From positions 1 to 55,761 of the IMG/VR virus record IMGVR_UViG_3300033148_004574: a stretch of DNA of 55,761 nucleotides; one strand, 5' to 3'. Origin of the DNA: a virus. Below are positions 1-55,761 of the stretch, piece after piece. The notes beneath the pieces were generated by a model. It had not been told where the DNA came from. It ran no database searches and saw nothing but the letters and a program-made list of their open reading frames with translations. The first letter of the stretch is position 1, and each line of letters opens with the position of its first letter. The translations under genes and the position numbers were made by a program.

Positions 1-49
1 ATTGCTAGAACCCCAGGGGCGGGTATCTCGATTGCAGTAGATCGAGGCA
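1..49. repeat. 49-bp terminal direct repeat
   Basis: Bases 1-49 are identical to 55713-55761, and the same 49-mer occurs a third time at 54871-54919. It lies in the middle of the repeated small helical gene described at 52798, 54794 and 55636. The match at both ends suggests a circular or circularly permuted genome. Because a third copy exists, the overlap could also be an assembly break at a repeat. Confidence 0.9.
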
Positions 50-157
50 CTGTCCGAGAAGCTGGGCAGCCAGGCGCGGAGCTGGAGGCAGAGCGGGACG
101 CGAGAAGATATGGGGAAGGACAGAGAAGCAGTGCCTGGAGAGGCAGGGAGGGAATGA
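41..157 (+). pseudogene. 3' half of the repeated small helical protein, after an amber codon
   Basis: After the TAG at 38-40 the frame stays open to TGA at 155-157. It encodes a near match (IEALSEKLGSQARSW...) to the C-terminal half of the intact protein at 52798-53178. If the genome is circular, this is the tail of the copy starting at 55636, interrupted only by a CAG-to-TAG change. The TGA overlaps the ATG of the nucleotidyltransferase at 154, so the remnant may still matter for translational coupling. There is no start codon of its own, so it is probably not made as a separate protein. Confidence 0.6.
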
Positions 158-1083
158 TGCCTAGCTGCGTGCAGATGCTGGAGAAACGCGGGCTGATCGC
201 ACCGCCGGGATTTGTGGCGGGGTCGGTGCAGTACGAGGCCATCACGGGCAGCGTTGCCTTTGGCGTCTCGACGGATACGAGCGACATGGATGTGTATGGC
301 TTCTGTATCCCGCCACGCGATCTCGTGTTCCCCCACCTGCGCGGCGAGATACCGGGCTTTGGCCGCCAGACGCAGCGGTTCAATCAGTACCAGCGCCATC
401 ATATCTACTGGGCCGATGCGCAGGGCGGCAAAGGGCGGAGCTATGATCTGGCCATCTACAATATCGTCCGCTATTTCGACCTGTGTATGCAGGGCAACCC
501 GAACATGGTGGACAGTCTCTTCGGGCCGGCCAACTGTGTGCTCCACTGCACCGGGATCGGGCAGCTGGTCCGTGACAACCGGAAGTTGTTTTTGCACAAG
601 GGCTGCTGGCCGCGATACAAAGGCTACGCCTACTCGCAGTTGCACAAGATCAAGACCAAAGAGCCAGAGGGCAAACGACTGGAGGTTGTGGAGCGGTACG
701 GTTGGGACGTGAAGTTTGGATATCACCTCGTGCGCCTGCTCAACGAGGCAGAGCAGATGCTCACTGAGCACGACCTGGACCTGACGCGGAACAGTGAACA
801 GCTCAAAGCCATTCGGCGTGGCGAGTGGTCGCTGGAGCAGGTCGAGACGTACTTTGTGGACAAGGAGCGCGAGCTGGAGGCGATCTATGCCAAGAGCACA
901 TTGCGGCAAGGGCCAGACGAAGAGGCAATCAAGGCGTTGCTGCTGACTTGCCTAGAGCGATTTTGGGGATCGTTGCCGGTGGTGTCTGAGGGGCGAGACC
1001 GCCAGGCGTTGCGCGAGATACGGGACGTGTTGGATCGGTGTGGAGTGGGAGCCAATGAGCGAACAGCCGCCGGTCTATGGTAA
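154..1083 (+). CDS. RlaP-type nucleotidyltransferase (DNA polymerase beta superfamily)
   Basis: 309 aa. Residues about 30-50 carry the polymerase-beta nucleotidyltransferase signature: a Gly-Ser pair (GSVAFG) followed by a DMD acidic pair that would bind two metal ions. The length and the later helical segment fit the predicted RNA-repair nucleotidyltransferase family RlaP (PF10127), which is common in phages. Such enzymes transfer an NMP to RNA or protein, but the substrate here cannot be read from sequence. The ATG follows a GGGAGGG ribosome site and overlaps the preceding stop. It is the first gene of the continuous operon holding the type IV-B genes, so a shared role in RNA handling is possible (inference). 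Confidence 0.75.
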   Translation: MMPSCVQMLEKRGLIAPPGFVAGSVQYEAITGSVAFGVSTDTSDMDVYGFCIPPRDLVFPHLRGEIPGFGRQTQRFNQYQRHHIYWADAQGGKGRSYDLAIYNIVRYFDLCMQGNPNMVDSLFGPANCVLHCTGIGQLVRDNRKLFLHKGCWPRYKGYAYSQLHKIKTKEPEGKRLEVVERYGWDVKFGYHLVRLLNEAEQMLTEHDLDLTRNSEQLKAIRRGEWSLEQVETYFVDKERELEAIYAKSTLRQGPDEEAIKALLLTCLERFWGSLPVVSEGRDRQALREIRDVLDRCGVGANERTAAGLW

Positions 1084-1486
1084 AAAGCGGTCCCGGATCG
1101 AGGTGGTGCCGGTGATTGGCACCGATAACGTCGCCGTGCGGATGCCGCGCGAGAGATGGCAAGAGCTGGCGATGTTTGACGAGGTTCTTGAGGCCCTCAT
1201 CAACACCGTCAATCAGGCGTGCCAGGTGAAGGTCGAGGACGGCAAGTGGATCATGGACCATATGGCCTTGAGCACCTACGAAGACGCGCTGTTCTTGCTG
1301 GAGCGTATGGGATACGCCAGAGAGATCGGGCACCGGCAGTATGAGCTGTTCTGGGTGAAGCAAGACGAAAGGATGACGCGTGGTCGAGACGAAGGGCGAG
1401 CCGATGGGGACCAAGGCGGCGGTGGCGTTCCTCCTGCGCATGGTGGCGGAATGGCACAGGAAGGAGCGAAGCGGTGTGCAAGCTGA
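1055..1486 (+). CDS. Hypothetical protein
   Basis: 143 aa from ATG 1055; a GTG at 1040 is an in-frame alternative. ATG 1055 is preferred because GGAG at 1042-1045 sits at a usual distance. The start overlaps the end of the nucleotidyltransferase, which indicates translational coupling. The first 110 residues look like a small alpha/beta domain. The tail is Gly-, Arg- and Glu-rich and overlaps the next small gene. I do not recognise the family. Confidence 0.6.
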   Translation: MSEQPPVYGKKRSRIEVVPVIGTDNVAVRMPRERWQELAMFDEVLEALINTVNQACQVKVEDGKWIMDHMALSTYEDALFLLERMGYAREIGHRQYELFWVKQDERMTRGRDEGRADGDQGGGGVPPAHGGGMAQEGAKRCAS

Positions 1487-1578
1487 CGGAGATCGGGGCT
1501 GAGGCCATCTGTTGTGCCGCGCTGTGCTGGGCGCTGGGCGAGCGTGAGGTCGAAATTGTCAATGAGCACCAGGGATAG
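1474..1578 (+). CDS. Small Cys-rich hypothetical protein
   Basis: 34 aa from GTG 1474, preceded by AAGGAG at 1461-1466 with a 7-nt spacer. It overlaps the end of the previous gene and the start of csf1. It carries four cysteines (one CC pair) and a helical look. The ribosome site and the coupling are the main support, and no function is visible. Confidence 0.4.
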   Translation: MCKLTEIGAEAICCAALCWALGEREVEIVNEHQG

Positions 1579-2416
1579 AAGGTTCGCGACTCAGATGCTT
1601 TACTCCGCAGCCGGGCGGCCAGCAATAGCTGGCATTGAGCCGCATAGCGGGCGTTGCATTATCTGTGGCCGATCAATTTCATCTGGCGCACGCGCAGTAT
1701 TCCCCGACACGTTCATGGACTATGACAAGTTCATGGCGCCGGGAGAGACGCATATCTGTGACGCTTGCCTGTTCTCCATGACCGAGCGATCGGAAGATCT
1801 CGCGCTGCGTGTGGGCAAGGATAAACCACAGTGTATGCGTAACTACTCGCATTTCGTGCTCAGCGGCGATTGGCTGCCATTGAGCAAGGGGCAGAAGCGC
1901 GAGCAATATGAGACGCTCCTGAAAAAACCGGAGCTGGCTGTCATTGCGGTGAGTGGCCAGAAGCACCTGGTATTCCGCGCGCAACCGGGGACGTGGCAAG
2001 TGGAGGAACATCACGTGGTGCCGGATATTGCGAGGTTGCAGAGAATGACGGTCTGCTTGCAACCGTTATATGATGGTGGATTCAGCAAGGCAGAGATTGA
2101 GAGCGGCAATTATCGCTCGTATCGCATCCGGAAATACGGGGTAGATCGTTGGTATCACGATGACTTGCCGCTACGGACATGGCGCGGGAGTTCGCTTTTT
2201 GAGCTGGCGGTCTTTCTATTGCAGAAGGGGGATATCGGTGGAGGAGACGATTCGGGACAAGTGTGTAGTGCTGGCCTGGGCGCTGTGGCGCGGGATGGAC
2301 AGCGACTACAAGCGCAAGTACGCGCGGGTGATCTGGGACCAGTTTCAGGTCAGGATCGCGGGCGAGGCACAGACGACCAACAGCCTGAGCAAGTACGTCA
2401 ATCAGCTTTGTTCTAA
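1562..2416 (+). CDS. csf1: Type IV-B CRISPR effector large-subunit-like protein Csf1
   Basis: 284 aa as read. A zinc finger of two CxxC pairs (CIIC near residue 25 and CDAC near 60) lies in the N-terminal region, as in the Csf1/Cas8-like subunit of type IV systems. Its position immediately before cas11, csf2 and csf3 supports the call. The start is ATG 1562 or ATG 1595, both with plausible purine-rich sites. The last 60 or so codons (2238-2416) run out of frame over the start of cas11 and look like low-complexity shadow translation, so the native C-terminus was probably near residue 225. Family members bind the guide RNA end and organise the effector complex. Confidence 0.78.
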   Translation: MSTRDRRFATQMLYSAAGRPAIAGIEPHSGRCIICGRSISSGARAVFPDTFMDYDKFMAPGETHICDACLFSMTERSEDLALRVGKDKPQCMRNYSHFVLSGDWLPLSKGQKREQYETLLKKPELAVIAVSGQKHLVFRAQPGTWQVEEHHVVPDIARLQRMTVCLQPLYDGGFSKAEIESGNYRSYRIRKYGVDRWYHDDLPLRTWRGSSLFELAVFLLQKGDIGGGDDSGQVCSAGLGAVARDGQRLQAQVRAGDLGPVSGQDRGRGTDDQQPEQVRQSALF

Positions 2417-2642
2417 GCTTGGCGTTGGACAACTCGGGGATGGTGACGAGCTAGCAGAACTAGATGCGATTCTCAATTGTGGCCAGGATCGTGCGATTCT
2501 GCGCGCCATGCGTGAGGACACGGCGCTGATTGTGCTCAAGGTGCGGCTCCTAAATGAGGAACGAAAAGAGGAACGCGAGCAACGCTATCAACTTTGGCTG
2601 GAGGAGCAAGGGATTGGGGAGGATATCCAGGATGCGGAATGA
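2238..2642 (+). CDS. cas11: Type IV-B small subunit (Cas11-like)
   Basis: 134 aa from GTG 2238, with a GGGG-type ribosome site about 7 nt upstream. The protein is almost entirely helical and charged, as expected for the small subunit that lines the belly of class 1 effector filaments. It sits between csf1 and csf2, the type IV-B order. It overlaps csf1 by 179 nt and csf2 by 11 nt. The identification rests on size, predicted helicity and position, because small subunits share little sequence. Confidence 0.65.
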   Translation: MEETIRDKCVVLAWALWRGMDSDYKRKYARVIWDQFQVRIAGEAQTTNSLSKYVNQLCSKLGVGQLGDGDELAELDAILNCGQDRAILRAMREDTALIVLKVRLLNEERKEEREQRYQLWLEEQGIGEDIQDAE

Positions 2643-3615
2643 GTGGTATGCGGGGGTGGTGACGGCCCTATCGAGTATCAGCCACATTGGGCCGGACGAG
2701 CGCGGCAAGCAGAGCGTGACAAGCTACTTTCGGCGAGAGAAGGTTGTACAGCCAGATGGCATGATAGAAGAGGTGCCGGTGGTTTCTGGCAACGGTATGC
2801 GCGGTCTCTTGCGCGACTGCGGTATGTGGCAGATGTGCCGTGCACTCGGCTATGGAGAGGAAGGTGGCAAGGTAAGCGGGCTGTCGCTGGAAGCGTTTCA
2901 CTTTCTCTTTTCGGGCGGCACGCTCACCAGCACAGGCGCGCGGGCTTTGGATGTAGGTCAGGCGCGTAGAATCCGTGAGCTACTCCCCCTCGTAGGGCTT
3001 CTGGGCGGTGCGGTGGGGAACCAGATCATGCCGGGGAAACTGCGAGTCGGCAAAATGCTCATAATCTGTCAGGAGACGGCACACCTTCTACCGACGTGGT
3101 GCCATACTGAGCCGCTGCTTTCGTTCTATGATTGTGTGCAGCAGGAGGCATTTACGCGCAAAGATGACGAGAAGGACGAGCGGCTACGGCAGATGATCGC
3201 GCCCGAAACGCGGAAATTGATTGAGGCCTCTACTGTTGCTAAGCAGCGCACGAAAGGAACCGACGCCGAAAAGCCGGACGCCGAGGTCGGGCAACACCAG
3301 CAAATGCGGTACTTTGTCGAGACCCTTGCCGCGGGGACACCGTTTTTCTGGGAGTTGGCTCTTGAAGATGTGACAGATGTGGAATACGATGCTTTCTGGT
3401 CGATGATGGTTGCTTTTGCACAGAAGCCATACATCGGCGGCAAGGCGGGTACGGGTCATGGCAAGGTGCAGATCGATTTTCGCAACTGGTTACGCATTGA
3501 TCCGAACCTAGCCGAGACCGAGCGGCTACCGGACGTGCCGCTTGGCACGCGCTATGAGACGCATTTGAAAGAGCATGGTGATGCTATTCGTGAGATGCTG
3601 GCGAAATGGGACTAG
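2632..3615 (+). CDS. csf2: Type IV-B CRISPR backbone protein Csf2 (Cas7 family)
   Basis: 327 aa from ATG 2632, with GGGGAGG 9-10 nt upstream. It has RAMP/Cas7 features: an N-terminal strand and loop (TALSSISHIGPDE), a PVVSGNGMRGLLRD segment near residues 45-60, a GNQIMPGKLRVGK segment near 125-140 and a C-terminal glycine-rich loop (GGKAGTGHGK). These match the Csf2 family of type IV systems. Csf2 polymerises along the guide RNA to form the effector backbone. It overlaps cas11 and csf3, so the subunits are translationally coupled. Confidence 0.85.
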   Translation: MRNEWYAGVVTALSSISHIGPDERGKQSVTSYFRREKVVQPDGMIEEVPVVSGNGMRGLLRDCGMWQMCRALGYGEEGGKVSGLSLEAFHFLFSGGTLTSTGARALDVGQARRIRELLPLVGLLGGAVGNQIMPGKLRVGKMLIICQETAHLLPTWCHTEPLLSFYDCVQQEAFTRKDDEKDERLRQMIAPETRKLIEASTVAKQRTKGTDAEKPDAEVGQHQQMRYFVETLAAGTPFFWELALEDVTDVEYDAFWSMMVAFAQKPYIGGKAGTGHGKVQIDFRNWLRIDPNLAETERLPDVPLGTRYETHLKEHGDAIREMLAKWD

Positions 3616-4274
3616 AACCACTCCAGGTACGGGCGTGGCTGCGCGCGCCGGTAGTCAGTGACGACTACCTACCACTGGATGGCATCTTGCTCTATCAGGC
3701 GAAGCGGCATGTGCTGATGCCAGAAGCGGCGCGCTTCCCCGGCGTGACGGCGGAATCGGCTAGCGTGCGTGTGCCGTTGGCCTGCCATGGTCATCACGCT
3801 GAGCATTGGTACTATGCCTGCTCTTTTGCGCAGTGGTCACAGCCAGTGGCATACGGCAAAGACCATTGGTCGAAGCGGCTAGACACGGCGCACATCGGCA
3901 TTGTTGATCTTGGCCGCAAGAGCAAGGTCCAGATCGGAAAAGGGCGATATCGCAGTTATCACATGCCAGTATTCTACCGTTCAGCTCTATCCGTTCACTG
4001 GTATTGTGTTGGCGATGCGGAGGATATCCGCGAGCTATTAGCCGACGTGTGGGCGATTGGCAAGAAGACGGCTCAGGGCTGGGGGCGCGTGGCGCGTTGG
4101 GAGGTGAGACCCTGGCCGACGGACTGGAGTGTGGAATGCAAAGGACGGCTCATGCGCGCGATCCCAGTCGGAGATGGCGAGGAACGTAACGCTCAAGTGC
4201 GTTTGCACGGCTTTCGCCCGCCCTACTGGAAAAGGGAGAATCAGACCGCATGCTGGATGCCAGCAAAGGCCTAG
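3606..4274 (+). CDS. csf3: Type IV-B CRISPR protein Csf3 (Cas5 family)
   Basis: 222 aa. The start overlaps the csf2 stop by 10 nt. The N-terminus (RAWLRAPVVSDDYLPLDGIL) and the glycine-rich loop KKTAQGWGRV near residues 155-165 are typical of Csf3, the Cas5-like subunit that caps the 5' end of the guide. No cas6/csf5 follows, so guide processing must come from elsewhere or not occur. This agrees with type IV-B, where no array or Cas6 is normally present. Confidence 0.82.
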   Translation: MGLEPLQVRAWLRAPVVSDDYLPLDGILLYQAKRHVLMPEAARFPGVTAESASVRVPLACHGHHAEHWYYACSFAQWSQPVAYGKDHWSKRLDTAHIGIVDLGRKSKVQIGKGRYRSYHMPVFYRSALSVHWYCVGDAEDIRELLADVWAIGKKTAQGWGRVARWEVRPWPTDWSVECKGRLMRAIPVGDGEERNAQVRLHGFRPPYWKRENQTACWMPAKA

Positions 4275-4711
4275 CGCTCTGTACGTGCGCGCTTTGCGGC
4301 CGCGGTTGTCCGGCGTGGCGGTTCTTCTGCTACTGGTGTAAGCAAAGGTGGGGACTCCTGAAACCATTTGGCCAGTGGCCGGAGTGGGCAAGAGAGCTAA
4401 AGCGCGACCATCAGCGGCGGCGGTATCACGAGCGGCAGATGCTAGAGCATGTGACGTTTTTCGCGTCGATGGAGGCTATGGAGCGTGCGCTGGGGCGGGA
4501 GGTGATTGCCGAGCCTGAGCCGATAGCGCCGCCGGAGCTGCGTGCGCGCGCAGATGCTGTGTTGGCCATACTGACCGAGAGACAACAAGACGCCGTGTTG
4601 TTGCGGCTGGGGTGCGGTCTGTCGTGGAGTGAGACGGGCCGAGCGTTGGGCGTAACGTATAGGGCTGCACAGGGCCTTGTGCGACGCGCTATGGAGCGAT
4701 TGGTAGCATGA
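4250..4711 (+). CDS. Zinc-ribbon plus sigma70 region 4-like HTH protein
   Basis: 153 aa from ATG 4250, overlapping csf3. The N-terminus has two cysteine pairs (CALC at about residue 13; CYWC at about 27) forming a likely zinc ribbon, then a WPEWAREL helix. The C-terminal 55 residues (LTERQQDAVLLRL ... WSETGRALGVTYRAAQGLVRRAM) are a clear sigma region 4-like helix-turn-helix. The zinc-ribbon/WPxWA module recurs alone at 7447-7704, next to a separate sigma4-like gene at 7182. It sits between csf3 and the cysH-like gene, so it may control the operon or a late promoter (inference). Confidence 0.65.
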   Translation: MLDASKGLALCTCALCGRGCPAWRFFCYWCKQRWGLLKPFGQWPEWARELKRDHQRRRYHERQMLEHVTFFASMEAMERALGREVIAEPEPIAPPELRARADAVLAILTERQQDAVLLRLGCGLSWSETGRALGVTYRAAQGLVRRAMERLVA

Positions 4712-5517
4712 AAGGAGGTGACAACCATGCAGCAGCCACGCAAGCAAGAGGGCGGTCCAGGCGGCGGCTAGCCGTTACGGAAGTGGATTGCCTTCGGGGG
4801 CGGCTCCGGGCTTTTACGCGCAAGGTCGAGCGTGCCTTGGACGTGATCGCTGGGGCTGCCCCGCCCGTCGGCATTGCTTTCAGCGGGGGCAAGGATTCGA
4901 CGGTTGTGCTAGATCTCGTGCGGCGTGTTTTCCCGGATGCGCCGGCTGGGTTCTTTGATAGTGGCGCGGAACTGCAAGACACGCTGGATCTGGTAGCTGC
5001 CACAACGAATGTTCAGACGATCCCGGCACTTGACGGAGGTCTGATCGAGTTGTGCCGGCAAAATGGCTATTGGGGGCACGAGCCGGAGGCGGATGATCCG
5101 CAGCCGGTAGACTTTGCGGAGGCATTGATCTATGCCCCGGCGCGCGCGTTTGTTGAGCGGAACGGGTTGCAAACCGTTGCTCTTGGTTTGCGTGCGGGGG
5201 AGTCGGTGGGCCGCCGGTTCAATGCCATCAAGAAGGGCGAGCGCTATCGAGTCGCGGACGACGTAGCGCATCTTTGCCCAATTCAATGGTGGTCAGAGGA
5301 CGACGTATGGGCCTACATCGCGACGCGGGAATTGGCATACAACGCGGCATACGACAAGATGACTGCGCTGGGGGTCCCGCGCAAGCATCAGCGTATCTGT
5401 ACGAATCTGGGGACCGATGCGGCATCCTTTGGCCGATACGTATACCTGCGCCAGATAGACCCCGAGCTCTGGAATCGTCTGGCGGGGGAGTTCCCACTGA
5501 TTCGCAAGTATACGTGA
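4708..5517 (+). CDS. CysH-like PP-loop protein of the type IV-B locus
   Basis: 269 aa. The PP-loop SGGKDST near residue 55 binds ATP in adenine-nucleotide alpha-hydrolases and PAPS reductases. The C-terminal ECGLH-type catalytic cysteine motif of true PAPS reductases is not visible, so simple sulfonucleotide reduction is unlikely. CysH-like genes are the known companions of type IV-B systems, with unsolved function. ATG 4708 overlaps the previous stop, and GTG 4783 is an alternative. A perfect ribosome site (AAAGGAGGTGA) lies just inside the frame at 4711-4721, ahead of a 14-codon ORF in another frame starting at 4727, so the true start is uncertain. Confidence 0.75.
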   Translation: MKGGDNHAAATQARGRSRRRLAVTEVDCLRGRLRAFTRKVERALDVIAGAAPPVGIAFSGGKDSTVVLDLVRRVFPDAPAGFFDSGAELQDTLDLVAATTNVQTIPALDGGLIELCRQNGYWGHEPEADDPQPVDFAEALIYAPARAFVERNGLQTVALGLRAGESVGRRFNAIKKGERYRVADDVAHLCPIQWWSEDDVWAYIATRELAYNAAYDKMTALGVPRKHQRICTNLGTDAASFGRYVYLRQIDPELWNRLAGEFPLIRKYT

Positions 5518-5535
5518 TCGGAGGCGAGGTGAGCG

Positions 5536-5637
5536 ATGAGGGACAACCTGTTCGCGCCGCGGGCTACACTGTGTCGCTGTGTGCTGAGCTTCCTGCGTGA
5601 GGCGGGCCGCATTTTGAGCAGGTTCGGGGGCGCATGA
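5536..5637 (+). CDS. Small hypothetical protein
   Basis: 33 aa from ATG 5536, preceded by GAGGTGA. The stop overlaps the ATG of the next gene (ATGA at 5634-5637), which favours real translation. The sequence is basic and Leu/Cys-containing with no recognisable motif. Confidence 0.4.
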   Translation: MRDNLFAPRATLCRCVLSFLREAGRILSRFGGA

Positions 5638-5930
5638 ATCATTCGCTGTCGGCCCTTGGGCGATACGAGGAGCCGCCGCTTGGGGCAGGTGACGGACGCG
5701 ACTGGCTCCGGCACGAGCTGGCCTTCTGGGATTACGTTTCCGACGATTGCCGGCGGTTTCTTGACGTCCTCCCCCTGCGGCAGCGGAATGCGGTTGTGGC
5801 GGTGTACGGCTATCGCTACACGCTGGACCAGGCGGCCTACAAACTGGGCGTATCGCCGCGCACACTACAGCGTGACATAGCATGCGCGGCGGAGCTGGCA
5901 GAGAGGCGAGAAGAGCTACGACCGGGGTGA
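5634..5930 (+). CDS. Sigma70 region 4-like HTH protein
   Basis: 98 aa. Residues 40-85 (LPLRQRNAVVAVYGYRYTLDQAAYKLGVSPRTLQRDI) form a sigma region 4-type helix-turn-helix. It is coupled to the preceding small ORF through ATGA and is the last gene of the left-end operon. It is the second of three sigma4-like proteins in the window (4250, 5634, 7182). Phages use such proteins as transcription activators, but the target here is unknown. Confidence 0.6.
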   Translation: MNHSLSALGRYEEPPLGAGDGRDWLRHELAFWDYVSDDCRRFLDVLPLRQRNAVVAVYGYRYTLDQAAYKLGVSPRTLQRDIACAAELAERREELRPG

Positions 5931-5971
5931 TCGTGGCTCTTCTGGTTGGGCCGTCGCGAAGACTCTGGATG

Positions 5972-6055
5972 TTAGGTGCTGTAGATCTCTTTGTCCAGCG
6001 GCGCCGTCCCGAGCAAGGGTTCGATAAACGTGATCATTATCTCATAGCGGTCCAT
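5972..6055 (-). pseudogene. Truncated phage gene, N-terminal fragment
   Basis: 27 codons read leftwards from ATG 6055, with a strong site (AAAGGAGAA) upstream. The sequence has the ITF.EPLLGT...KEIYST pattern that opens a family of small phage proteins, which normally continues well past this point. Here it stops at TAA 5972-5974 at the convergent junction with the left operon. I read it as the stub of a longer gene cut by recombination (inference; family recalled, not searched). Confidence 0.4.
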
Positions 6056-6596
6056 GGTTCTCCTTTCGCAGCGCCTCAATATCTGAGCGCAACACGCGCT
6101 GACGTTTCTGGGGGTTGGGTTCCGTGATGTCAGGGTAGGCCATGATATCGCCCCGCCCGATGCGGTGACTGATGGCCTGTGTGGTGATGCCCAGCAGCCC
6201 GGCGGCCTCTGAGATGGTGATCAACTCGTCGCCCTGCACCTTGGCGAACGCCGCGGCAACCATCGCGCCCAGGTCGGTCTTCCAGAAGGCGCGTGGTATC
6301 TCGTATGACCCCAAGAGCGGCGATGAGAACAGCCGCTCCATCAGGTCTTGTATCCCTTCGTAAACGACTCCTCGATTCCACTCTGTCGGTTGTATGTCCC
6401 CGCTGGCCATACGCGCGATCTCCGCCAACTGGTCGGCCAGTGCGGAGGCGTACAGCACGGTCTCGGGAACGTGGGTGATTTGAATGCCGATAAACGCCTG
6501 CTCCATCTCCCAGCGGCGGCGTCGGTAGTATTGTAGGATGAACGCCTTGATGGCCTCGCGGTACTGCTCCGGTGTACGGCTCAAAACGTCTGTCAT
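6042..6596 (-). CDS. HTH protein with MerR/excisionase-like C-terminal domain
   Basis: 184 aa from ATG 6596, with AGGAGG 4 nt upstream; longer starts lack a ribosome site. Residues 130-175 (ITISEAAGLLGITTQAISHRIGRG ... LRSDIEALR) form a winged-helix DNA-binding domain of the MerR/excisionase type. The N-terminal 120 residues are helical and unfamiliar. It lies downstream of the 6951 gene in a minus-strand operon and overlaps the truncated gene at 6055. It is a likely regulator. Confidence 0.6.
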   Translation of the reverse strand: MTDVLSRTPEQYREAIKAFILQYYRRRRWEMEQAFIGIQITHVPETVLYASALADQLAEIARMASGDIQPTEWNRGVVYEGIQDLMERLFSSPLLGSYEIPRAFWKTDLGAMVAAAFAKVQGDELITISEAAGLLGITTQAISHRIGRGDIMAYPDITEPNPQKRQRVLRSDIEALRKENHGPL

Positions 6597-6627
6597 GATG
6601 CCTCCTACTCCAAAGCCCGCCTGAACT

Positions 6628-6951
6628 TCAGCTTTCCCAATCCCACGCCGAGCCGTCTTCCAACATCTTCGACCACTCTGCGATAGTGAATCGCGCCAAC
6701 TCGCGCGTAGGCCGGATGCGGTAGCCATCGTAGATTTCCGCTAGCACCTCGCCTTCAAGAATGACGAGATCGTCATCGTTATCCATCGCGTCCCAGGCCC
6801 CACCGAAACGGGATCCGCCGTCGCGACCGTCGGGACTCATTGAAACGGCCAGGCCTTCGCTTGCTCCATCGCCACCATCTGCGCTGTTCCAGGTTCTCAT
6901 CTCGTCGAAGCTGATGCCCTTGGTCTGGACCCTGAAAAAATGCTTTGCCAT
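6628..6951 (-). CDS. Hypothetical protein
   Basis: 107 aa from ATG 6951, with GGGAGG 7 nt upstream. It is an acidic protein with no recognised family. The middle is Gly/Asp-rich, followed by a strand-rich part (LVILEGEVLAEIYDGYRIRP). It is the first gene behind the strong promoter at 6988-7016. Confidence 0.6.
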   Translation of the reverse strand: MAKHFFRVQTKGISFDEMRTWNSADGGDGASEGLAVSMSPDGRDGGSRFGGAWDAMDNDDDLVILEGEVLAEIYDGYRIRPTRELARFTIAEWSKMLEDGSAWDWES

Positions 6952-6987
6952 CTCGTGCCTCCCTCTGTCTCTCTGCCTTACATTGAT

Positions 6988-7016
6988 ATCATATCATAAC
7001 GTGCTCACGTTGTCAA
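6988..7016 (-). promoter_or_regulatory. Strong sigma70-type promoter with operator palindrome
   Basis: Read leftwards: TTGACA (7016-7011), a 17-bp spacer, then TATGAT (6993-6988), an almost perfect consensus. The spacer holds an inverted repeat AACGTG-CT-CACGTT (6998-7011) that overlaps the -35 edge, as an operator would. It drives the minus-strand genes from 6951 down to 5972. Confidence 0.75.
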
Positions 7017-7105
7017 GAGATTCTGAGAATGCAACGAAACCTGCAACCCGCCCGATTCTGCAAGGCATCCTGCACGGATTCTGCCGGATCCCGATCAGAA
7101 TCCTG

Positions 7106-7141
7106 TGTCGTGTTTGTCGTGTTTGTCGCGTCTGTCGTGCC
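7106..7141. repeat. Four 9-bp tandem repeats
   Basis: Four consecutive units near TGTCGTGTT (two exact, two with one or two changes) lie 41-76 bp upstream of the sigma4-like gene start at 7182. The stretch 7017-7100 just before also repeats GATTCTG three times. Such arrays upstream of a regulator are often protein-binding sites, but no protein can be assigned. Confidence 0.6.
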
Positions 7142-7181
7142 AGGTGGTGCTACGCTGCGAGAGAGCACAATCGGAGGTGAC

Positions 7182-7400
7182 ATGCACACATACACATACG
7201 ATCCACGCGACCAGCTCGACAGCCGGATCGACCTGCAACGTGCCGTGGCCAGGTTGGACGCCATCGACCGGACGATTCTGGAGATGACGGTCGCCGGGTA
7301 CACGCAGGCTGAGATCGGAGAGCGGGTGGGAATGACGCATCAGGCGGTCGCGCTGCGGCTGGCATCAGTTCAGGGCAAGTTGGTGTGTTGGTTGACATAA
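7182..7400 (+). CDS. Sigma70 region 4-like HTH protein
   Basis: 72 aa from ATG 7182, with a very good site (TCGGAGGTGA). Residues 22-70 (LDAIDRTILEMTVAGYTQAEIGERVGMTHQAVALRL) are a sigma region 4/LuxR-type helix-turn-helix. There is no other sigma domain. With the zinc-ribbon gene just downstream, it mirrors the two halves of the fused protein at 4250-4711. Confidence 0.65.
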   Translation: MHTYTYDPRDQLDSRIDLQRAVARLDAIDRTILEMTVAGYTQAEIGERVGMTHQAVALRLASVQGKLVCWLT

Positions 7401-7424
7401 CGCCTTGCAAAAGAGGGCGTTTTT
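7399..7424 (+). terminator. Probable Rho-independent terminator
   Basis: AACGCCTT pairs with AGGGCGTT across a 7-nt loop (8 pairs, one G-T), followed by five Ts. It overlaps the stop codon of the sigma4-like gene. Confidence 0.55.
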
Positions 7425-7446
7425 GTGCTGTAGAAAGTGAGGGGGT

Positions 7447-7704
7447 ATGGCGTCTTTGGGCCGGTGCATGATCTGTGACAAGCGGATTGCGTGTGCGCAT
7501 GTCATATGTGCTGGCTGCGAGCGCGACTATGGGTTGGGTGGGCCGCGACGAGACTGGCCCGCTTGGGCCAAGGCCCTCTATCGAGAGTATCGCCAACAGC
7601 GGCGGTTGGAGAAGGATCGTCTTGCACACGAAGATGCCACCGAGCGGGGGGACGCAGTCTATAACATCTCTTGCTACGGGAACTTCAATGACGACGGGTG
7701 TTGA
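7447..7704 (+). CDS. Zinc-ribbon protein
   Basis: 85 aa from ATG 7447, behind GAGGGG. Two CxxC pairs (CMIC near residue 7, CAGC near 21) precede a DWPAWAKALYREY helix that matches the N-terminal module of the 4250 protein (WPEWARELKRDH). The sigma4 part is absent here and is encoded separately just upstream. It probably binds nucleic acid or protein through the ribbon; the function is unknown. Confidence 0.55.
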   Translation: MASLGRCMICDKRIACAHVICAGCERDYGLGGPRRDWPAWAKALYREYRQQRRLEKDRLAHEDATERGDAVYNISCYGNFNDDGC

Positions 7705-7822
7705 TTCTCGGGTTGCAGCGCTCCGCGAGGGGCGGGCGTGGCCGATCTTTACGAGACAAGAGCCGCGGGCAACGGGTGATGCCTGGACGCGGCTGCTTGC
7801 TCTCTTGGATGACGCGAGCTGA
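7688..7822 (+). CDS. Small hypothetical protein
   Basis: 44 aa from ATG 7688, overlapping the zinc-ribbon gene by 17 nt. It has an amphipathic helix-rich sequence and no recognised family. Support is limited to the coding look and the overlap. Confidence 0.4.
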   Translation: MTTGVDSRVAALREGRAWPIFTRQEPRATGDAWTRLLALLDDAS

Positions 7823-8094
7823 CCGGCCCAGAGCCGGCACAGTATACGGCCGCGTCATGCGCGGCTAGCCGAGTTGTTTTCCGAGTTTCTGACCGTTCAT
7901 CAGCGAGGGGGCGTCGTCACTAAGACGTTTGCGCGAGGTGCGGATGACTGCCGCGTAAACATCGCGCGCGCTAGCGACCTGGCGTGGACGGTCAAAAGCC
8001 CGTAAGGCCCGGAGTGCCTGGCCGTCACAGCGGTGACCTAGAGACCGTGACAGACTGAAATCGGGTGCCGGGGTGGCCCAGGGTGGAGGTGGAC
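7823..8094 (+). other. 272-bp gene-free stretch with several hairpins, possible noncoding RNA
   Basis: No credible ORF is seen. It holds several potential hairpins: CCGGC/GCCGG close to 7825, GACGG/CCGTC enclosing nested GGCC-type pairs near 7990-8030, and GTCAC/GTGAC near 8025-8040. The clustering suggests a structured leader or small RNA before the 8095 gene. I cannot assign a family. Confidence 0.3.
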
Positions 8095-8487
8095 GTGACT
8101 GACCACGCCGATGACCTGGTACGGTATGGCCCCGACGCCGTTGCTACGCGCGTGATCCAACGCCAGGGTGGCGCGTTAGAGTGGTTGGGGGCGGACGCGA
8201 TGATTACTGACTTCTACGCTCAGCCGCCAGCCGAGGCAGAAGAGTACGGAGGGCCGGTCATCGTTGAGAGTGTGGAAGAGATGGCCGTGCCTGTAGTTGA
8301 CGTTGGCAGGGATGCCAGTAGCGAGACGACGGCCATGTGGCAGCCCGAGGCAGACGACACCATGAGCTTGCCCGAGGGATACGTGCAGGACGCGGTGGAG
8401 CGGGTGCTTGCGCCCAGCAGGGCCGTCGTGATCAAGGAGGTTCTGCGCGAGGACGCGGAGCTGTGGCAGAGGCTGGCGGATGCCTAA
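8095..8487 (+). CDS. Hypothetical acidic protein
   Basis: 130 aa from GTG 8095, with GGAGG 5 nt upstream; an in-frame start at 8065 is less likely. The protein is acidic and has no motif I recognise. It precedes the HNH and methyltransferase genes on the way to the packaging genes. Confidence 0.5.
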   Translation: MTDHADDLVRYGPDAVATRVIQRQGGALEWLGADAMITDFYAQPPAEAEEYGGPVIVESVEEMAVPVVDVGRDASSETTAMWQPEADDTMSLPEGYVQDAVERVLAPSRAVVIKEVLREDAELWQRLADA

Positions 8488-8546
8488 GCGGCTGGTTGCC
8501 GCATTGCGGCGGCGCGCTCGGTTCTTGCGGGCGCGGTGACGCTGGC

Positions 8547-8855
8547 ATGACCCATGCCCAGCTTTGGCTTGCGGTGCTGGAGCGCGACGACAGGACGTGC
8601 CAGGATTGCGGCTGTTATGCGGTCGAGACGCACCACATTGTTGGCAGGCGACGCGAGGGCGCATGGGACGTGCGCAACATGATCACGCTGTGCCCAATGT
8701 GCCATCGTGGCCGCGACAAGGGCGCCGGCGCGCACACACACGCGGCGCGGCTGCGGCACATCGCGTTGCTGCGGGCCAAGCATGGGTACGACTACAGCGA
8801 CATGGGCGGGCGGTGGACGGAACTGGTGAGGGAGCTTGGCGAAACAAATCACTGA
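8547..8855 (+). CDS. HNH endonuclease
   Basis: 102 aa. Two zinc-binding CxxC pairs (CQDC, CPMC) frame the HNH core: THHIVGRR with tandem His, Asn in VRNMITLC, and a final His in MCHRG. This is the compact HNH nuclease that phages often encode near terS/terL and that can assist DNA packaging. It sits 1.3 kb before terS. It overlaps the methyltransferase gene by 20 nt. Confidence 0.8.
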   Translation: MTHAQLWLAVLERDDRTCQDCGCYAVETHHIVGRRREGAWDVRNMITLCPMCHRGRDKGAGAHTHAARLRHIALLRAKHGYDYSDMGGRWTELVRELGETNH

Positions 8856-10128
8856 TATCGCGGACCTGACACCCGACGCGAAGAACGCCAACCGGGGCAC
8901 AGAGCGCGGGCGGTATATGATCGAGCAGAGCCTCCGCAAGCTGGGCGCTGGTCGGTCCATCGTCGTTGACGCTGACGGCCAAGTGGTTGCGGGCAACAAG
9001 ACGCTGGAAGCCGCCGCCGAGCTGGACCTGCCGGTGCGTGTGGTGCGGACCAACGGCCAGGAGTTGGTAGTCGTCCAGCGCGAGGACTGGCACCTCGACG
9101 CGGACGGCCCGGCGAGAGAGTACGCCTACGCCGACAACAGAGCGAGTGAGATTGGCCTGGACTGGGATCCCGCGCAGGTGGCGTTGGACCTTGACGCCGG
9201 CCTGGACCTGTCGGACATGTTCCGCGAGGACGAGCTGCAAGCGGTGCTGGAGCAGGCGGCGAATGAGATGCTTGCGGCGGATGGTGCCGAAGCACCGGAG
9301 CCACAGATCGACAAGGCCGCCGAGTTGCAGGAGAAGTGGCAGATCGAGCGTGGGCAGATATGGGAGATCCCGAGCAAGACCGTCAACGGCAGATGTCATC
9401 GTGTTATGTGCGGCGACAGCACAAGCGCAGATGATGTGGCGCGGTTGTATGGCGATGCCCGTCTCTCTGTTGTGTGGACTGATCCGCCATATGGTGTGAG
9501 CTATGGCAAAAAGAACCGCTATCTCCAAACGATCGGTCGGGCCGATCGTTTGCTTGGCGATATCGAGGGTGATGACCTGAAGCCCGAGCAGGTTTTTGTG
9601 TTAGTGCGCGATGCGTTGGCCGCGCTGGCGACGCTCGCGGTGCCGGGCGCGGTGGCATATGTAGCGGCCCCGCCGGGGCCGCTACACCGCTTCTTCATCG
9701 ATGCCATGAATGCGTCGGGCTTCCAGTATCGGCACCAGCTCATTTGGTTGAAAAACCAGCTAGTCTTTGGGCGCAGCGATTACATGTACAAGCATGAGCC
9801 GATCTTGTATGGCTGGCTGCAGAATGGGGCGCATTTCTTCGAGCCGCGAACCAGCAACTGCTCGGTGTTTGAGTTTGACCGGCCTCGGGCCTCAAAGATG
9901 CATCCGACCGAGAAGCCGGTGGAGCTGGTCGCTGCGATGATTCAGAATAGCTGTCAGCCCGGAGATACTGTGGGCGAGGCTTTTGCGGGTAGCGGGACGG
10001 ATTTCGTTGCTGCTGAGCGGACGGGTCGCCTTTGCTATGGCATGGAGATTGAGCCGAAGTACGTTGCCGTCACGCTCCAGCGGCTTGTCGATATGGCCCT
10101 AGAGCCTCGGTTGGCGGGGACGAGCTGA
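8836..10128 (+). CDS. ParB-like domain fused to a DNA N4/N6 methyltransferase
   Basis: 430 aa from TTG 8836 behind GAGGGAG. Residues 1-110 resemble the ParB/sulfiredoxin nuclease-like domain often joined to phage methylases (VVAGNKTLEAA). Residues about 210-430 are an amino-methyltransferase: the catalytic DPPYGVSY comes first and the SAM-binding AFAGSGTDF near the C-terminus, which is the beta-class order. It probably methylates adenine or N4-cytosine in phage DNA to evade restriction. Confidence 0.8.
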   Translation: MAKQITDIADLTPDAKNANRGTERGRYMIEQSLRKLGAGRSIVVDADGQVVAGNKTLEAAAELDLPVRVVRTNGQELVVVQREDWHLDADGPAREYAYADNRASEIGLDWDPAQVALDLDAGLDLSDMFREDELQAVLEQAANEMLAADGAEAPEPQIDKAAELQEKWQIERGQIWEIPSKTVNGRCHRVMCGDSTSADDVARLYGDARLSVVWTDPPYGVSYGKKNRYLQTIGRADRLLGDIEGDDLKPEQVFVLVRDALAALATLAVPGAVAYVAAPPGPLHRFFIDAMNASGFQYRHQLIWLKNQLVFGRSDYMYKHEPILYGWLQNGAHFFEPRTSNCSVFEFDRPRASKMHPTEKPVELVAAMIQNSCQPGDTVGEAFAGSGTDFVAAERTGRLCYGMEIEPKYVAVTLQRLVDMALEPRLAGTS

Positions 10129-10130
10129 AT

Positions 10131-10631
10131 GTGGTCAGGCAAGGCACGCACGAAACACTTGACACACTTGGCCCAACTATGGACGCCTTTTGCGAGGCAC
10201 TGCGCAAGTGGGGCATCGTGCGGCATGCCTGCGAGCAGGCCAAGATCGGGCGGACGACCGCCTACCGTTGGCGCAAGAAGTACAAGACTTTTGCCGACCG
10301 ATGGGACGACGCGCTGGAAGACGCGACCGACAGTTTGGAGATGATCGCGCGGGCGCGGGCGGTGCGCAAGGTCAACCCGAGCGACCGGCTGCTGGTGCTG
10401 CTGCTGAAGGCGCATAGGCCGGAGAAGTTCGGCGACACGCAGCGACACGAGCACACAGGCAAGGACGGCGGGCCAATTGAGGCGAAGGTAACAATAAGTG
10501 CCGAGGAGCGAGACCGAGCGATTGCTGCGCTCGCAGAGTACATTGAGAGCGGGCTATGCAAGCGCAATGATGAGGCGGACGGCGCTTTGGGTGCCACAGA
10601 GCGCGGCGCAGTGGGCGGGCTATCTGAGTAA
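10131..10631 (+). CDS. terS: Terminase small subunit
   Basis: 166 aa from GTG 10131; ATG 10179 is an alternative start. The N-terminal helix-turn-helix (VRHACEQAKIGRTTAYRWRKKYKTFADRWDDAL) is typical of phage small terminase subunits, which recognise the packaging site. It lies directly before and overlaps the large subunit. Confidence 0.7.
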   Translation: MVRQGTHETLDTLGPTMDAFCEALRKWGIVRHACEQAKIGRTTAYRWRKKYKTFADRWDDALEDATDSLEMIARARAVRKVNPSDRLLVLLLKAHRPEKFGDTQRHEHTGKDGGPIEAKVTISAEERDRAIAALAEYIESGLCKRNDEADGALGATERGAVGGLSE

Positions 10632-11967
10632 GGCCGACGAGCTGTTCTACGGCGGCGCGGCTGGTGGGGGAAAGAGCGATCTCCTGCTGGGCCTAGCCGC
10701 AACTGCGCACCGGCGCAGCATCATCTTTCGGCGCGAGTACCCGCAACTGATGGGGATCATAGACCGGGGGAAGCAGATCATCACGGCCGAGTACGGGACA
10801 TATAACGGTCAGGATCACGTTTGGCGGATGAAAGACGGCCGCCAGATCGAGCTTGGCGCCGTGCAGTATGAGGGCGACGTGCAGAAATACCAGGGGCGGC
10901 CGCACGATTTGGTAGCATTCGATGAGGGTCCGCAGTTCACCGAGGCGCAGTACAGGTTTCTCAATGGATGGAAGCGTACCGAAGACCCGAACCAGCGAAC
11001 GCGGACGGTGTTGACAGGCAATCCGCCGGTGACGGCAGAGGGGCGCTGGGTGATCGATTATTGGGCGCCGTGGCTAGACCCAGCGCACGACAACCCAGCG
11101 CTGCCGGGCGAGCTACGATGGTTCGCGGTGCTTGGGGGTGAGGACGTAGAGGTAGACGGGCCGGAGCCGATCGTACACGACGGCGAGACGATCCACCCCA
11201 AGAGCAGGACGTTCATCCCGGCGCGCGTCGAGGACAACCCGTTCTATATGGCCACAGGATACAAGAGCCAGCTCCAGGCGTTGCCGGAGCCGCTGCGGAG
11301 TGCACTGCTGCATGGTGACTTTCGTGTTGCTGTTGAGGACGACCCGTGGCAGATCATCCCGCGCGCGTGGGTGCGGGCGGCGATGGATCGCTGGCAGGAT
11401 GGGCCGGTGGGGCCGATGACGGCGTTGGGCGTAGACGTGGCGCGCGGAGGCAGGGACAGAACGGTGCTGGTCGCACGACATGGGCAGTGGTTCGCGCCGT
11501 TACGAGTGTATCCGGGCAGTAGGACGCCCGACGGGCCGGCGGTGGCGGCGCTAGTGACGGGTGCCGTAGGCGATGCCAACCCGGTGGTCAACGTTGACGT
11601 GATTGGTGTGGGAGCGTCGGTTTACGATCACCTGCGTGACAGGTTCGACACGGTAGGGGTGAACTTTGGTGAGGGGAGCGATGAACTAGACCGCTCGGGC
11701 CGGCTGACATTTGCCAATGTGCGCGCACAGGCATACTGGCAGATGCGTGAGGCGCTGGACCCGGCGAATGGTGCGGAGATCGCGCTGCCGGACGATCCGG
11801 CGCTCTTGGCGGAGCTTTGCACGCCACGCTGGACGATGCGCGCGCGGGGGATTCAGGTGGAGAGCAAGGTCGAGATAGTGAAGCGCACGGGCCGATCGCC
11901 GGACCTTGCAGACGCCGTTGTGCTGGCGTTGCTGCCCACGGCTACGGCCTCAATTATCCTCATATGA
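10567..11967 (+). CDS. terL: Terminase large subunit
   Basis: 466 aa from ATG 10567 (or 10570). The Walker A motif GGAAGGGKS is near residue 30 and Walker B LVAFDEG near 115, forming the packaging ATPase. A C-terminal RNase H-like nuclease begins at GVDVARGGRD near residue 300. It overlaps terS by 65 nt and the portal gene by 4 nt. It cuts and pumps DNA into the prohead. Confidence 0.88.
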   Translation: MMRRTALWVPQSAAQWAGYLSKADELFYGGAAGGGKSDLLLGLAATAHRRSIIFRREYPQLMGIIDRGKQIITAEYGTYNGQDHVWRMKDGRQIELGAVQYEGDVQKYQGRPHDLVAFDEGPQFTEAQYRFLNGWKRTEDPNQRTRTVLTGNPPVTAEGRWVIDYWAPWLDPAHDNPALPGELRWFAVLGGEDVEVDGPEPIVHDGETIHPKSRTFIPARVEDNPFYMATGYKSQLQALPEPLRSALLHGDFRVAVEDDPWQIIPRAWVRAAMDRWQDGPVGPMTALGVDVARGGRDRTVLVARHGQWFAPLRVYPGSRTPDGPAVAALVTGAVGDANPVVNVDVIGVGASVYDHLRDRFDTVGVNFGEGSDELDRSGRLTFANVRAQAYWQMREALDPANGAEIALPDDPALLAELCTPRWTMRARGIQVESKVEIVKRTGRSPDLADAVVLALLPTATASIILI

Positions 11968-14030
11968 TGATGAATAAAGCTCTCCGAGATACGTATGTCG
12001 CCGGCGGCGTGACCGAGAAGGCCATGTCGTTGGACCAGTTGGATGCGCAGATCAGGCAGCAGTCGGCGGAGAAGACCGAAGCACACGCCTATGGTGCTGT
12101 GCCCTACGTCTGGCGCGCTATGCGACTGCGCTGCAATGCGCTCGCTGGCCTTCCGTGGTCGCTGTACAACGACGCTGGTGAGGAGGTCGATCACCCATGG
12201 GATCTTGACTTCTCCTGGTTGTTGTGGCGTACCGAGGCAGCGCTGTGCCTGGCCGGGGCGTCGTACTGGCGCAAGTACAAGGTCAAGCCCTTCCTGCAAT
12301 GGCTCAACCCGTTCACGATGACGGTGGAGCCGGCGCCGAATGTGCGCGTTGCGCCTGACGGCGTGGCGGGGTTCACGCAGCGCGTGAAGGCCGAAGAGGT
12401 CAAGTTCCGGCGTGACCAGGTGGTATATGTGCCACTGTTTGACCCGCGCGACGACATTGGCGCGGGCGTGGCGCCAGTGCAGGTGGCGCTCAATGCGGCT
12501 GGGGTCGCGGAGAATGTGACGACTTGGGCCAGCCAGTTCTTTGAGAAGGGTGCGATCCCATACTTTGTGCTTACGACCGAGGGACGGATCAACGACGCGG
12601 ACCAGAAGCGCGTGCGCGACTTCTGGGATCGGCTGTTCGGCGGCGTGCGCAGGATGTGGAAGACCGCCGTGTTGCAGAACGGTCTCAAGCCCACCACCAT
12701 CGGTCATCCGGTCAAAGAGCTAGCCATGACAGAGCTGGATGACCAGGTGCTGCGCAAGATCGCGGCGGCACTGGAAGTGCCGTTGACGATGGTCAACCAG
12801 TCGGCAGCTAACTATGCCACGGCTAAGGCTGACCGGCAGAGCTTCTACTATGAGACCGTGTTCCCCGAGGCGCGGCGCATCGAGTCAGCGACCAACGCAC
12901 AGCTCTGGAGCGACATGGGCCTGCGGTTCGAGTTCAAGTATGGGGACGTTGAGGCGGTCCAGCAGGACGAGGCAGAGAAAGCCGGCGGGATCACGCAATT
13001 GATGGACCAAGCGCTGGCACAGCACACCTCGGGCATTCTGGCGCGCAATCAGGCGCAGTACATCGTAACCTCGCTTTGGGGGCAGATGGGACTCGATCTT
13101 GAGGACGTGCCGGCGATCCCCGACGACGAGGAAGAGGAAGAGTCAGGCGAGACGGAGCTGGCCGAGAATCTGGAACAGGAAGAGCCGGATGACGAGACGC
13201 CCGACACCGAGGAGATGATCGGTGAGCTACGCAAGTGGCGGCGCAAGGTGCGCAATCGCGGCGCAGGCTGCGAGTTTGCGAGCGAAGCTATTCCTGGCTG
13301 GGTCAAGACGGCCGTGGCGCAGCGGTTGGCGCTGGATGCCGATACGGCCTTTGACCCGTGGCTGAAGGCCGATGCGCTTCAAGTCTCGCTTGAGGATCGG
13401 CTGCGTGAGGTGCTGAATACTATCTATGCCAGCCATCTGCCGCGGATCATACGCGCGGTGTTACAGCAGGAGCGGCCGGATATGGAGCCCGTGTATTTGG
13501 CGACGCGCAGTGCGATTATCCCGCTCTATCAGGAAGCGATCATCAACGCCACGCTGGAGCAGGCGTCGGCCATGGGCTACGGCGTAGACTATGACGACCT
13601 GATGACCGACGCCGCGCAGTGGGCCAGCAACAACGCGGCCCGGCTAGTACGGCAGATCAGCGAGACGGATCGCAAGCATCTCCAGAAGATCATCACGCAA
13701 CTGGCCAACGGCGAGATTGATAATGATGCGGCCCAGGCGCTGCTGGCCACGGTGTTCGGCAAGACACGCGCCGACATGATCACGACAACGGAGATCACCC
13801 AGGCGCTACACGAGGCATCGGTGCAATTGCAGGATCGGCTCGCGGTGCAAGGGGTCAAGACGGTGATCCGCTGGCTGACAGCTGAGGACGAACGGGTGTG
13901 CCCAATCTGCGAGCCGTTGGATCACACGACGGAAGCGGTGTGGGCGGCGGAGTTCCCCGATGGGCCACCGGCGCATGTCCGGTGCCGGTGCCGAACGGTT
14001 GTGGAGGTGGCCCGTGAGCATGATCGTTAG
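11964..14030 (+). CDS. Portal protein fused to a MuF-like head morphogenesis domain
   Basis: 688 aa; ATG 11964 overlaps the terL stop. The first 430 residues form an HK97-type portal (VWRAMRLRCNALAGLPWSLY, and a VKELAMTELDDQVLRKI-type segment). An acidic stretch rich in Glu near residues 385-425 links it to a C-terminal MuF domain ending in CPIC ... PPAHVRCRCRT, the hallmark of MuF/SPP1 gp7 minor head proteins. In most phages these are two genes. The fusion would place one MuF domain per portal subunit. Confidence 0.82.
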   Translation: MMMNKALRDTYVAGGVTEKAMSLDQLDAQIRQQSAEKTEAHAYGAVPYVWRAMRLRCNALAGLPWSLYNDAGEEVDHPWDLDFSWLLWRTEAALCLAGASYWRKYKVKPFLQWLNPFTMTVEPAPNVRVAPDGVAGFTQRVKAEEVKFRRDQVVYVPLFDPRDDIGAGVAPVQVALNAAGVAENVTTWASQFFEKGAIPYFVLTTEGRINDADQKRVRDFWDRLFGGVRRMWKTAVLQNGLKPTTIGHPVKELAMTELDDQVLRKIAAALEVPLTMVNQSAANYATAKADRQSFYYETVFPEARRIESATNAQLWSDMGLRFEFKYGDVEAVQQDEAEKAGGITQLMDQALAQHTSGILARNQAQYIVTSLWGQMGLDLEDVPAIPDDEEEEESGETELAENLEQEEPDDETPDTEEMIGELRKWRRKVRNRGAGCEFASEAIPGWVKTAVAQRLALDADTAFDPWLKADALQVSLEDRLREVLNTIYASHLPRIIRAVLQQERPDMEPVYLATRSAIIPLYQEAIINATLEQASAMGYGVDYDDLMTDAAQWASNNAARLVRQISETDRKHLQKIITQLANGEIDNDAAQALLATVFGKTRADMITTTEITQALHEASVQLQDRLAVQGVKTVIRWLTAEDERVCPICEPLDHTTEAVWAAEFPDGPPAHVRCRCRTVVEVAREHDR

Positions 14031-14490
14031 GCTCCACGTCGAGGGGCTGGGCCAGTTCGCCGCGCTGACCTCCGCGGCGGTGCAGCGTGCGGCCAGGCGC
14101 GCGGTAGACCAGGTTGCTCAGATTGTTCAAGACAAGATGGCCGTCTACCCGCCCGAGGGCGACTACAACCGGCCTGGCCCGTATCCGAAGCGGTGGTATC
14201 AGCGACATTGGGGACCACGCTGGGCGCGCGCCGATGGCACTGTGGGCGGGCGCAACACGTCGCAGATGCTACAGAAGCACTGGCGGAATCAATGGATTGC
14301 GCCCCTGACGCGCAAGGTTTTCAACACCGTCACATATGCGCCATATGTGCAGGCGGCGGAGCACCAGACGACGACTCACAGGCGGCATGGATGGCAGACG
14401 GATGAGGACGTGGCGAACGAGTTGGAGCGGGGCATAGAGGTGGATCAGATCATCAGCCGCGAGCTAGACAAGGAGTTGATGCTACTGTGA
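14014..14490 (+). CDS. Putative neck or minor head protein
   Basis: 158 aa from GTG 14014, with GGAGGTGG just upstream; ATG 14020 is an alternative. The position right after portal-MuF and the basic, HK97 gp10-like look (RAVDQVAQIVQDKMAVYPP) suggest a head-completion or tail-component protein. The family assignment is weak. Confidence 0.45.
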   Translation: MSMIVRLHVEGLGQFAALTSAAVQRAARRAVDQVAQIVQDKMAVYPPEGDYNRPGPYPKRWYQRHWGPRWARADGTVGGRNTSQMLQKHWRNQWIAPLTRKVFNTVTYAPYVQAAEHQTTTHRRHGWQTDEDVANELERGIEVDQIISRELDKELMLL

Positions 14491-14636
14491 ATGACGCCGA
14501 CCGCGCGCTGCTACTGGCTCGGCGCCAAGCGCTGCTGATCGAGTTGGGGGCCATCGAGGATCGGCTCGGGATGCCGCGGAGCGTAGTGCCGAAGCACAAG
14601 CGAGACAGAAAGGGCACCGATAATGCCAAGACGTGA
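14487..14636 (+). CDS. Small hypothetical protein
   Basis: 49 aa from GTG 14487, overlapping the previous stop, with AAGGAG about 11 nt upstream. It is a helical N-terminal half with a basic C-terminus. No family is recognised. Confidence 0.4.
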   Translation: MNDADRALLLARRQALLIELGAIEDRLGMPRSVVPKHKRDRKGTDNAKT

Positions 14637-14802
14637 CGGAACAGGACCGAATGGACAAGGACCGCTGACGGGCCGTGGGCTGGGGCCATGTGCCTCTGGG
14701 CCGATTGTACGCCAACCGATGCGTTTTGGACGCGGGGACCGGCGGCAGTGGCCGCGCTGGGGCATGGGGCGACGCAGATCACCCAGGGGGTGGTGGCGGT
14801 GA
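14623..14802 (+). CDS. DUF5320-like small Gly/Arg-rich protein
   Basis: 59 aa from ATG 14623 behind AAAGGG. The start MPRRDGTGPNGQGPLTGRGL is the signature of the DUF5320 family of small Gly-rich proteins (usual form MPxGDxTGPxGxGPMTGR). The rest is Arg/Trp-rich. The function of that family is unknown, and finding it within a phage head operon is unusual. It overlaps both neighbours in other frames. Confidence 0.55.
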   Translation: MPRRDGTGPNGQGPLTGRGLGPCASGPIVRQPMRFGRGDRRQWPRWGMGRRRSPRGWWR

Positions 14803-14996
14803 TGGGTGAGTGCGGCGTGACCCGCGAGATGCTGGCGGGGTCCGAGCGATACGCGTTGATGGTGCAATGGGCAGAGAATCTACACGCCATACGCGCGGCG
14901 CTAGGCGCAGGCTTTCAGTTCCTGACCTCCCGTGCTTTTGAGTGTCTGTTCATGGAAACAGAGTTCACGACGGACACGGTACGGGAGATGGGATAG
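14802..14996 (+). CDS. Small hypothetical protein
   Basis: 64 aa from ATG 14802, overlapping the previous stop (TGATG). It is helical and acidic with no known family. It is the last ORF before the structured intergenic region upstream of the capsid gene. Confidence 0.4.
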   Translation: MGECGVTREMLAGSERYALMVQWAENLHAIRAALGAGFQFLTSRAFECLFMETEFTTDTVREMG

Positions 14997-15003
14997 CACG
15001 ATA

Positions 15004-15045
15004 GCGCGTGGGATGGTCTAGCCGGTTCGACTCCGGCACCGCGCA
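15004..15045 (+). ncRNA. Mini tRNA-like element (T arm plus short acceptor stem, no anticodon arm)
   Basis: GCCGG-TTCGACT-CCGGC at 15021-15037 is a canonical tRNA T arm with a perfect 5-bp stem and consensus 7-nt loop. GCGCG at 15004-15008 pairs with CGCGC at 15040-15044 as a shortened acceptor stem. GGATGGTCTA between them resembles a D loop. No anticodon arm is present. It could be a tRNA remnant left by recombination or a functional tRNA-like structure or processing site in the head-operon mRNA. Confidence 0.45.
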
Positions 15046-15074
15046 CTGATAACTGAATAAGCCACCGGGAAACC

Positions 15075-15137
15075 AGCGGCGCTTTTTCTGGGACAGCGGA
15101 CAACCACCGTCCTGGGGAGAGCGCCGCTTTTTGTTTG
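15075..15137 (+). terminator. Long hairpin followed by a T-run, before the capsid gene
   Basis: AGCGGCGCT and AGCGCCGCT form a perfect 9-bp stem that closes a loop containing a second GGAC/GTCC stem, and the structure ends in TTTTTG. The arrangement fits a Rho-independent terminator or attenuator between the portal-side genes and the protease-capsid gene, about 30 bp before ATG 15166. Confidence 0.55.
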
Positions 15138-15165
15138 CCGAGGATAGTGACGACGAGGGATAGCT

Positions 15166-17244
15166 ATGCCCTACCAGATTGTATCACAAGAGGATGAGTT
15201 CTGCATTTACAAAGAGGATACTGAAGGCCAGCCAGCGGGCGAGGCCATAGCCTGCCATGAGACGCGGGAGGCGGCCGAGGAACAGATGGCCGCGTTGTAT
15301 GCCGCTGAGGAAGACGACGACACCAAGATGGTTGGCTGGGGCGGCAAGGTCAAGGCGTTGGGGGGTGGTCGCATCGGTGGCCAGCTCGTGCGCTATGGCA
15401 GCCCCGAGGACCGGGACCTGGAGGGCGAGTATTTCACCGCCGAGACCTACTACGGCCCGCATAAGGGGGATGGTGCTGATGTGCTGGTGCATCATGGCCA
15501 TCCGATCATCCCCGGCGAGGCGGGCAGAGAGCTCGCCGATCGCCTGCTGACACCAATGAAGGTGACCGAGAATGACCTTGGCCTTTGGGCCGAGACAGTG
15601 CTCGACATGGCCGACAGCTATGAGCGCATGGTCTACGGCATGGTGGAGCGGGGCAAGATGGGTTGGTCCAGTGCAACGGCGGGCCATCTGTACAAAGCCA
15701 CAGACGAAGGCGCGATCATACGTTGGCCCATCATCGAGGGTAGTTTGACGCCGACGCCAGCAGAGCCGCGTAACAGCGCGATGACTCTGAAGGCATACAT
15801 GCTCGAAACGGAAGAGGCGATCAAGGCGCTAGCGGCAGAGGACGTATCCAGGGATACGTCGCCCGGCGAGATAGCCGAACCGGTAAGGGCAAACCCCAGC
15901 GAGAAAGCAAGCAAACGATATGGAGGCAACACCATGTTGAAGGTATTTGAATCTGGCGGCCAGTTCCACGTCTGTGAGGTGGACGAGGCCGGTGAGCCGC
16001 AGGGGGTCCCGGTGCGCAGCTACGATAACGACCGGGATGCCTACTATCACGCAGGATCGGGCAAGGCGGTGTCTGCCGAGCCAGCCCCCGAGCCAGAACC
16101 CGTGATGGACCCCGACATCGTGGCGCAAAAGGCCGTAGACGCGGCTATGGAGAAGGTCACTGCCTGGATGCAGGAGATGGCCGAGGATGGCACCGCGGGC
16201 AAGTTCCTGAGCGAGAAACCGCCCGAGAAGGTGGCCGACAAGTACGAGTTCAACGATTTCATCAAGGCCGTGGCGGGGCGGGACATCAAGGCGCTCAAGG
16301 CGATGGGCTCGGTAAAGGTCATGGGCGAGGACGGTTCGAGCGGCAACTTCTTGGTGCCGGTCGAGTTCCGCCCCGACCTGATCCGCACGGCAACCGAGGA
16401 ATCGATCGTGAGACAGCGGGCCTTTGTGGTGCCAGCCACGACCGGGGCGGTGGCGTTCCCCGCGTTGGACATGACTGGCTCAACCGCCGGCCAGCCACAT
16501 ACTACCGGTGGTGTGGTCGCAACGCCGACCGAGACCTCGACCAGCAAGACCGAGACCGAAGCCGATTTCGCGATGATCGAGCTGATCGCCAACGAGATTT
16601 CCGGCATCACCTACGTCAAGAACTCTCTCCTGCACGACAGCCCGATCTCGGTGAGTGTGCTCTTGCAGCGGCTCTTTGGCGAGGCCATCGCCTGGGAAGA
16701 GGACTATCTCTTCCTGCGTGGCACGGGTGCGGGCCAGCCGCTGGGCGTCCTGAACGCTGGCGCATTGCTAACAGTCAACCGTGAGGCGGCCAACAGCATC
16801 GCGTATAAGGATGTGGTACGCATGGCGGCCAAGCTGATGCCTCGTGCTGACCAGGGCGCGGTGTGGGTCTGTAACCGGCTGGGGCTGGAGTTCCTGATGC
16901 AGCTTCAGGACGGCGCGGGGAACATCATCTGGGCACCGAATGCGCGCGACGTAAACGGGCTATCGATGCCGTTGCTGGGCTATCCCGTTCTCTGGTCCGA
17001 GAAGCTCCCGGCGGTGGGCACCACGGGTGACCTGATCTTGTGTAACTTTGGCTGGTACTATATCGCCGACTGTGAGCAGTTGTCGATTGGCAGTTCGGAG
17101 CATTATCTGTTCACGGCGAACCAGACCACGTTCCGTTTCAGTGAGCGCATTGATGGCCAGCCAGCGCTCAAGTCGGCGGTCTACATGGCCGACGGTAGCA
17201 ACCAGGTCAGCCCGTTCGTCGCGCTCAGCTCTACGGTGAGCTAA
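15166..17244 (+). CDS. Prohead protease fused to HK97-type major capsid protein
   Basis: 692 aa. Residues about 60-215 are an HK97-family prohead protease (FTAETYYGP, LVHHGHPI, KMGWSSATAGHLY, LTPTPAEPRN). Residues about 300-360 are a Glu- and Lys-rich scaffold-like delta region. Residues about 365-692 are the major capsid fold (GNFLVPVEFRPDLIR, LFLRGTGAGQPLGVL). An in-frame ATG at 15934 (NTMLKVFES) has GGAGG at 15922-15926, so a shorter capsid-only product of about 436 aa could be made by internal initiation. Confidence 0.85.
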   Translation: MPYQIVSQEDEFCIYKEDTEGQPAGEAIACHETREAAEEQMAALYAAEEDDDTKMVGWGGKVKALGGGRIGGQLVRYGSPEDRDLEGEYFTAETYYGPHKGDGADVLVHHGHPIIPGEAGRELADRLLTPMKVTENDLGLWAETVLDMADSYERMVYGMVERGKMGWSSATAGHLYKATDEGAIIRWPIIEGSLTPTPAEPRNSAMTLKAYMLETEEAIKALAAEDVSRDTSPGEIAEPVRANPSEKASKRYGGNTMLKVFESGGQFHVCEVDEAGEPQGVPVRSYDNDRDAYYHAGSGKAVSAEPAPEPEPVMDPDIVAQKAVDAAMEKVTAWMQEMAEDGTAGKFLSEKPPEKVADKYEFNDFIKAVAGRDIKALKAMGSVKVMGEDGSSGNFLVPVEFRPDLIRTATEESIVRQRAFVVPATTGAVAFPALDMTGSTAGQPHTTGGVVATPTETSTSKTETEADFAMIELIANEISGITYVKNSLLHDSPISVSVLLQRLFGEAIAWEEDYLFLRGTGAGQPLGVLNAGALLTVNREAANSIAYKDVVRMAAKLMPRADQGAVWVCNRLGLEFLMQLQDGAGNIIWAPNARDVNGLSMPLLGYPVLWSEKLPAVGTTGDLILCNFGWYYIADCEQLSIGSSEHYLFTANQTTFRFSERIDGQPALKSAVYMADGSNQVSPFVALSSTVS

Positions 17245-17258
17245 GGAGGTAAGTAGCC

Positions 17259-17702
17259 ATGACCTATAAGGCCAAGCTCTATGAGATCCTGTATCCGCTC
17301 GACGTGATCCACGCCGATAGCGAGGGGGCGGGATCGGTGACTGGCTCGTATGTCTCGATCCGGGACTATGAGCAGATTCTTGCGGTTGTCGACGTTGGTG
17401 ATCTACAAGCCAGCGCGACGTTCGATTTTGCGATCTACCAGGCCACCGACACCAGTGGCACCAGTGCCAAGGCCATCAGCGGCAAGTCGATCACGCAGCT
17501 TACGCAGGCTGATGGTGACGGCGACGACCTGGTGTGCATCAACGTGCGCGCCGAGGAGCTGGACGCGGCAAACAACTTTGACTGTGTACGTATGCAGGCC
17601 ACCGTTGCCAATGCCGCGGTCGAGTTCTCGGCTGTGCTCTACGGATTCAATCCGCGTTACATGCCGACGCCCACGACCAACTGGACGGAGACCGTGAGCT
17701 AG
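17259..17702 (+). CDS. Putative head decoration or virion protein
   Basis: 147 aa behind AAGGAGG. It is beta-strand rich, acidic and Thr/Ala-rich, directly after the capsid gene, where decoration or head-stabilising proteins are usually found. No family is recognised from the sequence. Confidence 0.5.
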   Translation: MTYKAKLYEILYPLDVIHADSEGAGSVTGSYVSIRDYEQILAVVDVGDLQASATFDFAIYQATDTSGTSAKAISGKSITQLTQADGDGDDLVCINVRAEELDAANNFDCVRMQATVANAAVEFSAVLYGFNPRYMPTPTTNWTETVS

Positions 17703-17716
17703 AGGAGCAAGCATCA

Positions 17717-18316
17717 GTGCGCATCAAGCTACTCAAGTATCGTCGCTTTCTAGAGAACGGACGTGAGCGGCTGCGCTATCCGGGCGAGATTATCGATGTC
17801 AAGAACAAGGCCCTGATCAGCCAGTTGGTCGATCAAGGTGTCGCGCTGGTGCTAGTCCCCAAGGTTTCCGAGATACCAGAAGATGCGGGGCTGGTGCTCA
17901 CCCGGCCCCGCGAAGTGCCGCCTGGTTTTGCGCGGCATCAGGTCAGTGATCCGTGTGTGCCCTATGCCAAGACCATGATCTGGTACCCGCAGGCCGACGT
18001 GCGGCTGGACCTTGTGTCGGTGGGGCTTCGCCTGTTGGAGAGGTGGGAAATTGCCGTGCCGCTGGTGAGCTACACGGTCCTGGCCAACACGGTCGGAACA
18101 GATGAAGACCGCGAGCGTACTGAGGCGGTGATCCGCGACCTAAGAGTGCCGGTGTACGATCCGCGGTTGGTATTTGTGCGCAAGGGCACAGCCGGAGAGG
18201 AAACGATCATGCGCTGGCAGGCGGACAATGGCAACATGCTGCTAGCTTTCCTCCGGGCACTGTACGCCGTCAAGCCACTGGTCTGCGCGTTGCCGCAGGA
18301 GTGGATCAACGCATGA
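17717..18316 (+). CDS. Hypothetical protein at the start of the glycosyltransferase cassette
   Basis: 199 aa from GTG 17717. The first 50 residues resemble small phage domains of the kind RYPGEIIDVKN. The rest is alpha/beta (VPLVSYTVLANTVGTDEDRERTE) and may belong to a nucleotide-sugar-related fold. It ends by coupling to the first glycosyltransferase. The function is not assigned. Confidence 0.5.
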   Translation: MRIKLLKYRRFLENGRERLRYPGEIIDVKNKALISQLVDQGVALVLVPKVSEIPEDAGLVLTRPREVPPGFARHQVSDPCVPYAKTMIWYPQADVRLDLVSVGLRLLERWEIAVPLVSYTVLANTVGTDEDRERTEAVIRDLRVPVYDPRLVFVRKGTAGEETIMRWQADNGNMLLAFLRALYAVKPLVCALPQEWINA

Positions 18317-18924
18317 GAGGGGTTGTGTACGTGGCCTATGGGGCGCCGGCCCGGCGTGAGGCTGGGTACAGCATTGAGAGCCTGCGCCGATACCATGACT
18401 GGCCGGTGACGGTGATCGGGGAGCGGGTGGCGGAGGCCGCCCACATCCCGGAGCCACGGCAGGACCATGGCGGGCGCTGGGCCAAGGTGCGGTTGGATAC
18501 GCTGTCACCGTATGACGAGACGTTATATCTCGACGCCGATACCCGGGTACACGCCCCGATCGAGCTGGGCTTTGACCTCCTGGCCGATGGCTGGGATATG
18601 GTGCTAACGGCCAGCGAGTGCCAGGGCAGCGATTGGCTGGGGCATGTGGAGGCAGAAGAGCGAGACGCAACGCGCGCCGAGTTGCGCACCGATCTTTTGC
18701 AGCTACAGGCGGGGGTGTTCTGGTTTGCCAAGAACGCGCGCACGGCGGCGCTGTTCGCAGTGTGGCGGGAGGAATGGCAGCGTTGGGGGGCAAATGACCA
18801 GGGGGCATTGTTGCGCGCCATCAACAAGGCACCGATCAAACTGTGGCTGTTGGGCCGGCACTGGAACACGGGGCGGCGGGACCCGATCATCGAGCACCGT
18901 TTCGGCATGGCGAGGGAGAGATGA
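18313..18924 (+). CDS. GT-A fold glycosyltransferase
   Basis: 203 aa; ATG 18313 overlaps the previous stop. A DxD metal-sugar motif (YLDADT near residue 75) and the N-terminal VYVAYG strand indicate a GT-A nucleotide-sugar transferase. It is clearly paralogous to the C-terminal half of the next protein, sharing DGWDM, LLQLQ.GVF and EWQRWG..DQGALLRA segments. Confidence 0.7.
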   Translation: MRGVVYVAYGAPARREAGYSIESLRRYHDWPVTVIGERVAEAAHIPEPRQDHGGRWAKVRLDTLSPYDETLYLDADTRVHAPIELGFDLLADGWDMVLTASECQGSDWLGHVEAEERDATRAELRTDLLQLQAGVFWFAKNARTAALFAVWREEWQRWGANDQGALLRAINKAPIKLWLLGRHWNTGRRDPIIEHRFGMARER

Positions 18925-20531
18925 CGGTACACATCGTTGTCCCGCAACCCGAAAGCGACTGGGTCTGTGCGCGGCTAGCGCGGTATCTCGCCGTGGGCAA
19001 TGAGTGGAGCATCAGTGAGAAACCGCGGGCTGACGCGGAATGGAATGTGTTTATCCCCTATCTGATGTGGGAGCGCTCGTGTTGGGACAAGACCAAGACC
19101 GCGGCGTGGTTCACACACAAAGAGACTGGAACTAAGGGCCAAATATGGGACAGGACAGCGCCGCGCGTGGACCTGCGCGGATCGCAAGCGGCCATGTACG
19201 TAACCGAGCTGGCGGAGCATGGCCCGACGCGGCAGATCAGGCAACCGGTGGACCTCGACAAGTTCCGGCTACGGCCCAAAGGTGATGGATTCGTCGTTGG
19301 TACGGCAGGCACGGTCTACGACAGTGGGCGCAAGGGCGAGGCGTTGCTGTGTCGGTTGATGGAGGAGAAGCGATACACGCTACGCTGTGCCGGTCGCGGC
19401 TGGCCAGGGGCGCGCTGGTATCACTGGGGGGAGATGCAGGGATTCTACCAGGGGCTGCACTGCTATGTCTGTACCTCGACGATCGAGGGCGGGCCGTGCG
19501 GCGTGTTCGAGGCGCTGGCCTGCGGCTGCCAGGTGGTGATCCCCTGGGGCGTGGGGCAGATGGACGAGCTGCCTGAGCGGCCGGGCGTCTGGCACTATCG
19601 CGCCGGCGACTATGACGACATGCTGCGCGCGCTGGCTTATGCCGAGTGCTGCCATGTATCGGGAGAGCAACTGCGCGCGCTGGTCGAGAGTCACACGATC
19701 GCGCAATGGTGCCAGGACTGGGCAGATTTTCTGGACGATGCGCGGCCTGAGCCAGAGACAGAGAGCGCGTCAGGGACAGGGCAAGCCGGCGTGTACATCG
19801 TCGCCTTTGGCAAGCCATCGCGGGATTGCGCGCAGCGGTGCATTCGCTCGGTTCATCGCCACATGCCAGGGGTACCGGTGGCGCTGGTTTCCGATAGGCC
19901 GCTGGGTACAGAGGATGTGTTCATTGAGCACGCAGACGGTCCTGGAGTGGAAGGCGCAGACATTGGCGGGCGCTCGGTCAAGACGCGCATCTATGACCTG
20001 GCACCAGGGGAATGGGAGTATGTGCTGTATCTCGACGCCGATACAGAGTTGACCGCACCGGTGCCGTTCCTGTTTGACCTACTGCGTGACGGTTGGGACA
20101 TGGCCATCTGTGAGAATCCGGGCAAGTATCACATCGCCACAAACATGATCCGGCCTGACAATCAGCCTGAAATGGAGACGACTGAGGCCGAGATCGGCAC
20201 GCTGGAGTTGCTGCAATTGCAGGGTGGCGTGTTTTCTTTCCGGCGCAACGAACGCACGGCGACACTTTTCCATGCCTGGCACGACGAATGGCAGCGATGG
20301 GGCAAACGAGACCAAGGGGCACTACTGAGAGCCATGTACAAACACCCGGTCAAGCTCTACCTCCTGGGCATCGAGTGGAACACCAGCAATCGCTACCCGG
20401 CGCCCAACGGCACCGCGGGGATCATGCACTACCAGATGGAGGCGCGGCGACACTCGGGACTGGTGTGGGGCCGCAACGATTCGGACGAGGCATGGCGGGC
20501 CGTCGAGCACTGGGGGCGCGATCATGGCTAG
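18921..20531 (+). CDS. Bifunctional glycosyltransferase (GT-B plus GT-A fusion)
   Basis: 536 aa from ATG 18921 behind GAGGGAG. Residues 1-280 form a GT4-like GT-B domain with the CTSTIEGGPCGVFEALACG donor site. Residues about 300-535 form a GT-A domain with YLDADTE. The N-terminal half is paralogous to the stand-alone gene at 22734, and the C-terminal half to the gene at 18313. It probably adds two sugars in sequence to a virion or cell-surface acceptor. Confidence 0.75.
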   Translation: MTVHIVVPQPESDWVCARLARYLAVGNEWSISEKPRADAEWNVFIPYLMWERSCWDKTKTAAWFTHKETGTKGQIWDRTAPRVDLRGSQAAMYVTELAEHGPTRQIRQPVDLDKFRLRPKGDGFVVGTAGTVYDSGRKGEALLCRLMEEKRYTLRCAGRGWPGARWYHWGEMQGFYQGLHCYVCTSTIEGGPCGVFEALACGCQVVIPWGVGQMDELPERPGVWHYRAGDYDDMLRALAYAECCHVSGEQLRALVESHTIAQWCQDWADFLDDARPEPETESASGTGQAGVYIVAFGKPSRDCAQRCIRSVHRHMPGVPVALVSDRPLGTEDVFIEHADGPGVEGADIGGRSVKTRIYDLAPGEWEYVLYLDADTELTAPVPFLFDLLRDGWDMAICENPGKYHIATNMIRPDNQPEMETTEAEIGTLELLQLQGGVFSFRRNERTATLFHAWHDEWQRWGKRDQGALLRAMYKHPVKLYLLGIEWNTSNRYPAPNGTAGIMHYQMEARRHSGLVWGRNDSDEAWRAVEHWGRDHG

Positions 20532-21183
20532 TGTCTGGGTCTGCGTAACGACGCGTAACGAGGTCGAGACGATCGGCGAGCTGGTGCGCTGTGTGGCGCC
20601 GCTGCCGATCATCGTCTCGGACGCGGCCAGCACAGACGGCACGCCAGAGGTGGCGCGCAAGGCCGGGGCGCATGTCATCGAGCACGAGAAGCGCATCGGC
20701 ATCGGGCCGGCGCTGATAGAAGCCTGGCAGTACGCCCTCGATCACGGTGCGGAGCGGATTGCGCAGCTCGATGCCGGCGGCTCACATGACCCCAATGCGC
20801 TGCCCTGGTTGCTGGCCGAGAGCGCGGACGTAGTCATTGGCTCGCGGTTCTGCGAGGGCGGGCAGAGCCACGGGCGCGGCTGGCGGGCGTGGTGTTCGCG
20901 GCTGGCGGCCATGGCCTGCAACCTGGCACAAGCGGGGCCTTGGGTCCACGACTGGACCAGTGGCTATCGGGTGTTCACAGCGGACGCGGCGCGGCGGCTG
21001 CTGAGGTACGGATACACGGTGCAGATGCACGGCTGGCAGATCGAGACGTTGGGGCGGGCGCGACAGGAGGGCATGACCATTGCCGAGGTGCCGATCACCT
21101 ACCGGGCCGGGCGCAGTAGCCTGACCTTGGCAGGGGTACGGGAGGCGATGTTGGCGTGGGCGTTGCTGTTCCATCACATGTGA
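20524..21183 (+). CDS. Family 2 glycosyltransferase (dolichyl/undecaprenyl-phosphate mannosyltransferase-like)
   Basis: 219 aa. The GT2 fold shows SDAASTDGT near residue 30, a QLDAGGSHDP acidic motif near 80, GSRFCEGG near 100 and WTSGYRVF near 140, as in DPM1-type transferases. There is no C-terminal membrane region, so it is likely soluble. Start and stop overlap neighbours in the cassette. Confidence 0.72.
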   Translation: MASVWVCVTTRNEVETIGELVRCVAPLPIIVSDAASTDGTPEVARKAGAHVIEHEKRIGIGPALIEAWQYALDHGAERIAQLDAGGSHDPNALPWLLAESADVVIGSRFCEGGQSHGRGWRAWCSRLAAMACNLAQAGPWVHDWTSGYRVFTADAARRLLRYGYTVQMHGWQIETLGRARQEGMTIAEVPITYRAGRSSLTLAGVREAMLAWALLFHHM

Positions 21184-21191
21184 GGGGGATC

Positions 21192-21857
21192 ATGCAGATT
21201 CTCGTTACGGGGAGTGCGGGCAAGATCGGGAGTGTCGTTGTGCCGGCGTTGGAAGGTGCGGGACACGAGGTTGTGACATACGACACAGCCAACGGGCAGG
21301 ATATCCACGATACGGCCAAGCTGGGTGCGGCGATGGTTGGTTGTGACCAGGTGGTGCATCTGGCCGGCATCCCTGGACCAACGCCCGACACGCCATTCGC
21401 GCGCTTTTACTGGTCCAACGTGCAGGGCACCTACAACGTCGCCTGGCTCGCGGTGGCACACGGGGTCAAGCGGCTGACCTACGCCGGCAGCACGGCATTC
21501 TACGGCGTCGAGCCGGGCATTCCGTTCCGCTCACCGGTGAAAGAGGGCGATCCGCCTTTCACCTGCTACGTGCAGGCCGACGAGCTGAACTGTCAGGCCC
21601 AGCACCTGGCCTATGACGTAAGCAAAATCATGGCGGAGCAGATACTCGCCTATTTCGGCCTGAGCAAGCAGATCGAGGTAGCCGTACCACGGTTCGGCCC
21701 CGTCAAGCCGGGGCGGGGCACAACGTTGCCGGCCGTAGCCGAGGCCATCTTGCGCATCGTCGAGCATCCGGGGCCATTCTGGTACGAGATCTACAACATC
21801 GTCGACGAGAACATCAGTTGGGCTGATGGGAGCAAGGGCAGGGAGTTGCTGGGGTGA
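21192..21857 (+). CDS. NAD-dependent sugar epimerase/dehydratase (SDR family)
   Basis: 221 aa from ATG 21192. The Rossmann motif TGSAGKIG is at residues 6-13 and YxxxK (YDVSK) near 150, with a Ser partner in YAGSTAFYG, the usual extended-SDR triad. At 221 aa it is shorter than typical 300-aa epimerases and lacks part of the substrate domain. It probably supplies a modified nucleotide sugar to the neighbouring transferases. Confidence 0.72.
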   Translation: MQILVTGSAGKIGSVVVPALEGAGHEVVTYDTANGQDIHDTAKLGAAMVGCDQVVHLAGIPGPTPDTPFARFYWSNVQGTYNVAWLAVAHGVKRLTYAGSTAFYGVEPGIPFRSPVKEGDPPFTCYVQADELNCQAQHLAYDVSKIMAEQILAYFGLSKQIEVAVPRFGPVKPGRGTTLPAVAEAILRIVEHPGPFWYEIYNIVDENISWADGSKGRELLG

Positions 21858-22510
21858 ACATCGCCGTTGCCGTGCTGACCTACAACCGCAAGTCGCTCTT
21901 TGAGCGGACACTGGCAAGCCTGAAGCGCACAAGTGTGCCATACGATCTCGTGCTGGTTGATGGCGGCTCAACGGACGGTACGGCGGAGATGGTCGCCGGC
22001 ATGGGCGGGTACTGCTACACCGAACAGCCCTCGTGGATCGGGGCCACGTTCCATGTGGCGGTCGAGCTGGCGCTAGAGACCAAGCCGGACCTGATCATGT
22101 TCACAGGCGATGACTACGAATACCGGATAGGGTGGCTCGAAGACCTGGCTGCGTTCTGGCGCAAGACGCTGCCGGCGATGGCGTTGGTGAGCTGCCACAT
22201 CGAGCCGGCGTTTCGTTGGAACAAAGTATACGGGATGCTGGAACTGAACAACCGGCGGGCACTGGTGCGGGCGACGTTGGGCGGGGCCAATTGGTCATTT
22301 CGGCCCGAGCTGTGGCCGCTGCTCAAGGAGTTGGTGCCTAAGGGCAGCCACAAATACGACAAGGACGTATGCCGCAAGCTGTATCAGCAACGGTATCTCT
22401 GTTGCGCGATGGACCTGGCAGAGCACATTGGCGAGGGGCATCGGGTCTGGATGGACGGGCCGGAGCCACAGGGCGAGCCGGTAGACCTGGTCTACTGGGG
22501 GTTGGTGTGA
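21854..22510 (+). CDS. Family 2 glycosyltransferase
   Basis: 218 aa from GTG 21854, overlapping the epimerase stop. The N-terminal AVLTYNRKSLFERTL strand-helix, VDGGSTDGT near residue 37 and TGDDYEY near 85 are GT2 motifs. It is part of the sugar cassette. Confidence 0.75.
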   Translation: MNIAVAVLTYNRKSLFERTLASLKRTSVPYDLVLVDGGSTDGTAEMVAGMGGYCYTEQPSWIGATFHVAVELALETKPDLIMFTGDDYEYRIGWLEDLAAFWRKTLPAMALVSCHIEPAFRWNKVYGMLELNNRRALVRATLGGANWSFRPELWPLLKELVPKGSHKYDKDVCRKLYQQRYLCCAMDLAEHIGEGHRVWMDGPEPQGEPVDLVYWGLV

Positions 22511-22737
22511 TGGACATTCTCAACCTGGGCTGTGGCAACAAGATCATCACGCCGCATGCCTCGCGCATGGTAGTCAACCACGACGTGACCAAACGCCGGG
22601 TGGAGATTGACGTGGCGCACGACCGCAACGACATGCCCTGGCCGTGGGCGGATGAATCGTTCGACCCGATCTGCGCGTGGTCGGTGCTGAACAAGTGCGG
22701 CTCCTCAATTGCTGCCAAGTTGGAGCCGCGCAAGTGA
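22510..22737 (+). pseudogene. Truncated class I SAM methyltransferase
   Basis: 75 aa. LNLGCGNK is the SAM-binding motif I, and PWPWADESFDPI is the usual motif II region. The protein then ends at residue 75, where relatives continue for 100 or more residues. The stop overlaps the start of the next transferase. It is probably a remnant kept for coupling, unless a minimal domain is functional. Confidence 0.55.
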
Positions 22738-23582
22738 ACGTACACATCATCTGCCAGCGGCCAAGGGCTGATCGGGTGTTGCCGCGCATGGCGCGCTATT
22801 TGGCCGACAGTCTGAGTTGGACGGTGAGCGATGCGCCGGACCCGGCGGCGGATGTGCAGTACATGATCAACTACATTGACGGCTGGAGCCGCTATCCCGA
22901 TTGCCCTGGTAAGCTGGCTGGATGGTTCACGCACCGAGAGATGGGTGAGCGGGCACGGATTTGGGACGAAGCGGCGGAAGCCATGACGCTACGAGTGTCA
23001 CAGTGTGAGTTGTACGCCGAGGGCCTGCGTACCTATGGCCCAACCGTCGTGATGGGTTCGCCCGTCGAGCGTGAGCGATTCACCATCACAGATCGGCCCA
23101 CCGGCAAGCCGGTTGTGGGCCTGGGCGGCTTTGCGCGGGGCGACGGCTACCGCAAGGGACGGTTCCTGCTCGACGAGCTGCTGGTGCAAGGCTGGGCAGA
23201 GCGCGTGCGGTTTGCCGCCTCGGGCGAGGGCTGGCCGGTAGAAACGTGCGGCTATCCCTGGGTGCTGATGCCAGAGTTTTACCAGGGCCTCAGCGTGTAC
23301 CTCTGTACCTCGATGGCCGAGGGGGGGCCGATGGGGCCGTTGGAGGCACTGAGCTGCGGCGTACCGGTGGTGATCCCGCACGGCGTGGGGATGTTAGACG
23401 AACTGCGGGACATGGACGGCATCTACCGCTATGAGCGCGGCGACTATGAGACGCTGTGTGAGGCGCTGGAGCGAGCGATAGAGGGTGAGCCGGATCGCGA
23501 GGCGCTGCGGGCGGTCACCGAGCTATACAGCGTCGAGGCGTGGGTCGAGAGACACCGGGAGGCATTCGAGAGATGGTTCTGA
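22734..23582 (+). CDS. GT4-like glycosyltransferase
   Basis: 282 aa from GTG 22734. The donor-site signature CTSMAEGGPMGPLEALSCG is near residues 195-215. It is paralogous to the N-terminal half of the fusion protein at 18921, sharing VHI, MARYLA, WFTH and YGPT segments. It acts in the same glycosylation cassette. Confidence 0.72.
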   Translation: MNVHIICQRPRADRVLPRMARYLADSLSWTVSDAPDPAADVQYMINYIDGWSRYPDCPGKLAGWFTHREMGERARIWDEAAEAMTLRVSQCELYAEGLRTYGPTVVMGSPVERERFTITDRPTGKPVVGLGGFARGDGYRKGRFLLDELLVQGWAERVRFAASGEGWPVETCGYPWVLMPEFYQGLSVYLCTSMAEGGPMGPLEALSCGVPVVIPHGVGMLDELRDMDGIYRYERGDYETLCEALERAIEGEPDREALRAVTELYSVEAWVERHREAFERWF

Positions 23583-24190
23583 TGCGAGGTACGCAGCAAC
23601 AGATCATGGGGCAGATTGCGGCCAAGTGCCCCAAGGCGTGCGACGTGCTTGACACCATCGGCGGGCTCGGTGGGCAGATGATGCCATACCAGTATGCGGC
23701 GCTATACATGTTGGCCCAGCCATTCGACGGCGGGCGTATTCTGGAGATCGGCTGCTACAAAGGCAAGAGCGCGCTGGTCATGTGCTTGGCTGCGCCACAC
23801 GCGCACATCACGACCATGTCGCCCAGCAGCAGCGAGGCCCACACGACCATGAGAACACTGCGCGAACGGCGGGCACAGGTGCTGGTGACGCGGTCGGTGG
23901 ACTATCTGGCCGCGTATGACGGACCGGCGTTCGACATGATCTATGTTGATGGTGACCACAAGCGTGTTGTCGCGGACCTGCCGTGGTTCAACTGGCTGCG
24001 CGTCGGCGGGCTGATGCTCTTTCACGACTATGCGCCCGAGGGCGCGCGCGTGCCCTGCCCGCCGGTGTATGTCGGGGTCAACCTGTTGGCGCAAGCGTTA
24101 GGCCGGCCGCTTGACGTGCTGATCGTAGACGATGGGCAGGTGGGCATGGCGGGGATGTATCGCGGGGCGGGGGAGACGTGGGAGAGCTGA
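23573..24190 (+). CDS. Class I SAM-dependent methyltransferase
   Basis: 205 aa from ATG 23573, with GGGAGG 10 nt upstream; ATG 23582 is an alternative. ILEIGCYKGKSALVM is motif I, and DMIYVDGDHKRVVADLPWF is the acidic strand of the Methyltransf_24 family that modifies sugars and small molecules. It closes the cassette and could methylate the attached glycan. Confidence 0.7.
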   Translation: MVLMRGTQQQIMGQIAAKCPKACDVLDTIGGLGGQMMPYQYAALYMLAQPFDGGRILEIGCYKGKSALVMCLAAPHAHITTMSPSSSEAHTTMRTLRERRAQVLVTRSVDYLAAYDGPAFDMIYVDGDHKRVVADLPWFNWLRVGGLMLFHDYAPEGARVPCPPVYVGVNLLAQALGRPLDVLIVDDGQVGMAGMYRGAGETWES

Positions 24191-24216
24191 GAGCACATCC
24201 GGATATTGTCAACAAA

Positions 24217-24300
24217 ATGCCGCTGTCACTGGGCAGAACAGCAGGGACAGCCGGTGTGCCTGATGGAGCTTATACGCGAGTACAACGAGGAGATGCGTGA
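24217..24300 (+). CDS. Possible small ORF before the head-tail connector
   Basis: 27 aa from ATG 24217. The stop overlaps the ATG of the connector gene (TGATGG). There is no clear ribosome site. It is included only because it fills the 109-bp gap in coupled fashion. Confidence 0.2.
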   Translation: MPLSLGRTAGTAGVPDGAYTRVQRGDA

Positions 24301-24887
24301 TGGCCTACATCACGAGCACTGAACTCAAGCGATATCTGGATATCAGCGGGGACGGCGACGACATACTGCTTGGTGAGTGCATCACGCGTGCACAAAAGAG
24401 CATCGAGGTATTGACCGGGCGCTGCTTTGAGGCTAGCACGGCCACGCGCTTCTATGATGCCGAGCCGCCCACGGTGAGCGACGATCTGCTGACACTTTAC
24501 CTTGACGACGACTCGCTGAGTGTGACCAGCATCACCAACGGCGACGATACGGCTGTGGCCAGCACGAGCTATGTGCTGCTGCCGGCGAACGAATCGCCCA
24601 AGTATGCGGTCAAGCTCAAGGCTAGCAAGGGGCTCGTGTGGACCTATAGCGACGACCCGGAGCAGGCCATTAGTGTCACCGGTTCTTGGGGGTACAGCAC
24701 TACAGCCGATGACTACTGCAAGCAAGCGACGTTGCGGCTGGCCGGTTACTTTTACAAGGAGAAGGATGCGCAGAACTACGAGACCGCAGGGCTGATGGAA
24801 GGCGGGGTGATGATTATCCCTCAGGGTTTGCCGCGGTTCGTGCTCGACTTTGTACGGGCGCGCACGCGATACACCTTTGCGGGGTAG
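24300..24887 (+). CDS. Head-tail connector (adaptor) protein
   Basis: 195 aa from ATG 24300 behind GAGGAG. The pattern STELKRYLDISGDGDDILLGECITRA and the later C-terminal helix match the gp6/gp15-like adaptor family that binds below the portal. It is the first virion gene after the glycosyltransferase cassette. Confidence 0.65.
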   Translation: MAYITSTELKRYLDISGDGDDILLGECITRAQKSIEVLTGRCFEASTATRFYDAEPPTVSDDLLTLYLDDDSLSVTSITNGDDTAVASTSYVLLPANESPKYAVKLKASKGLVWTYSDDPEQAISVTGSWGYSTTADDYCKQATLRLAGYFYKEKDAQNYETAGLMEGGVMIIPQGLPRFVLDFVRARTRYTFAG

Positions 24888-24893
24888 GCGATC

Positions 24894-25298
24894 ATGCTAG
24901 TAGGGTACAAGGACTTTGCGGATGGCATCGCGGCGCTGAGCATCACAGGCGTGACGCGGAATTATGGCACCGAGCCGCCGGCGTCGCTGAAAACGGCGGA
25001 CCTGCCGGCATCGTTTGTCATTTCGCCGCGAGGCCAGAACGACCCGTTCGCCTTCACGGGTGGGGCAACCACTGCCATGCTCACGGTGCAACTCGTCGTT
25101 TGCATCGAGCCGGTGGGGCAGAATCTAGCTTCGCAGAACGCGGCCGACACGCTCACGCTGATCGACGCGACAGTCACAGCACTGGCCGGCACCAACGTGG
25201 GGATCAGCAAGAGCGAGTTCGAGATACGGCAGGTGATCTATGACGTAGGGGGCGAATCGTATTGGGCGCTGATTGCAAATGTAAGTGCGCGCGGATAG
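24894..25298 (+). CDS. Putative tail terminator or neck protein
   Basis: 134 aa. It is a mixed alpha/beta protein of the size and position of tail-completion proteins, between connector and tail tube. No diagnostic motif is seen, so the call rests mainly on gene order. Confidence 0.5.
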   Translation: MLVGYKDFADGIAALSITGVTRNYGTEPPASLKTADLPASFVISPRGQNDPFAFTGGATTAMLTVQLVVCIEPVGQNLASQNAADTLTLIDATVTALAGTNVGISKSEFEIRQVIYDVGGESYWALIANVSARG

Positions 25299-25316
25299 TA
25301 CAGGAGTGACACGAAA

Positions 25317-25769
25317 ATGGCACAGACAACAGGGCACATGACCGGCAAAGACCTGACGATTCAGGTCAGTACGGACGATTCGACGTGGACAGACATCGGT
25401 GGCAGTAGCAGCTCGGTTTCCCCAGACGGCGGAGCGCGGGGCACGGGATCAGCACACACCTTTGCCACGGCGTTGCCGCTGATCGGGATCGGACCCAAGG
25501 AGCCTGTGACGCTGACGCTACGGATGGTCTACACCGAGACGGATAGCGAGGCTGTGGATCTGGTCGACGGCTACTTTGACAATGGGACGCTGATCTACCT
25601 TCGCTACCGACCGACCGGCGACGTGGGGTCGGGCGGTTGGCAGTTCCACGGGCACGGCTACTTTACCAAGCCCATCGCGCCGGCAGTTGACGCGGACAGC
25701 AGCGACATCCTGAGTGTCGAGACCGAGTGGTTCGGTGTCGAGCTTGAGAAGGAAGCGCAGACCAGCTAG
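25317..25769 (+). CDS. Major tail (tube) protein
   Basis: 150 aa. It is beta-rich and Thr/Ser/Gly-rich with a typical tail-tube look (MTGKDLTIQVSTDDSTWTDIGG). It sits immediately before the frameshifted tail chaperone genes, the conserved siphovirus order. Confidence 0.65.
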   Translation: MAQTTGHMTGKDLTIQVSTDDSTWTDIGGSSSSVSPDGGARGTGSAHTFATALPLIGIGPKEPVTLTLRMVYTETDSEAVDLVDGYFDNGTLIYLRYRPTGDVGSGGWQFHGHGYFTKPIAPAVDADSSDILSVETEWFGVELEKEAQTS

Positions 25770-25788
25770 CAGGTAGGGGGAGGGGATA

Positions 25789-26246
25789 ATGACGGACAAG
25801 CAGGCTATAGCGGTTGAGGCGCCCGAAGCCCTGGAGATGAATGTCAACCTGGACATGTTGACCTGGGGCGATCTGGCAGACCTGGAAAGCACGGCATCGG
25901 CAGCGGAGCAAATCGACCTGCTCCAGCCGGCAGTCGACGTGGACCTCCGGCAGTTGCCGGTGACCAAGATTCGCCAGGCCATCGCGGCTATCATCGCGGC
26001 CATCCAGGGGGAAATGAACGAAAAAAACGCGAGCTAGCTCTGGCCAAGTGCCTCTGGACAGAGAGCGCAGGGGCACCGCCAGAGCTGATCGAGTTGCGGC
26101 TGTGTCGGGATGTGTACCACTGCTTACCCGACGAGCTGCGGCGGCAGGACGTGCGAACCATCATGGCGCATATGCAATGTGCCAGGGCAGAGGTCAAGTA
26201 CAGGCATGGCAGACAAGATAGTCCGGATCATCGTCACAGCGAGTGA
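25789..26246 (+). CDS. Tail assembly chaperones, G and frameshifted GT product
   Basis: The zero-frame product (25789-26037) is 82 aa. Near its end the heptamer A AAA AAC (26022-26028) is a classic -1 slippery site in the correct phase. After slippage the reading continues (RELALAKCLW ... MAHMQCARAEV) to TGA 26244-26246, giving a product of about 152 aa. This is the lambda G/GT arrangement: the longer form binds tail protein and tape measure during assembly. The extension overlaps the tape measure start by 41 nt. Confidence 0.8.
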
Positions 26247-28908
26247 CCAGACGCAGGCCGCTTTTGCCAGCGTGCAGGGGCGGCTGACGACGCTGGGCCA
26301 GGGCATGATGACCTGGGGCACACGGCTAACGATTGGCGTGACGGCGCCGATCGTGGCTGCATTCACGGCTGTGACCAAGCAAGCCATCAGCGTCGAGTCT
26401 GCTTTTGCTGGCGTGACCAAGACCACCGATGGCCTGACGACCGACATGGGCGAGCTGAACGATGCCGGCAAGGCGCTCAAGGACGAGTTCCTTGCCCTGT
26501 CTGAGACCAAGCCCTTTGATGTTCAAGAGCTGATGCGCATTGGCGAGCTGGCCGGGCAGCTCGGCATACCGAAAGAGGCGCTGATCGACTTTACAGCGGT
26601 TGTGGCCGATCTGGGCGCAACGACGGACCTGAGCACCGAAGACGCCGCCATGGGCTTTGCGCGCATCATCAACATCATGGGGCTGGCGCAAACCGATGTA
26701 GACAAGATGGGCGCGTCCATCGTTGACCTCGGCAACAACTTTGCCACGACCGAGCCGGAAATCCTCAACTTTGCCTTGCGCATCGCTGGTGCGGCCAGTG
26801 TCGCCGGCATGACGACGGCCGACATCTTTGGTATCGCTACGGCCTTCTCCTCAGTTGGCCTCCAAGCCGAAGCGGGCGGCTCGTCAGTACAGCGAGTGAT
26901 TCTGGAGATGAACGCAGCGGTTGCCGATGGTGGGGACAAGCTCAAGCTGTTTGCCTCAACCGCGGGCATGAGCGCCGAGGAGTTTGCTTCGGTCTGGCGG
27001 ACTGACCCAGGCGCGGCATTCGCGGCGTTTGCTGAAGGACTGGGGCGCGAAGGCGTGGACGCCGCCGGCGTGCTGGACGACCTAGAGCTGTCCAACATTC
27101 GTGTTACGCGCGCCTTCTTGTCTATTGGGGAGGCGGGGGGTCTGCTGACGAGATCGCTCAACACCAGCAAGACTGCGTGGAAGGAAAACTCTGCTCTGAC
27201 CAAAGAGGCAAACATCCGCTACACCACGGGTGAATCGCAACTGAAGCTGCTGCGAAATCAGCTCAACAATGTTACGCTCAAGTTCGGCACCCTGATTCGA
27301 AACACCCTACCCTCGTTTATCGAGATGATCGATCCGGTGCTCGACAAGATCAACGATCTGGCCGAGAACCACGGGACGCTTGCCCTCAAGATCGGGCTGG
27401 TCGCCGCGGCGGTGGGGCCAGCGCTGACACTGCTGGGCGGGATCATCACCGTAGTCGGGCCACTGGTCTCGCCCGTTGGCGCAGCCGCAGTTGCAATCGG
27501 CTTGCTCGCTGCCGCGTTCATCAAGAGCAACGGTGGGATCAAGGGTACAAGAAACAAGCTGGAAGAGTTTGCCGCCGAGGTCTCTACGCGAGTACAGCCC
27601 ACCTTGAAGGACCTACAAGAGACCTGGGCATGGCTGTGGCCCCAATTGCAGGATACGTTTGGCCCGATTATCACGGACATCGGAGGCAAGCTGCAAGAAA
27701 AGGTCACCATGATGGCCAAGGTATTTGGGAAGAACATGGGATGGATCAAGGGCTGGGTCGATGAAAACATGCCTCTTATCAAAGAGACGATCACAACCAT
27801 ACTAACAGCGATAAAAAAGGCTTGGGACGTAGTGTGGCCGTATCTTTCAAAGGTAATTGATATAACATGGGGGGCTATGAGCGTCGTGGTTGACACCACA
27901 ATACGCGCCATGGCTGGGTATATCAAGGTTATCATGTTGGCCATCAACGGGGATTGGGAGGCCGCGTGGACTGAACTCAAGGGTGTCGGGGAAACGATAT
28001 GGAATGGGACAAAGAGGGCAATTGACAAAGTTCTGCGGGGTATTCTGGGGCTCTTTGGTACAAACTTGCATCAGATCAAGGAAACGTGGTCAACCAAGTT
28101 AGATGAAATGTGGACAAAGGTCTCGACATGGTGGACCGACACCAAAACCGGCCTACAGACGTGGTGGTCCGATACGATCACGGCATTCAACACTAACGCC
28201 CGGGCCATGGACACCGCCATCACCAAACCGTTCAAAGACGCCAAGACGTTCATTAGCGTAACATGGAGCCGTCTCCCTGGGTGGTGGACCGGCGCGCGGG
28301 GCTGGTGGACGGTAACCATCACAAAGCTGGGCGAGAAGAAGCAGGAAGTGATCGACGCCATCACCAAACCGTTCAAAGACGCCAAGACGTTCATTAGCGT
28401 AGCATGGAGCCGTCTCCCTGGGTGGTGGACCAGCGCGCGGGGCTGGTGGACGACGATGATCACCAGTCTGCAAGAGAAGAAGCAGCGCGTGATCGACGCT
28501 ATCACGGCACCGTTCAAGGCGGCTAAAGACTTGGTTGTGGCCTACTGGGCGGATGTGCAGGCGGTCCTTGACTCGATCAAAGTGCCGCACATCCCGACGC
28601 CACACTTTTCACTGACAACCGAGAACCAGAGTATTGCCGGCATCAGTGTCCCGGTGCCAAAGCTCAACGTGAGTTGGTACGCCAAGGGCATCGACGCGAT
28701 CTTTGACCAGCCGACGCTGATCGGCGTCGGCGAAGCGGGGCCGGAACGCGTGGTGGTGCAGCCATTGGGCAAGGGGGGCACGGCCAAGGGCGGGCAGGGG
28801 GGTGACCAGGTGACGAACAACTACAACCTGAACGTCACCTACCCAATTCTGGAGACGCAGGACAACATACGGGACACGCTGCGGATGCTACAGATGGTCA
28901 CAGCATGA
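26206..28908 (+). CDS. Tape measure protein
   Basis: 900 aa from ATG 26206. The N-terminus (MADKIVRIIVTASDQTQAAF) and helical regions match the TP901 tape measure family. A hydrophobic block near residues 410-470 may insert in the host membrane. A 47-residue Trp-rich unit (FKDAKTFISVTWSRLPGWW) is repeated in tandem near residues 670-750. The length sets tail length, by the usual rule near 130-140 nm (inference). Confidence 0.85.
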   Translation: MADKIVRIIVTASDQTQAAFASVQGRLTTLGQGMMTWGTRLTIGVTAPIVAAFTAVTKQAISVESAFAGVTKTTDGLTTDMGELNDAGKALKDEFLALSETKPFDVQELMRIGELAGQLGIPKEALIDFTAVVADLGATTDLSTEDAAMGFARIINIMGLAQTDVDKMGASIVDLGNNFATTEPEILNFALRIAGAASVAGMTTADIFGIATAFSSVGLQAEAGGSSVQRVILEMNAAVADGGDKLKLFASTAGMSAEEFASVWRTDPGAAFAAFAEGLGREGVDAAGVLDDLELSNIRVTRAFLSIGEAGGLLTRSLNTSKTAWKENSALTKEANIRYTTGESQLKLLRNQLNNVTLKFGTLIRNTLPSFIEMIDPVLDKINDLAENHGTLALKIGLVAAAVGPALTLLGGIITVVGPLVSPVGAAAVAIGLLAAAFIKSNGGIKGTRNKLEEFAAEVSTRVQPTLKDLQETWAWLWPQLQDTFGPIITDIGGKLQEKVTMMAKVFGKNMGWIKGWVDENMPLIKETITTILTAIKKAWDVVWPYLSKVIDITWGAMSVVVDTTIRAMAGYIKVIMLAINGDWEAAWTELKGVGETIWNGTKRAIDKVLRGILGLFGTNLHQIKETWSTKLDEMWTKVSTWWTDTKTGLQTWWSDTITAFNTNARAMDTAITKPFKDAKTFISVTWSRLPGWWTGARGWWTVTITKLGEKKQEVIDAITKPFKDAKTFISVAWSRLPGWWTSARGWWTTMITSLQEKKQRVIDAITAPFKAAKDLVVAYWADVQAVLDSIKVPHIPTPHFSLTTENQSIAGISVPVPKLNVSWYAKGIDAIFDQPTLIGVGEAGPERVVVQPLGKGGTAKGGQGGDQVTNNYNLNVTYPILETQDNIRDTLRMLQMVTA
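28216..28452 (+). repeat. 141-bp period duplication inside the tape measure gene
   Basis: Bases 28216-28311 recur at 28357-28452 almost unchanged, so the period is 141 bp (47 codons, frame kept). This is recent in-frame duplication or recombination of a tape measure segment, a way to change tail length. Confidence 0.8.
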
Positions 28909-29804
28909 CGGCGACACGACTCTCGTTTTCACTCAGCAACAGCGCGGGCGACACTGTGTCGCTCGCGGGTAGCACGATCTACGTCACGGCATACGACGGC
29001 CTGGGGCTGGTGAAGCCACAACGGTTCACGCGCACGGGGCCACAACAGCACGGGCAGACGCTCGGGGCAGCGCTATTGGGCGAGCGTGTGGTGACGCTGC
29101 ACCTGGTCTATCAGAGCACGACCGAAGCGCTGCTAGAAGCGGCGCAGCAGGAACTACAGCAGTTACTCAACGAGCTGACAACGGCCGTGTATCTCGACGT
29201 AACCATGCCCAGCGGAATGACGTTTCGGCTGGACTGCTACCACAAAGACGGGCTCAAAGGCACACGGCGGGCGAGTGGGCCGTTCTACTGGGCCGAGGAA
29301 GTGCTGCAACTCGTGGCCGACGAGCCGACGTTCTACAACGGCACGCCGGTTGTAGAGCAGTTCGCTCTTGGTGGTGGGGGCACAGGGATGCCGATACCGC
29401 TGCTGATTCCGATGACGTTGGGAGCCTCGTCGGCCGACGTAACGCAGCCGGTGACATACGCGGGGACCTGGCGTTCAGAGCCACAAGTGCGGATCACGGG
29501 GCCGATCACTGATGCGGTTATCGAGAACCTGACCACCGACGAAAAGTTGGATTTCACCGGGACGACCATTGCCGATGGCGACTACTATGATATTGACTGT
29601 CGCTACGGATACAAAACAGTAACAGATAAAAACGGTGACTCACAGCTTGACGATCTGACAAACGATTCTGATCTGGCGACCTTTCATCTGGCACCACACG
29701 CAGAGGCGCCAGACGGCATCAATGACATACGAGTAGCGGGCGCGGGCATCAACAGTAACGCCAAGGTCAGCGTGACCTACTACACGCGCTATATCGGTAT
29801 CTAG
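28905..29804 (+). CDS. Distal tail (Dit-like) protein
   Basis: 299 aa, overlapping the tape measure stop. It is beta-rich, and the middle section (FYWAEEVLQLVADEPTFYNG) resembles siphovirus tail components that cap the tube and anchor the baseplate. The position directly after the tape measure supports it. Confidence 0.65.
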   Translation: MTATRLSFSLSNSAGDTVSLAGSTIYVTAYDGLGLVKPQRFTRTGPQQHGQTLGAALLGERVVTLHLVYQSTTEALLEAAQQELQQLLNELTTAVYLDVTMPSGMTFRLDCYHKDGLKGTRRASGPFYWAEEVLQLVADEPTFYNGTPVVEQFALGGGGTGMPIPLLIPMTLGASSADVTQPVTYAGTWRSEPQVRITGPITDAVIENLTTDEKLDFTGTTIADGDYYDIDCRYGYKTVTDKNGDSQLDDLTNDSDLATFHLAPHAEAPDGINDIRVAGAGINSNAKVSVTYYTRYIGI

Positions 29805-29813
29805 GAGGATAGG

Positions 29814-30902
29814 ATGGCAGAGGATTCTCTGTTCTGGACAACCAGTGGCACCGGGGACGGGGCCTCGGGCGGATACACCATGGCAGAGTTCGTTGGGTTC
29901 CTGCGCCGGCTGTTCCTGAGCGACGAAACCGACGAGGGGGTGCTCAAGAACTATGCCAATGAGCTGGAAGTCACCAACCCCTCGGGCCGCAACCTACAGG
30001 TGGACACGGGCGGGGCCTTTGTTTATGGCTATTGGTACTGGAACACCTCGGCCGAGACCAAGGAACTGACGCATCCAACAGTAGGCACGACGGGTTGGCG
30101 AATGGTGTTGCGTGCCGACTGGTCGGCTCAGACGGTGCGGATCGTACTCAAGGAATCGAGCGACGGTACCGCGACGGCGCCTGCACTAACGCAAACGGCC
30201 AGTACGACATGGGAGATAAGCCTAGCCACAGGCACAATTGCCACAGATGACACGGTGGTCATCACTGACACGCGCGTGTATATACACCCCAACATCGAGA
30301 TTGAGGGGGCAATGTTGGCCGCGGCCATTGTGGATGATAGCACGCTAGAGATCAATAGTGGCGTACTGCGTGTCAAAGATGCCGGGATCACGCTGGCCAA
30401 GATGGGCGCTGACTCGGTCAATGTCTCCAAGACCGTCGACCGCACGCGCAAGCTGTGGGTGCCATGTGTCAACATTTTCAACAGCACCGACAGTGCCTAC
30501 GACCAGAACTACACCTATCGTCGTGGCTGGTGGCTCACGGACAACAAGAGCGTTACGGCCCACGGCACATTCTGCATACCCAGCGACTTTGTCTCGGGCA
30601 TGACGGTGACACCGATTGGCGTTGTAGGGGGAACGGGCAACGCCTACACCTACTCTGAAGCAACCTATGGGGCGCTGGGCCAGGCGAACACGACACACAC
30701 GGATACCAGCGCCTATGCAGCCACGGGCGTTGTGGGCACATTGTACTTTGACGACCTCCACGCCGCGCTTTCTCTGACCAGCGCGGCGGCAGGCGACTAT
30801 GTCAACCTGACCTTTGTACGTGACGCAACAAACGCGGCCGATACAGTCGATACAGACATTTACTTCATGGGCTGGCTCGTATCCTACACGGCGGATAGCT
30901 GA
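29814..30902 (+). CDS. Baseplate or tail fibre protein
   Basis: 362 aa behind GGAGG. The N-terminal part (GFLRRLFLSDETDEGVL ... VDTGGAFVYGYWY) is a recurring phage baseplate motif. The middle has trimer-type repeats (ILEINSGVLRVKDAGIT-like) and the C-terminus is beta-rich. It probably forms part of the host-contact apparatus. Confidence 0.6.
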   Translation: MAEDSLFWTTSGTGDGASGGYTMAEFVGFLRRLFLSDETDEGVLKNYANELEVTNPSGRNLQVDTGGAFVYGYWYWNTSAETKELTHPTVGTTGWRMVLRADWSAQTVRIVLKESSDGTATAPALTQTASTTWEISLATGTIATDDTVVITDTRVYIHPNIEIEGAMLAAAIVDDSTLEINSGVLRVKDAGITLAKMGADSVNVSKTVDRTRKLWVPCVNIFNSTDSAYDQNYTYRRGWWLTDNKSVTAHGTFCIPSDFVSGMTVTPIGVVGGTGNAYTYSEATYGALGQANTTHTDTSAYAATGVVGTLYFDDLHAALSLTSAAAGDYVNLTFVRDATNAADTVDTDIYFMGWLVSYTADS

Positions 30903-32017
30903 TGCCGAACGTATGGCAGGTGCGCGTGAAGGGGGGAGACGGCGCGCTAGCTGCGTTGCTCACGGGGGAGCGCGGCGGCTTTGCGGGGTTCTCATTCATG
31001 CGCAACGTGAACAGCGCCGGGGCCTTTGCGCTGTACATGATGCGACGCGCCGATGAGACGACAACGGAGTTCATCGACCGAACGGACCTCTTTGAGCTAG
31101 ATGGGCAGATCGAGTTCCGCCGTCGCTGGCCGGAGCAAGGCGTCAACTGGCAAATGGAGTTTGAGGGGCTGGTGCGCTCGCGAGAATGGTACGTCAACGA
31201 GAACAACGTGCTGATGTTTGCCGCGTCGGGGCGTGGGTATCTGGACCTGCTACACCGGCGGCATATTGACGCCGCTTCGGGCAGCCCCGAGGCCGCCAAG
31301 ACTGGACCTGCCGAGACAATCGCCAAGGCATACGTGACAGAGCAAGCGGGGAGTGGGGCGGCGGCAGCGCGGCAGATCACGGGGCTATCGGTGCAGGCCG
31401 ACGGCGCAGCAGGAAGCACGGTACATATCACGGCGCCATACAAGAACTTGCTGGGGACATTACGGGAGATCGCGCGGCTAGGCGACGGCGACTTTGACGT
31501 TGTGGGCACCGGCGCGGCGACATATGAGTTTCGCTGGTACGACGGACAGCGCGGCACGGACCGCAGCAGCACCGTAGAGTTCTCATATGAGCGGGGGAAT
31601 ATGGGCGCACCGCGTCTGACGCGCGCGCGACACGACGAAATCAACGCCGTGTTGGTGGCTGGTCAGGGGCATGCCTCGGACCGCGAGACCGTATGGCGTA
31701 CAACGGACACGTTGATCGACGATAGCACATGGAACCGTATTGAGGGATTCAAAGACCAACGCGATGAACCGAACACCGATGGTCTAAACGATGCTGGTGA
31801 CGTAGTGCTTGATGAACACAAACCGCGCGCGGTGCTGAGCTTCGAGCCGCTACAGACGCCGGGGATGCTCCTGGGCAAACACTACTTCTTTGGGGACAAG
31901 GTAGCGGTGCAATTCTTAGAATACAGCGCGACACAGAAAGTCAAAGGCTATACCTGGACCGTCAATGAGAGCACCGGACCGGGGGGGCAGGTGACCGTGG
32001 AGCTGGCCGATGTCTGA
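30902..32017 (+). CDS. Baseplate hub protein (siphovirus Gp37-like)
   Basis: 371 aa. Gene order, size and segments such as WQMEFEGLVRSREWY and GDFDVVGTGAATYEFRWYD fit the Gp37-like hub family, which has the common phage hub fold. ATG 30902 overlaps the preceding stop. Confidence 0.6.
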   Translation: MPNVWQVRVKGGDGALAALLTGERGGFAGFSFMRNVNSAGAFALYMMRRADETTTEFIDRTDLFELDGQIEFRRRWPEQGVNWQMEFEGLVRSREWYVNENNVLMFAASGRGYLDLLHRRHIDAASGSPEAAKTGPAETIAKAYVTEQAGSGAAAARQITGLSVQADGAAGSTVHITAPYKNLLGTLREIARLGDGDFDVVGTGAATYEFRWYDGQRGTDRSSTVEFSYERGNMGAPRLTRARHDEINAVLVAGQGHASDRETVWRTTDTLIDDSTWNRIEGFKDQRDEPNTDGLNDAGDVVLDEHKPRAVLSFEPLQTPGMLLGKHYFFGDKVAVQFLEYSATQKVKGYTWTVNESTGPGGQVTVELADV

Positions 32018-34094
32018 CGTGCTTGTGGACAACCTGATCAGCACCGTCAACCGCTTGGAGCAGCGCGTTGCGCACCTGGAAGCGGCCGACCCGCCCACCC
32101 GCTGGGTGTTTGACCCGTTCGACTATGGCGCGGTGGCTGACGGTAGCTCGCATCCATTGAGCGACTACTATAGTACACTGGCCGAAGCACAGGAGGTATA
32201 CACACACGCGCTTGCGCTGACGGATGAAATTGACTGGTGCGCGCTCCAGGCGGCGATCAACGCGGCAGAGGACGCGAATGGTGGCACGGTGCTGGTCAAT
32301 GGTCGGTTTATCATCAACCGGCCCTTGCTATTGCCGCCAGAGCACGTTCACATGATGGGAGACAGCGGCGGCCAGGCGGACTATGTCACGTGTTACGCCT
32401 CGATTCGCAAAACTAGCCACACAACCGGAACACATACGCGCACCGTTACCTATACCATTGATTACCAAGTTGACTCGATCATCAGCATTGATGTCAACGC
32501 CACACAGAAACTCGCTAGCAACATCATCTTGCGCGGGTTTTCGATCTGGGGACCAAGCCGTACGGATCGTTGCCGCTACGGTATTTATGCACCGTTGATC
32601 AAGTACAGCGAGTTCACCGACGTGCGTATCGTCTGGACTGATCTCGCCGTGTTCACGTACTACACCTGGCTGCTAGCCCTACGCCGGTTGCGCATCCAGT
32701 ACTGCGATGTAGGCATCTGGGTCAACTGGTGGTACAGCGTCAGCACTTCGGTCCTTTGTGACTGTTGCTATGTCAATCACTTTGAGCTGAACGGGTACTG
32801 GTTCCAAAAGAGCTACTACAGCTCATGCGTGGGCTGCGCCTGCGATGGCGAGGAGGAACGCGGCTCGCACACCGGTAGCAACGGAGCGTCAACGCTGACC
32901 GACAGCGCCAACACGTTCACCGATCCAGCCGGGAACAGCGTGCCACTTGTGGGCAAGGCGGTGGTGAACCTCACCGACGGCAGTTGGGGGCTGGTGACGG
33001 CCTACACCGACCACACGCTCAGTGCAACGCTGGCCTATGGCACAGACAACGACTGGGACACGGGCGACGAGTATCGCGTTGTCGCCACACGAACGGGAAC
33101 ACATACAGGAGGTGATGCAGAGGCCGCGCTGACCGACGAAGATGCCGCATTCCATGACGGCTTGATCGGTCTGTATGTATACAACACAACCGACGGTAGC
33201 TATGGGCAGATCACCGCCACAACCGAGACGACACTGACAGCAATACTAGCGGGCGGCACAGATAATGCCTGGGACAACGGCGACGAGTATGTCGTCGTCA
33301 TGCTCGCAGCGGGCTACCTGGCCGAAAAGAGCGAGCTGACCGTCACGGGCGGGAGCGCCGAAGGGCTGTGGACCAAGCTCGCGGCGCGCGACGGTGTCGG
33401 CGCCTGGTCGGGGGGCGCGCTACTGGTCTACAGTTCGGCCGGAGACGCCGAGTACAACGCCGACGTAACCGGCAACTCGAAACTACTAGCACTCACGCCA
33501 GATTCTAGTGCTAGCGGCACCGATGACGACCTGATGATTGCGCGCTGGCAGGACGCCAGTGGCTGTGTGGACATTGGCGGGGTGGCCGGCAAGTATCACA
33601 CGTTTAGCGGACACCAACGGCTAGGGGCAAGCGGCCTGTTATACACATTCCAGGGCCAGCCCTCGTGGGCGGAGAATATCGCCGACAACACGTTCGAGGA
33701 TGTGTTGACGTTCACCTGTTCTGGCGGATCGTATTCCTCTGATCGTGGCATTTGCTCGGGGGTCTTACTGCTCAACGTCAACGGCAAGACCAGCGGGGGC
33801 AACGAGGAGTTTGTGTCGCAGCGGTGGTTCGTGAGCATCTACAAGCTCTCGACCGACAACCTGCAAAGCGACATTCAGCAGATTGGTAGCGATAACGCCT
33901 ACAACAACGTGGGCTATACCATGACCGTGCAGGAAAAAGCGGGGACCAGTGCCACGTTGCTGACCATCGAGGCCAAGATTCAGTACGCCAGCAATTTCCC
34001 GTCGCCGAGCGACATAGACATGTCGTGGTCCTGGGAGTTCACCAGCCAGGCAACGACGGCGACGACATTCATCACGCCGGAGAACGCGCAATGA
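32010..34094 (+). CDS. Tailspike with pectate-lyase-like beta-helix
   Basis: 694 aa. A short N-terminal coiled coil (LISTVNRLEQRVAHLEA) attaches to the tail. DYGAVADGSSHP near residue 40 opens a right-handed beta-helix as in tailspikes that degrade capsule or other glycans. Two copies of a roughly 65-residue module (TDGSWGLVTAYTDHTLSATL and TDGSYGQITATTETTLTAIL) are inserted near residues 285-430. The C-terminal 200 residues are probably the receptor or trimerisation domain. Confidence 0.7.
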   Translation: MSDVLVDNLISTVNRLEQRVAHLEAADPPTRWVFDPFDYGAVADGSSHPLSDYYSTLAEAQEVYTHALALTDEIDWCALQAAINAAEDANGGTVLVNGRFIINRPLLLPPEHVHMMGDSGGQADYVTCYASIRKTSHTTGTHTRTVTYTIDYQVDSIISIDVNATQKLASNIILRGFSIWGPSRTDRCRYGIYAPLIKYSEFTDVRIVWTDLAVFTYYTWLLALRRLRIQYCDVGIWVNWWYSVSTSVLCDCCYVNHFELNGYWFQKSYYSSCVGCACDGEEERGSHTGSNGASTLTDSANTFTDPAGNSVPLVGKAVVNLTDGSWGLVTAYTDHTLSATLAYGTDNDWDTGDEYRVVATRTGTHTGGDAEAALTDEDAAFHDGLIGLYVYNTTDGSYGQITATTETTLTAILAGGTDNAWDNGDEYVVVMLAAGYLAEKSELTVTGGSAEGLWTKLAARDGVGAWSGGALLVYSSAGDAEYNADVTGNSKLLALTPDSSASGTDDDLMIARWQDASGCVDIGGVAGKYHTFSGHQRLGASGLLYTFQGQPSWAENIADNTFEDVLTFTCSGGSYSSDRGICSGVLLLNVNGKTSGGNEEFVSQRWFVSIYKLSTDNLQSDIQQIGSDNAYNNVGYTMTVQEKAGTSATLLTIEAKIQYASNFPSPSDIDMSWSWEFTSQATTATTFITPENAQ

Positions 34095-34615
34095 TCCGCC
34101 GCTGCATACTCACGCTCATCATAAGCCTGATTCTACTCTGCCCCGTGTCGGCGCAGGCGTTGGTCCACGTTTCAGTACGCAGCGATGTGGCCGTGACCAT
34201 CCGTAACCCATCGGGGCGCGAGTGGACGGTGGCGCCGAACCCGGCGGGGTACGCGGTGCTGTCGGTGATCTATTCGCCGGGCGAGTGGCGGCTGTCGGCG
34301 GGCTGCCAGCGCATCGAGGGGCCAGGGCGCTGGGATGGCTGCGGGCTGTGGGTGACGTTGCCGACCTCGGGCGGGGTGTCGAGCTGGGTGGTGGTAGCGC
34401 CGACGCCGACCGCAGGACCAGCGGCGACAGGGACACCAATAGTGACACCATCGGCAACGGCAACACCACACGACGCGCTGGAGGGAATCCGGCTGCCGCC
34501 GGCGCCACCGGGCCATGTCTGGGTGCTGGTGGTGATCGAGCGGGGGGATGGGAGCCGGATGGTGGCGAGCAAGGCGCTGGTGGCGGTGGAGGATCTGAGG
34601 GGGTTTGTGGACTGA
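34091..34615 (+). CDS. Secreted or membrane-anchored protein with Pro/Thr linker
   Basis: 174 aa. A signal peptide (RRCILTLIISLILLCPVSAQA) is followed by a small beta domain and a TPTAGPAATGTP-type linker. A C-terminal segment of about 40 residues follows. The linker style is typical of Chloroflexota. Its place between tailspike and lysin suggests a role in the lysis region. Confidence 0.6.
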   Translation: MIRRCILTLIISLILLCPVSAQALVHVSVRSDVAVTIRNPSGREWTVAPNPAGYAVLSVIYSPGEWRLSAGCQRIEGPGRWDGCGLWVTLPTSGGVSSWVVVAPTPTAGPAATGTPIVTPSATATPHDALEGIRLPPAPPGHVWVLVVIERGDGSRMVASKALVAVEDLRGFVD

Positions 34616-34620
34616 GCAAG

Positions 34621-34812
34621 GTGCTGAAGCTTCTCGTTGAGCGCGACGACGATGGCCGCTACGTGGTGAGTCTCCCCGACGGGCTGATGCACGCGGTGGG
34701 GGACACGGTGCCGGATGCGCTACGCGACATGGCGGCAACGATGGAAAGCTATGCCAAGATTGTGGATGACGAGGAGCTAGGGCAGTTGCGGGAGTTGGGG
34801 GTGATCAAGTGA
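34621..34812 (+). CDS. HicB-like small protein
   Basis: 63 aa from GTG 34621 (CTG 34612 possible). VERDDDGRYVVSLPDGL ... TVPDALRDMAATMESY is the HicB antitoxin half-RNase H fold. No HicA toxin is adjacent. It overlaps the lysin start by 4 nt. A second HicB-like gene lies at 36238. Confidence 0.5.
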   Translation: MLKLLVERDDDGRYVVSLPDGLMHAVGDTVPDALRDMAATMESYAKIVDDEELGQLRELGVIK

Positions 34813-36065
34813 GCTTTGCCAAGTTTGGACCGCACATCCTGTACAGCTATCGCGGCAGCCTGGGCACGCCCAGGGCGCTCAAGGTCGTCGAGCCGTCGGT
34901 GGCCTACGTGCGGCAACTGAGGGCCGAGACACACCCGGACACGTTGATCATCGTGCGCTGGGACGACCCGCTGCGGCTCGATGACCCCGAGGCTGGCGCG
35001 CGCGCCTGGTTTGACCAACGATTGCCGCACATGCGCGCCATGACCGACTATGGCCGCGATGACCGAATCGTCTTTGAGCTGGGCAATGAGCCACACCGCA
35101 ACCTGATTGCGCCGCTAACGCGGTACACGATGGTGCTGCAAGTGCTGATGCACGACCGGGGCCTGCACGCGGGCATCGGGTCATTCTCCGTAGGCCAGCC
35201 GGAGCTTGTCGACTGGCGTGTGTTCATGCCAGCAATCCAGGCCATGGCGCCGGGTGACTGGCTCTGTGACCACGACTATGCCAAGGATGAAGCCGACCTG
35301 GACAACATCTGGCATGTTGGTCGGTTCGCGCTAGCCCCCGAGCTGGCCGGCGTGCCCATTCTGATCACCGAGTTCGGCAGTGACGTGACCGAGCTGGGCG
35401 GCACCATGGGCTACCCCGGCTGGTCAGATGACCGCAAGATGGCGTTCTTTGAGAAAGCCGGGGCGATCTACGATCAGTACGACCAGGTGTATGCCGTGCT
35501 GTGCTACACCGTCGGCCAATACTGGGACACCAAGTGGCGGCCATTCAGTTTGGACAGCATGTGGCCGCGCATGATCGCCGCGCAGGGCACGCCTGGCTGG
35601 TCGCCGCCAGTAGCGGAGCCGGAGCCGGTCGTGTGGCCAGTCGAGGGGCGCATCTCGCAGGGATTCGGCGAACGGCCAGAGGTTTATGGCGCAGGCGGGC
35701 ATCGTGGCGTAGACATTGCGCCACCGCGGGGCGTCGAGCACCGCGACTGGTACGGGACGCCGGTGCGGGCCACGGTGGCGGGCGACGCCTGGGCGTTGGG
35801 CAACGAGACCGAGGGGTACGGGCGGTACGTCTACACCTTTGGCGAGCGCGAGGACGAGCTGGTGGCACATCTCTGCCAGACGGCATGGTTCGGCAAGAGA
35901 CGCGTCGAGGTCGGCGACGTGTTGGGCTGGGTGGGACATTCTGGCAACTGCGAGCCGGTGGGGGTACTGGGCACGCACGTTCACTGGGGCATTCGACCAT
36001 CTAGCCCGTATCGGTGGGGCAATGGCCACGGAGGCTATGTTGATCCGCTGGAGGGCAGGACGTGA
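34809..36065 (+). CDS. Endolysin: glycoside hydrolase-like domain plus M23 peptidase
   Basis: 418 aa from GTG 34809. Residues 1-260 resemble a TIM-barrel glycosidase, with acid residues in FELGNEPHRN near 98 and ITEFGSD near 190. Residues about 280-415 are an M23 metallopeptidase: GHRGVDIA supplies the His and Asp zinc ligands and HVHWG the HxH pair. Together they would cut glycan and peptide parts of peptidoglycan. No signal peptide is seen, so export depends on the holin. Confidence 0.75.
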   Translation: MSFAKFGPHILYSYRGSLGTPRALKVVEPSVAYVRQLRAETHPDTLIIVRWDDPLRLDDPEAGARAWFDQRLPHMRAMTDYGRDDRIVFELGNEPHRNLIAPLTRYTMVLQVLMHDRGLHAGIGSFSVGQPELVDWRVFMPAIQAMAPGDWLCDHDYAKDEADLDNIWHVGRFALAPELAGVPILITEFGSDVTELGGTMGYPGWSDDRKMAFFEKAGAIYDQYDQVYAVLCYTVGQYWDTKWRPFSLDSMWPRMIAAQGTPGWSPPVAEPEPVVWPVEGRISQGFGERPEVYGAGGHRGVDIAPPRGVEHRDWYGTPVRATVAGDAWALGNETEGYGRYVYTFGEREDELVAHLCQTAWFGKRRVEVGDVLGWVGHSGNCEPVGVLGTHVHWGIRPSSPYRWGNGHGGYVDPLEGRT

Positions 36066-36241
36066 GCTGGGAGATACGCTGCGGCGATTATCTGAAACTG
36101 ATAGCCGCGATGCCAGACAACAGCGTGACGGGGTTGGGGTGAGAGTTTATCGATATGGAAAAGAGTGCGTATTGGTGTGCCGTAGCCGAGAAGCGTATCC
36201 GTGAGGCTGCGATGCAACCGGCACTGGAGTTGGCATCATGA
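36062..36241 (+). pseudogene. DNA methyltransferase remnant with the catalytic core deleted
   Basis: GTG 36062 opens with a typical methylase N-terminus (IRCGDYLKLIAAMPDNSV) and hits TGA at 36140-36142. The same frame continues with GIE-type C-terminal text (EFIDMEKSAYWCAVAEKRI) to TGA 36239-36241. The SAM-binding and DPPY core between them is missing, so an internal deletion joined the two ends. The final stop still overlaps the ATG of the next gene. Confidence 0.6.
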
Positions 36242-36486
36242 CCTTCCGCGCCATCTACTCTGCCGAGGATGGCGAGTGGGTCGGGCTGTGCGCGCAGTAC
36301 CCGAGTCTCAGTTGGCTTGCGCCGACACAGGCTGATGCACTTGACGGAATCCGCCGGCTAGTAGCGGCCATCGAGCAACGGCTGGGGCTGGATCAGACCA
36401 GCATGCCACCACCGGAAGCAGAGGAGCAGACGGTGAGCGATCCGCACGTCAAGCTGAGCCACGGTTGGACACGGCCACAAGACTAG
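36238..36486 (+). CDS. HicB-like small protein
   Basis: 82 aa from ATG 36238, overlapping the methylase remnant. RAIYSAEDGEWVGLCAQYPSL ... DALDGIRRLVAAIEQ has the HicB-like strand-helix pattern. There is no HicA partner. The C-terminal 25 residues are unrelated and polar. Confidence 0.45.
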   Translation: MTFRAIYSAEDGEWVGLCAQYPSLSWLAPTQADALDGIRRLVAAIEQRLGLDQTSMPPPEAEEQTVSDPHVKLSHGWTRPQD

Positions 36487-36607
36487 CGAGCTATCTGACC
36501 GCGCGCGCATAGGGCTGCCAGGACCAACACGCGCACGGCCGCGCATTGAGATGATACGCGAAGCAGCGAAGATATGTCAACCTTCTGGCTGGAATCAGGG
36601 GTAGTAC

Positions 36608-36892
36608 ATGACTGCACCGGGCACCGAAAACGGTCGCGTGACGCTGGCCATTCTGGGCATCAAGTTGGACACGGTGATCGAGAAACTGGAGAACATTGAG
36701 GAACGCCAGAGTGATGACCATGATCGACTGGGCAAGGTCGAGTCGCTAGCTGACAGCAACCAACACGAGACGAAGCGCAACGCCAGATATATCGAGAAAA
36801 TTGATGCGCGTAGCAAGGCATGGAACGGCCTGAACTCGCTCGGGGCGGTCGTGGCTGGGGTGCTTGCGGGAATCTGGGGCAACACGTCATGA
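36608..36892 (+). CDS. Small coiled-coil protein with a C-terminal membrane helix (holin accessory candidate)
   Basis: 94 aa. A helical, coiled-coil N-terminal part (VIEKLENIEERQSDDHDRL) precedes a single hydrophobic helix near the C-terminus (SLGAVVAGVLAGIWG). This layout matches XhlA-like and similar phage lysis proteins. The 120 bp upstream (36487-36607) holds no gene that I can support. Confidence 0.5.
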   Translation: MTAPGTENGRVTLAILGIKLDTVIEKLENIEERQSDDHDRLGKVESLADSNQHETKRNARYIEKIDARSKAWNGLNSLGAVVAGVLAGIWGNTS

Positions 36893-37791
36893 GACAACCC
36901 TGGACGCCAGCCGAGGAGGCCCTGCTGCTCGACAAAGTCCAAGGGGGATGGCAACCATTCGACATTTACAACCTGTTCAAGGAGCGGGGCATACGGCGCA
37001 CACAGAAGAGCATCGTGCGCAAGCTCCAGAACATGCGGCGCAAAGACTGCGCCACCTGGTCGGCGCAGGTGCCGGCGTCACCAATGCGCAAGTACAACAA
37101 GCCGCTGGTCGTCGAGGGCGACGCGCTGGTGCTGGCCGACATTCACGCGCCGTTCCATGACGCGGCATGGATCAATCGCGTATCGGCGTTGGCGCTGCGC
37201 ATGGGCATCGAGCGGTGCATCATCGCCGGCGACCTGGCGGACTTTTCCGCCTTCAGCGTCTTTGGCCGCGAGGTAGACGCCGACGTGGAGCTGGACGTGC
37301 TGAGCCGGGTGATGGACACGCTCAGTGCCAACTTTGAGGTGTGGTACTTTGCCGGCAACCATGACGTGCGTCCGGTGCGGCGACTGCGAGACGCGGGTCT
37401 CAATGTAAAGTGGATCATGCAGATGTTTGTGCCGAGCCAGCGGTGCCACATCAGCGACTACTTTTGGTGTGACCTGGTGAGCGGCGGGCGCAAGTTTCGG
37501 ATCGAGCACCCAAAGAACACCAGCATCAACGCGGGTGTGGTGCCGGCCAAGCTGGCAGCCAAGTACCGTTGTTCGGTCATCGGCGCACACGGGCATGTGT
37601 GGGGCATGAGCCGCGACGTATCGGGCAGAGATTGGGCCATTGACAGCGGGGTGTGCTGCGATCCCGACCGGGTGGCATATGTCTCGCAGCGGCACAACAC
37701 GCGGCCGGCATTGTATCGCGGCGCAGTGATCGTGACAGACGGCATCCCGCTGTTATTGGGGCCGGACAACATCAGGTTCTATGAGCGATAA
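36889..37791 (+). CDS. Myb/SANT-like domain plus calcineurin-type metallophosphoesterase
   Basis: 300 aa; ATG 36889 overlaps the previous stop. Residues 1-55 (WTPAEEALLLDKV ... IVRKLQNMRR) look like a Myb/SANT DNA-binding helix bundle. Residues 75-290 carry the metallophosphoesterase motifs in order: DIHAPFH, GDLADF, GNHD and GHVWG. It probably cleaves phosphodiester or nucleotide substrates. Its place among late genes is unusual for a DNA-binding enzyme. Confidence 0.75.
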   Translation: MRQPWTPAEEALLLDKVQGGWQPFDIYNLFKERGIRRTQKSIVRKLQNMRRKDCATWSAQVPASPMRKYNKPLVVEGDALVLADIHAPFHDAAWINRVSALALRMGIERCIIAGDLADFSAFSVFGREVDADVELDVLSRVMDTLSANFEVWYFAGNHDVRPVRRLRDAGLNVKWIMQMFVPSQRCHISDYFWCDLVSGGRKFRIEHPKNTSINAGVVPAKLAAKYRCSVIGAHGHVWGMSRDVSGRDWAIDSGVCCDPDRVAYVSQRHNTRPALYRGAVIVTDGIPLLLGPDNIRFYER

Positions 37792-37803
37792 GGAGCGATA
37801 GAG

Positions 37804-38409
37804 ATGGCAGACTCGGTACTGAGACTATATAGCTATGAGGTAGGTGCGGTTGACATCAAGATTGTGGACAACAGCGACGGCACGTATTCATTGTCATCGG
37901 CCTTTGCGGCTGACCCGACGGTGGTGTTGGGAGCGGGAACGGCAGAGATCGGCAAGGTTGATGCCGGCCGCACGCATACCATCAGCCAGCAACCAACCAT
38001 CACTGCCGGGGCGTACAGCGCGGGCGATGCGGTGGGCGGCAAGCTGACTTTTGCTAACGCCGCGCGGACGTCGGGTGGGGGCGGCATCATCACCAACCTG
38101 CGGATCATTGACGACGCCGGACAGGACGCCGAGTTGGAACTGTGGCTGTTTGACCAGGATTTTACCGCCATGAGTGACAACGCGGCCTGGGCGCCGAGCG
38201 AGGCTGACCTGGAGAACTGGGTCATGACCATCAGTACGACTGGGGACACCTGGCGGAGCGCAGGGACGCCATCGACTATCGACATTGATTTCGTCAAGGG
38301 CTACGTTTGCAACGGCACCGCGCTGTATGGCCAGCTTGTGACGCGGGGGACGCCGACGTTTGCCGCAACGGACGATCTCACGGCTAAGCTGACCATGATT
38401 CGCGACTAG
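37804..38409 (+). CDS. Putative virion protein
   Basis: 201 aa. It is beta-rich and Thr/Ala/Gly-rich with a structural-protein look (RTHTISQQPTITAGAYSAGD, LWLFDQDF). It lies directly before the beta-propeller protein, so it may be part of an attachment structure. Confidence 0.45.
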   Translation: MADSVLRLYSYEVGAVDIKIVDNSDGTYSLSSAFAADPTVVLGAGTAEIGKVDAGRTHTISQQPTITAGAYSAGDAVGGKLTFANAARTSGGGGIITNLRIIDDAGQDAELELWLFDQDFTAMSDNAAWAPSEADLENWVMTISTTGDTWRSAGTPSTIDIDFVKGYVCNGTALYGQLVTRGTPTFAATDDLTAKLTMIRD

Positions 38410-38417
38410 GAGGGAGC

Positions 38418-39878
38418 ATGATAGGAGCAGGGCGCGTCGCGGTGCTGGGGCAGCGGGGCAGGACATTCCATACGACGTTCCAGAGCATGGGCGGTCTCAC
38501 CAACCTCCTGGGCACGATGGCGGTGTCCGGGGGGTATGCGCAGGGGAGCGCGCTACGAGGCTACGATTACGCATGGCTCGTCCAGCGACTTGGTAGCGAG
38601 ACATACGCGTGGGCGTTGGCACCATGTGCGGACGGCTCGATGATTGCGGGAACGGCCCCAAATGGTCAAGTGTACCGCTCGACGGACAATGGCGCATCAT
38701 GGTCATTCGTTCAACAGCTCGGTAGCGAGGAGTACGTGTTTGCGTTGGCGCCATGTGCGGACGGCTCGATGGTCGCGGGAACGCACCCAAATGGTCAAGT
38801 GTACCGCTCGACGGACAATGGCGCATCATGGTCGTTCGTCCAGCAACTTGGTAGTGCGACATACGTGAATGCATTGGCGCCATGTGCGGACGGCTCGATG
38901 ATTGCGGGAACGTACCCAAATGGTCAAGTGTACCGCTCGACGGACAATGGCGCATCATGGTCATTCGTTCAACAGCTCGGTAGCGAGACGCAGGTGCTTG
39001 CATTGGCGCCATGTACGGACGGCTCGATGATCGCGGGAACGGCCCCAAATGGTCAAGTGTACCGCTCGACGGACAATGGCGCATCATGGTCGTTCGTTCA
39101 ACAGCTCGGTAGCGAGGAGTACGTGCGTGCATTGGCGCCATGTACGGACGGCTCGATGGTCGCGGGAACGCGCCCGACTGGTCAAATCTACCGCTCGACG
39201 GACAATGGCGCATCATGGTCATTCGTTCAACAGCTCGGTAGCGAGGAGTACGTGAATGCGTTGGCGCCATGTGCGGACGGCTCGATGGTCGCGGGAACGT
39301 ACCCAAATGGTCAAGTGTACCGCTCGACGGACAATGGCGCATCATGGTCGTTCGTCCAGCAACTTGGTAGCGAGACGCAGGTGCGTGCATTGGCGCCATG
39401 TGCGGACGGCTCGATGATTGCGGGAACGGCCCCAAATGGCCAGGTGTACCATTTGGGCACGGCTATCGCCTACCACGAGTTCGCCGCCAGCGCCACTATC
39501 GACTGGGGCGTGGTCATGCCGGCAGCCGGTACAACGCCGCGGCTGTTGCCGTTTCGCATCAGTGACGCAATCAACTTGTGGCAAGTGCGGATTCTACCAA
39601 ACACGACACCCGACTGCTATCTGATCGAGCGCAACGCTGGTGTGGAAACCGTGCGGGCCAGCGCCGATGTAGACTGGTCTGTCGGTGCTACTGATGAGGT
39701 ACGTGTGGTGGCAAGGGGCGCGACGATCACCGTCTATCACCGCAAGAGTGGCGCAGGATCGTGGACCGAAGCCTGCTCGTATGGCAGCGCGACGTTCCAG
39801 CAGACAGCGACTCGGCACGGCGTCGCAGCATACGATACAAGCGCCAACCTGTTTTCCTATCTGAGGATGGCAGCATGA
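38418..39878 (+). CDS. Seven-bladed Asp-box beta-propeller virion protein
   Basis: 486 aa. Residues about 50-345 are seven near-identical 43-residue units with the core LAPCADGSM.AGT.PNGQVYRS and six Asp boxes (STDNGASW), as in sialidase/BNR propellers. The C-terminal 140 residues form a lectin-like beta domain (FRISDAINLWQVRILPN). It is likely a receptor- or glycan-binding attachment protein. The DNA repeats are almost identical, so copy number can change by recombination. Confidence 0.7.
   Translation: MIGAGRVAVLGQRGRTFHTTFQSMGGLTNLLGTMAVSGGYAQGSALRGYDYAWLVQRLGSETYAWALAPCADGSMIAGTAPNGQVYRSTDNGASWSFVQQLGSEEYVFALAPCADGSMVAGTHPNGQVYRSTDNGASWSFVQQLGSATYVNALAPCADGSMIAGTYPNGQVYRSTDNGASWSFVQQLGSETQVLALAPCTDGSMIAGTAPNGQVYRSTDNGASWSFVQQLGSEEYVRALAPCTDGSMVAGTRPTGQIYRSTDNGASWSFVQQLGSEEYVNALAPCADGSMVAGTYPNGQVYRSTDNGASWSFVQQLGSETQVRALAPCADGSMIAGTAPNGQVYHLGTAIAYHEFAASATIDWGVVMPAAGTTPRLLPFRISDAINLWQVRILPNTTPDCYLIERNAGVETVRASADVDWSVGATDEVRVVARGATITVYHRKSGAGSWTEACSYGSATFQQTATRHGVAAYDTSANLFSYLRMAA
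38576..39450 (+). repeat. 129-bp tandem repeats encoding propeller blades
   Basis: The unit start GACGGCTCGA recurs at 38631, 38760, 38889 and 39018 and onwards with an exact 129-bp period. Differences between units cluster at the codons after LGS and after AGT. Confidence 0.9.
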
Positions 39879-40015
39879 CGATCTATGTGATGGACGTGGA
39901 GACGCCGTGGCTGGATATTGACGTAACAGAGGTTGTTATGGACGAGGAAGGTCACGAGAGCGAGGTAACAACGCATGTTACGACTGGCCCGGGCGGGCGC
40001 AGCATGAGCAGTTGA
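39875..40015 (+). CDS. Small acidic protein
   Basis: 46 aa from ATG 39875, overlapping the propeller stop. The sequence is acidic and Val/Thr-rich. No family is recognised. Confidence 0.4.
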   Translation: MTIYVMDVETPWLDIDVTEVVMDEEGHESEVTTHVTTGPGGRSMSS

Positions 40016-40035
40016 TTCCAGAGCCCAACCTGACC

Positions 40036-40149
40036 ATGCGCCGCGTGTGGGTGGAGAATGAAGTGGCGGCGAAGATACAGGCAGACGAGGACCTGACGGT
40101 GTACGTTTGCGAGGAGGTAGAGCATGTCGGGCAAGAGCCAAGTGCCTGA
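40036..40149 (+). CDS. Small acidic protein
   Basis: 37 aa from ATG 40036 (MRRVWVENEVAAKIQADED). It overlaps the next gene by 26 nt. There is no strong ribosome site. It could be a short chaperone or a chance ORF. Confidence 0.3.
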   Translation: MRRVWVENEVAAKIQADEDLTVYVCEEVEHVGQEPSA

Positions 40150-40366
40150 CAAGGGCCAGCAGCCTGTTGCCGCCAAGGTCGCGATCGAGCGTGGTGATGC
40201 CAAGGCTAGCGCAGGCAAGGTTGCCAAGGCGCGGAATGGAGTGGCGGACAAGACCGTGGCGGACAAGATAGACGCGCGCGACGTGACCAACGGTGCGCTG
40301 CGGGATGCGCGGATTGAGTACCTGAACGAGCTACCGAAACGCGGCGTTGCCGTGAGAGAGGAGTAA
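40124..40366 (+). CDS. Lys/Ala-rich small protein
   Basis: 80 aa from ATG 40124, with a good site (GAGGAGGT). It is rich in Lys, Ala and Asp with a histone-tail-like look. It may be a virion or nucleic-acid-binding protein; no family is recognised. Confidence 0.45.
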   Translation: MSGKSQVPDKGQQPVAAKVAIERGDAKASAGKVAKARNGVADKTVADKIDARDVTNGALRDARIEYLNELPKRGVAVREE

Positions 40367-40367
40367 G

Positions 40368-40643
40368 ATGGATTTCGAGTTGCTAGGTGCTGCGGCCATT
40401 GCTGCGTTCGTGATCATGCGCGTTGTCGATGCGCTGATCAAGCCGTTTTTTGAGCGATACGAGCTGGACAAATTTTGGTTGCAATACATTGCCGCCGGTA
40501 TCGGGGCGCCGTTGGGTTGGTTCACGGGTATCAACGCCTTCCCGGTGTTCGCAACGGCGCCGATGGTCGGGCGCGTGATCACCTGCCTGGTGATTGGCCT
40601 GGGGCCGTCGTTCATCTACGATCTGACCGATACGAGTAGCTAA
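40368..40643 (+). CDS. Holin
   Basis: 91 aa. Two to three membrane helices (LLGAAAIAAFVIMRVV, YIAAGIGAPLGWFTG, VGRVITCLVIGLGPSF) are separated by a charged loop. It is the last gene of the late operon, followed by a terminator. Size and topology fit a holin that releases the lysin at 34809. Confidence 0.65.
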   Translation: MDFELLGAAAIAAFVIMRVVDALIKPFFERYELDKFWLQYIAAGIGAPLGWFTGINAFPVFATAPMVGRVITCLVIGLGPSFIYDLTDTSS

Positions 40644-40649
40644 CTACCG

Positions 40650-40690
40650 CCCCGCCTCGGCTCGTCCCACCGAAGCGGGGGTTTCTCTCC
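40650..40690 (+). terminator. Rho-independent terminator of the late operon
   Basis: CCCCGCCTCGG pairs with CCGAAGCGGGG (10 of 11 positions) across a 9-nt loop, followed by GTTTCTC. It lies just after the holin stop. Confidence 0.6.
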
Positions 40691-40811
40691 TCCCCCGGCG
40701 GTGCTGGTGGATGCTAACGCAGAAGTCAGCACCGACCGGGGATAGTTTGACCTACAGTTGCGTGTTTGTGTCGGTGATACTATCCGTATTCGTGACAATC
40801 CCGCTTGAAAA
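40691..40811. other. Intergenic stretch between convergent operons
   Basis: About 120 bp with no supported gene. It contains a TGATACTAT string that resembles the -10 of the promoter at 45541 but has no -35 at a suitable distance. Confidence 0.4.
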
Positions 40812-40838
40812 CAAGAACGGCGGGGAGGGTCCCGCCGT
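40803..40838 (-). terminator. Terminator for the minus-strand excisionase operon
   Basis: Read leftwards, ACGGCGGG/CCCGCCGT form an 8-bp stem (40817-40838) followed by a T-rich tail (TCTTGTTTTC). It lies 29 bp past the stop at 40867. Confidence 0.6.
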
Positions 40839-40866
40839 CCGTGGCGCACTTTGACAAGTGAATAGC

Positions 40867-41058
40867 TCAGGTTTTCGGTGGCCGCCCGCGCTTGGGTGGC
40901 ACAAACGCATCAACGTCCTCGGGACGGATGAGCCATTGCTTCCGCCGGCCCTCGCCGACGAACTCGGCAGGGAGCCGTCCCTGTCTGCACCAGAGCCGCA
41001 CGGTGCGGGGTGAAACCCCCATCCGTGCGGCTACTTGGGTGACGGTGAGGTAGATCAC
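40867..41058 (-). CDS. Excisionase-like HTH protein
   Basis: 63 aa from GTG 41058. LTVTQVAARMGVSPRTVRLWCRQGRLPAEFVG ... WLIRPEDVDAF is the MerR/excisionase helix-turn-helix (HTH_17). Together with the serine integrase 0.8 kb away, it could be the recombination directionality factor or a transcription regulator. It overlaps the stop of the preceding gene. Confidence 0.65.
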   Translation of the reverse strand: MIYLTVTQVAARMGVSPRTVRLWCRQGRLPAEFVGEGRRKQWLIRPEDVDAFVPPKRGRPPKT

Positions 41059-41366
41059 TAGACGACCGGCCAGAGGTAGAGGTCTTCGACCTCACGCAGA
41101 GCTTCGGCCGTGCCAGGCAACTCTGCCTGGGCCGGGATCAGGTTCCGATCCTCACGCATTCCCGCTCTGCGCGCGCTGATAGTGTTGTGCAACCCTGCGC
41201 AAGTGCCGTCGCGCAGGTCGCTCGTACGGTGCCGTGACCAGCACGGCCCGTCCTCGTGCTCGACCGCTGCTATCGCTACCTCCTTGGTTGCATACGGACC
41301 AAAGAACACCGACCGGGAATGTTCGTAGTATGTGTCTACCTCGACGTACCACTTTGCTTTTGCCAT
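41058..41366 (-). CDS. Hypothetical protein
   Basis: 102 aa from ATG 41366, with AAAGGAGG upstream. It has a mixed alpha/beta look (WYVEVDTYYEHSRSVFFGPY), perhaps a small DUF found in phages. It lies in the operon between the 41640 gene and the excisionase-like gene. Confidence 0.5.
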   Translation of the reverse strand: MAKAKWYVEVDTYYEHSRSVFFGPYATKEVAIAAVEHEDGPCWSRHRTSDLRDGTCAGLHNTISARRAGMREDRNLIPAQAELPGTAEALREVEDLYLWPVV

Positions 41367-41391
41367 CTCAGTCCTCCTTTGTTTTGGCCTC

Positions 41392-41438
41392 CTCGCTGGC
41401 TCCGAGGCTCGGAGCCAGCGAGCGGGCCAAAGCCCGCT
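41392..41438 (-). other. Two adjacent perfect hairpins between minus-strand genes
   Basis: CTCGCTGGCTCCGA (41392-41405) pairs perfectly with 41409-41422 over a 3-nt loop (14 bp). GCGGGC (41422-41427) pairs with GCCCGC (41432-41437) over CAAA. There is no U-run, so this is more likely an mRNA processing or stabilising structure than a terminator. Confidence 0.6.
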
Positions 41439-41640
41439 AGGCCGTCTGATTCAGCATGCTCGCCTTGAGCCAGCACCGTTGCCATTGTTCATATGCCCGC
41501 CCCCGGCCCAGGGCCACGTTGTAGGCCGAGCGACGATCCACACCCATCTCATCTGCCGTTACGAACAGCGTCCCGTTGCCGTTCGCGCGAATCAGCTCCA
41601 CCGCCTGTGTGTCTGTGAGTCCGGTCGCTCTGTCTCTCAT
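41437..41640 (-). CDS. Small putative DNA-binding regulator
   Basis: 67 aa from ATG 41640, with GGGAGG 7 nt upstream; longer starts at 41688 have no site. LTDTQAVELIRANGNGTLFVTADEMGVDRRSAYNVALGRGR has a HTH-like arrangement with a Gly turn. It is the first gene behind the strong promoter at 41677-41705. Confidence 0.5.
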   Translation of the reverse strand: MRDRATGLTDTQAVELIRANGNGTLFVTADEMGVDRRSAYNVALGRGRAYEQWQRCWLKASMLNQTA

Positions 41641-41676
41641 CTCTGTGCCTCCCTCGTGTTCCCTATCTCTAGAGAT

Positions 41677-41705
41677 ATCATACCACACGTGGCAACATTT
41701 GTCAA
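41677..41705 (-). promoter_or_regulatory. Strong sigma70-type promoter
   Basis: Read leftwards: TTGACA (41705-41700), 17 bp, TATGAT (41682-41677), with the spacer holding CCACACGTGG. It drives the 41640-40867 operon. TGGCAACAT (41690-41698) in the spacer is the exact inverted copy of ATGTTGCCA at 41743-41751, and TGTGGCAA near 41764 is a further partial copy, so these may be operator sites. Confidence 0.75.
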
Positions 41706-41829
41706 GGAGTTGGGGAGACCAATTTCAAAACTCGTTGCGCCATGTTGCCAAAGTGGCCCAGTTGTGGCAATAGGAAGGGGGTGGTAAAACGCAAAGATTT
41801 ACAGAGCGAACGCAATCCAATAGCGGGGA

Positions 41830-41875
41830 GTGTCTACTTTATCTGGTCCTGTCGAAGACGAGATAAAGGCGACAC
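41830..41875. other. Candidate phage attachment site (attP)
   Basis: Two 15-bp arms (41830-41844 and 41861-41875) form an imperfect inverted repeat with 13 of 15 matches, around a 16-bp centre. It abuts the stop codon of the serine integrase. A size of 46 bp and imperfect dyad symmetry fit attP sites of large serine integrases. No T-run follows, so a terminator is less likely. Confidence 0.4.
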
Positions 41876-43326
41876 TAGAGCCAGCGGATTGTGAGCCGAA
41901 CCGGGTCTTTGTAGAGATCGATGCGAGCAATGAGCGCCCCGTACAGCTCGCGGAGTTCGGGCGGGGGTAGGTCATCGAGAGAGCCGAGCATATCATGGAG
42001 ATCGGCCAGGGTCTGCGCGGTCTTGCCAAAGTCCACGACAGACGCGGCCAGCTCGTCGCGGCGCCGGATGAGGTCAGCCAGGTCTGAGCCAAGTCGCTGC
42101 CGGTGTGCCATCAGCTCTGCCGCATCGATGCCGCCACGCTCAAAGAGCCGGTCCCAGCGCGCCCGACCGTTCTCTACCTCCGCAATCTGGCTGTTGAGCG
42201 CGACCAGCTCGGTGTGACCGTTGCCATTGTGGGCCTCCTCCTGTGCTTGTCGCCAAGCGCCGGGGTTGTCCAGGGCATCACGTACAGCGGCCAGCACGGC
42301 CTGCTCGATCTCGTCGACGCGCCATCGGCCGGCGTCACACAGCTCACGCGAGCGGCCATAGTGGTTGCAGCGCAGGTAGTCGCAGTGACCCGGCCCCCGA
42401 TGGGCATAGGAGACACCGGCGCCGCACTGGCCGCACTTGACCAGGCCGGTGAGGGCATAGGGCGACGCGATGGGCACCGTCGCACGGTTCTCGTTGACAG
42501 ATTGCACCTGCTGCCAGAGTGCGTCGTCGATGATTGCCTCGTGCTCGGCGTTTGGGTTGTAAGCCGTACCCCAACGCACGCCGCCACGGTATAGGTCGTT
42601 GTGAAGAATGCTGCGTACACTCGTGTAGGCCCAGCGCCCGCCGAGTGCCGTGGGCGCATGGCGCTCATTGAGCCCGGCGACGATACGATCATAGCCCCAG
42701 CCCTTGGCGCGCTGTTCGTAGACCCACCGTATCCACACGGCCTCGGTCTCATTGACCACGAGCAGACCATCTGGATCGCGGCGATAGCCATAGGCGGGGC
42801 GACCGGCGTTGTACTGGCCGGCCCGAATGCGCGCCTCCATGCCGGTGCGGTGGCGCTTGGAGCGGATGATATTCTCCTGCTCTGCGAGCCAGGACATGAT
42901 GAGCGGACTTAGCGCCGTGCCGCGCCGGGCCAGCGACTCAGGCGGCAGCGGCTCCTCGCGGTGGTTGAGCGCATACACCTGGACGCCGTGTTGACGGCAG
43001 AGGGCCATCAGTTGCGATTGCAGCGAGACGGTGCGCCAGAGACGGTCATAGTCGCGGCAGCAGAGCAGGTCAACCTCCTCGCGCTCGATCAGGCCGACCA
43101 TCGCCGCATAGTCGGGACAGTCGTTCATCAGTGCATGGAGCCATTCGTAGTTGCGCGAGTGGTGGATCACCACCTCGCGGACAATCATCCAGCCGTGATC
43201 GTTGCAGGCGGCGCGGTTGTCGGCGAGCTGTTGGGGCAAGCTGGCTTTGTCGTCCGTCGCTTGGGCATCGGTGCTGACGGCGGCGACGGACAGAACGCGG
43301 TAGGTTGTTGGCTTTGGTATGGACAT
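41875..43326 (-). CDS. int: Large serine integrase (site-specific recombinase)
   Basis: 483 aa from ATG 43326. The N-terminal resolvase domain (residues 1-155) has the catalytic serine in VAAVSTDAQ and the LLCCRDYDRLWR region. A recombinase domain (160-270, RAGQYNAGRPAYGY) is followed by a zinc ribbon (CGQCG ... CNHYG near 300-330). A coiled-coil and C-terminal part runs to 483. It integrates and, with a directionality factor, excises the phage genome. The promoter lies at 43373-43401 with a palindromic operator. Confidence 0.88.
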   Translation of the reverse strand: MSIPKPTTYRVLSVAAVSTDAQATDDKASLPQQLADNRAACNDHGWMIVREVVIHHSRNYEWLHALMNDCPDYAAMVGLIEREEVDLLCCRDYDRLWRTVSLQSQLMALCRQHGVQVYALNHREEPLPPESLARRGTALSPLIMSWLAEQENIIRSKRHRTGMEARIRAGQYNAGRPAYGYRRDPDGLLVVNETEAVWIRWVYEQRAKGWGYDRIVAGLNERHAPTALGGRWAYTSVRSILHNDLYRGGVRWGTAYNPNAEHEAIIDDALWQQVQSVNENRATVPIASPYALTGLVKCGQCGAGVSYAHRGPGHCDYLRCNHYGRSRELCDAGRWRVDEIEQAVLAAVRDALDNPGAWRQAQEEAHNGNGHTELVALNSQIAEVENGRARWDRLFERGGIDAAELMAHRQRLGSDLADLIRRRDELAASVVDFGKTAQTLADLHDMLGSLDDLPPPELRELYGALIARIDLYKDPVRLTIRWL

Positions 43327-43348
43327 TGCTGCTACTCGGTGGTATAAT
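43320..43348 (+). promoter_or_regulatory. Promoter for the divergent small ORF at 43401
   Basis: TGGACA (43320-43325), 17 bp, TATAAT (43343-43348). It points right, away from the integrase, and is followed directly by the palindrome at 43356. Confidence 0.55.
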
Positions 43349-43355
43349 GCGTCAG

Positions 43356-43373
43356 ATAGAACATATGTTCTAT
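43356..43373. promoter_or_regulatory. 18-bp perfect palindrome, LexA-box-like operator
   Basis: ATAGAACATATGTTCTAT contains GAAC-N4-GTTC, the core of the Gram-positive/actinobacterial type of LexA (SOS) box. It lies between divergent promoters and next to the -10 of the integrase promoter, so a bound repressor would block both. Either host LexA or a phage repressor could be the ligand. Confidence 0.55.
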
Positions 43374-43401
43374 TCTATCACCACTCTCGGGGGGCTGTCA
43401 A
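43371..43401 (-). promoter_or_regulatory. int: Integrase promoter
   Basis: Read leftwards: TTGACA (43401-43396), 18 bp, TAGAAT (about 43377-43372). Transcription would start within the 43356-43373 palindrome, about 45 bp before ATG 43326. Confidence 0.6.
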
Positions 43402-43508
43402 TGCCGAAGCGTCTGGACGAGTCCGACCGCAAGCGTCTCTGCTGTCTCATTGCCATTATCGAGCGGTGCCTCCGGTTAATACGAGAGATTCTGGCTCCCC
43501 GGGCCTAG
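43401..43508 (+). CDS. Small basic protein divergent from the integrase
   Basis: 35 aa from ATG 43401 (MPKRLDESDRKRLCCLIAII). It is a helical, basic sequence with a hydrophobic stretch, transcribed from the divergent promoter at 43320. The function is unknown. It overlaps the end of the nuclease gene on the other strand by 4 nt. Confidence 0.4.
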   Translation: MPKRLDESDRKRLCCLIAIIERCLRLIREILAPRA

Positions 43509-44272
43509 CGCAAGCCCTCGCAGGCGACCCCGTCATCATCGCTGTCCAGGCGGTGAATGTCATAGCCGACCACGTCCAGGCAGTGCTCATAGCAGACCTG
43601 CGCCTCGTACCACGAGTCAAAGTCAGAGCAGTTGTAGAGATTGCCGGCACAGGAGCAGGGCGCACATGAGCCCGGCGTGGCTGTCGGCTCAGGTGTGAAA
43701 CACGCGATCCACAACCCACGCCCGGCGTTGCGGGCCTCTTGTTGCAGGGCCAGGAACGTGTCAGCATAGCGCACGTCCGGCGGGTAGGTGTAGACCATGG
43801 CATAGCCGTCGGCCACGAGCGCGGCGTTGACAAAGTACTCACCGATCCAAACGTAGCGCAGCAGCCGCCCGTAGCGGTCGGTTTCGCTCACGTCTCTCTC
43901 CAGCCGCACACGCTGGCCCAGGACCAGGGTCTCGTTCTGCGCCTTGGCCTCGGCATAGTAACAGGCGCCCCGCTCCGGCGTGTCGATGCCGATGTAGCGC
44001 ACGCGGTAGGTGACACCATTGATTTGCACGTCGATGGTATCGCCGTCGATAACCCCAACCACCAGCGGCGGCGCCGGGGTGCTGGTCGGCCTGGGCGTTG
44101 GCGTGACGGTCGGCCTCGGGGTGTGCGTTGACGTTGCCGTGGCCGTGGGCTGGGCGGGGCGGCGGATCAGGGGCAGGTAAGCGCCGGGGGCCTGCATGGC
44201 CAGGCCGACGATACAGGCCAGGAGCAATGGGGCGAGTGGACGGCGTGCCCGGACTAGTCCAATGCGAACCAT
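43505..44272 (-). CDS. Secreted thermonuclease (SNase) with Excalibur calcium-binding tail
   Basis: 255 aa. An N-terminal signal or anchor segment (LAPLLLACIVGLAMQAPGAY) and a Pro/Thr linker precede the staphylococcal nuclease domain, residues about 70-185, with VIDGDTID, YRVRYIGIDTPERG and the Arg pair in LVLGQRVRLERD. A C-terminal Excalibur motif DSDDDGVACE follows. It would degrade DNA or RNA at the cell surface. It lies downstream of the repressor and lipoprotein genes, suggesting expression in the lysogen. Confidence 0.8.
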   Translation of the reverse strand: MVRIGLVRARRPLAPLLLACIVGLAMQAPGAYLPLIRRPAQPTATATSTHTPRPTVTPTPRPTSTPAPPLVVGVIDGDTIDVQINGVTYRVRYIGIDTPERGACYYAEAKAQNETLVLGQRVRLERDVSETDRYGRLLRYVWIGEYFVNAALVADGYAMVYTYPPDVRYADTFLALQQEARNAGRGLWIACFTPEPTATPGSCAPCSCAGNLYNCSDFDSWYEAQVCYEHCLDVVGYDIHRLDSDDDGVACEGLR

Positions 44273-45075
44273 GTCATATGCCCATCGCGAGACATGTAGG
44301 CGATTCCGGCGGGATGTGTGCCCTCAGGGATCGAAAAGGTGATGTAACCCGTCATCTCGGCACCGGGAAAGTACTCGCCGTGAATCTCCTCAGTGTACTG
44401 GTACGCGCCGATCCCGCTATGAAGCCGATGGTTTGTCTCTGTACGCCAGTGAGCCCCGGTGAAGTCGCGCGGGTACTCCTCATTCCCCGACACGTACACG
44501 AGATGTATCTGGACCACCAGCGCCTCAAGATCAAAGCGCTCCAAGAGTTCCCGCATTCTGTCGCCCACCATCTCAAAGGCCTCATCACCCGATTTCTGGC
44601 CCACGATCTGCACAGTGAACTCGGCGTCGCCGTCCACCACGGTGCCCGCGGTGCCCAGGAGGTAGGGGTTCATGCGAGCGCCGGGCGCGGGGGTGGCGTC
44701 AGGGGCCGGCGGTAGCGTGGGTGGGGCCAACCACGTGCCCGCAACCCAACCCGTCTCTCCAGTCTCGTCGCGCAGCTGCCACCAGGTGTAGCCGCCCGTC
44801 TCCTGAGGACCATCGAGGACCTCGACGACAGCACCGCCGGGCAGCGTCTTGACTCTCTCTTGGTCGGTGCCCGGCGCGGTGAACATGTTCAGCCCCATGT
44901 CGGCGATCACGACCATGGTTGCGCCGAGGTAGAGCTGGGTGGGGGAAGGCTTGGTTAGCGGCACGGCCGCAGACGAACAGGGGACACACGTCGGGCAAGG
45001 AGTCTGAGGAACGGTGACGATACAGCTCGTACACAGCATCGCGCCCACGACCAGCAGGAGCAGACAACGCGGCAT
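44254..45075 (-). CDS. Lipoprotein with bacterial SH3 domain
   Basis: 273 aa from ATG 45075. A signal peptide ends in a lipobox-like AMLCTSC near residue 18. Residues about 45-118 are an SH3_3-type domain (NMFTAPGTDQERVKTLPGGAVVEVLDG ... GWVAGTWL). The C-terminal half is a separate beta-rich domain. It is cell-surface anchored and a candidate superinfection-exclusion or lysogenic-conversion factor. The start region CATGGAGGCTCCATG is palindromic and may mask the ribosome site. Confidence 0.65.
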   Translation of the reverse strand: MPRCLLLLVVGAMLCTSCIVTVPQTPCPTCVPCSSAAVPLTKPSPTQLYLGATMVVIADMGLNMFTAPGTDQERVKTLPGGAVVEVLDGPQETGGYTWWQLRDETGETGWVAGTWLAPPTLPPAPDATPAPGARMNPYLLGTAGTVVDGDAEFTVQIVGQKSGDEAFEMVGDRMRELLERFDLEALVVQIHLVYVSGNEEYPRDFTGAHWRTETNHRLHSGIGAYQYTEEIHGEYFPGAEMTGYITFSIPEGTHPAGIAYMSRDGHMTWFALD

Positions 45076-45098
45076 GGAGCCTCCATGTATTGACCGTT

Positions 45099-45122
45099 GC
45101 GCCGCTTCTCCCAGTGCGGCGC
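45099..45122 (-). other. Hairpin between repressor and lipoprotein genes
   Basis: GCGCCGC and GCGGCGC form a perfect 7-bp stem over a 10-nt loop. There is no T-run. It could attenuate read-through from the repressor or protect its mRNA. Confidence 0.45.
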
Positions 45123-45144
45123 GGTGTAGTTGTCAACAATTGCT

Positions 45145-45498
45145 CTACTCTGGCAACTCCCCGCCTTCATACTTGCCCTGTAGAGACACAACCATGTCGC
45201 GCACGATGGCTTTGGCAAAGTCCGGCAGCGCACGGTACACGGCCAGTAACTGGTCCTCATCTTCGGTGAGGTCGGTGTCGAGGCCAAGCAACCAATCAAC
45301 CGAACGCCCCAGAAGTCGCGACAGCTCCACAAGCTGAGTCGGCAGGAACCGCCCATGCGTCTCGTAGGGGTTGTATCCTTGCTTGCTCAACCCGAGGGCA
45401 TCCGCCACCTCGGTCTGCATCAGCCCCAGCGACTCACGGGCCGACACAACCCGTTGTGCAACCAATCTCTCTATGTTTTCGGTGGGTTTCTTCATCAC
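45145..45498 (-). CDS. CI-like HTH repressor
   Basis: 117 aa from GTG 45498 (ATG 45495 equally possible). Residues 15-70 are an XRE/Cro-CI helix-turn-helix (MQTEVADALGLSKQGYNPYETHG). The C-terminal part is short, without an autopeptidase domain. A TACAAT -10 box lies only about 7 nt before the start, so the mRNA is probably leaderless, as for lambda CI from PRM. It faces the Cro-like gene across shared promoters and is the probable lysogeny repressor. Confidence 0.75.
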   Translation of the reverse strand: MMKKPTENIERLVAQRVVSARESLGLMQTEVADALGLSKQGYNPYETHGRFLPTQLVELSRLLGRSVDWLLGLDTDLTEDEDQLLAVYRALPDFAKAIVRDMVVSLQGKYEGGELPE

Positions 45499-45540
45499 AC
45501 GTATTGTACCATGAATCTTGACGCTTAGTCCGAAAAGTGC

Positions 45541-45569
45541 TTGACAAGGGTACGTTTCTGTGATACTAT
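45541..45569 (+). promoter_or_regulatory. Early rightward promoter (PR-like)
   Basis: TTGACA (45541-45546), 17 bp, TACTAT (45564-45569). It points to the Cro-like gene and the early operon. CGGAC half-sites occur on both sides (CGGACTAA on the minus strand near 45525, ACGGACA near 45581 and 45619) and may be repressor sites. Confidence 0.75.
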
Positions 45570-45647
45570 GGTTCCGACGTTACGGACAGCTCTTTTTTTG
45601 CCCACAGAGTCCCAAAATCACGGACAGGCGTACGAAAGGAGGGGACG

Positions 45648-45956
45648 ATGCAGCAGGTCCGGGAAAGCCGGGAGGATGGGATGGGCGGGGATCGTAGGTT
45701 ACTCGAAACGAGGGGAGGATCCATGGATTTCCGAGTGAGGCTCCGCACGATGCGTGCGGTGCAGGGAGTGAGTCAGCGGAGCCTGGAAAAGCTGACCGCC
45801 ATTCCCAACACATACCTGTCCGACTTTGAGACAGGGAAGAGCTACCCCAACGCTGACTGGGACCAGCGTATCCGCGAGGCCCTGGGCTGGACCCCCGAGG
45901 TGGATGCAGCGCTCGACCAGTTGGCGGCGGCGCTGGGCGAGAAGGTAGCGGTATGA
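45648..45956 (+). CDS. Cro-like HTH protein
   Basis: 102 aa from ATG 45648 behind AAAGGAGGGG. A second in-frame ATG at 45723 also has a good site (GGGGAGG) and would give 77 aa starting right at the domain. The HTH (VQGVSQRSLEKLTAIPNTYLSDFETGK) is of the XRE class. It is the first gene of the rightward early operon, opposite the CI-like gene. Confidence 0.7.
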   Translation: MQQVRESREDGMGGDRRLLETRGGSMDFRVRLRTMRAVQGVSQRSLEKLTAIPNTYLSDFETGKSYPNADWDQRIREALGWTPEVDAALDQLAAALGEKVAV

Positions 45957-45961
45957 CCCCC

Positions 45962-46087
45962 ACACAGAACAAGGCCCGGGCTTGCACCCGAGCCTTGCCG
46001 AGGAAACAGGACAGCTCCCTGTGTCCTCCCTTTGCTGGACGCTCCGCGAACGCGGTTCGTGTCTCCAGCCGTGTGATAAGCATCCCC
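45962..46087 (-). ncRNA. Structured small RNA A, 5' end antisense to tRNA-like 2
   Basis: Transcribed leftwards from the promoter at 46088-46115. The predicted RNA starts GGGGAU, and its next 15 nt (complement of 46067-46081) are perfectly complementary to the anticodon arm of the tRNA-like gene at 46128-46212. The body folds into GCUGGA/UCCAGC with an inner CCGCG-UU-CGCGG hairpin, then AGGACA/UGUCCU. It ends in the CAAGGC...GCCUUG hairpin (45970-45997), shared with small RNA B. It is about 125 nt with no convincing ORF. Confidence 0.6.
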
Positions 46088-46115
46088 ATTATAGCAGAGC
46101 ACTTGCAGAAGTCAA
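46088..46115 (-). promoter_or_regulatory. Promoter of small RNA A
   Basis: Read leftwards: TTGACT (46115-46110), 16 bp, TATAAT (46093-46088), followed by GGGGATGC. The 14-mer TATAATGGGGATGC is identical at the small RNA B promoter. Confidence 0.7.
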
Positions 46116-46127
46116 TGGGGGCGAGGA

Positions 46128-46212
46128 CGGAGGGGAGCGGAGTTGAACCGCATGCGCAGGGCGCACAGCACGCTTATCACACGGCTCCTGGTACCGACCA
46201 GAGTTCCCCTCC
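46128..46212 (-). tRNA. Class II-type tRNA-like gene (tRNA-like 2)
   Basis: Read leftwards: a 7-bp acceptor stem GGAGGGG/CCCCTCC, a D arm with CTC/GAG and GGTCGG loop, and a long variable arm TGCGC/GCGCA. The T arm has loop TTCAACT and 4-5 pairs, and the next base is G. The anticodon arm has T33, possible anticodon GAT and A37. However, its 3' strand has one extra base, so a bulge is needed to pair it. An isoleucine anticodon in a long-variable-arm tRNA is abnormal. CCA is not encoded. Its own promoter lies at 46220-46248. Confidence 0.6.
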
Positions 46213-46219
46213 GTTCACC

Positions 46220-46248
46220 ATTGTATCACCTGGCACTGCCGGATGCAA
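46220..46248 (-). promoter_or_regulatory. Promoter of tRNA-like 2
   Basis: Read leftwards: TTGCAT (46248-46243), 17 bp, TACAAT (46225-46220). Transcription would begin within a few bases of the tRNA 5' end. Confidence 0.65.
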
Positions 46249-46276
46249 TGGTGTTACGGAGGGGGCTCGGGACGTC

Positions 46277-46447
46277 ACAAAGAACAAGGCCCGGATGGTA
46301 TGCACCCGAGCCTTGTCTGGGAACCCAAAGAGCGCCTCCTCCCATGAGCCCGCGTCACAACGGACTGCAACGGGCTTGGTGCCGCTCTTTGGCCCCGGTC
46401 GTCGATTCGCCCTGTTTGTTCAGGGTGAAGGCAACTCTCGCATCCCC
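46277..46447 (-). ncRNA. Structured small RNA B, 5' end antisense to tRNA-like 1
   Basis: Transcribed leftwards from the promoter at 46448-46476. It starts GGGGAU, then 11 nt (complement of 46431-46441) are perfectly complementary to the anticodon arm of the tRNA gene at 46485-46558. The body has a CCCUG-AACAAA-CAGGG hairpin and a perfect 10-bp stem CCAAAGAGCG/CGCUCUUUGG enclosing AGCCCG/CGGGCU. It ends in the same CAAGGC...GCCUUG hairpin (46285-46315) with a UUGUUCUUUG tail. It is about 170 nt. Confidence 0.6.
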
Positions 46448-46476
46448 ATTATAGCACAGCCGGTGATGCTGTGCAA
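46448..46476 (-). promoter_or_regulatory. Promoter of small RNA B
   Basis: Read leftwards: TTGCAC (46476-46471), 17 bp, TATAAT (46453-46448). The spacer and -35 contain a GCACAGC/GCTGTGC inverted repeat that could be an operator or the 3' hairpin of the upstream tRNA transcript. Confidence 0.7.
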
Positions 46477-46484
46477 CGTGCAGG

Positions 46485-46558
46485 TGCCCCGGGTGGGAGT
46501 CGAACCCACGGCCACAAGCTTCGCGAGAGTTGCGTTCTATCCACTGAACTACCGGGGC
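46485..46558 (-). tRNA. tRNA gene with irregular anticodon stem (tRNA-like 1), possible anticodon CGC
   Basis: Read leftwards: acceptor GCCCCGG/CCGGGGC (7 bp), D arm GTTC-AGTGGATA-GAAC, 5-nt variable loop, T arm GTGGG-TTCGACT-CCCAC, discriminator A. CC follows but not the full CCA. The anticodon loop CTCGCGA has T33 and possible anticodon CGC (Ala). The 3' strand of the anticodon stem has one extra C, so the arm is 18 nt instead of 17. The D loop looks Arg-like, and there is no G3-U70, so charging identity is unclear. Confidence 0.75.
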
Positions 46559-46568
46559 ACCTGGACCC

Positions 46569-46597
46569 ATTCTAGTCACGAGCGACGAGAGATACAA
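46569..46597 (-). promoter_or_regulatory. Promoter of tRNA-like 1
   Basis: Read leftwards: TTGTAT (46597-46592), 17 bp, TAGAAT (46574-46569). Its -35 overlaps the ribosome site of the plus-strand gene at 46610. Confidence 0.65.
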
Positions 46598-46609
46598 GGA
46601 GACATGATC

Positions 46610-46900
46610 ATGTTGGGCACACCCGAGCTGGACGCCTACCAGGCGCTGGTTGACGAGTATGACGACGTACCCAAGGCCGACGAGCCGGCGCATATCGAGG
46701 ACATGATGGAGAGCCGGCTCGCCGCCGAGGTGGAGGCAGAGCGGAACGTTCGTTTTTTCCGGATGTACCGCGAGGGTGGGGTGAGCGAGGCAGACGCGGC
46801 GCACATAACGGACTATGGCCTGTGCGCGCGCTGGCTCGCCCGAAGGCTAGGCCGCCCCCCGACGGACCGAGAGGTGATGCAGAGGATGGCAATGATATGA
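46610..46900 (+). CDS. Hypothetical acidic protein
   Basis: 96 aa from ATG 46610, chosen because AAGGAG at 46596-46601 is 8 nt upstream; ATG 46604 is too close. It is helical and charged, and the C-terminal part (DYGLCARWLARRLGRPPTDREVM) may be DNA-binding. It is the first early gene after the RNA cassettes. Confidence 0.5.
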   Translation: MLGTPELDAYQALVDEYDDVPKADEPAHIEDMMESRLAAEVEAERNVRFFRMYREGGVSEADAAHITDYGLCARWLARRLGRPPTDREVMQRMAMI

Positions 46901-47136
46901 GTCACGTTGAGGTTCTGGCCCGCGGCGCGCCCAGCCACGAGGCTCTGGTCCGTGCGCTGCGGTTCTTGGCACAGCGGTTCACAAAGCTGGGGAGGGATCA
47001 TGTGCAGACAGAGGAGGATCGAGGAGTTGACGCCGATCTCCGCGTATCTGCTCGGGACGCAGAAAGCGGTCGAGTGGTACACGGCGCAGGGACTCACGCA
47101 GAGCCAGGCCCGAGCGCGGCTGCTGCGGCTGGGTGA
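46897..47136 (+). CDS. Small hypothetical protein
   Basis: 79 aa from ATG 46897 (ATGA overlap with the previous gene). The first 35 residues look real (SHEALVRALRFLAQRFTKLG). The rest overlaps the next gene in another frame and may be shadow. Confidence 0.35.
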   Translation: MSHVEVLARGAPSHEALVRALRFLAQRFTKLGRDHVQTEEDRGVDADLRVSARDAESGRVVHGAGTHAEPGPSAAAAAG

Positions 47137-47203
47137 GTATGTGGACGAGCAGACGGTGATGGCCGCCAGGCGGCAGCGGGCCGCGGCGATGGTGGCGGCG
47201 TAG
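47000..47203 (+). CDS. Small helical protein
   Basis: 67 aa from ATG 47000 behind GGGAGGG. It is helical with an HTH-like spacing (TAQGLTQSQARARLLRLGEYVD). It may be a small early regulator. Confidence 0.45.
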   Translation: MCRQRRIEELTPISAYLLGTQKAVEWYTAQGLTQSQARARLLRLGEYVDEQTVMAARRQRAAAMVAA

Positions 47204-47238
47204 GGACAGAGGACAGGGGATATGGGAAGGACGGGGAA

Positions 47239-47484
47239 GTGAACATAGAGAAACAGATCATGGCCCTGAAGCGGCGGATGGACAGCAGGTTGAAGGCTCT
47301 CTCTGCCGCTGTGGCACAGATGCAGGCCAGCATAGTGGTACTAAACGACAAGGCGACCAAGCTCGAACAGCGCGCCCCACTGGTGCTCCAGCCCCGGCAA
47401 TGGGCCAGCGACGAGGAGCACGCCGCGAGCGTGGCTGAGGAGCAGGAACGCATCAACGAGCTGAGCGATGACCGCACGAGCTGA
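47239..47484 (+). CDS. Coiled-coil protein
   Basis: 81 aa from GTG 47239 behind GGAAG. It is almost all helix with heptad-like pattern (LKRRMDSRLKALSAAVAQMQ). It overlaps the next gene by 17 nt. No family is recognised. Confidence 0.45.
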   Translation: MNIEKQIMALKRRMDSRLKALSAAVAQMQASIVVLNDKATKLEQRAPLVLQPRQWASDEEHAASVAEEQERINELSDDRTS

Positions 47485-47920
47485 CTACGCCAACCGTGAC
47501 GGCGTCCCTGGTGCCGGTGGCTGCCTGCTAATGGCTGTCGGCCTGGCCGTCGCTGCCATCATCGCCCTAGGCGCGGTGTCGGCGCCGTTGGACCAGATCG
47601 TGGTCGGCGAAACCGACCTGCAAATGGGCACGCACGCCACGGAGAAGCACGGGATGGACGCCGTCACGGTGCGAAATCAGTTCATCAGCAAGATGGATCA
47701 AGCCACGTTCCAGAGGCCGCCATGCCGCGATGGGCGGTGGCGGTTCATCGACCAAGTCGCGGACGGGACGTGGGCAATCACGGTCTGGGAGCAAGTGCCG
47801 GGACGAGCAAACACATTCAGGGAGGTGACGAGCTTCACAACGCGTGACCAGGCGTATGTACGCCAAGTCGCGGAGCAGTGCGGCAACGGGCAGTGGCTGG
47901 GCCACGCCTACGGAAACTAG
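47468..47920 (+). CDS. Membrane-anchored hypothetical protein
   Basis: 150 aa. One membrane helix near residues 18-37 (CLLMAVGLAVAAIIALGAV) is followed by a soluble domain of about 110 residues outside or inside the membrane. An early gene with such topology could be an exclusion or host-takeover factor; this is speculation from position. Confidence 0.5.
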   Translation: MTARADYANRDGVPGAGGCLLMAVGLAVAAIIALGAVSAPLDQIVVGETDLQMGTHATEKHGMDAVTVRNQFISKMDQATFQRPPCRDGRWRFIDQVADGTWAITVWEQVPGRANTFREVTSFTTRDQAYVRQVAEQCGNGQWLGHAYGN

Positions 47921-47935
47921 GACATGGAGGCAAAC

Positions 47936-47992
47936 ATGCACACAGAGTCTCGCCGATGGGGGGCGTATGGCAGGAAGGAGGTCGTGCGCTGA
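47936..47992 (+). CDS. Possible 18-aa leader peptide
   Basis: ATG 47936 has an ideal site (GGAGG, 5-nt spacer) and ends at TGA 47990-47992, overlapping the next ORF in another frame. It is too short for functional assignment. Confidence 0.3.
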   Translation: MHTESRRWGAYGRKEVVR

Positions 47993-48191
47993 CGAACGTC
48001 AGCTTCGCCTTGTTGAGAGGCCGCTGTTTGCGCTAGGCATGATCCGAGTGCGGATCGCAAATGCGATGGCGTTGGCCACAGCAGGAGGGGAGGGGTGGGC
48101 TAAGGAGCTCGCTCAGGCGGAAATGCAACTGGTAGAGGCACAGGAGTTTATCGCCAACTGGTCACAGTACCAGTACAGGAGAAACCGGTGA
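47967..48191 (+). CDS. Small hypothetical protein
   Basis: 74 aa from ATG 47967; ATG 48039 is an alternative that keeps the helical part (MIRVRIANAMALATAGGEGW). It ends by overlapping the next small gene. The function is unknown. Confidence 0.4.
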   Translation: MAGRRSCADERQLRLVERPLFALGMIRVRIANAMALATAGGEGWAKELAQAEMQLVEAQEFIANWSQYQYRRNR

Positions 48192-48328
48192 GATACAAGA
48201 ATGAGCTGCGGGAATGGCAGTGGCGGCAAAGCGATGGGCCGCATCTGGTCGAGGTAGTGATCTGCGCGGTCATCTGCGGCGGTCTGTTGATCGCTGGTCT
48301 GACCGTATTGGGCTGGGTGATGCCGTGA
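48188..48328 (+). CDS. Small membrane protein
   Basis: 46 aa from GTG 48188. A polar N-terminus precedes one strong membrane helix (VICAVICGGLLIAGLTVLGW). It is coupled to both neighbours by stop-start overlaps. Confidence 0.45.
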   Translation: MRYKNELREWQWRQSDGPHLVEVVICAVICGGLLIAGLTVLGWVMP

Positions 48329-48540
48329 ACGTCGTGTGGGCTTTGCTGGGTTTCTGGGCCGTCATCACGGCGCTGTTCGCCGCGATGGCCTGGGCTGATC
48401 GGAGGATGTATGGGCATACCAGAGGAGCAGCTTCGGGAGCCACGGAGCCTGGTGTTCGGCCTGTTGGGCGGGGCTCTGCTGTGGGCGCTCGCCCTGGGCC
48501 TGAGCGCGTTGGCCCGGCTGCTGACTATGTGAGGGACTAA
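48325..48540 (+). CDS. Small membrane protein
   Basis: 71 aa from GTG 48325. The N-terminal membrane helix (VWALLGFWAVITALFAAMAW) is convincing. The Gly/Arg/Pro-rich remainder overlaps the 48410 ORF and may be read-through shadow. Confidence 0.4.
   Translation: MNVVWALLGFWAVITALFAAMAWADRRMYGHTRGAASGATEPGVRPVGRGSAVGARPGPERVGPAADYVRD
48410..48532 (+). CDS. Small membrane protein
   Basis: 40 aa from ATG 48410 behind GGAGG. It has a polar start and then one hydrophobic helix (LVFGLLGGALLWALALGLSA). It overlaps the previous frame. Three tiny membrane proteins in a row is a notable cluster. Confidence 0.4.
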   Translation: MGIPEEQLREPRSLVFGLLGGALLWALALGLSALARLLTM

Positions 48541-48552
48541 CGGGAGGATAGA

Positions 48553-48660
48553 GTGTCACAGATGACGCGGCGGGAGATGCTAACGACGACATCGAGGCAA
48601 ACAGCACATCCGGCGGCGGCCAAGGTGGTCGCCGCGACAGAGAAGGGAGGAAGCAAGTGA
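48553..48660 (+). CDS. Small basic protein
   Basis: 35 aa from GTG 48553, with GGGAGG 5 nt upstream. The stop overlaps the start of the annealing protein. It is Thr-, Ala- and Lys-rich. Confidence 0.4.
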   Translation: MSQMTRREMLTTTSRQTAHPAAAKVVAATEKGGSK

Positions 48661-49712
48661 CGGACCTACCGGCAACACAAACGGGCATCTTGGAGAAAGT
48701 GGTCATCCAGGGCGACTTGTCACGCCTGAGTGAGCAAGAGCGGGTCACGTACTATGCGCGGGTCTGCGAGAGCATCGGCGTCAACCCGCTAACCCGGCCA
48801 TTCGACTATATCAAGCTCAACGGACGGCTGGTGCTCTATGCTCGCCGCGACGCCGCAGATCAGTTGCGGAAGATCCACGATATCAGCCTGACGATCCCCA
48901 GCCGCGAGATGATCAACGATCTGTACATCGTCACAGCGCGCGGCACGACACCAGAAGGCCGCACCGACGAAAGCACCGGCGTGGTGAGCGTTGCGGGTCT
49001 CAAAGGCGACAGCCTGGCGAATGCGCTGATGAAAGCAGAGACCAAGGCCAAGCGCCGGGTCACGCTGTCCATTGTGGGCCTGGGGTGGCTCGACGAAACC
49101 GAGGTGGCGACCGTGCCCGGGGCCGTTGAACAGGAGCCAGACGCCAAGGACAACGGCGGGGAAGCAGAGACGCCCAGGTCTTTCTGGGACAAGCACCCCG
49201 AGAAGAAGCAGGGCATCTATGATCGCTGCGCCGAGGTCTACAGCCTGAACCACGACCAGGTAGACCAGATCGTGGGCGACTGGGCGCGGTTTGGCGGCAT
49301 CACCGCCGTGGGCAACCACATCAAGGCCAACGTCGACAAGCTGGTCAAGAAAGAGGAGGCGGCCGCCAGTGGCCGCCCCTACTCGCCGGCGCAGCTCAAG
49401 GCGCATCTGGTCGCCATGGCGGAGCAGAACCACGGCGTGGCGCCACTGACCGACGGCGCCAAAGGTGCGATCGTGGGGGCGCTGGACGCGCTCTCGCCCG
49501 ATCGCGACCCGGTTGTGCGCAAGGCCAAGCGATACAGCCTGTTCCGGTTTGTGAACGGCGTTGACAGCAGCAAGAAGCTCGACGACGCCTGGCTGCGGGC
49601 CTATGGCGACTGGGCGCAGAGCGAGCATGCCGCCGCAGAACTGGCCGCCGTGATCGAGGTAGCAGACGTGGCCGCGGGGCAGCAACGAATGCCAGCAATG
49701 GCGGCGGCATAG
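48657..49712 (+). CDS. Putative single-strand annealing recombinase
   Basis: 351 aa from GTG 48657 behind GGGAGG. NPLTRPFDYIKLNGRLVLYA ... DAADQLRKIH near residues 42-75 and MKAETKAKRRVTLSIVGLGWLDE near 123-145 are typical of phage RecT/Bet-like annealing proteins. Position directly before SSB and the replication genes supports a recombination role. The C-terminal 150 residues are less conserved and may bind partners. Confidence 0.6.
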   Translation: MTDLPATQTGILEKVVIQGDLSRLSEQERVTYYARVCESIGVNPLTRPFDYIKLNGRLVLYARRDAADQLRKIHDISLTIPSREMINDLYIVTARGTTPEGRTDESTGVVSVAGLKGDSLANALMKAETKAKRRVTLSIVGLGWLDETEVATVPGAVEQEPDAKDNGGEAETPRSFWDKHPEKKQGIYDRCAEVYSLNHDQVDQIVGDWARFGGITAVGNHIKANVDKLVKKEEAAASGRPYSPAQLKAHLVAMAEQNHGVAPLTDGAKGAIVGALDALSPDRDPVVRKAKRYSLFRFVNGVDSSKKLDDAWLRAYGDWAQSEHAAAELAAVIEVADVAAGQQRMPAMAAA

Positions 49713-50104
49713 TGTACCAGAAGGTGATCATCATCGGGAGGCTTGGGGCGGACCCCGAGATGCGCTACACGCCCAGCGGACAGTCCGTGACGAACTTTAG
49801 CGTGGCCACCGACCGGCGCTGGACGGACGCTAACGGCCAGCAGCAGCAGCGGACGACGTGGTTTCGGGTCTCGGCATGGGGCAAGCTCGCGGAGACGTGC
49901 AACAAGTTTCTGGCCAAAGGACGGCTGGTTCTTGTGGAGGGAGAGATACAAGAGCCGCGAGTGTACCAAGGCCGTGACGGCAAGTGGCGCGCGAGCCTGA
50001 ACATGAACGCGCGCGAGGTCAAGTTTCTCGGCAGCAAGAGAGATGATAGCGGGGCGATGGCAACTGAGAAACCGCCAGAGGATACGGAAGAAATCCCGTT
50101 CTGA
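49712..50104 (+). CDS. ssb: Single-stranded DNA-binding protein
   Basis: 130 aa from GTG 49712. The OB fold shows IIGRLGADPEMRYTPSGQSV, TTWFRVSAWGKLAE and GKWRASLNMNAREV, and the acidic tail ends in EEIPF, the usual partner-binding tip. It is the phage SSB for replication and annealing. Confidence 0.88.
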   Translation: MYQKVIIIGRLGADPEMRYTPSGQSVTNFSVATDRRWTDANGQQQQRTTWFRVSAWGKLAETCNKFLAKGRLVLVEGEIQEPRVYQGRDGKWRASLNMNAREVKFLGSKRDDSGAMATEKPPEDTEEIPF

Positions 50105-50142
50105 TGACATGCCATGCAGGGGCGCGGCGTGAAAGGAGAGGC

Positions 50143-50208
50143 ATGACCGCCACACAGCTCGTGACCATCGAGGCATTCGGGAAGGGCAAGCGCCTCATTA
50201 CGGATTGA
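50143..50208 (+). CDS. 21-aa small protein
   Basis: ATG 50143 is preceded by AAAGGAGAGG. It ends at TGA 50206. The strong ribosome site is the main support. It has a basic C-terminus. Confidence 0.3.
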   Translation: MTATQLVTIEAFGKGKRLITD

Positions 50209-50217
50209 GGAGATGGC

Positions 50218-50292
50218 ATGGCCGACATCTTTCCTCACATCTGGCGGGGGAGGGGTGGCTTGGCGAAACAACAAGTAATGGGGAGGGGCTGA
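50218..50292 (+). CDS. 24-aa small protein
   Basis: ATG 50218 follows GAGGAG, and its TGA (50290-50292) directly adjoins the GTG of the replication gene. It may serve mainly for translational coupling. Confidence 0.3.
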   Translation: MADIFPHIWRGRGGLAKQQVMGRG

Positions 50293-51210
50293 GTGGCAAG
50301 CAAGTATTGGATCAAGCTCTATCACGAAATCCTGCACGATCCGAAGATGGGCCGCCTGCCCGATCGGACTTGGCGTCGAGCGATCGAGATATTCCTGATA
50401 GCGGGCGAGCTGGGCGACGACGGCCACCTGCCCGATGTTGCCGATATGGCCTGGACGTTGCGTGTCCCAGAAGAGACGATTCTTGAGGACTTGCGCATTC
50501 TGGCGGAGGCCGAGATCGTCGAGGAGATCGAGACCGGCTGGCTCGTCACGCACTTTGCCGCGCGGCAAGCACCATCGCCAGGGGCAGAGCGCATCCAGCG
50601 TTACCGGGATCGGAAACGAAAGCAGCAGTATGACGGTAACAATGGTGTAACGGTTTCTGGCGATGGCTGTAACGAATCGTTACAGGATCGTTACGATGAT
50701 GGTAACGATTCGTTGGTAGAACCAGAACCAGAACCAGATACAGATACAGAAGCAGATGCAGAAGCAGAACCAGAGCGTGCGGGCGCGGCCGACCCCGACG
50801 CCGCGTTCCTGTTCGGGCTAATCGATCGGGCAGGCATCATCATCAGCAGCACCATGCAGTCAGAGCGCTGGTTGGATTTACTGGAACTCACGCGGGATCA
50901 TGACCTGCTTCGGGAAGCATTCGAGGCCGCCGCCGGGCAACCGGGGCAAAAGGGGGCGAACTACATACGTGCGATACTGGAGCGGTGTCTTGCGGAAGGC
51001 AGGCGGCCAGGAGAACGACCGAAGGGCAAGGGGCCGCCAAGGCGCGAGACGACACGGGATCACAACGAAAGTGTGCTAGAGCGCTATCTGAAAGGAGCCA
51101 ATGGCAACACCGGAGGCGGTGGGGAAGGCGTTCGCGTTGTGGATGGCCAACTGGCCAACGCGGCAGGTGCCAGACGAGGCGCCAAGGCTATACGAGCTGG
51201 CCCTAGCTGA
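50293..51210 (+). CDS. Replication initiator / DnaD-like replisome organiser
   Basis: 305 aa from GTG 50293. The N-terminal winged helix (YWIKLYHEILHDPKMGRLPDRTWRRAIEI) resembles phage replisome organisers. A Glu/Pro/Asp-rich linker follows (EPEPEPDTDTEADAEAEPE), then a C-terminal DnaD-like helical domain (residues about 165-240). The DNA for the linker and the preceding residues holds GTAACG iterons, as in lambda O, where the origin lies inside the initiator gene. Confidence 0.65.
   Translation: MASKYWIKLYHEILHDPKMGRLPDRTWRRAIEIFLIAGELGDDGHLPDVADMAWTLRVPEETILEDLRILAEAEIVEEIETGWLVTHFAARQAPSPGAERIQRYRDRKRKQQYDGNNGVTVSGDGCNESLQDRYDDGNDSLVEPEPEPDTDTEADAEAEPERAGAADPDAAFLFGLIDRAGIIISSTMQSERWLDLLELTRDHDLLREAFEAAAGQPGQKGANYIRAILERCLAEGRRPGERPKGKGPPRRETTRDHNESVLERYLKGANGNTGGGGEGVRVVDGQLANAAGARRGAKAIRAGPS
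50635..50770. other. Candidate replication origin: iterons inside the initiator gene
   Basis: GTAACG-type sites occur near 50636, 50647 and 50669, as the perfect palindrome TGTAACGA-A-TCGTTACA (50668-50684), and as the inverted pair ATCGTTAC (50687-50694) and GTAACGAT (50702-50709). The next 60 bp is a purine-rich, lower-GC tract of 6-bp repeats (AGAACC, AGATAC, AGAAGC). Confidence 0.5.
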
Positions 51211-51547
51211 CGTGCCAGACGTGGCGCTGATGCGCGCAGCGGTGCGGTGCCTCAACGAATGCACGTTCTGGCCGACGGTGGCGGAGGTGCGCAAGGCGGT
51301 TGGGGTTGTGGCCCCGTCGGCACTGATGCCACTAGTGACGCCAGCGCCCGAGGTAGACGAGGCCAGGCTAGCGGAACAGATACGGGAGATGTGGGCGATG
51401 CAGCCGGATGCGGGACCGGGCTGGTATCAGATATGTGCGGGGTACGCAGTTCTCGGGACACGAGCGGAAGCCCTGCAAGCGTGGAGGGCATGGTACATAC
51501 CGGGGGCAGAGGAGCCGGAGGCATTGCGAGAAGGGGAGGCAAGATGA
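51101..51547 (+). CDS. Putative helicase loader / inhibitor-like protein
   Basis: 148 aa from ATG 51101, overlapping the initiator gene by 110 nt. The helical N-terminal part (LYELALADVPDVALMRAAVRCLNECTFWPTVAEVRKAV) has the pattern of phage helicase loaders of the G40P-loader type. Position next to the initiator supports it. Confidence is limited because no helicase gene is seen in this window; the host helicase would be the partner. Confidence 0.5.
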   Translation: MATPEAVGKAFALWMANWPTRQVPDEAPRLYELALADVPDVALMRAAVRCLNECTFWPTVAEVRKAVGVVAPSALMPLVTPAPEVDEARLAEQIREMWAMQPDAGPGWYQICAGYAVLGTRAEALQAWRAWYIPGAEEPEALREGEAR

Positions 51548-52395
51548 GACCAAGTAAGATCGGGTGGACCGACTACTCGGGGGGGATGCTCAATTTCGTG
51601 GTGGGCTGTACGCCGGTGTCTCGTGGCTGCGCCTATTGCTATGCGAGGACGATCTATGGGCGGCATGATAAGGATTCCCCGATCGTCCAGTGCCATGAGG
51701 ACAAACTGGAGCGGTTGCTGGAGCGCGACTTTCCCATAGACAGCCGGAAGCACCCGGGGCATCCCCCTATGGCCTTCGTCTGCGATACGGGCGACCTCTT
51801 CCATGAGGACGTGCCAACCGAGTTCATCACACATGCCTTTGAGGTCATGGCTGCGCGGCAAGACGTGACCTGGCAGATACTCACCAAGCGCCCGCAGCGG
51901 GTTGCAGACGCGCTGTATGGCTCGAGCTACCTTGGCGGTGGCGACTATCTTCCGTCTGTCTGGCTCGGCGTATCCGTCGAGGACCAGGTCACAGCAGACA
52001 AGCGAATCCCGCTGTTGCTGGAGACGCCGGCGGCGGTGCGGTTCGTGTCAGTGGGGCCGATGCTGGAGCCGGTGGACCTGAGCAAGTGGCTGGGGCCGGT
52101 ATGCGGCGAGACCTTTTGTGAGCAGTGCGGCGATTGTCTCGCCTGCTACGGGGAGGATCCCTGTGTCAATGGGGGGGAGCATGTATGCCCCCCGTTTCTT
52201 GACTGGGTGATCTGCGGTGGGGAGAGCGGCCCGATTCGACGCCCGTTTGACGTGGCCTGGGCGGTGGACCTGTACGGGCAATGCAAAGAGGCGGGCGTAC
52301 CGTTCTTCGGGAAGCAGGATTCTGGGCTGTATCCGGGGAAGCCGTTGCTGATTGATGGTCGCGAGATCAAGGAGTGGCCGGAGGAGGTGGTGTGA
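51544..52395 (+). CDS. DUF5131 family protein (phage Gp37/Gp68-like)
   Basis: 283 aa from ATG 51544. WTDYSGGMLNFVVGCTPVSRGCAYCYA with three cysteines, CDTGDLFHEDVP, WQILTKRPQRV and DWVICGGESGP are hallmarks of the Gp37/Gp68 family. These are radical-SAM-like proteins of unknown reaction common in phages and hosts. Extra cysteine pairs near residues 185-215 (CEQCGDCLAC) may bind a second cluster or zinc. Confidence 0.8.
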   Translation: MRPSKIGWTDYSGGMLNFVVGCTPVSRGCAYCYARTIYGRHDKDSPIVQCHEDKLERLLERDFPIDSRKHPGHPPMAFVCDTGDLFHEDVPTEFITHAFEVMAARQDVTWQILTKRPQRVADALYGSSYLGGGDYLPSVWLGVSVEDQVTADKRIPLLLETPAAVRFVSVGPMLEPVDLSKWLGPVCGETFCEQCGDCLACYGEDPCVNGGEHVCPPFLDWVICGGESGPIRRPFDVAWAVDLYGQCKEAGVPFFGKQDSGLYPGKPLLIDGREIKEWPEEVV

Positions 52396-52508
52396 TGGAC
52401 GAATGGCTGTTGCTGGCGGCATTGTTCGTGGTGGCCGTGCCTGTCGGCTACTTGCTGGGGCGGGGGTTGGGACTCCTCGTCAACTGGTTGGGCGGGAGAG
52501 GGCGGTGA
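52395..52508 (+). CDS. Small membrane protein
   Basis: 37 aa from ATG 52395. One hydrophobic helix (LLLAALFVVAVPVGYLLG) is followed by a Gly-rich end. Start and stop overlap neighbours. Confidence 0.45.
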   Translation: MDEWLLLAALFVVAVPVGYLLGRGLGLLVNWLGGRGR

Positions 52509-52801
52509 GCACGACCTGGAAAGCGTGTGAGCGAGCCATCGCCCGCTTTCTCGGTGGACACCGGATCAGCAACCACGCGCTGGGTATGCAGACGCCGGAT
52601 GTGGAGACTGACACCTACCACATCGAGGTCAAGCACCGCAAGGCACTGCCCAAATGGCTGATCGGGGCGCTGGACCAGTCAGTGGCCAACGCCAGCGACG
52701 GCAAGCTGCCGCTGGTTGTGCTGCATGAGGCGGGGCGACGACATGACGATGACCTGGCCGTGATACGACTGAGCGATTTACGGGAGTGGTTTGGATCATG
52801 A
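52505..52801 (+). CDS. PD-(D/E)xK nuclease-like, Holliday junction resolvase candidate
   Basis: 98 aa from GTG 52505. TYHIEVKH supplies the ExK pair of the PD-(D/E)xK fold, and an upstream Asp (TPDVETD) gives the first acid. Size and strand order fit phage resolvase-like proteins. It would act on branched DNA from replication or annealing. Confidence 0.6.
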   Translation: MSTTWKACERAIARFLGGHRISNHALGMQTPDVETDTYHIEVKHRKALPKWLIGALDQSVANASDGKLPLVVLHEAGRRHDDDLAVIRLSDLREWFGS

Positions 52802-53178
52802 GCGGAGGACGGCCACCCGTACTGACCGAGAAGCAGCGCACTGAGGTATATCAGCGTTGGCGAGCGGGGGAGATACAGAGCGCATTGGCGCGAGTGTATG
52901 GTGTGAGTGAGAGGACGATATGGCAAGCATGTCGGGAGGGGAAGGGGGATGAGGGTATGGCCAGCACCAAAGGTATGAACAGCAAAGAGGTCAAGATGCG
53001 GTACGAATACCTGCGCGAGACGGTGAAGCTGCTCAACATGTACTCCGCTAGATTGCTAGAACCCCAGGGGCGGGTATCCCGATTGCAGCAGATCGAGGCG
53101 CTGTCCGAGAAGCTGGGCAGCCAGGCGCGGAGCTGGAGGCAGAGCGAGACGCGAGAGAATATGGGGAAGGCAGAATAG
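52798..53178 (+). CDS. HTH protein with helical C-terminal module (intact copy of the repeat)
   Basis: 126 aa from ATG 52798. Residues 1-50 are a resolvase/Hin-type HTH (LTEKQRTEVYQRWRAG ... YGVSERTIWQACREG). Residues 60-126 form a helical module (SKEVKMRYEYLRETVKLLNM) that recurs twice more without the HTH at 54794 and 55636. In this copy the codons read CAG CAG, where the other two have CAG TAG, so only this one is full length. Confidence 0.65.
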   Translation: MSGGRPPVLTEKQRTEVYQRWRAGEIQSALARVYGVSERTIWQACREGKGDEGMASTKGMNSKEVKMRYEYLRETVKLLNMYSARLLEPQGRVSRLQQIEALSEKLGSQARSWRQSETRENMGKAE

Positions 53179-53181
53179 AGC

Positions 53182-53983
53182 ATGATGGACAGAACAACAT
53201 TGGATCGCATTCTAGCTGCGCATGCTAGATGGCGGGCTGGGGATAAGGACGGGGAGAGGGCCGACCTGAGCGGGGCTGGACGGGGAGAGGGCCGACCTGA
53301 GCGGGGCTAGCCTGGGCGGAGCCAACCTGACCGGGGCCGATTTGACTGAAGCCAACCTGAGTTGCGCCTATCTCTATGGAGCCAAGCTGAGCGGAGCCAA
53401 CCTGAGCGGGGCTGATCTGACCGAAGCTACTCTGATCGGGGCGAACCTGAGCAGGGCTGACCTGAGTGAGGCGAATCTGAGCTGGGCTGACCTGAGCAGG
53501 GCCGACCTGCGCAGGGCCGACCTGAACGGGGCGAACCCGAGCAGGGCGAACCTGGGCGGGACGAATCTGAACGGGGCGAACCTGAGCGGAGCTCAAGGGC
53601 TACTCAATGCCCGCGACTGGCTGGCAGAGCACTTCGAACGCACAGACGAAGGGATTGTAGTCTACAAGGCGATTGGGGTGACGGAGTATCAGATACCCGA
53701 CTACTGGCAGATCGAGCCCGGCGCATACCTGGTGGAAACTGTGAATCCGCTCCCAACGGTTGCGTGCGGATGCGGCGTGAACTTTGGGACGCGAGAATGG
53801 GTTGCGCAGAACTACGCCAATGCCACACTTTGGCGCTGCCTGATCGAATGGATGGACCTCGCCACGGTCGTGGTGCCATACAACACTGATGGGAAGGCCC
53901 GGTGCGGGCGCCTGAGGCTGTTGGAGATAGTGCGGGACGCGAGGAGATGTGGGGAGGGCAGAGAAGCAGTGCCTGGAGAGTGA
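53182..53983 (+). pseudogene. Pentapeptide-repeat protein gene broken by a 31-bp tandem duplication
   Basis: ATG 53182 opens MMDRTTLDRILAAHARW and reads into A(D/N)LSGA pentapeptides. It then loses frame because 53247-53277 is repeated exactly as 53278-53308 (31 bp). Removing one unit restores one frame to the stop at 53983. The intact version would have about 20 pentapeptide repeats (right-handed quadrilateral beta-helix) and a C-terminal domain of about 110 aa with [17 protein letters not shown]. The downstream part alone is open from about 53342. Confidence 0.7.
53247..53308 (+). repeat. Two exact 31-bp tandem units causing a frameshift
   Basis: Units 53247-53277 and 53278-53308 are identical. 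31 is not a multiple of three, so gain or loss of one unit switches the pentapeptide gene off or on. An assembly error is the other explanation. Confidence 0.9.
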
Positions 53984-54000
53984 GGGAGGGGAATGATGGT

Positions 54001-54087
54001 ATGTGCGGGATTCTGCTGGAAAAGGTCGGTGACGTGCCGGATGCGATGCGATGCTCGATATGCAGGGAAGGCTACGGGGAGCTGTGA
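54001..54087 (+). CDS. Small protein with a CxxC pair
   Basis: 28 aa from ATG 54001, behind GGGAGGGG some distance upstream. MRCSICREGYGEL at the C-terminus resembles half a zinc ribbon. The stop overlaps the next gene. The 30 bp upstream resemble bases 108-153 at the left end, part of the same repeated module. Confidence 0.35.
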   Translation: MCGILLEKVGDVPDAMRCSICREGYGEL

Positions 54088-54797
54088 CCTACATCCTCGA
54101 TGACAACGCTATCGTTAGTTATGGTGGCGGGGTGAACAGTACTGGATTGGTGATTCACCTGGTCAATATGAGCTGGCGCGGGCGGATCATCATGGCAGAT
54201 ACCGGCGCCGAGTGGCCCGAAACGGAGGAGTTTGTCGCGCTGTTTGAGCGCGAATGGCTGGCTCCGCGGGGACTGTGCGTTGAGCACGTCGGAGCGGAAT
54301 GGCGAGCGGGGGGTCGGAAGAAATGGGCTTTGCCGGAATACTGTGAGAAGCGCAATATTATTCCGTTGGCATCGCGGCGCTGGTGTACCATCGAATACAA
54401 GGTCTCTCCTATCGCTCGCTGGTGCGAGGCGCATGGCGTGACGACACAATACCTTGGCATATCAGCGGATGAGAGCCACCGGATGCCGGATGCTGTGAGA
54501 CCTCTCTGTGATGACTGGCTGACACGGCGCGATTGTGTGCGGATCATCAAGGCTGAAAGGTTGCCGATACCTCCTAGATCAAAGTGCTGGCTATGTACGT
54601 TTCAGACGGAAGCGGAGTGGCGGCGATTGTGGCAAAGGCATCCCGATCTATATGCGCGAGCGGAGGCGCTAGAGGCGGGAGCGAAGCGGACGGGTACAGG
54701 ACGGTATCGTGCCACGCTGGACCCTGGCGGCAAGGTGACGCTAGCAGACAGGCGAGCGAAGTTTGAGCGCGAGATGGTGCTGGAGGCGCCAGGATGA
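54084..54797 (+). CDS. PAPS reductase-like PP-loop protein
   Basis: 237 aa from GTG 54084; ATG 54051 is an alternative. SYGGGVNSTG near residue 12 is the PP-loop, DTGAEWPET near 40, RRWCTIEYKV near 103 and CWLCTF near 170. These are features of phage-type phosphoadenosine-phosphosulfate reductase family enzymes. It is distinct from the CysH-like protein at 4708, although in a circular genome the two are only about 6 kb apart. Such enzymes may activate a base or sulfur donor in DNA or RNA modification; the substrate is unknown. Confidence 0.72.
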   Translation: MTYILDDNAIVSYGGGVNSTGLVIHLVNMSWRGRIIMADTGAEWPETEEFVALFEREWLAPRGLCVEHVGAEWRAGGRKKWALPEYCEKRNIIPLASRRWCTIEYKVSPIARWCEAHGVTTQYLGISADESHRMPDAVRPLCDDWLTRRDCVRIIKAERLPIPPRSKCWLCTFQTEAEWRRLWQRHPDLYARAEALEAGAKRTGTGRYRATLDPGGKVTLADRRAKFEREMVLEAPG

Positions 54798-54910
54798 ACA
54801 GCAAAGAGGTCAAGATGCGGTACGAATACCTCCGCGAGACGACGAAACTGCTCAACATGTACTCCGCTAGATTGCTAGAACCCCAGGGGCGGGTATCTCG
54901 ATTGCAGTAG
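54794..54910 (+). pseudogene. Repeated helical module, truncated by an amber codon
   Basis: ATG 54794 overlaps the previous stop. The 38 codons match residues 60-97 of the 52798 protein, then TAG at 54908-54910 replaces its second CAG. The frame remains open after the TAG and runs directly into the pentapeptide-repeat gene, so read-through would give a helical-pentapeptide fusion. Confidence 0.6.
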
Positions 54911-54919
54911 ATCGAGGCA
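54794..54919 (+). repeat. 126-bp direct repeat (other copy 55636-55761; partial copies 52975-53100 and 1-49)
   Basis: The two 126-bp copies differ at one base. The copy in the 52798 gene is more diverged but covers the same segment. Repeats of this kind flank the second pentapeptide gene and could recombine to delete or amplify it. Confidence 0.9.
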
Positions 54920-54931
54920 GACGAGAACACA

Positions 54932-55639
54932 TTGAGCCACATTCTGGCTGCGCATGGCAGATGGCTGGCTGGAGAAGGGGATGGAGAGAAGGCCAACCTG
55001 GCCGGGGCTGATCTGTGCTGGGCCGACCTGTATGGGGCGAACCTGAGCAGGGCCGACCTGCGCGGGGCCAATCTGTATGGGGCGAACCTGCGCTGGGCCA
55101 ACCTGGGGAGGGCGAACCTGGGCAGGGCCGACCTGCGCGGGGCCAATCTGTATGGGGCGAACCTGCGCTGGGCCAACCTGAGCTGGGCCAACCTGAGCGG
55201 GGCCGATTTGAGTAGGGCCGACCTGCGCGGGGCGAACCTGAGTGAGACCATCTTGAACGGGGCCAACCTGATCGGAACGAATCTGAGCGGAGCCCAAGGG
55301 CCAGTCAATACCCGTGACTGGCTGGCAGAGCACTTCGAGCGCGCAGACGAGGGGATTGTAGTCTATAAGGCGATTGGGATTACGGACTACCCGGTACCTG
55401 ACTACTGGCAGATCGAGCCCGGCGCGTATCTGGTGGAAACTGTGAATCCACTCCCGACGGTTGCATGCGGATGCGGCGTGAACTTTGGGACGCGAGAATG
55501 GGTTGCGCAGAACTACCCCAATGCCACCATTTGGCGGTGTCTGATCGAGTGGATGGACCTCGCCACTGTCGTGGTGCCATACAATACCAACGGCAGGGCG
55601 CGGTGCGGGCGGCTGAAGCTGCTGAAGGCGCTAGAATGA
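54932..55639 (+). CDS. Pentapeptide-repeat protein with C-terminal conserved domain
   Basis: 235 aa from TTG 54932; no ATG is available, and the frame is open upstream to the TAG at 54908. After the LSHILAAHGRW head come about 20 A(D/N)LxxA pentapeptides, which stack into a quadrilateral beta-helix. A C-terminal domain (residues about 125-235) follows with [22 protein letters not shown] and CGCGVNFGT. It is the intact paralogue of the 53182 gene. The C-terminal domain is common in phage and bacterial pentapeptide proteins; the function is unknown. Confidence 0.7.
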   Translation: MSHILAAHGRWLAGEGDGEKANLAGADLCWADLYGANLSRADLRGANLYGANLRWANLGRANLGRADLRGANLYGANLRWANLSWANLSGADLSRADLRGANLSETILNGANLIGTNLSGAQGPVNTRDWLAEHFERADEGIVVYKAIGITDYPVPDYWQIEPGAYLVETVNPLPTVACGCGVNFGTREWVAQNYPNATIWRCLIEWMDLATVVVPYNTNGRARCGRLKLLKALE

Positions 55640-55752
55640 ACAGCAAGGAGGTCAAGATGCGGTACGAATACCTCCGCGAGACGACGAAACTGCTCAACAT
55701 GTACTCCGCTAGATTGCTAGAACCCCAGGGGCGGGTATCTCGATTGCAGTAG
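55636..55752 (+). pseudogene. Third copy of the helical module, truncated by an amber codon
   Basis: ATG 55636 overlaps the previous stop. Bases 55636-55761 match 54794-54919 with one difference. TAG is at 55750-55752. If the genome is circular, the same frame continues at base 41 and ends at 157, next to the nucleotidyltransferase. Confidence 0.6.
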
Positions 55753-55761
55753 ATCGAGGCA

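Follow-up and report, generated by a model that had tools for sequence, protein, structure and literature searches.

Two tandem phage cassettes in which a tRNA-like RNA is followed by a putative small RNA antisense to its anticodon arm

In the T-box riboswitch a tRNA is recognized through three anticodon pairs together with its NCCA end, 3'ETS-leuZ is a tRNA-derived small-RNA sponge, and CreTA is a CRISPR-repressed RNA toxin acting on the tRNA pool, in which the crRNA-like RNA CreA matches a promoter. To our knowledge, there is no account of a natural small RNA that is dedicated, by a matching sequence, to the anticodon arm of a tRNA-like RNA encoded next to it; a full-text search of part of the literature for small RNAs antisense to anticodon arms found none. 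The phage C4 RNA, which has a length of roughly 77 nt, is processed by RNase P and acts in an immunity system by pairing with target RNAs (PMC5320573). The 8/4 allo-tRNAs, whose commonest anticodons include an Ile anticodon, are charged mainly with Ser or Ala, and it has been suggested that the irregular allo-tRNAs which are non-functional in translation are parts of mobile elements or of toxin-antitoxin systems (PMC7609411).

The DNA considered here is the IMG/VR record IMGVR_UViG_3300033148_004574, whose 55,761 bases (about 61% G+C) were analysed as a whole and are referred to below as the window. Its gene set is that of a temperate tailed phage (terminase, portal, major head protein, tape measure and replication protein), and a serine recombinase and divergent HTH regulators are also encoded. 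Two cassettes, A and B, are encoded on the minus strand and are flanked by plus-strand reading frames, that of an HTH gene (45723-45956) on one side and a 98-codon ORF (46604-46900) on the other. Both follow the common plan that had been recognized in the initial annotation, which is borne out by the sequence, the promoter scores, the folds and the repeats: a modest promoter, a tRNA-like RNA, a strong promoter, a structured small RNA and a GC-rich hairpin that is common to the two units. The arrangement, found in a single phage, is real, highly non-random and apparently undescribed. A plus-strand frame of 315 codons (45953-46900) is open over the cassettes, but its codon usage scores -0.13 bits per codon, where the terminase gene and both genes flanking the cassettes have +0.25 to +0.30. 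Since the codon usage of the open frame differs from that of the phage genes, the region is best read as noncoding, and a protein-coding reading of this frame, which encodes peptides antisense to the tRNAs, was rejected.

The promoters of the tRNA-like RNAs each match 8 of the 12 consensus positions. That of tRNA-like RNA B (46569-46597, minus strand) consists of TTGTAT (46597-46592) and TAGAAT (46574-46569) separated by 17 nt, with a predicted +1 at 46562, and that of tRNA-like RNA A (46220-46248, minus strand) reads TTGCAT-17-TACAAT, with a predicted +1 (46213) that is the first base of the acceptor helix. The promoters of the small RNAs are stronger and have an extended -10 TG; that of small RNA A (46088-46115, minus strand) reads TTGACT-16-TATAAT and matches 11/12, and that of small RNA B (46448-46476, minus strand), which can be read as TTGCAC-17-TATAAT or as TGCACA-16-TATAAT, matches 10/12. 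Both are among the nine best sites in the whole window, and the sequence that they share, initially given as a 14-mer, is identical over the 17-mer TGCTATAATGGGGATGC. The -10 box is followed in each case by GGGGAT (46447-46442 in B and 46087-46082 in A, minus strand), which had been placed within the small RNA, ahead of the antisense segment. The antisense starts 7 nt past TATAAT in both units, and because this distance puts +1 on the first antisense base, GGGGAT is probably the promoter discriminator rather than RNA, and the antisense is probably the 5' end of the small RNA. By the consensus spacing, transcription would thus probably start at the G of GC, the first antisense base in both units.

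The hairpins at the 3' ends lie at 46285-46315 in small RNA B, where TTCTTTG follows, and at 45970-45997 in small RNA A, where TTCTGTG follows (both minus strand). They are delimited by the direct repeats D3 and D5 and by the fold, and have in common the GC-rich element CAAGGCTCGGGTGCA...CGGGCCTTGTTC. That this hairpin is shared was confirmed; it is terminator-like, as initially described, but the U-tract is weak and the element is absent from the listing of a terminator pattern scan.

The tRNA-like RNA of cassette B (46482-46562, minus strand) is a standard cloverleaf with the anticodon CGC and an extra C in the 3' strand of the anticodon stem. It matches the tRNA family RF00005 with 56.8 bits at 46485-46558 (cut-off 29), and ARAGORN calls it tRNA-Ala(cgc) at 46483-46558. 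Its acceptor helix can be extended from 7 to 11 bp if outer pairs read from the sequence are included, and CCU is encoded in place of CCA; neither of the tRNA-like RNAs encodes CCA. The tRNA-like RNA of cassette A (46128-46213, minus strand) is of the tRNA-Sec or allo-tRNA type, with the anticodon GAU (Ile) and a bulged U in the anticodon stem. It is missed by ARAGORN, does not reach the RF00005 cut-off, and scores 42.1 bits (E 5.9e-07) against the tRNA-Sec family RF01852, which is under the cut-off of 47. Its minimum-energy fold is a cloverleaf (-43.3 kcal/mol) with an acceptor helix of 8-9 bp, a 4-bp T stem, a 6-bp D stem with a 4-nt loop and a long variable arm, and in these four elements it has the 8/4 architecture of the allo-tRNAs (PMC7609411). 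The discriminator base, read from the sequence, is G, the anticodon stem is bulged rather than regular, and Ser-type features are found together with the Ile anticodon. The gene calls of the initial annotation were thus upheld by family search and folding, B as an RF00005 cloverleaf and A as a tRNA-Sec-type cloverleaf under the cut-off, and the extra base that had been noticed in the 3' strand of both anticodon stems is seen in both Rfam alignments. These RNAs are probably not ordinary decoding tRNAs.

The predicted small RNAs are about 118 nt (A, 45964-46081, minus strand, with a predicted start at 46081) and about 157 nt (B, 46285-46441, minus strand, with a start at 46441 deduced from the -10 box) in length. 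Their folding energies are -58.9 (mononucleotide-shuffle z -4.0) for A and -78.7 (z -4.7) for B. In the predicted folds the 5' end is unpaired over 12 nt in A, where this single-stranded tail precedes three hairpins, and over 6 nt in B. The bodies of the two RNAs are unrelated, and only the promoter, the placement of the antisense and the hairpin are held in common. A reading of them as group I introns, with the antisense as internal guide, was rejected, as they are too short (118 and 157 nt) and have no Rfam match.

Each small RNA begins with a perfect complement of its neighbour. In A the 15-nt segment GCUUAUCACACGGCU (46067-46081, minus strand) is complementary to 46172-46186 (minus strand), which are positions 26-40 of the tRNA-like RNA, and in B the 11-nt segment GCGAGAGUUGC (46431-46441, minus strand) is complementary to 46523-46533 (minus strand), positions 26-36, which comprise base 26, the 5' strand of the anticodon stem and the loop through the anticodon. 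The lengths and the register of these matches, from position 26 through the anticodon, had been reported before and were reproduced by sequence comparison. Shuffled controls place the observed lengths far above chance: when the 5'-terminal 40 nt of each small RNA were shuffled and compared to the partner tRNA, a match as long as that observed arose in 0 of 5000 shuffles for A and in 3 of 5000 (0.0006) for B. The claim that the pairing is specific to each cassette, the targeted stretches having unrelated sequences, agrees with the swapped combinations of small RNA and tRNA, in which the matches reach just 6 and 7 nt, and in the phage genome the best match of both antisense seeds is the partner tRNA, with no other match exceeding 10 nt. 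Among 778 distinct tRNAs called by ARAGORN in the fetched loci, an 11-nt antisense to the tRNA's own anticodon arm within 150 nt downstream occurs once, in tRNA-like RNA B of the window itself, and the runner-up has 10 nt; tRNA-like RNA A, with its 15 nt, stands outside this control set because ARAGORN misses it. A 12-nt antisense to a phage tRNA-Met (L274/L223) was discarded as a candidate, since it lies 300 nt distant in apparent coding sequence.

The predicted energetics of pairing are favourable. Duplex formation yields -26.4 (A) and -19.3 (B) kcal/mol, while opening costs 13.6 and 7.4 kcal/mol, and the net energy is about -13 and about -12 kcal/mol, respectively. When the bulge is deleted, the tRNA arm is predicted to cost 10.2 instead of 6.7 kcal/mol to open in A and 5.7 instead of 3.9 kcal/mol in B, so that both arms are predicted to be cheaper to invade because of the bulge in the anticodon stem. 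Nested cofolding yields a gain of -8.6 kcal/mol for B and of -1.4 kcal/mol for A, which is no better than that of shuffled guides; the method is unable to describe pairing of the loop in a molecule whose acceptor stem is closed. Small RNA B also contains an 8-nt complement (ACCGGGGC, 46392-46399, minus strand) to the 5' acceptor strand of tRNA-like RNA B, which is collinear with the anticodon antisense and within chance. Sequence, statistics and predicted energetics thus lend good support to the part of the initial interpretation which holds that the small RNAs would pair specifically, each with its own partner tRNA.

The comparison with described systems shows both likenesses and differences. 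As in the T-box, the anticodon loop of a tRNA would be recognized by RNA, but here through 11-15 continuous pairs, and an Rfam search gave no T-box family match. As with 3'ETS-leuZ sponges and phage anti-sRNAs, an RNA from a tRNA locus is paired with a small RNA through the seed of the latter, but here a complete tRNA-like RNA would take part through its anticodon arm, and there are two such cassettes in parallel. As in CreTA, an adjacent pair is found in a genome with a CRISPR effector, and the guide-bearing small RNA matches its neighbour, but the match is to the body of the tRNA and there are no repeat sequences. The C4 RNA of P1 and P7 is likewise a small structured phage RNA that pairs through exposed loops, and it is an RNase P substrate, as the tRNA-like RNA would be; C4, however, blocks an mRNA ribosome-binding site, whereas the partner here is a noncoding tRNA-like cloverleaf with its own promoter. 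An Rfam search of the cassettes gave no C4 match up to E=5, and no SD-preceded ORF was read in the paired region. tRNA-like RNA A shares with the allo-tRNAs the 8/4 plan, the long variable arm, the 6-bp D stem and the Ile anticodon, but it is phage-borne, its anticodon stem is bulged and it has a cognate antisense RNA, whereas the review of these tRNAs (PMC7609411) makes no mention of antisense. The sequence suggests that the cassettes embody a mechanism, not described so far, for switching off or capturing tRNA-like molecules.

The explanation that we tentatively favour, while holding it as a possibility rather than as the expected outcome, is that a trans-acting antisense RNA captures and silences its partner tRNA-like RNA, so that each module would be an antisense-controlled effector. 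Each cassette would give rise to two separate RNAs, the tRNA-like RNA and, from the stronger promoter just downstream, a small RNA in excess whose first 11-15 nt are complementary to the 5' half of the anticodon arm of its partner. The small RNA would make contact with the exposed anticodon loop through its 5' tail and go on to pair with the 5' strand of the bulged stem, and the captured tRNA-like RNA would be blocked from charging, decoding or client binding. In its free state, the tRNA-like RNA would be a non-cognate or mischarged tRNA, or a decoy, which disturbs translation or sequesters a tRNA-binding enzyme, and the module would behave as an RNA toxin-antitoxin system or a conditional decoy.

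The antisense capture is suggested by the two independent perfect complements, which have the same register and unrelated sequences. Of the marks of a trans-acting antisense RNA, which would be a separate transcript, a predicted promoter of its own and specific complementarity to one RNA are present in the sequence. The modelled structures point the same way, in that the antisense lies at the predicted 5' end with 12 (A) or 6 (B) nt unpaired, the predicted duplex energies compare favourably with the opening energies, the bulge lowers the cost of invasion, and swapped pairs have no specific match. The small-RNA promoters exceed the tRNA promoters (11 and 10 versus 8 and 8 of 12), and this order is as expected for an inhibitor in excess. 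A silenced-effector role is favoured because both tRNA-like RNAs look unlike a regular decoding tRNA, and it is suggested, by analogy, by the 8/4 allo-tRNA plan, the Ser-type features and the Ile anticodon of tRNA-like RNA A. Several points argue against capture: no homologous cassette was found in the collections searched, the bodies of the small RNAs are unrelated, with nothing else conserved that would mark a common mechanism, 11 bp is short for a stable duplex in trans without a helper protein, and the nested cofolding gain for A is almost nil.

The search for homologous cassettes covered viral contigs, GTDB genome contigs, phage and plasmid records and 14 related phage records, sets from which near-identical records may be missing, and among the matches listed no such cassette was found. 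None of the 42 exact 15-mer matches of the common hairpin in viral contigs has the hairpin itself. The promoter 14-mer has at least 120 matches, and among those listed none is followed by an antisense longer than 9 nt; the 17-mer has two unrelated matches, one of them an apparent ordinary tRNA gene behind a consensus promoter. A tRNA T-arm followed by TATAATGGG has at least 119 viral matches, and neither those listed nor the 3 viral and 14 genome matches of a stricter pattern with GGGGA include an anticodon-arm antisense. An Arenibacter match with a 10-nt complement was set aside because it is not in a tRNA. DNA similarity search gave no match in phages and, in plasmids, only an ordinary Azospirillum tRNA-Lys that resembles tRNA-like RNA B. 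The 14 related phage records, chosen by replication protein or TerL, contain no DNA similar to the cassettes, and a promoter-antisense scan of the fetched related phages returned only AT-rich, palindromic or short-range hairpin matches. Two of the related phages carry odd tRNA-like RNAs of their own, neither with an antisense partner. In one (L338, 1645-1805), a tRNA-like RNA with a 14-bp acceptor helix is directly followed by a second, irregular one, and in the other (L339, 2152-2221), a 70-nt RNA behind a TATAAT box matches tmRNA in the tRNA-like domain alone (45.4 bits, cut-off 47).

The direction of control is reversed if the small RNA uses its 5' end as a seed to regulate mRNAs of the host or the phage, and the tRNA-like RNA titrates it as a decoy by way of the anticodon loop. 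The antisense at the predicted 5' end does resemble that of 5'-seed small RNAs, and tRNA-derived sponges such as 3'ETS-leuZ provide a precedent, but both seeds match the partner tRNA best in the phage genome, and the weaker promoter belongs to the presumed sponge. This reading is regarded as unlikely.

There is no obvious terminator between the tRNA and the small RNA, and for this reason a read-through precursor can be envisaged in which the antisense, lying downstream, pairs in cis with the anticodon arm and thereby governs how the transcript folds, is processed by RNase P or terminates, much as an attenuator or P1 C4 would. The two elements lie on the same strand with similar spacing in both units, the cassettes adjoin HTH/repressor genes, and the C4 RNA is a precedent (PMC5320573). 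Such a precursor would, however, leave superfluous a near-consensus promoter whose +1 lies exactly at the antisense, no ribosome-binding site or ORF is seen in the paired region, and neither C4 nor another leader family was found at a credible Rfam score, so that regulation in cis appears decidedly unlikely.

The guide role raised in the initial annotation found no direct support, but the phage does carry a complete type IV-B CRISPR effector operon (1514-5517, plus strand) comprising csf1 (1514-2416), cas11 (2160-2642), csf2 (2554-3615, which matches the solved type IV-B structure 7jhy with E 2.7e-31), csf3 (3606-4274) and the gene of a CysH-like protein (4708-5517). CasCysH has the PP-loop ATPase fold that is also found in tRNA-modifying enzymes. 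The small RNAs could then direct this effector against tRNAs or the genes that encode them, and CasCysH would modify the RNA once bound. Type IV-B loci are without arrays, and the RNA that they use in nature has yet to be established (PMC8175902, PMC7937560); near the csf genes of the phage no CRISPR array was found, there being no direct repeats in 1-9000. Against this, only 6-12 nt are single-stranded ahead of strong hairpins, compared to a 30-nt spacer, there is no crRNA-like handle, the only repeats at the cassettes being the promoter and hairpin elements, the cassettes are about 10 kb distant from the csf genes even on a circular genome, and the fetched flanks (12-20 kb) of five other type IV-B elements contain no tRNA gene. 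The related phages that lack the cassette also lack Csf2, and are uninformative on this point. Guidance of the effector is considered improbable, and its more specific form, in which dedicated array-free guides are aimed at the anticodon arm of the tRNA-like RNAs or of host tRNAs that they mimic, with CasCysH modifying the RNA, marginally more so; if true, it would answer which RNA type IV-B uses and for what purpose.

Other genes of the phage were noted in passing. Small proteins with sigma-70 region 4-like domains are encoded next to the csf operon (4250-4711 and 5634-5930, plus strand). A DUF5131 (Gp37/Gp68) protein is encoded at 51247-52395 (plus strand), and members of this family are also found at a distance of 4-11 kb from the csf genes of type IV-B systems on plasmids of Rhodococcus fascians and Natrinema (L370, L372). 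A second PAPS-reductase-like protein (54051-54797, plus strand), SspD-like by PADLOC, lies between two pentapeptide-repeat proteins.

Just upstream of the type IV-B operon, an RlaP-family RNA-repair nucleotidyltransferase (PF10127; 154-1083, plus strand) is encoded, and the antisense covers the anticodon, so that it might shield or splint an anticodon cut by a host nuclease, with RlaP aiding the repair. This is as improbable as guidance of the effector: in the case of B the antisense stops at position 36 and so would not span a broken loop, which disfavours a repair splint, no RNA ligase was detected among the proteins scanned, and RlaP lies about 10 kb from the cassettes and is absent in nine related phage records. 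Least probable of all is a coincidence, or a neutral by-product of repeated promoter-terminator units beside degenerating tRNA genes, which would fit the single phage, the lack of homologues and the score of tRNA-like RNA A under the family cut-off, but not the shuffle odds, the matching register in both units or the 1 in 778 tRNAs.

The presence in one phage of two unlike tRNAs with two differently matched antisense RNAs would mean that phages can build modular cassettes in which tRNA-like effectors or decoys are combined with antidote RNAs. The cassettes reside in a phage that also encodes an effector of type IV-B, the class for which the natural RNA has been a standing question, and they would allow the reason for the existence of irregular allo-tRNAs to be tested in a concrete way.
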